This document shows, one piece after another, positions 1 through 22,500 of a DNA stretch of 22,500 nucleotides. Numbering within the stretch: the first letter of the stretch is position 1; every line of letters begins with the position of its first letter. Location of the stretch: NCBI GenBank assembly GCA_008690995.1, contig VRMN01000006.1, forward strand, positions 1-22,500, given 5' to 3'. Position numbers and translations under genes: made by a program. Below the pieces are notes generated by a model that did not search any database, was not told where the DNA came from, and saw only the letters and a list, made by a program, of their open reading frames with translations. The DNA comes from Porphyridium purpureum. Taxonomy: Eukaryota; Rhodophyta; Bangiophyceae; Porphyridiales; Porphyridiaceae.

Positions 1-3
1 AGA

Positions 4-3000
4 TTAGAACCATGAGTGCCAGCTGGGATCCATCTGACACAGGGCGTGCGCGCTCCCCGCGAGCGACACAAGCTCGGATACCTTCTTCGAGACTCCGTCC
101 AGATCCTGCAGTACGCCGTCCGCGTTGGTGGGCGGATCCGGAAGTGGCTCCAAACGCTTGAGAATCAGGCGCACGCTCTCGGCCAGGCGCTTCTCTACAA
201 GAACTTGTGCCGGGTTGGGCACTGGCACTGCCAGCGGCGGCTCTGCTGTTGAAGACGGCGCAGCTGGACCCGACACAACAGTCGCAGCACTTTCAGATGC
301 ACCAAACTCGTCCCTCAGCACTGCAAAGAGAAAATGGGAAACCAGCTGCTCGCTATCCTTTAGCCCATCCACTGCAGCCGCCATGTAAGAGCTGAACGCG
401 CCGTGAATATTCGCATCACCCAGCAGGCGCACAAAGTTGCGCGTAAGCCGGAACGGCACGCCTTCGTCACACTCGATCAGCCCGCGCGACGACACAAGCG
501 GTCGTGTCTGCACGTGCTGAATACGGCCCGACTTCAGCGAAATAAGCATGTGCTGCGGCCTGCGCGCACCAATGGCTAGCATGTAGTTCACCAGCGACGA
601 GACACCCAGCGACTTTGCCAAGCTGTGTCGAAGCGCAAACAGGTCACCGGCGGTTTGCACGCGCATCTGCACCCAATGCAGCAGAGCCGTTTCCGGCACC
701 ACACGCTCGCAGAGATAGTTGAATGCCTGCAGGCGTGCCATGAGCGCGTCTTGTCTGGCGACGGCCCCAGTCTTGATGTTCACGGAGCTATGCTGGAAGT
801 GCCCTTCGCCATGGCTTGGTGCCAGTTGCTGCAGCAGTTCGGCGGAGCTCCGAGCCGCACCCGTGTCGGACCAACCATCTGAAAACAAGCAATCAAACGT
901 GCGGCGGCGAAAGAGAATGCAAACTTGATCGACGCTCATGTTTCTCCTCGCAAGCCCGGCTTCTAGAGCTTGCAACAATGATTGCGAGCTCGGATCATCA
1001 CGCACTAGCCGTGTGTGTTGCGACGTCGGGATCAAACATGGCGCATCAAGGCCAACCGGTGCGAAACCAAAGCCACAGCGGCGACCCAAGAAGTTCTCCA
1101 TGAGCAAATTGAACAGTCGATACAACTGCGCCGCGCGCTCTTCGGTGCGCTGCGTGCTCACGTTGACGCTCGTCTCGAGAATGAAGTGGTACTGGTTCCC
1201 GTCGGTCCCGATCAGCTCCAACCTCTTACTCGCATTGTTGTAGTGCCGCATCACTGTCACGTTTGCCGAAATGCGCCCAATCTTGATGTGCAGGTCTGGA
1301 CTCGGCTCGCTGCCATCAACACCAGTGTACTGGCCGAACACTTCCACTTCCGACTCATGCAGCAGGAGCAAGTAGCGCGACATATGCTCCAAGCGCTGTA
1401 CGCGCGGAATCGCATCCACACGGCGCTGGAAAATGTTCTTCCAGCGCAACAGGCGCCTGATAAAAGGCTCAATTGTGGCGGGAAAGTCCTTCGCCGTCTG
1501 CGGCGCCAGCTCAGCCTCAAAGGCCTCCTTGAGGTCTACAATCGATGGTGCAATTTTGAAAGAAGAGGCCGGCGGGGCGGCCGCGCCCGCCGATACCGTG
1601 CCAAAGCACATGCGCGCAACTTCTTCCAAAGCACTACGAATGGACGGCGCCACCACCTGGACTGCGTACGGCGCCAGCTGATAGCAGCGATGTAGCAGCG
1701 CTTGCATGAGCCCTAGCAGCTGCTCTTCATGCTGCGGTTTTAAACGCATAGACAGCTCAAGCGCTGTGCGTTCCAGCTCCACGTACAGGCTCTGATGGTG
1801 TTTGATCAGCATCGCCATCACGATCTCCGCGTGCTGGTGTGCAGAGCTGGCCGAAAGCTTGGCAGCTGCTGCTATTGAGAGAGCAACTGCCTCATTGGGG
1901 TCCATGCTCACAGCAGCCTTGGGCACCAATTGTGCAGACGCAGCCGTGGCATGTGGACCCACGTTCGCCTTCATTCCCGGTGACGTACTACCTGGAGGGG
2001 AGGCTCCACTGACCGGTGCGCCCGCTCGGGGAACTCCGCTAGGCGGTGCAGTTCCCGGCGATGGTGCGGAGGGCTGTGCAGTACCAGCGCCAGCGTCCTT
2101 ACCAGACACAGCAGCTACTGAGGGTGGCGATGGAGTCGCGGCACCTGGGGTTGCCACGGAACCGACAGCGCCTGCACTGCTTCCAGTAGCGACTGCGCTG
2201 GGAGCAGCACCTGCGGCTCGCACAGCTCCTGACACGCTCGCAGTAGGAGCTGGACCGGCTGCTTTGACTCCAGCAGCAGCACTGCTGAACACACCTGCCC
2301 TAGCACCTGCCGCTCCGGCAACCGCTGAGCCGCCCGGCTGCAAGCCTGTCATCTGAGCCATTTGATTCTGTCTCTGCTGCAGGGCGGTCGCCTTGTTTGC
2401 GAGTTCAGAGGCCTGCTTCTGTGCGCTGCTTGCGACCTGAGCTGCTTTTTCAGCCGCTGCTCGCGCAGCCTGCTTGGCGGCGGCAGTCACGGTACTCTGT
2501 GACTCCAGCTGCCTTACATTCTCGGCGGCCTGTAAGGCATGCGCCTGCAGTTGCTGAAACTTGCTTAATGCAGAGTTCGCCGCGGCCTGCGCGGCCTGCA
2601 GCTGCTGCTCTTGCTGGATGGACATCTGCTGTGTCGCGGTCGGAAGCAGTGGCGGCACATTTTGTCGCGGAGCCTGTAATGCCTCCTGCACAAGTGACGG
2701 CGTTGGACTACCACCAGAGGTTCCCTTCATGTCGAGCGGGCGCCGCTCCTCGAGAAAAGAGCGCAAATTGTAGAAAACTGCCTGTGGATACTGCACTGCA
2801 ATTCGAACTAGAATATCTCTCGCCACACTGGCTTCCCGTCGAGCAAGCATTGGTAGAAGCTGGTGAATCCAAGGCAACCACGCCCAGTTTGGAAATAAGT
2901 CGAGAAAACGCAGAATTGCTTGCGCCACCAAAGTCTGCGACGCTTCATCTGCAGTGCTGCTACTGTCTAACGAAAGTAGCCTCAGAACTCGCGAGATAAA

Positions 3001-6000
3001 CATACGCGCACGCCGCGATCCGAACCGCACGGCCATGAGGTAGCATGTCACAGTAGCTTCAGGCCACGAATGTTGCTGATTGAAAGTCGCGCCCGGTATC
3101 CTGGGCGCGGCAGCCGGTCCGGCTGCAGAGGTGGCTGCACCCCCAGAAACTGTTCCGGTTTCTGGTCCAGCCCCTGACCCGGCCATTCCACCGAGGACCG
3201 AGGCAACTGGAGCTGACTCTAGCGCTGCAGCGTCACAATACTGTCCCCACGCAAGCCAACTCGAGCTGAGGTCTGCAGCGAAGCGTAGCGCCTCTGTGTA
3301 AGCCTGACTCGCCTCCGGCCCCTGCTTCAGCCTGAAAAAGAACTCACCCTTGAGACAAAACAGCTTGGCCTTTTGCTTGGACGGGAAATGCTGGATATTG
3401 CAAGAATTTGCGTGCCGGAGGCCCACAGCCAAGGGGTTATCAACGAACTTGGGGTACTTCAAGTAGGACTTCAGCTGCTGCTTTGTTTTGACGAAAAAGT
3501 CACCGACATCCATGGTCGGATAGGTGTACATCTTCATCAGCACGTAGAGGCAGCTTTCCGGGAGACCCTTTTTCCGGTACATTGTGCCGATTTTGTTCAC
3601 GATCCATGCAGTTTCGTTCACACCCAAGCACAGCACGGGCGGCGGAACGTCGCGTCCAGCAGTCTCCTTCAGTGACTGCATCGTGTTCAAAATACAGGTG
3701 AATATGTGCTGCCGCCAGCCCAGAAGGTCGGTCCACACCAGCGGCGCATCGCTATACGCCGGCAGTCGCTCGCGCCACGACGTCAGAACTTGACGAATGT
3801 TATCCAGTGGGATATCAGTGCCGACCGGATGCGTATTTGTGTTCACGCCGGGCGCGACACCTGCTCCGCCTTGATTCGCGGCATTCAGCTCAGAAATTAC
3901 ACGTACCGACTCCTGCAGCTCCACAAGCCGCTGAAAAACAATCAAACTTGGCGTGTACGCCGTGAGACCTGCATTTTTGGGCAGCGAGTAGAAGGCCTCC
4001 AACGCCTTTTGCGACGCCTGCTCTACTAGCTGCGTTACATTTTCGAGCTTGTTCTCCTGCAGCTGGACAAAGCCTTGATAGAGCCGGAGTTTCACGGGGT
4101 CGTCGATCGGGTGCTTGGCCAGCAGCTCCTTTAAAGCTGCCCAGTCGGGCGTACGCCAAAGGCATTCGTGTAGCAAGTCAGTGTCCACAATGGAACGTGA
4201 ATACTCCGTCAACACATCCCAATGGCTCAACTGCTTCGTACAATGGATCCACTTATCCTCCAACATTCGCGCCTCTTTCAGTGTTACATGCTGCTGATTC
4301 TGATGCTGACGCGCATGAGCGTGACTATATCGTTGTTGATATTGATGGCTGCGTTGCTGCTCGCCCTGGGCAAGGCCGCCTTGGCTCGAAATAGCGCCGG
4401 ATAAACTCTCTAGATACGCGCGCATTGCAGAATCATAATCTTTGCGCTGCTCGAGAAACAAGGCCGTTAGGGTCATGCTACTAGCAGTGCGCTGCTTCCA
4501 CAGCGCAATTTCCATGTCGTGCTCATTCAGCAGCCGGTACAGCTCGCACAACACATCCTGCAAAGTCTCGACCTCAGCTTCCAACACTGCATTCCAACCC
4601 ATTGTATGCGGCGAGTACGAGCCGCCTCCCGGACTACCCATCGCGACATCGCCATAGGTATGGATCTGATTGTACGTGCTACTACTCCACATTTGAAGAT
4701 CAGCGCCACCACCGCCACCGCTGGGGCCAACACTCGTGCTGCTGTATGTCGAAACAATCCCCCGCATACGTAGCAACGCACCCAACCGGGACTCGAGCAA
4801 ATATATCGACACATACCATGTGCCAAATTTTTGCGCGGTGTATAACAACAACTCGGCAGGTAGATTTAGATCCAAGCTGCCATCACTTTCACCGTCAACG
4901 TCACCGCCATCTTCGTCCGTGCCCACACCAGCGCACCCCTCGACGAGACATTGCACTACGTTCTGACGCCGACCGGCTTGCTGAAGCATGTATTCTTTGC
5001 CGATGAGCGCGATCAGCGCTTGCAGTACTGGACTCGCTAGTACGTCTACGTAGTTGCAAGACAGCATCGTCAGTTCGTATGGACTCGATCTGCTGTATCC
5101 AGAGCCATAGAAATCATCTTCCCTCGGAAGCGTTTTCCACGCGGCGCGAAAAACCGACAACCAAATCTGCTTGCAGAAATCCACGTCTGTGTGGATAAAG
5201 AAACGCACACAGGACAAGAAGAATTCGACCGTGCTCGTGCGCTCACGCAGCTGCAGATCCACCACGCCTACTGCGCTATCAAGGTCGTAATCATTCGTCC
5301 AATCTGGCATTGTATCCATGGCGCAGCAGTCGCGCGCTTGGCCATTCACACCACGAACGACCGCATCCGAGGTGGCGACGCATTGAATTGACAAGTTCAC
5401 TTTTGAATCAACAATATCCAAGAGCAGCTCAACTGCCTGGCGAATCCAGAATGAATCGGCGATGTGCTCCCAGTCCTGCTGTGCGAGGATGTAGTAAAGT
5501 CGGTTCTCTGGTGTTCTACCTACCGGAGCACATAGCAGCTTGGTGAACTTGGCACGAATTTGCGGGTCCGAGCTGCGTGTCCCAATAAGAAACGGCTTCT
5601 CCAGCTTCCCCAGTGCGTCTTCGTACGTGCTGGCATCTGGCGCGGCGAACAGGTTATAAATGACTTCCAGGTACGACGCCTGTAGCTGGTTGACACCAGG
5701 AATGTGCGCCTGCAGGCGCTCAAATGATGCCATGCGATTTAGGAACTGCAGCTTTTCCTTGTCAACCAAAGGACTGGTTGGGAGAACCTTGGACGCCTCA
5801 CCAAAGGTCACCCACTTGGCCACGCAATCCGTCAGAATGCACTGCAAGATACTGGGCTGTGCGCACCGCTCGAGAAGCGCCCACAACACCTGGATGAACT
5901 GCTTTCGATGTTCGTCCAAGGCTGAAACCCTTTCACTTAGCAGCCTAATGATGGAAATCAACAAACTCACTTCTGACTGCTCCTGCACCGGAACACCGGG

Positions 6001-9000
6001 CGCCCCGGCCGCAGCAACGGAGCCTGCGCTCGTCACGCGCACAGGAGAGGCTAGTGAGGCCGTTTGCTGCTCCATTGCCGAGGTGACTCCCATGCCACTC
6101 GATCCCGATGCTGACCCAGACTTTGACTGCGCAGCGTGCGCAAGCGCCGCAGCTGCGGCCGCTGAGACTGGAACCGCGCCGCGCTGACCCGGAGGATTCT
6201 GCGCAAGCGGCGGCCTTGCAGCTGTACCGGGAATTCCAGCGGCAGACTGGGAAGCAAGGCCAGACACTCCGGCACCCATTCCCCCACGAGCTAATGAAAC
6301 GTGCGCTGAGTTCTGATTCTGAGGGGCATGAGCCTGCGAGATTACGGCACCCGCGTTCGCTGTTGCTGCCGCGACCGACGGTGTGGTGTCCACGGCTGAA
6401 ACAGTATCTCGCTTGATTGTGACCACTTCCTTGGCGACCCGCGTGAGCACGCGAACCATTGTTTCGTCGTGGCGTTTCATGCGCTCAGGTGCATTGCGGT
6501 TCAAAAACGCTAGCACCGGCACCACATTACGTATTATCGTATGCTCGAGTGTCGCTAAACTGTGTTCTAGGTCGTCCTGGAATGACACCAGCAGGTTCTG
6601 AATCATCACCTTGCTTGCCTGCGCACTCAGTGGCACCGCAACACCTGCATCGTTTCGAGGCGAAGCAAGTAGCGATGACGCGGCTGCACCTGGCCCACCG
6701 GAAACTGACGCAACAGACAGACCAGGCTTGGCATCCTTCTGCTTGTCTCCATCTACCGATGCCGCGGCTATGGGTTGAGAGAGGGTCGATGGTGAAGCAA
6801 TTGCCGCTTGCGACCCCGCAGGTGGTGATCCTCCGACTTGCCCAGCCACCGGCCCCACCGGGGGCGGTCTTGTCGCGAGCTGTGCTGCTTCAACCGCTTG
6901 TACCGGAGCGCGTACAGCCGCCGACTTGAGGACGCTGAACTGCTCCGCTGTGGCAGTTTGGCCAATTGGAGAGCATTCACCGCCGCCACCCGTCACGTCG
7001 CTGTCCGTGTCCATTTTTGTCTGTGCCTCCTCGTACAACTTGAGCAGCACAGCGATAAGCTTGACAAGCACGTCCGGCATGCCCACCGCATTGGACCTAA
7101 ACGATGGCAGAAAGACCGCCTTGAACGCCCCTAGATTGTTCTCGGCACCCCTCAAACCTTGCTTCTCGAGAACGACCGAACACAGCTTGACCGACGTCCA
7201 GATGCTCACCTGCCGCACCAGCTGCTTCTCTATTGCTTGAACATCTACAGGCGATTGAAAACCACCAGACGGAGAAGCAGAGGCCGCTCCAGAGAGTGAT
7301 TGCATCTTCGTGGCCCCCGCGTCCACTTGATGGCCTCTGGCAGCTGCCGAGGCTGCTACCGCCGAAGCGGTTTGTCCGCGCTGCTGCTGTGCAGCAGCCA
7401 ATGGATTCACACCTATATTCATATTCATCCTCCCTACTGATGGATTCTGGCCACCCCGATCCGCGGCGGGAGCGGCCGCGGAGGCCGCTGCAACCGCCGC
7501 GGCTTGGGCGGCAGCCGCGGCTGATTGCAAGATCTTTTCCACATGCTGCAGACGGATCAACGTGTCCGGCCAAAGATCCAGAGCGTCACTGATTAGCGCA
7601 CAGCAGCGCTCCGCGAGTGCCATGCGCTCTTCGCGCACTGACGCCGCAAACGCAATTTTTGCCAAGAAATTCACAATCATCTCAACCATGGCACTTGTTG
7701 GCTTAAAGTCGTCATCCATCGCTGCAGCCGATGCCCCCGCAGCTAAGGCAATACCCTGCTTGTGCTTCACATGATTGAGACTACTACCTGGGCTTTGCGG
7801 ACCTGGAGATGGGGACGGGGATGCAGAGGGGGATGCCGACATTACGTCAGCCGCATTATCCTTATTCGAGTCCACAGCAACAGATACCGAAGACGATGAT
7901 CCCGCGACTTTTCCTCTGCCTGTTTCCCTCTCCAAAGTGACTGGAACCGGAACAGGGACCGCGTTTCCAGAAGCATCTTTGAGCTGCTTGGCTGGCCGCC
8001 GGTCGGTTTCCACCAGCATTTGCGCGTCTGTCGCGCTCGATTCCCGTTCAACGCCACTCCTACCCGGGGCGTCTCTCAAGGGGTCAATATTCACATCAAG
8101 TGACTTGGATTCGTCTTCCGGCTCCTGCCGCACCCGCTTCCCCCCAGCCGTCGAGCCTGTGGCGCTGGCAGCCTCGTCCTTCTCATTGTCCATTTCTCCA
8201 TACCCTGGTGCGTTTGTCGGCTCGGTGATGGCGGACCGTGCAGCAGCCGCAGCAGCCTGCCTCGTTTTCTCCCACTGAATCACAAGTTCAGCCAAATCAA
8301 CGGTAAGGCGTCGGTTCTCGGTGGTGGTGGATGGGCTGAGCCCAAGTCGCTGCAGGCTGTTCACCATCTGTGGAACGAACTGCGCACGCGCTGGATAAAA
8401 CAAAGATCCGTGACGAACCAAGAGCTGCCAGATGTGAACGAGATGTTGCAACGAGTGACCTTCCTCGACCAGCATCTTCTTGATATATCGGATCCATATC
8501 GGGTATTTGTGTTCCTCCGCGTGATGCGGCAGGCGTATGGGCAGTACGGGAGTGAGAACGTCCAGTGCTTTGCGAACTAACGTTCGCCCTTCGGGCTGGC
8601 ACGCCCGCAACAACGCAACGTACACCTGCAGGATAATCTTGTCCGGCGCTACGTATGCCTCGAAGAAACGACACACATTCATAAAGGCCCAGCACTTGGT
8701 CACCGAGGCGTCTCTCTTCAAGTGGTTCCAGCCGAACTTGATTAGTTCCTTGCGATACTGCACGAGCTTCGACGGCAAGTTCTGGATGAGTAGTGTCGCA
8801 AGCTGCAGTAGTTCAGCAGCAAACGGTTGAGGTGGCGGTAATCCTTGAGCCTGATGTCCGCTTTGATGAGCACTTGAATGTACGTGTGTTCCATCCCTCT
8901 CCTCCGCTGCTGCAGTACTGCTTAATGCCGCACTCGGCACCGACACGGACTCATCACCATAGTCGAATAACTCCCTGACCATGCGATCTATCACGTCTGC

Positions 9001-12000
9001 ACTGACGACAGGATGGTCTGCACCAGCCTGGACTTGGATTTGATTTTTGCTCGGTTCGGCGGCGCTGGCGACATCAGTCACTGTCGCGGGGTCGTGCGCA
9101 TTCATGCTCGATAAAATCTTTTCCATGAACAGCACGAGTAGCGTGAGCGCGTGACCCTTGCGCTCTTGCGGAACGGATGTATCCTTGAGTAAATTGAGAA
9201 AGTGACACAGCACCGCGTGCTTCTCTGCATCTGAGTACTCTGTTGGGATGGTGAGCGTAAAGTACAGTTTCACAAACTCAAAATCACGAAGCGAGCGTCG
9301 AGAGAACACTGATAGCAGCTGAAAAAGCGCCGCCAGCTCGCCACGCTGACGGTAACAGTAGCGAAGAATGCATTCAGCAAGCGTCTGCGCCTCGCCAATC
9401 TGCTCAACTGGCAGCAAATCTTCCTTCTTAATGTGCATTTCCACCCAATCCGGGTTATTCCACACATCTACGAGACAACCAAACACATCTGCCTGCTTGG
9501 CGAGCCAGTCAGGCAGGCGTGAAGACAAAATTTCAACTACAACAATCCCACAGAAGGTGAGCGATGACAAGGGCGGGATGGCGGATTGACCCGATGCTTG
9601 ATTCGGCGATGCAAAAGAAGCACTGCCTGGTAGCAACTGCGCTGCAGCGGAACCGGTGGGTGCAACAGAGGAAACGCCCGGCGCGGCGGTACCAGCCTGA
9701 GAGCTACCACTTGGTGGTGCGGGGACCGATGGCAAACTCCCGCTTGCCGGCTTGCTCGCACCTGCACTCACACCTTGCCCGCTGACCCCCCCTGCCACTA
9801 CCGGTTTGAACTTGAACGTGGCGTCAATTAACTTTTGAGTGTTTCCAGCGAGGGCGTCTCTCAAGGGACCGCCGTCATCAGCCCACAAAAACGCAAAAAA
9901 CAGATTGCGCACGTTTCCGTGCCCAGCTCCAGTAGCATTTCCGCCAGCACCGGTCAAATTGTCGCTGCGCAAGAAAAAATCCACTGCATCCGACGCATAC
10001 CGATTGCAAAACTTCAGCAGCGCCGCGCGGAACGGCGATGACGAGGACACGTGCTGGCCCGCGAGGCCTTCGTTACTGTAGCACACGGAGCTGAGCAACA
10101 TAGCCCCGCCGAAGTTCACCTGCTCGAGGTGCAACACAGTGTGTACCAGCGGTTCCATGAAGCGCACAGCGCCACTCGGAAGGAGATGGAAGAGCTCGAG
10201 AATGGCAACGGCGACCTTGATTTCTGAGCCTGCCGGCCACTTCTTTGCCGCAGCGAGCTTCTCCGGCTCCATCCACTTTTGTAAGTGCTCCAGAAGCTTG
10301 TCAGCAAGATTAATATTGAACCAGGACGACAGTAGTTCCAGCACACGCGACAGACCAGCCAAGTAGTTGACCGACAGTTTCAAATAATCGGAGAGCAGCA
10401 CTAGAATTGAACGCAGATTCGCCTGCAGAATATCCTTCGGTACGTGCGGCTCTGCTACGACAAGCCTTAGTCCATCACACGCTTGCGTCACGATGGCTTC
10501 GTGGCGGCTTTCGAGCGCGCGAAAGAAAACGCCTACAATCGGCGCTAGCAGTTCCGCGTGTGCGGAGCCTTGCGACTGAAATACAGCCTTGTCGCGCATG
10601 AGCACGGTAAAAAGCTGCAGGATTGTGAGCTTGATGTTCACCAAGGCCTTGGCGACGCGGCGGTCAACGAGCTTGTTCTCGGTGAGCCTTATAAGTGCCG
10701 CGTCCTCAGCCTCCACAAGCCGCAGGATCGTTGTGTCTTCCGCGATTTCTATCGACGCCGCAACTATGGCTTTGAGCGGCGCATGGTCTAGGACCTCTCG
10801 TGCGGTAAATAATGGAGGCTTGGCGCGACCGGCATCCATACTCATTACAAAACACAGCATGCTGACAATGCCTGCCTGCGTCACAAACGGAACTGTCCGC
10901 AGCGGACGAGAGGCCGGTGCTAGCGAGCGCGCCACATTCTCTTTCCAAGGGCCCGTCCACAGCTCGCGCAGGCCATAACCGCGCTCGCGGCAGATAAATG
11001 CCACCACACCTTGCGCGGCCTCACGCGTCAGCGTGACGTCCGCGATGCAGTCTTGGAACACGGCGAGTGTCACGTCTCGATCTACATCCAGTAGCTCCTC
11101 TGCGCTTGGGAAGGGGCCACGCGCAGCCGGCGAGACTGCTGCGACATCGGAAGCGACTTTTGCTCGCGTTGGACCACTCGCATCCCCGCGCGGAGAAAGT
11201 GCTTCGTCAGTATCATCCCTCATCGTGACCGGCCCGCTTTCCTCATCATCATTTTCATCGATATTTGTGGCCTCCTCCTTCGCGCCCTCTTTCAGCATGA
11301 CCTGGCCCTCTGCCTCTGATGCCGGCGCGTGCGCATCCGCCAATGTTGTGGACATGTCATCAAAGCAGATGTTGCTGTGACACGCTTTCAAGCAATTGCT
11401 AATGCTCTCTGTCGCGCACGCGGTGAGATAACTCGCGCTTTGCACATGTGTCTCGCGAAGGACCGCCAACAGGCTTTTCAGAATTTCGATTTCGAGTGTG
11501 GGTTTGTACAGCTTGCTCTCGATTCCACTAAAGTACAAACCACTGGCAAGAGGAATCGAGGACAGGGGCGCAACCAGAAAACTTCGCGGCAGGCGACGAA
11601 CGAGCAATCCTAGCACGCGCGTCGCGCCATACTTTTCTTGCCATTTGATGCCGTGGCAAAGGTGGCAACAAGCGCTTAGAATTCGCAGCACCGCGGCACC
11701 CGCCGCCGCAGAACCAGAACTCCCGCACGCAATCAGGTCCAGTTCGGATTCACCTTGCAACTCAGAGTGCACCTTGAGTAGCTGTGCCACAAATTCGTCC
11801 AGCAAATCGGAAGCGTACACGGACGTCGAAACGGAGGTCTCTGAGAGGGACTCAATGCAAGCAGTCACGAAGGTACCGGCCGAAATGTTGACTTCCGATG
11901 CTTGCACACTACTAGAAGAATCAAACAAGTCGGCGGTATTTCTACCCGGGCACATCGCATCCTTCCATTCGTCCAAATCCCCACTGCTCCCTCCCGCCAT

Positions 12001-15000
12001 GACCTGGCGCGCGTACATGGCTATCACTGAAAGCATGAAAGCGTCCGGCGGCGGCAAGCTGTCGTCCTTTTCGAAACGCACTGCTTCGCGACCCACGTGT
12101 ACATCTGGCGGCTCCAGTGGTGCTGAATCGCTAGAAGACGTATCGACATGCGCCGAACCTGACCATGCCGATTTGATGTCGGCGTCTGTACAACACACCA
12201 CCAAACATTTGCACAAATCAAGCGCCACCTGCTTTCCAGCACCTGGAAGAGAACGAGCCGCCGAGGCCGCTGCAACTGTAGCGAGACTCACATTTCGACC
12301 AGATCCACCCTTCGAATCTTCAAGTTCATTCCTTTTGCGCGCGCTGTCGCCGTGATGAGGAGATGACTTGCCCCTCAAAGCAGCGCTTGTAGCAACGTCA
12401 GCATTTCGAAACGCTTGGTATATACTCACAAGCAGCTTATATGCGTGCACTTTCTGCTCCAAGAGAGCTGTCGAGCTTGGGGCAGACGAGTTTCCTGGAA
12501 GGAACCCCAACCCGAACCCAGATCCAGCGTTAGACAGCGCGGCCTGCGACGAAAAGATGCTGCGACAAAAGGCCACGAAGTAGTCCATCTTCATCGAAAC
12601 GCCACAACTGTGCATCCCTTCACAGTCCCAAGCGAGCTCAGCTGTGACTGACGGAGCACAGCCGACTGGCGGGAGGTTCCTTTGTGTGTCGTCCGCGCGA
12701 ACTTGCATGCAATTTTGCAGATGCTTGTCCCGGTTCGCCGCACCCATTTTGCCGAGAATTCTTACGCAAGTCATACCAAAGCCCGTTGTTCCCGGGCGCG
12801 CGTGCTCCCACAACCCGTAACTCAGCTGCGGCTCGACTTTGCTCAGAAGACCCTGCAGGAACTCAGGATGCAGTGTGTCCACCCAGAACTCGAGCGTGCG
12901 TAGCGCAAGGCTCGTGAGTTCGTTCGAACACTTGAGTGCCTCTGCTATGGGCTGAATATGGAGCGAAAGGCAGGGTAACAATGTACTTGGACGCGCTGGA
13001 ATCGTCAGGCACAGCTCAAGCATGAGATCCCTGTACTTTTCACCATGCGGTCCGTTCAGACTGTGCATGAGCGTGGTGAGCGTGTTGGCTACGAGAGGCA
13101 TAATTTCCTTGTAAATGGGATCGTTCCGGCCACCCGCAAGAGACTTGAAGAGTGCGCGCAAAAGCTGCAAGTAATGCACCGGGTCTGCGTCAATTCGCGA
13201 AATTCCAGTCAAGCAACCATTCACTAATGTGCCCACGTGCAGTCGGAGGGCGCTTTCGTTCTCAGGAAACACAGTGACAGACGCAAAGAGGATCTTGAAT
13301 AGCCGCAGCAGCGCCTGCGACCGTGAGAGCTCAGTCACTGGCGCTGTGCTTGTGGTCATCTCGCCCTTCTCGCCGTCCTTTCGCGCGGCCTTGTCTTGCT
13401 TGCCCGTTCCACGGATGGGCAATCTCGTCGTCTCGTTCTTTGCTCTCAATCGATCATGAAGCTCCTGCCCGTTTAGCTGATCTTTCGGCCGATCATCTGT
13501 GTCCCGCGCCTGCCGCTGCGCTTCTTCCTGATTTTCCTCTACCCGCTGCTGGCGCTGCTGCCCCCTTTGGCCCCCACGCACGTCACGGCCAGAGCCAACA
13601 CTTTTGCTTCGACCACTTATGACCACATTCAACGGCCCGCCACCTTCGTCCAGCTCATCCAGGCGTGATACCAAGAAGTTGCCCAGTATGGTTGCAAAGT
13701 AACGGGAAATATTCGAACTCGACAGAAACTGCTGCTGAATCATTAGTGTGGCCTGGTTTGTCGAATTGAGATCAAAAAGCGCGCCTACGCGAGTGCTGAA
13801 CAAACTCAGAAAGTTCTTCGGCTCTAGCACGGTAAATATTTGCGCAAACTGGTCAACAATTTCCTTTTCCTCGGCCTTCGCGGTCTCGACAAGCGATGAT
13901 CTGCCGCTTGAGCTCGTGCCCTCCAATGTTGAGCCCAGCAAGGACGCAGCAGCTGCCACCGTTTCCCGGTACAACTCGATACAGCCAGGGAACGCGTCCA
14001 ACAAATCCGCCAACATCGCACATTCCTCCTCGGACAATCCCTTTTCCTTAATCGGTCCAGGCGCTGTGAGCGCAGTGCTCGCCCCTGCCCCTGCCCCTGC
14101 CCCTGCCGTGGCGTCAGTTGTACCATCAATGCGAGTTTTTCGCACCGCCGGTAGTGCGACCGGTGTGTTGCTGGCAGACCACACCACGGTTTTAAGACCC
14201 ATGGTGAGCGTTTTTAACAGCGCTTTGGTGTCGTGATATTCCTTGTGCAACGTGGCCAAAGGGTCCTCGGGCGAGCGATATTCGGACGCAATTCCGCCAC
14301 CGCCATGCGACAATGGCGTGCTGGTCCCAGTTCCGGTCCCGGACGCCGACGGTGACTGCTGCTTCGAACTGCTGTTGTTGGGCTCCTTTTCCTTGAGTTC
14401 TTTCACCTCTGCCGCAGCTTTCTTCACTCGCTCAATCAAGAGCGGCACGCTGCGGCGCATGGCGACGTACTTGCTTACCATGGTATCCATAATGCGTACG
14501 AGCAGAACACGTGCCTTCGGATCTGTATCCGACTTGTTCAGCAAACCTTCAATCAAATTCAGCAAAAGGCGCACACTGGTGGTTTGGATGTGCGGGTTCA
14601 GCGTAGGGTCGTGCACGTTGGTCGAAAACAAGTAAATGATGCGGCCCAGGTGCGGCAGGCTCAAGTTCAGTCGCACATAGTGCACGAGCTCGGCCAAAAA
14701 CGAGTAAGCGAGTGGTCGCAGTGACTCGTGAGCTTGGCGGCCAGTGCCTATGAGCACCTTTTCGTCGAGCAGCAAATCAATTTGGCTGTAAAATGCCGCA
14801 CGGAAGTCGGCAGCAAGGATGTGTCGCGTCGCGATCAACAGCTCGCGTCGAATGGGTACAGCATCGGCCGGACAACTCAGTAGAAGCTGCACAACCGACT
14901 GGGGAATTGAGCGCTCATACGGCCGTAACAGGTCGTTGAACTGCTTGAGCACAAACGACAAAAATGAAACCGTCTTCACCTGTGCAGCGATGAGATCGTG

Positions 15001-15795
15001 CAGAGTGTTGCGATTGCGCATCGGTCCTGCAGGCACTTGGAGCTCGGTCGCACGCACCATGAGGGGAATCAGGGTGCGCACCGATGAAGTTACGGTCCTC
15101 GCGTACAGCTGCGACAGAAACATGACAATCAAGGGACATTCTGTGACGACCTTAAAGCTGCAAGTCGACTTGAGAAGACGCGTTGTACCACCTGTGGCAT
15201 TGTTTGACCCCGCTCCCGTGGCTGCAGTGCCGACAAGGGACGCTACGCCAACGGATAAGCCTCCTGCTGCTCCTGCTTGAGCCGCTTGGTGGGCACCGCC
15301 TGCTCCGCTTGCGCCGGCTGAGAAGAGCGTCTGCACTGTTCTCGGAAAGTTGGAGTAGACCTCTTTGACAAAGTCCAAGATCGGCTGCACATGTTCCTCT
15401 AGTGTGCCACGGTAACTTTTGTGCAGGTCAAATATGATCTTGAGGCAGATGATTGCATTATCTTCATTCTCACTCTTGAGCGCGGTCATGGCGATTTGCA
15501 GGATTTCCACCACATAGGGCCTAGTGACCTCAATGTGTGGCAGCCGGTTCAAAATTTCAAGCACAAGGTGGCGTGACTTCTGGTCAATGCCGTCCACCTC
15601 CTGCGGCGGAATCAAGTGGTCAAGGACCTTCTTGAACACAGAAATGAAGCGCCTGAGAAAGCGCCGGTACTCGGCCGTATGCACAATTTCAATCGAGTCG
15701 CGGATTTCCGTGAGCAGTTGCAGCCGTCGCTGCGGCGACGTCTGCTGGCTGCTCAACTCTTGCGAGTGTGCCTCAAATGCCGTACTCGTGAGCAT
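4..15795 (-). CDS. TRA1: Tra1/TRRAP-family PIKK pseudokinase, scaffold subunit of SAGA and NuA4 histone acetyltransferase complexes
   Basis: An uninterrupted 5263-codon frame runs from an ATG at 15795 to a TAA at 4-6. Tra1/TRRAP is a large nuclear protein that binds transcription activators and brings SAGA and NuA4/TIP60 to promoters. Seen here: an N-terminal helical (HEAT-type) region starting about residue 20, including the TRRAP-like block ENEDNAIICLKIIFDLHK near residue 110. The FAT domain spans about 3430-4350, opening with a block around YYILAQQDWEHIADSFW. The PI3K-like domain spans about 4830-5215, and a FATC tail ends in DPSWHSWF. Kinase residues are missing: the catalytic-loop Asp and Asn positions read Ala5077 and His5082, and the DFG position reads QTR (5096-5098). 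That is expected for this non-catalytic family. Yeast and human homologues are about 3700-3900 residues. The excess lies in low-complexity Ala/Gly/Ser/Pro/Gln tracts near residues 158-205, 475-580, 745-830, 1980-2070, 2500-2850, 2930-3260 and 4370-4635. No intron is needed. Family call is very secure; exact start is likely because the TRRAP-like N-terminus follows it. Confidence 0.95.
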   Translation of the reverse strand: MLTSTAFEAHSQELSSQQTSPQRRLQLLTEIRDSIEIVHTAEYRRFLRRFISVFKKVLDHLIPPQEVDGIDQKSRHLVLEILNRLPHIEVTRPYVVEILQIAMTALKSENEDNAIICLKIIFDLHKSYRGTLEEHVQPILDFVKEVYSNFPRTVQTLFSAGASGAGGAHQAAQAGAAGGLSVGVASLVGTAATGAGSNNATGGTTRLLKSTCSFKVVTECPLIVMFLSQLYARTVTSSVRTLIPLMVRATELQVPAGPMRNRNTLHDLIAAQVKTVSFLSFVLKQFNDLLRPYERSIPQSVVQLLLSCPADAVPIRRELLIATRHILAADFRAAFYSQIDLLLDEKVLIGTGRQAHESLRPLAYSFLAELVHYVRLNLSLPHLGRIIYLFSTNVHDPTLNPHIQTTSVRLLLNLIEGLLNKSDTDPKARVLLVRIMDTMVSKYVAMRRSVPLLIERVKKAAAEVKELKEKEPNNSSSKQQSPSASGTGTGTSTPLSHGGGGIASEYRSPEDPLATLHKEYHDTKALLKTLTMGLKTVVWSASNTPVALPAVRKTRIDGTTDATAGAGAGAGASTALTAPGPIKEKGLSEEECAMLADLLDAFPGCIELYRETVAAAASLLGSTLEGTSSSGRSSLVETAKAEEKEIVDQFAQIFTVLEPKNFLSLFSTRVGALFDLNSTNQATLMIQQQFLSSSNISRYFATILGNFLVSRLDELDEGGGPLNVVISGRSKSVGSGRDVRGGQRGQQRQQRVEENQEEAQRQARDTDDRPKDQLNGQELHDRLRAKNETTRLPIRGTGKQDKAARKDGEKGEMTTSTAPVTELSRSQALLRLFKILFASVTVFPENESALRLHVGTLVNGCLTGISRIDADPVHYLQLLRALFKSLAGGRNDPIYKEIMPLVANTLTTLMHSLNGPHGEKYRDLMLELCLTIPARPSTLLPCLSLHIQPIAEALKCSNELTSLALRTLEFWVDTLHPEFLQGLLSKVEPQLSYGLWEHARPGTTGFGMTCVRILGKMGAANRDKHLQNCMQVRADDTQRNLPPVGCAPSVTAELAWDCEGMHSCGVSMKMDYFVAFCRSIFSSQAALSNAGSGFGLGFLPGNSSAPSSTALLEQKVHAYKLLVSIYQAFRNADVATSAALRGKSSPHHGDSARKRNELEDSKGGSGRNVSLATVAAASAARSLPGAGKQVALDLCKCLVVCCTDADIKSAWSGSAHVDTSSSDSAPLEPPDVHVGREAVRFEKDDSLPPPDAFMLSVIAMYARQVMAGGSSGDLDEWKDAMCPGRNTADLFDSSSSVQASEVNISAGTFVTACIESLSETSVSTSVYASDLLDEFVAQLLKVHSELQGESELDLIACGSSGSAAAGAAVLRILSACCHLCHGIKWQEKYGATRVLGLLVRRLPRSFLVAPLSSIPLASGLYFSGIESKLYKPTLEIEILKSLLAVLRETHVQSASYLTACATESISNCLKACHSNICFDDMSTTLADAHAPASEAEGQVMLKEGAKEEATNIDENDDEESGPVTMRDDTDEALSPRGDASGPTRAKVASDVAAVSPAARGPFPSAEELLDVDRDVTLAVFQDCIADVTLTREAAQGVVAFICRERGYGLRELWTGPWKENVARSLAPASRPLRTVPFVTQAGIVSMLCFVMSMDAGRAKPPLFTAREVLDHAPLKAIVAASIEIAEDTTILRLVEAEDAALIRLTENKLVDRRVAKALVNIKLTILQLFTVLMRDKAVFQSQGSAHAELLAPIVGVFFRALESRHEAIVTQACDGLRLVVAEPHVPKDILQANLRSILVLLSDYLKLSVNYLAGLSRVLELLSSWFNINLADKLLEHLQKWMEPEKLAAAKKWPAGSEIKVAVAILELFHLLPSGAVRFMEPLVHTVLHLEQVNFGGAMLLSSVCYSNEGLAGQHVSSSSPFRAALLKFCNRYASDAVDFFLRSDNLTGAGGNATGAGHGNVRNLFFAFLWADDGGPLRDALAGNTQKLIDATFKFKPVVAGGVSGQGVSAGASKPASGSLPSVPAPPSGSSQAGTAAPGVSSVAPTGSAAAQLLPGSASFASPNQASGQSAIPPLSSLTFCGIVVVEILSSRLPDWLAKQADVFGCLVDVWNNPDWVEMHIKKEDLLPVEQIGEAQTLAECILRYCYRQRGELAALFQLLSVFSRRSLRDFEFVKLYFTLTIPTEYSDAEKHAVLCHFLNLLKDTSVPQERKGHALTLLVLFMEKILSSMNAHDPATVTDVASAAEPSKNQIQVQAGADHPVVSADVIDRMVRELFDYGDESVSVPSAALSSTAAAEERDGTHVHSSAHQSGHQAQGLPPPQPFAAELLQLATLLIQNLPSKLVQYRKELIKFGWNHLKRDASVTKCWAFMNVCRFFEAYVAPDKIILQVYVALLRACQPEGRTLVRKALDVLTPVLPIRLPHHAEEHKYPIWIRYIKKMLVEEGHSLQHLVHIWQLLVRHGSLFYPARAQFVPQMVNSLQRLGLSPSTTTENRRLTVDLAELVIQWEKTRQAAAAAARSAITEPTNAPGYGEMDNEKDEAASATGSTAGGKRVRQEPEDESKSLDVNIDPLRDAPGRSGVERESSATDAQMLVETDRRPAKQLKDASGNAVPVPVPVTLERETGRGKVAGSSSSVSVAVDSNKDNAADVMSASPSASPSPSPGPQSPGSSLNHVKHKQGIALAAGASAAAMDDDFKPTSAMVEMIVNFLAKIAFAASVREERMALAERCCALISDALDLWPDTLIRLQHVEKILQSAAAAAQAAAVAAASAAAPAADRGGQNPSVGRMNMNIGVNPLAAAQQQRGQTASAVAASAAARGHQVDAGATKMQSLSGAASASPSGGFQSPVDVQAIEKQLVRQVSIWTSVKLCSVVLEKQGLRGAENNLGAFKAVFLPSFRSNAVGMPDVLVKLIAVLLKLYEEAQTKMDTDSDVTGGGGECSPIGQTATAEQFSVLKSAAVRAPVQAVEAAQLATRPPPVGPVAGQVGGSPPAGSQAAIASPSTLSQPIAAASVDGDKQKDAKPGLSVASVSGGPGAAASSLLASPRNDAGVAVPLSAQASKVMIQNLLVSFQDDLEHSLATLEHTIIRNVVPVLAFLNRNAPERMKRHDETMVRVLTRVAKEVVTIKRDTVSAVDTTPSVAAATANAGAVISQAHAPQNQNSAHVSLARGGMGAGVSGLASQSAAGIPGTAARPPLAQNPPGQRGAVPVSAAAAAALAHAAQSKSGSASGSSGMGVTSAMEQQTASLASPVRVTSAGSVAAAGAPGVPVQEQSEVSLLISIIRLLSERVSALDEHRKQFIQVLWALLERCAQPSILQCILTDCVAKWVTFGEASKVLPTSPLVDKEKLQFLNRMASFERLQAHIPGVNQLQASYLEVIYNLFAAPDASTYEDALGKLEKPFLIGTRSSDPQIRAKFTKLLCAPVGRTPENRLYYILAQQDWEHIADSFWIRQAVELLLDIVDSKVNLSIQCVATSDAVVRGVNGQARDCCAMDTMPDWTNDYDLDSAVGVVDLQLRERTSTVEFFLSCVRFFIHTDVDFCKQIWLSVFRAAWKTLPREDDFYGSGYSRSSPYELTMLSCNYVDVLASPVLQALIALIGKEYMLQQAGRRQNVVQCLVEGCAGVGTDEDGGDVDGESDGSLDLNLPAELLLYTAQKFGTWYVSIYLLESRLGALLRMRGIVSTYSSTSVGPSGGGGGADLQMWSSSTYNQIHTYGDVAMGSPGGGSYSPHTMGWNAVLEAEVETLQDVLCELYRLLNEHDMEIALWKQRTASSMTLTALFLEQRKDYDSAMRAYLESLSGAISSQGGLAQGEQQRSHQYQQRYSHAHARQHQNQQHVTLKEARMLEDKWIHCTKQLSHWDVLTEYSRSIVDTDLLHECLWRTPDWAALKELLAKHPIDDPVKLRLYQGFVQLQENKLENVTQLVEQASQKALEAFYSLPKNAGLTAYTPSLIVFQRLVELQESVRVISELNAANQGGAGVAPGVNTNTHPVGTDIPLDNIRQVLTSWRERLPAYSDAPLVWTDLLGWRQHIFTCILNTMQSLKETAGRDVPPPVLCLGVNETAWIVNKIGTMYRKKGLPESCLYVLMKMYTYPTMDVGDFFVKTKQQLKSYLKYPKFVDNPLAVGLRHANSCNIQHFPSKQKAKLFCLKGEFFFRLKQGPEASQAYTEALRFAADLSSSWLAWGQYCDAAALESAPVASVLGGMAGSGAGPETGTVSGGAATSAAGPAAAPRIPGATFNQQHSWPEATVTCYLMAVRFGSRRARMFISRVLRLLSLDSSSTADEASQTLVAQAILRFLDLFPNWAWLPWIHQLLPMLARREASVARDILVRIAVQYPQAVFYNLRSFLEERRPLDMKGTSGGSPTPSLVQEALQAPRQNVPPLLPTATQQMSIQQEQQLQAAQAAANSALSKFQQLQAHALQAAENVRQLESQSTVTAAAKQAARAAAEKAAQVASSAQKQASELANKATALQQRQNQMAQMTGLQPGGSAVAGAAGARAGVFSSAAAGVKAAGPAPTASVSGAVRAAGAAPSAVATGSSAGAVGSVATPGAATPSPPSVAAVSGKDAGAGTAQPSAPSPGTAPPSGVPRAGAPVSGASPPGSTSPGMKANVGPHATAASAQLVPKAAVSMDPNEAVALSIAAAAKLSASSAHQHAEIVMAMLIKHHQSLYVELERTALELSMRLKPQHEEQLLGLMQALLHRCYQLAPYAVQVVAPSIRSALEEVARMCFGTVSAGAAAPPASSFKIAPSIVDLKEAFEAELAPQTAKDFPATIEPFIRRLLRWKNIFQRRVDAIPRVQRLEHMSRYLLLLHESEVEVFGQYTGVDGSEPSPDLHIKIGRISANVTVMRHYNNASKRLELIGTDGNQYHFILETSVNVSTQRTEERAAQLYRLFNLLMENFLGRRCGFGFAPVGLDAPCLIPTSQHTRLVRDDPSSQSLLQALEAGLARRNMSVDQVCILFRRRTFDCLFSDGWSDTGAARSSAELLQQLAPSHGEGHFQHSSVNIKTGAVARQDALMARLQAFNYLCERVVPETALLHWVQMRVQTAGDLFALRHSLAKSLGVSSLVNYMLAIGARRPQHMLISLKSGRIQHVQTRPLVSSRGLIECDEGVPFRLTRNFVRLLGDANIHGAFSSYMAAAVDGLKDSEQLVSHFLFAVLRDEFGASESAATVVSGPAAPSSTAEPPLAVPVPNPAQVLVEKRLAESVRLILKRLEPLPDPPTNADGVLQDLDGVSKKVSELVSLAGSAHALCQMDPSWHSWF
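14082..14106. repeat. Short CCCCTG hexanucleotide microsatellite inside the Tra1 gene
   Basis: About four tandem CCCCTG units lie within the coding region. On the minus strand they encode an alternating Ala-Gly run near residues 565-572, inside one of the low-complexity insertions. The six-base unit keeps the frame, so copy-number change would only alter protein length. This shows directly how such insertions can grow. Confidence 0.8.
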
Positions 15796-16138
15796 GATGC
15801 ACTAATTCGCGCAAGTACTGGGCGCCCAGCTTCGTCCCTACACCTTGCGAGCCCGGGTCCAGGAAGCACTATGCGCATTCGGTTCGGCGCGCTGGACGGT
15901 GTGCAAACCGGTATCGTGTGCGTGGATATCTCTCGCTTGGACCGACAGAATTGCCCGCGCGCAACGCCGCGGCCGAGATCTCAGTGCCGGGAACCGCTTG
16001 CGCGCGCTCGTGCGCTCCCCCCTCTCGTTCCCTTGCGTGGACTCCCGCAGCACAACCCCCTGTGTGCCGTGCACGCGCGCGCGAAACCGCGACACGCGTT
16101 TGCAACGCGCTGCGCGCGCGCGCTCCTTCTCGGTTGCG

Positions 16139-16202
16139 GTACAGCTGCGCGTGTGCACGCTGTACGAACGGTACAGCGCCCAAAGTGTACCTCATACTGT
16201 AC
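16139..16202. promoter_or_regulatory. Cluster of five GTAC palindromes in the divergent promoter
   Basis: GTAC occurs at 16139, 16162, 16171, 16187 and 16199, five times in 64 bases; about 0.25 would be expected in random sequence of that length. Two copies share the longer core CGGTACAGC and the others read TGTAC. GTAC is its own reverse complement, so the sites have no fixed direction, which suits a divergent promoter. GTAC is the core bound by SBP/CRR1-type factors in green algae and plants; I do not claim that factor here. A regulatory role is inferred. Confidence 0.4.
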
Positions 16203-16223
16203 TCGCGGCGCGCTGGGTGGGCA

Positions 16224-16231
16224 TTTTATAA
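16224..16231. promoter_or_regulatory. TATA-like AT-rich element
   Basis: TTTTATAA stands out in G+C-rich surroundings. Read on the minus strand it contains TATAAAA. It lies about 250 bases upstream of the RRM ATG and about 430 bases upstream of the Tra1 ATG, so it could serve either gene, or neither. No transcription start can be placed from sequence alone. Confidence 0.3.
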
Positions 16232-16480
16232 CCCTCATTTTTAACATCCGGAATTTGTGCGGTGTGAGACGCCCGCAGCCGCGCGGTGCATGTAAAACGC
16301 TTCGGTTTGAGTAGAAGTATCCGCGCCAGGCGCAGTTGCGGAGGGCGTGACACATAGAGGCGGAGGTACGAAGATTGCGGGCTCCACAGAGAGTCGAGGT
16401 GACGGCTCGATCAGGTTTGGCGTGGATCTTGCGGGAGAAGCGGGAGGGAGTGTAGCGCGGATCGTTGGCCCTGCTGCAGA

Positions 16481-18103
16481 ATGAATCACCACCCGTTCGA
16501 GAAGCAGCAGCCGCCGCCGCTGCCGCCGCCGCAGCAGCAGCAGCCGCTGCATCAGCATCTACCGCCCAACGTGTCGCTGCAGCAGCACCCGCCTCAGGCA
16601 GCGCAACAGCATCATCAACAGCAGCAACAGATGCATGCGATACAGCAGATGCATGTGATGCAGCAGCAGCATGCCCACGCACAGGCTGAGGGCGCGGACG
16701 GCGAACCAAATCCTGCGGCAACAGATCCGGCGTACGCCGCGGCGTTTTACATGAATCCAATGAACGGCCTCACGTACAATCCGTATGCGGCGGCGGCGGC
16801 AGTCGCCATGGCGCACGCTTACAGCAGGGCCCCGTCTGGAGGCGCGCAGCCGCGAGTAGGGCCAGGCGTTGGTGCCGGTGGCGCGAATGGCGGCACCGGC
16901 GCGGGCTCGGCGATGAACGGCACCCAGGTGTCGATCTGGGTGGGTGACCTGGACCCATACATGGACGAAAGATTCCTGACAAACGCAGTTGCAAGCGCCG
17001 GCTGGACAGAGCACGTGCAGCGTGTCAAAGTGATTCGCAGAAGTAGCGGCGCACACGCCGGGTATGGGTTTCTCGTAGTTCATTCCATGGAGGCTGCACA
17101 GCATATCATTCAGTTTGGAAATGGTCTGCCTATCGCAATGACAAACCGTTCGTGGCGCCTTCAAATGGGCCGAGTGTCTGGCGGCTCGGGTGACGACGTC
17201 GGAATGGATCAAATGCAGCAGCACGGCCAGCACTGGAATCGGGCCGCGTCGGGTGACGCAGTCGCAGGCGATGCGGCCGGGCGCGGCGGCTGGCAGCCAG
17301 CTACGGAAGCGAATCTCTACGTTGGTGATTTGGACCCTGCGGTCTCTGACTATGAGCTGCTCAACTACTTTCGCGCACGATTTGCGTCTGTGCGCCACGC
17401 CAAGGTCATGTGCGATGAGGTGGGACAGAGCCGAGGATACGGATTTATCAGATTCAGCTCTATGGCCGATGCGCAGGAAGCAGTCAAGCTGTTCAACGGG
17501 ACCATGATTCGCGGCCGACCGATCCGGGTTAACCTGGCGCATCGCTCGTCCGGAGGACAGTCGAATGATTCGCGCGGAGGCGGCGGCGGAAATGTGAATG
17601 GCGGCACGCATCCTAATGGACCAAAGCGTAGGAGAGACCAAGGGAGCGTGCCTTCGGGCGTGACAGACGAATCCATCACGACCTTGTTTGTGGGAGGCAC
17701 TATACCGAGCATTCAGGAAGGCACACTATGGGAGGAATTTAGTGCACACGGTACGGTGCAGGCCGTCAAATTACCCATTTCGAAAACGGGCTTTGCATTT
17801 GTTCGGTTTGCTACCCGAGCCGACGCCGAGAGTGCCAAGAATGCTTTGAATATGAGCAGTGTGCCCAGCATTAATCCGCATCGCGCGATTCGAGTTGAGT
17901 GGGCGGCGGAACAACTTCCTGTTCGCGATACGTCGGCGGCATCAGATGGCGCGTCGATGGTCGTAGATCAGTCGCAGCAGTCGCAGCAACAACAAGCCCA
18001 GTCTCAGCTATCGCCACAACAGGAACATTCACCTCAAACCGACAGCACGGAGGACGCAACACATACAAAGACAAATGGTGATGCTGTTTTGATCGAGGAA
18101 TGA
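16481..18103 (+). CDS. Three-RRM RNA-binding protein of the Nam8 / RBP45-47 / TIA-1 / SECp43 type
   Basis: A 540-residue intronless frame begins at ATG 16481 and ends with TGA at 18101-18103. Residues 1-70 are Gln/Pro/His-rich, followed by a Gly/Ala linker. RRM1 spans about 150-232 (RNP2 IWVGDLDP, RNP1-like AGYGFLVV). RRM2 spans about 277-355 (LYVGDLDP; RGYGFIRF at 318-325). RRM3 spans about 401-474 (LFVGGTIP; TGFAFVRF). A basic KRRRD at 382-386 may be a nuclear signal. The tail after 495 is Gln/Ser-rich and ends acidic. The VGDLDP motif in RRM1 and RRM2 and the spacing of three RRMs match yeast Nam8/Ngr1, plant RBP45/47, animal TIA-1 and SECp43, which act in U1 snRNP-dependent splicing, mRNA binding or selenocysteine-tRNA handling. 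Sequence alone does not decide which role applies. RRM1 has a weaker RNP1 than the other two. The Gln-rich ends suggest granule-forming behaviour, which is inference. Confidence 0.93.
   Translation: MNHHPFEKQQPPPLPPPQQQQPLHQHLPPNVSLQQHPPQAAQQHHQQQQQMHAIQQMHVMQQQHAHAQAEGADGEPNPAATDPAYAAAFYMNPMNGLTYNPYAAAAAVAMAHAYSRAPSGGAQPRVGPGVGAGGANGGTGAGSAMNGTQVSIWVGDLDPYMDERFLTNAVASAGWTEHVQRVKVIRRSSGAHAGYGFLVVHSMEAAQHIIQFGNGLPIAMTNRSWRLQMGRVSGGSGDDVGMDQMQQHGQHWNRAASGDAVAGDAAGRGGWQPATEANLYVGDLDPAVSDYELLNYFRARFASVRHAKVMCDEVGQSRGYGFIRFSSMADAQEAVKLFNGTMIRGRPIRVNLAHRSSGGQSNDSRGGGGGNVNGGTHPNGPKRRRDQGSVPSGVTDESITTLFVGGTIPSIQEGTLWEEFSAHGTVQAVKLPISKTGFAFVRFATRADAESAKNALNMSSVPSINPHRAIRVEWAAEQLPVRDTSAASDGASMVVDQSQQSQQQQAQSQLSPQQEHSPQTDSTEDATHTKTNGDAVLIEE
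16503..16552 (+). repeat. CCG/CAG trinucleotide-rich tract encoding Pro/Gln run
   Basis: Imperfect CCG and CAG triplets at the start of the RRM gene encode the Pro- and Gln-rich run at residues 9-24. Further Gln/His-rich triplets continue to about 16680. Such tracts change length easily and could differ between strains. Confidence 0.7.
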
Positions 18104-18204
18104 AGTGATGTCACATTGCACGCTCTTGAAGTAGAGTCCTTTGCATTCGAAACCACCCATTTTCTCCTCGTAGTTCTTTCCATGCATATTTGGGTTAAAT
18201 AGTC

Positions 18205-18210
18205 AATAAA
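18205..18210 (+). terminator. Poly(A) signal AATAAA for the RRM gene
   Basis: A canonical AATAAA lies about 100 bases past the RRM stop codon, in an AT-richer 3' stretch. It is the first such hexamer downstream on this strand, so it is a reasonable 3'-end signal. Cleavage would be expected a few tens of bases later. Confidence 0.5.
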
Positions 18211-18539
18211 CGACGACATAGCTCCCACGACAGGTGGGGCAGAGGCCTGGCATCCATGTCTCCGGGCAAAAGGGGTTGCTTTGAATACCCATTTGTCAAC
18301 CAATTATTGTATTCTGCCGGCAGAGACTGCGTGACTGCCTCGCAAGAGCCGTGTGGTGGCCACAATTGGCGGGCGTTTGGGCCAGGAGGTCAAGCCATCC
18401 TTTGACGCTCGGCCTCAAGATTTCAGAAATTGAGAGTCAAGGCAAGGCTAGGCGGGTCTTCATCAAGCATGCGTCCCGTAAATGAGACCTTGAAGCAGAG
18501 AAACCAATGAGGCAATCTTGAGAGCTCGCGCCTAAATCA
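18211..18539. other. Intergenic stretch with no recognisable gene
   Basis: This follows the poly(A) signal of the RRM gene. Frames on both strands are short and interrupted. Weakly coding-looking fragments on the plus strand (for example about 18363-18480) could be the eroded N-terminal part of the Fanzor relic that follows, but no motif proves it. Confidence 0.5.
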
Positions 18540-19690
18540 GCACAACGAGCAGCTGTAATTACATGAACCACATGCTGAAGCTATAGAAACAGGATCTACT
18601 GCACACAGGTATCTTAAGACGCAAAAAGCAAGTGGAGGAGCGTTGGTGGATTTTCGTGCAATGACTATGCAGCGTTCAAGTAAAGATGGTAGGGCACAAC
18701 ACTAGAGCCTTCAGCTTCTTGCCCTGAGTATCTTCGCTTGGAAACACATCACATGTGACACTGGCCATTAGCGAGGGCCACCGCGATGTGTTGTTGGTTG
18801 CATCGGCCATGCCAGACCAGAGCCTTTCCATGACTTTTCTGCACCAATGCGAGGTAGCAGTCGAACACCTGTTTACGACTGAGTGAAGGAAAGGTACGAA
18901 GAAACCGCGTGAGTTTACGGCAAATGGGAAGATGCATAGCTATCCTTTCTGTGTCGAACCCGGCAACGTGAAAGCTGCACGGACTGCGAAGAAGCGCGGC
19001 AAAAATGTGCTGACGCTGTCACTCTTATTCAGGACTTTACTGGCAAGCGCGTGGTAGCAGAAGACAGTGGTCTCCTTAACCTTGTCTATTGATAGTAGAG
19101 GCAAGACGATGAGAACGAGAAACTAGCATTTGCACGCCATAGCGACAAAGAGTACCAGCAGAAGATTGGTCTCGAGGTAGCTCTGATAAACCGCGCGTAA
19201 TGGATGAGCAGAGCAAACCTGATAAAGGCTTGACCCAAATGGCGAGCGCAAAGACTCCTGATGCTGTCCTGATATTTGCCTACACTGACTTGTTCACCAT
19301 CCTGGACAGGCTGCTGCAGCTGAATTCCGAAGGACCGCGAGCGATGGATGGCATCTGTCAAGACATCCAAGATTCAGCTGGTGCAAGTAAGAGCAGACGT
19401 GTGGGAGTAGCCTACAAAGCAGGTGTGTTCAGCAACTGCAGCCAGGATGACTGCGCCGGCGCCGAGGAGGAAGTGCGCAACGCTTTGAGGACAAGAGCCA
19501 TCGAAGTGTACGAAGCGAGTGAAGACCATATTAGCCAGTGGTGCAAATACTGTCAAAATAAAGTAGTGCCGATTTCCAGTGCGGGCGGCGACCACGTGAC
19601 GAAGCCACGGTGCTGACTGCAACGACATGGGCTCGCAAGACCCTGAATTGCAATGTCAAAGCCGCAGTGAACATCCTGCACATCATAAAG
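18540..19690 (+). pseudogene. Decayed Fanzor (eukaryotic TnpB-like RNA-guided nuclease) gene
   Basis: Fragments in all three plus-strand frames follow the order of Fanzor proteins, the eukaryotic relatives of IS200/IS605 and IS607 TnpB. Near 18.69 kb RAFSFLP resembles the 'r.Fs.lP' block. At about 19045-19089 KRVVAEDSGLLNLVY resembles RuvC-I (v.v.DPG..n.v), with Asp at 19063. About 19099-19197 contains FARHSDKEYQQKIGL, like the following 'ls..yy...g' segment. The longest open piece (ATG 19200 to 19616, 138 codons) has VGVAYKAGVF at 19401-19430, like 'v.ayG.g.F'. It then has EDHISQWCKYC (Cys at 19542 and 19551), matching the 'dE.rTS..C..C' start of the zinc finger. At about 19643-19678 LNCNVKAAVNIL matches 'WnRDvNAA.NIL' (RuvC-III), with Asn in place of the Asp. 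Three consecutive stops (TGA TAG TAG, 19090-19098), frame changes and the lost second Cys pair show that it is dead; an intron could not remove the clustered stops. No terminal repeats or target duplication were found. The family call comes from motif order and spacing and is not database-verified. Confidence 0.72.
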
Positions 19691-20158
19691 GAGACATTGC
19701 ATGACAGTTGACGGCAGGTTTTCGCACGTCGGTTTGAAACCGAAGTCGCGCCTGCAGCAGCAATTGGAGAGGGCAGAACAGGGCAGGAAGACGCACCTGT
19801 GTGAGTTAAGTCTATCCAAGTCTTCAAACTACATGGTAAGTTTATGTTGAAGCACAGTAGCCCGCAATACTTCCCAGGTCATGGAGCCCTCCGTTGCTGA
19901 AGCACAACACAAGTACAAATAGACATGCAGCTAATGTGCAAAGCGGCAGCTCTTCACAGACGCAAAGCGTTGAGTATGCGGAATTTGCGCTGCTGAGTCC
20001 CCCGAAGTCGATAATAAAATAGCACCTTTTCCGGTCATTGAGCGAGCATGCAGGGTATTTTCGTGAACTTGCTGGTTGCGCGAAGACCCGCCAATAAATC
20101 GAGAAAAAAATTTATTCAACGCACGGCAGGCGTTGCAGCGAATGACCAACGCGAGGGA
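19691..20158. other. Intergenic stretch downstream of the Fanzor relic
   Basis: I see no gene here. It is AT-richer than the flanking genes and has AATAAA at 20013-20018 and 20093-20098 on the plus strand. It may include the 3' end of the decayed element, where related elements encode their guide (omega) RNA, but nothing in the sequence marks such an RNA or the element boundary. Confidence 0.45.
20111..20116 (-). terminator. Possible minus-strand poly(A) signal for the PLP enzyme gene
   Basis: TTTATT on the plus strand reads AATAAA on the minus strand. It lies about 410 bases beyond the stop codon of the PLP enzyme gene, which would make a fairly long 3' UTR containing the tandem repeat and the hairpin. 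A non-canonical signal nearer the stop is equally possible. Confidence 0.3.
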
Positions 20159-20226
20159 CGCATGTTAAATTGGCCAATGCTTGCGCGCGGGGCGCATGTT
20201 CAATTGACCAATGCATGCGCGCGGGG
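20159..20226. repeat. Two tandem 34-bp repeats containing CCAAT motifs
   Basis: Unit 1 is 20159-20192 and unit 2 is 20193-20226. They start CGCATGTT and end GCGCGCGGGG, and differ at only a few positions. Each has CCAATGC in the middle; unit 1 also holds the palindrome ATTGGCCAAT. A weaker third copy may precede them at about 20139-20158 (AATGACCAACGCGAGGG). CCAAT is the core bound by NF-Y, but the position is downstream of the convergent enzyme gene, so a promoter role is doubtful. Other readings are a small satellite or part of a mobile element end. Confidence 0.75.
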
Positions 20227-20243
20227 CGAGTGTCGATGAGCAA

Positions 20244-20274
20244 CCGGAGCGTGGGACGAATATGCTCGCTCCGG
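20244..20274. repeat. Inverted repeat able to form a hairpin
   Basis: CCGGAGCG at 20244-20251 is exactly complementary to CGCTCCGG at 20267-20274, with a 15-base loop. It lies right after the tandem repeat and within the probable 3' UTR of the PLP enzyme gene, so it could fold in that transcript. There is no following T-run. The role is unknown. Confidence 0.5.
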
Positions 20275-20525
20275 ATGTGCACTGTTGCGCACATGCATTT
20301 ACGTTTACTTTGAGAATCGCTGGGACCCATGCTTGAAGCCTGCGCAGCAAGAGCAGCTCGGCTGCGGCAAGGCGGGCTGCTGCACCGACGTTCCGCACGG
20401 CCAGCTCGCGCTGTCGGAGCCATGCACGCAGTTCCGCACGTGACCACGCGCTGGCGCACACGTGTGCGAGGAGTGGCTTGAAAACGCGCGCAGGTACGGA
20501 TGCGACACGCTGGTGCGCGGGAGCA

Positions 20526-22292
20526 CTACGCCAGGCCCATTTCCTGCAGCGCGTCCTCGAGGACGAGCGCCCAGTGCGTCCAGTGGGTGCCGCCCTGCGC
20601 ATACACGACGTACGGCTCCCGCAGCGGACCGTCTGCGGAGAGCTCGAGCGTGGAGCCATCCACGAACGTTCCGTCTGCAAAAATGACCTCGTCGCCGTAG
20701 CCCGGCGTCTGGCCGGGCTCTGGCAGGATGTACGCGCCCACGGGGCTCTGGCGCTGGACTGCGCGGCAGAACGCGATGAGCTTGTCGCGCTCGCCCAGCC
20801 GGACGGCCTGAATGATGTCGGAGCGGGCGGCGTCGGCTGCGGGCGAGACGTGGAAGCCGAGGTCGGACATGACCTGGGCGACGAGCAGCGCGCCCTTGAG
20901 CGCTTCGCCGACCATCTGCGGCGACAGGAAGAGGCCCTGGAGCAGGGCCTTGTTGAGGTTCATGGAGGCGGCGCCCTCGACGCCCGGCGCGGCCATGCGG
21001 TTCTGCGCCAGCTTGACGTAGCGCGCCTTGCCCGCGACGTACCCGCCCGTCGGCATGATGGTGCCGCCGCAGTTCTTGATGAGCGAGCCGGCGACGATGT
21101 CTGCGCCGACGGACGGATGGGTGGGCTCGATGTCGAGCACGAGCTCGCCGTAGCAGTTGTCGACGAAGAGGACGATGTCTGGGCGGATGTGCTTGACGAG
21201 CTGCACAATGCGCGCAATGTCGTGCATGGCGAGCGACGGGCGGAGCGCGTAGCCGCACGAGCGCTGGACGAGCACCATGCGCGTTTGCGGGCGCAGCGCG
21301 GCCTGTATGGCGTCGAACTGGACGAGGCCGAGCGGGCTCAAGTCGAGCTCGCGGTACGAGATGCCAAAGTCGCGGAGCGAGCCGGTGTCCGCGGCGCGCT
21401 GGTGGTGCGCGCGGCGCAGGCCGATGACCTCCTCGAGCGTGTCGTACGGCCTGCCCGTGACGCTGAGCAGCTCGTCGCCCGGGCGGAGGACGCCGAACAG
21501 CGCGGCGGCGATGGCGTGCGTGCCCGAGACGAACTGGGGCCGCACGAGCGCCTGCTCGCAGTCGAAGAGGCTTGCGAAGACGGCGTCGATGACCTCCCTG
21601 CCGAGGTCGCCGTGGCCGTAGCCTTCGACGCCGGCGAAGTGGTGCGCGCCGACGCGGTGCGTACGGTACGCGGCGAGCAGCCGCCTGAGCGTGGCCTGCG
21701 TGCTGGCGTCGATGCGCGCAAACGCGGGCGCGAGGCGCTGCGCGGCGTCGCGCACGCTGCGCGGCGGCGACGCGGCGGGCGACGCGGCCGGCTGCGCGGC
21801 GCGTCCAGCGCGGCCACCGGTGCTGCCGCGGCGGGCCGCGCCGTCGCTGCGCAGCGAGCGCACGCGCGCGGCGGCAAACGCACCGCGCGCGCGGTGTCCC
21901 GCGCGGAACGCCTGCGCCGAACGCCCGAGCTGCGGCGTACCCGGCGGCCCAGCGCTGCGCGTGGCCCCGGCTCCCCTCTGCTTCCAGTCGGCGCACAGTG
22001 CAGGCGACGCAGCGCAGAACACGCGAGTGCCGCAGGCGGCGGGTGTTCTGGAGCGGCGCGTACCGCGGCGCTTCGTAACGGCAGCGCGCGCGCGCAGCGC
22101 GGCGCCGCAGTGTAAGCAGCGCGGCGAGTCATAGGGGTGCGCGGCGCGGCGCCCAGGCACGCGGACTCGGCGGGTGCGTCGCGGGCTATGAAAGCGGCGC
22201 GCTGGCGAGAGCCGGCGCGCAGGTCGGTGCGCGGAGGCTGCGGTCTCTGGGGGAGGGGTTGACCACGGCGGCGTGCGCGCCTCCTGGTGCAC
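20526..22292 (-). CDS. PLP-dependent YnbB / methionine gamma-lyase-like ('aluminium resistance') family enzyme, probably plastid-targeted; 5' end uncertain
   Basis: The stop codon TAG is at 20526-20528. The conserved core (about residues 185-585, numbered from 22292) follows the whole family: HHFAGVEGYGHGDLGR, VRPQFVSGTHA, PGDELLSVTGRPYDTLEEVIG, VDNCYGE with the PLP-nitrogen Asp378, SLIKN with the Schiff-base Lys406, GTFVDGSTLELSADGPLR and YAQGG. This is the fold-type I family of Bacillus YnbB, annotated as cystathionine beta-lyase-like or aluminium resistance; the true substrate is not settled. The core is complete and about the bacterial length. The extra N-terminal part of about 180 residues is Arg/Ala/Ser/Pro-rich with few acids, like a plastid transit peptide. 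The start is a problem: the codon at 22292 is GTG, no ATG occurs in frame before Met339, and the frame stays open to the window edge. A first exon, a start beyond the window, or an ATG in another frame at 22132 are possible. Base composition is clearly more G+C-rich than in the rest of the window. Confidence 0.88.
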   Translation of the reverse strand: MHQEARTPPWSTPPPETAASAHRPARRLSPARRFHSPRRTRRVRVPGRRAAHPYDSPRCLHCGAALRARAAVTKRRGTRRSRTPAACGTRVFCAASPALCADWKQRGAGATRSAGPPGTPQLGRSAQAFRAGHRARGAFAAARVRSLRSDGAARRGSTGGRAGRAAQPAASPAASPPRSVRDAAQRLAPAFARIDASTQATLRRLLAAYRTHRVGAHHFAGVEGYGHGDLGREVIDAVFASLFDCEQALVRPQFVSGTHAIAAALFGVLRPGDELLSVTGRPYDTLEEVIGLRRAHHQRAADTGSLRDFGISYRELDLSPLGLVQFDAIQAALRPQTRMVLVQRSCGYALRPSLAMHDIARIVQLVKHIRPDIVLFVDNCYGELVLDIEPTHPSVGADIVAGSLIKNCGGTIMPTGGYVAGKARYVKLAQNRMAAPGVEGAASMNLNKALLQGLFLSPQMVGEALKGALLVAQVMSDLGFHVSPAADAARSDIIQAVRLGERDKLIAFCRAVQRQSPVGAYILPEPGQTPGYGDEVIFADGTFVDGSTLELSADGPLREPYVVYAQGGTHWTHWALVLEDALQEMGLA

Positions 22293-22293
22293 A

Positions 22294-22500
22294 ATGTTCT
22301 TTGTTTGGTTCGGACGGCAGAGTCCCGTTTGTGCGAGTGAAAGCGCCGCGCGTGCACGAGTAGCTTGGCGACGGAGCGGCTTGGCGAGAGGCGGCGAGTC
22401 TGGGCGGCGCAGTGGCGCGCGCCAGAGGACGCTGGGAACGTGTGTACGACTCCCCTCTGGGCAGCGGAAGCACGAAAGGGCGATGTTTTTGGAGTGGAAG
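22294..22500 (+). CDS. Possible 5' end of a plus-strand gene running off the window
   Basis: An ATG at 22294 with A at position -3 opens a frame of 69 codons with no stop before the edge. It begins MFFVWFGRQSP, then becomes Arg/Gly/Ser-rich, with a second in-frame Met near the end (22483). It resembles no family I know. In such G+C-rich sequence, open frames of this length arise by chance, and the minus strand is also open here, so this is only a candidate for a divergent neighbour of the PLP enzyme gene. Confidence 0.2.
   Translation, partial: MFFVWFGRQSPVCASESAARARVAWRRSGLARGGESGRRSGARQRTLGTCVRLPSGQRKHERAMFLEWK

Follow-up and report, generated by a model that had tools for sequence, protein, structure and literature searches.

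The DNA between positions 19045 and 19711 of the window (the whole 22,500-nucleotide stretch of the Porphyridium purpureum contig VRMN01000006.1 that was analyzed here) is probably a decayed, 5′-incomplete pseudogene of the Fanzor1 type, left by a mobile element between two convergent genes. In Fanzors, an RNA from the end of the element guides the cutting of matching DNA. In the scenario that we favor, a mobile element with a Fanzor1-type gene would have entered between the two genes and then decayed, and the remnant would correspond to the C-terminal half, with RuvC and zinc finger, of an RNA-guided endonuclease. In life, RNA from the end of the element may have guided this protein to cut matching DNA. 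Because three stop codons stand behind the RuvC-I-like block and at least two frame changes lie between the blocks, the present copy cannot make the protein and in all likelihood is inactive. The order, spacing, and frames of the blocks and the stops are observed directly, whereas homology to Fanzor1, the insertion, and the former function are inferred from them.

Fanzors are described as guide-RNA-directed DNA endonucleases (PMC10432273). Their fingerprint, as set out in PMC10711439, consists of a DPG motif, called there “near exclusively” the Fanzor form, and of a Glu moved beside the zinc finger. A [TS][TS] motif ahead of the zinc finger is described in PMC3627910.

Conserved blocks and their reading frames

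Four Fanzor-like strings had been quoted in a first-pass annotation of this DNA, and all of them are present on the plus strand in the order given there (Table 1). Their spacing also fits: the DSG of the RuvC-I-like block and the Glu ahead of the zinc finger are about 150 codons apart, and the search pattern published in PMC10711439 allows 120–160. The same annotation let the fossil start at 18540, for which support is lacking; the evidence spans about 19045 to 19711.

Table 1. Features of the Fanzor-like stretch (positions in the window)
Feature	Position	Strand	Frame	Remark
RuvC-I-like block KRVVAEDSGLLNLVY	19045..19089	+	+1	Asp kept, DPG changed to DSG
Stop codons TGA TAG TAG	19090..19098	+	+1	adjacent, in frame, directly behind the RuvC-I-like block
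Reopened frame, 33 codons, then TAA	19099..19200	+	+1	likeness to the Fanzor1 region after RuvC-I by eye only
Open frame, 157 aa	19143..19616	+	0	holds VGVAYKAGVF and the Glu/zinc-finger entry
VGVAYKAGVF	19401-19430	+	0	
Helix, Glu and zinc-finger block AEEEVRNALRTRAIEVYEASEDHISQWCKYC	19461..19553	+		block chain, 6.5 to 12.9 bits
EDHISQWCKYC	19521-19553	+	0	fits ExxxxxxCxxC of PMC10711439
HGADCNDMG, possible second zinc-finger half	19600..19635	+	+1	by eye only
RuvC-III-like block KTLNCNVKAAVNILHI	19637..19684	+	+2	block chain, 11.8 to 12.3 bits
LNCNVKAAVNIL	19643-19678	+	+2	RuvC-III string quoted in the first-pass annotation
Closing stop codon	19709..19711	+	+2	

In the RuvC-I-like block, Asp and Gly of the DPG motif are present and Ser replaces Pro (DSG, 19063-19071). 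Beyond the three stops, the block chain described below took another frame (19131-19151) instead of the reopened one. The 157-aa frame, the longest of the stretch, is ordinary in length, being equaled or exceeded in 329 of 1000 shuffles. Within it, the Glu at the relocated RuvC-II place is located six residues ahead of the first CxxC, as in Fanzors and as the earlier annotation had read it. The [TS][TS] motif ahead of the zinc finger is replaced by IS (TS changed to IS). The C4 zinc finger itself is incomplete: the first CxxC is present, and the second pair is whole in no single frame. For the second half, the block chain preferred 19581-19613 in frame 0 (2.3 to 4.3 bits) to the piece picked out by eye. 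The RuvC-III block had been annotated as matching “NRDvNAA.NIL”; its site is indeed picked by a chain of Fanzor1 blocks only, but the R-D place in KTLNCNVKAAVNILHI reads C-N (NRD changed to NCN), with Asn where GtFz1 also has Asn.

Codon usage, taken from the Tra1 and RRM genes of the window, ranks the assigned frame first among the plus frames in 19024-19197, 19200-19599, and 19637-19711, and not in the short segment 19600-19635. Some minus frame outscores the assigned one in three of these four segments.

Searches with Fanzor1 models and their controls

Three solved Fanzor1 proteins, SpuFz1 (PDB 8gkh), PpFz1 (9cf0), and GtFz1 (9cer), were found with a consensus sequence, and their C-terminal halves were taken from the alignments. 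From these three alone, a chain of seven blocks was built, in which the reference spacing could vary by ±45 bases and the frames were left free. The chain lands on RuvC-I at 19051-19092 (6.2 to 7.4 bits) and on the Glu/zinc-finger and RuvC-III blocks of Table 1. Its score was reached by 17 of 1000 shuffles at pseudocount 5, by 6 of 3000 at pseudocount 10, and by 13 of 3000 at pseudocount 20. A smaller run with pseudocounts 3, 5, 10, and 20 gave 27, 3, 0, and 0 of 300 shuffles, and decoy models with permuted columns gave 12, 3, 0, and 1 of 300 at the same settings. When a single reference was used, shuffles reached the score 2 times (PpFz1), 66 times (GtFz1), and 173 times (SpuFz1) in 1000. With an added F-x-G...TDG block, which SpuFz1 and PpFz1 carry upstream, the score at pseudocounts 5, 10, and 20 was reached by 66, 17, and 13 shuffles (of 3000) and by 12, 2, and 1 decoys (of 500). 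In scans of the whole window, at pseudocounts 10 and 20 for the seven blocks and at 5, 10, and 20 once the TDG block was included, the site is the top plus-strand chain. A triple of regular expressions also has a single plus-strand occurrence in the window, is absent from the minus strand, and appears in 0 of 1500 shuffles; this is no test, because the triple was composed after the window had already been seen.

Several controls point the other way. The long middle block has no counterpart (-13 to -24 bits), and apart from the three blocks named above, the others score weakly (0 to 4.4 bits). Among other overlapping segments of the window, 3 of 67 reach the chain score at pseudocount 5. On either strand of the Tra1 gene, chains near 8.6 kb come close to the score of the site, and with the TDG block at pseudocount 5 the minus-strand one even exceeds it (32.0 vs. 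31.7 at the site). These chains near 8600 are a warning about evidence from short motifs. When the model is built from SpuFz1 and PpFz1 without GtFz1, the window scores 29.4, the highest of 200 shuffles 36.3, and intact GtFz1 about 99, while simulated decayed copies of GtFz1 have means of 61.6, 45.7, and 33.2 at substitution levels of 0.1, 0.2, and 0.3, respectively.

High scores are also found in viral contigs. Three DNA patterns retrieved 3, 0, and 6 loci there. In the first three loci, frames of at least 80 aa (all of those in L002 and parts of those in L001 and L003) contain no Fanzor by eye, and PF07282 has no match in the L001 record; frames at the six further loci look TnpB-like, again by eye. 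At pseudocount 10, the phage-type loci L001 and L003, in which no Fanzor was seen, score 39.3 and 44.2 against 39.3 for the window; among the TnpB-like loci, L004, L008, and L009 score 40.5 to 45.9 and L005 and L006 about 30 or less. Because the viral loci were fetched by motif patterns (a zinc-finger pattern in the case of L001 and L003) and, L001 and L003 among them, mostly exceed the gap in length, they form no fair null. Closer references were sought by pattern as well, with one match (protein) and 143 matches (alignment) in viral contigs and 30 (alignment) in prokaryote genomes, none of which was confirmed.

Family and PDB sequence searches gave no match to Fanzor. Pfam, run on seven stretches (five of them from the interval) and on ten more from the gap, returned no mobile-element family, Fanzor and TnpB included, and neither did NCBIfam on six stretches, where the sole line was a fumarate-reductase subunit (E 0.082, far under the cut-off). 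Against PDB sequences, phmmer found nothing with the 157-aa frame; the joined pieces gave a single chance-like line (E 0.63) and no Fanzor. The single-sequence AlphaFold2 model of the 157-aa frame has a mean pLDDT of 49.5, and in Foldseek it gives 38 PDB matches at E ≤10, none of them at 0.001. The order of strand, helix, and strand in this model fits a RuvC core, but with confidence so low it carries no weight.

The frameshift-tolerant profile search proposed in the first-pass annotation as a check, performed here on 18104-20300 with a profile of the three Fanzor1 references, is not significant, its score being reached by 25 of 240 shuffles. Sharper profiles did no better (109 to 166 of 300 shuffles and 16 to 25 of 35 other segments), and the best local segment under them is NCNVKAAVNILHII, aligned to RuvC-III columns. 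The decayed Fanzor of that annotation remains the best explanation in so far as a Fanzor1-only model picks the same sites, but neither the profile alignment nor the Pfam, NCBIfam, and PDB sequence searches bear it out. From these controls, the support for Fanzor identity is moderate.

The most serious competitor, which we consider unlikely, is chance: the open frames would be ordinary intergenic ones, and the Fanzor-like words would have been assembled from them by free choice of frame. Frames of such length are common in the shuffles, chains in coding DNA elsewhere in the window that is unrelated to Fanzor score nearly as high, no database search gave a hit, and the profile alignment is not significant. 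Against this, a model made from the references only picks the same sites in the same order and spacing, which 6 to 17 in 1000-3000 shuffles achieve, and the spacing of the relocated Glu is exact.

Relation to known nucleases

The RuvC-I, Glu/zinc-finger, and RuvC-III blocks follow each other in the order and spacing of SpuFz1, PpFz1, and GtFz1. The place of the Glu before CxxC is shared with all three of these proteins, and the Asn at the third catalytic place with GtFz1. Unlike them, the Porphyridium stretch is broken by stops and frame changes, its middle and upstream blocks are unrecognizable, and it has DSG for DPG/DPN, IS for TS, and NCN for NRD/NRN.

Of the catalytic residues, the copy keeps Asp and Glu. 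The Asn at the third place may be original, as in GtFz1 of the cryptophyte Guillardia theta, which is described as active with Asn there (PMC11423790), or may have come by decay. It is improbable that the fossil derives from a Fanzor1 lineage with Asn instead of Asp as the third catalytic residue, like GtFz1: decay of an Asp is equally possible, and the chain fits PpFz1 (2/1000) better than GtFz1 (66/1000). If it did, Fanzors of the Asn type may be old among algae of the red lineage.

A decayed TnpB or Fanzor2 (IS607-type) gene in place of Fanzor1 is less probable still. The RuvC and zinc-finger core is common to TnpB, Fanzor1, and Fanzor2, as seen in mimivirus L79 (PDB 9b0l) and ISDra2 TnpB (8h1j), and L79, TnpB-like according to its PDB entry, also has its Glu at the relocated place in the alignment. 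However, the TnpB families of Pfam and NCBIfam do not match the stretch, a comparison to be read with the block models having been built from Fanzor1 only. A spliced host gene with the segments as exons is hardly credible: the host is a eukaryote, as its Tra1 and RRM genes tell, so introns are possible, but the three stops follow RuvC-I immediately and are themselves followed without interval by the same open frame, so that an ordinary intron would not fit, and the nearby Tra1 gene is a single frame of 5263 aa.

For the Fanzor1-type pseudogene, the nearest parallel is CMe-1A of the red alga Cyanidioschyzon merolae, described as about 150 old Fanzor1 copies at ~80% to their consensus, some of them intact (PMC3627910). 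It likewise represents old, decayed Fanzor1 copies in a eukaryote and is likened here by its description alone; it differs in that some copies still encode an intact Fanzor1. Since these red-algal copies were described in 2013 (PMC3627910), a fossil of the Fanzor1 kind is not new. A Fanzor of Porphyridium is not named in the titles and opening lines of abstracts that were searched, and the passages of the one paper found to mention both words do not connect them. If the pseudogene is real, it is the trace of an element with an RNA-guided nuclease in one more eukaryotic genome, where a search for intact copies would be worthwhile.

The gap and the neighboring genes

The stretch is situated in a gap of ~2.4 kb between two convergent genes, as the first-pass annotation had it. 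On one side, a plus-strand frame that ends at 18103 contains three RRM stretches (Pfam), and on the other side, a minus-strand frame of 588 aa (20526-22292) is methionine gamma-lyase-like (PF06838, E 4.9e-167). In 300-base windows, the G+C content is ~0.47-0.55 in the gap and ~0.67-0.82 in the lyase gene.

For the transposon insertion proposed in that annotation, neither convincing ends nor an upstream motif were found. The F-x-G...TDG block was not found upstream, the best score in that zone being equaled by 863 to 972 of 3000 shuffles; an upstream extension carrying the TDG motif was rejected since shuffles do as well there. An inverted repeat of 15 bases with one mismatch (18463-18477 and 20322-20336) flanks the stretch, and 5 of 200 shuffles reach it. 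Inverted repeats of 12, 18, 24, and 30 bases are ordinary (31 to 141 of 200 shuffles), and beside the 15-base repeat no target-site duplication was seen. Terminal repeats are not taken as established. In Rfam, the region 18000-20600 has three matches, all far under threshold, and blastn against phages gave no match.

The window also contains a frame of 5263 aa on the minus strand (4-15795), with matches to the ring and central regions of Tra1, to FAT, and to PI3/PI4 kinase. That this Tra1/TRRAP-like frame is uninterrupted suggests few introns, at least in that gene. In the lyase-like frame, the PF06838 match spans residues 180-585, and the ~180 residues ahead of it, which are unexplained, may be a leader or may reflect a wrong start. 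On the lyase side of the gap, a 34-base unit is present in two tandem copies that are 85% alike (20150-20217).
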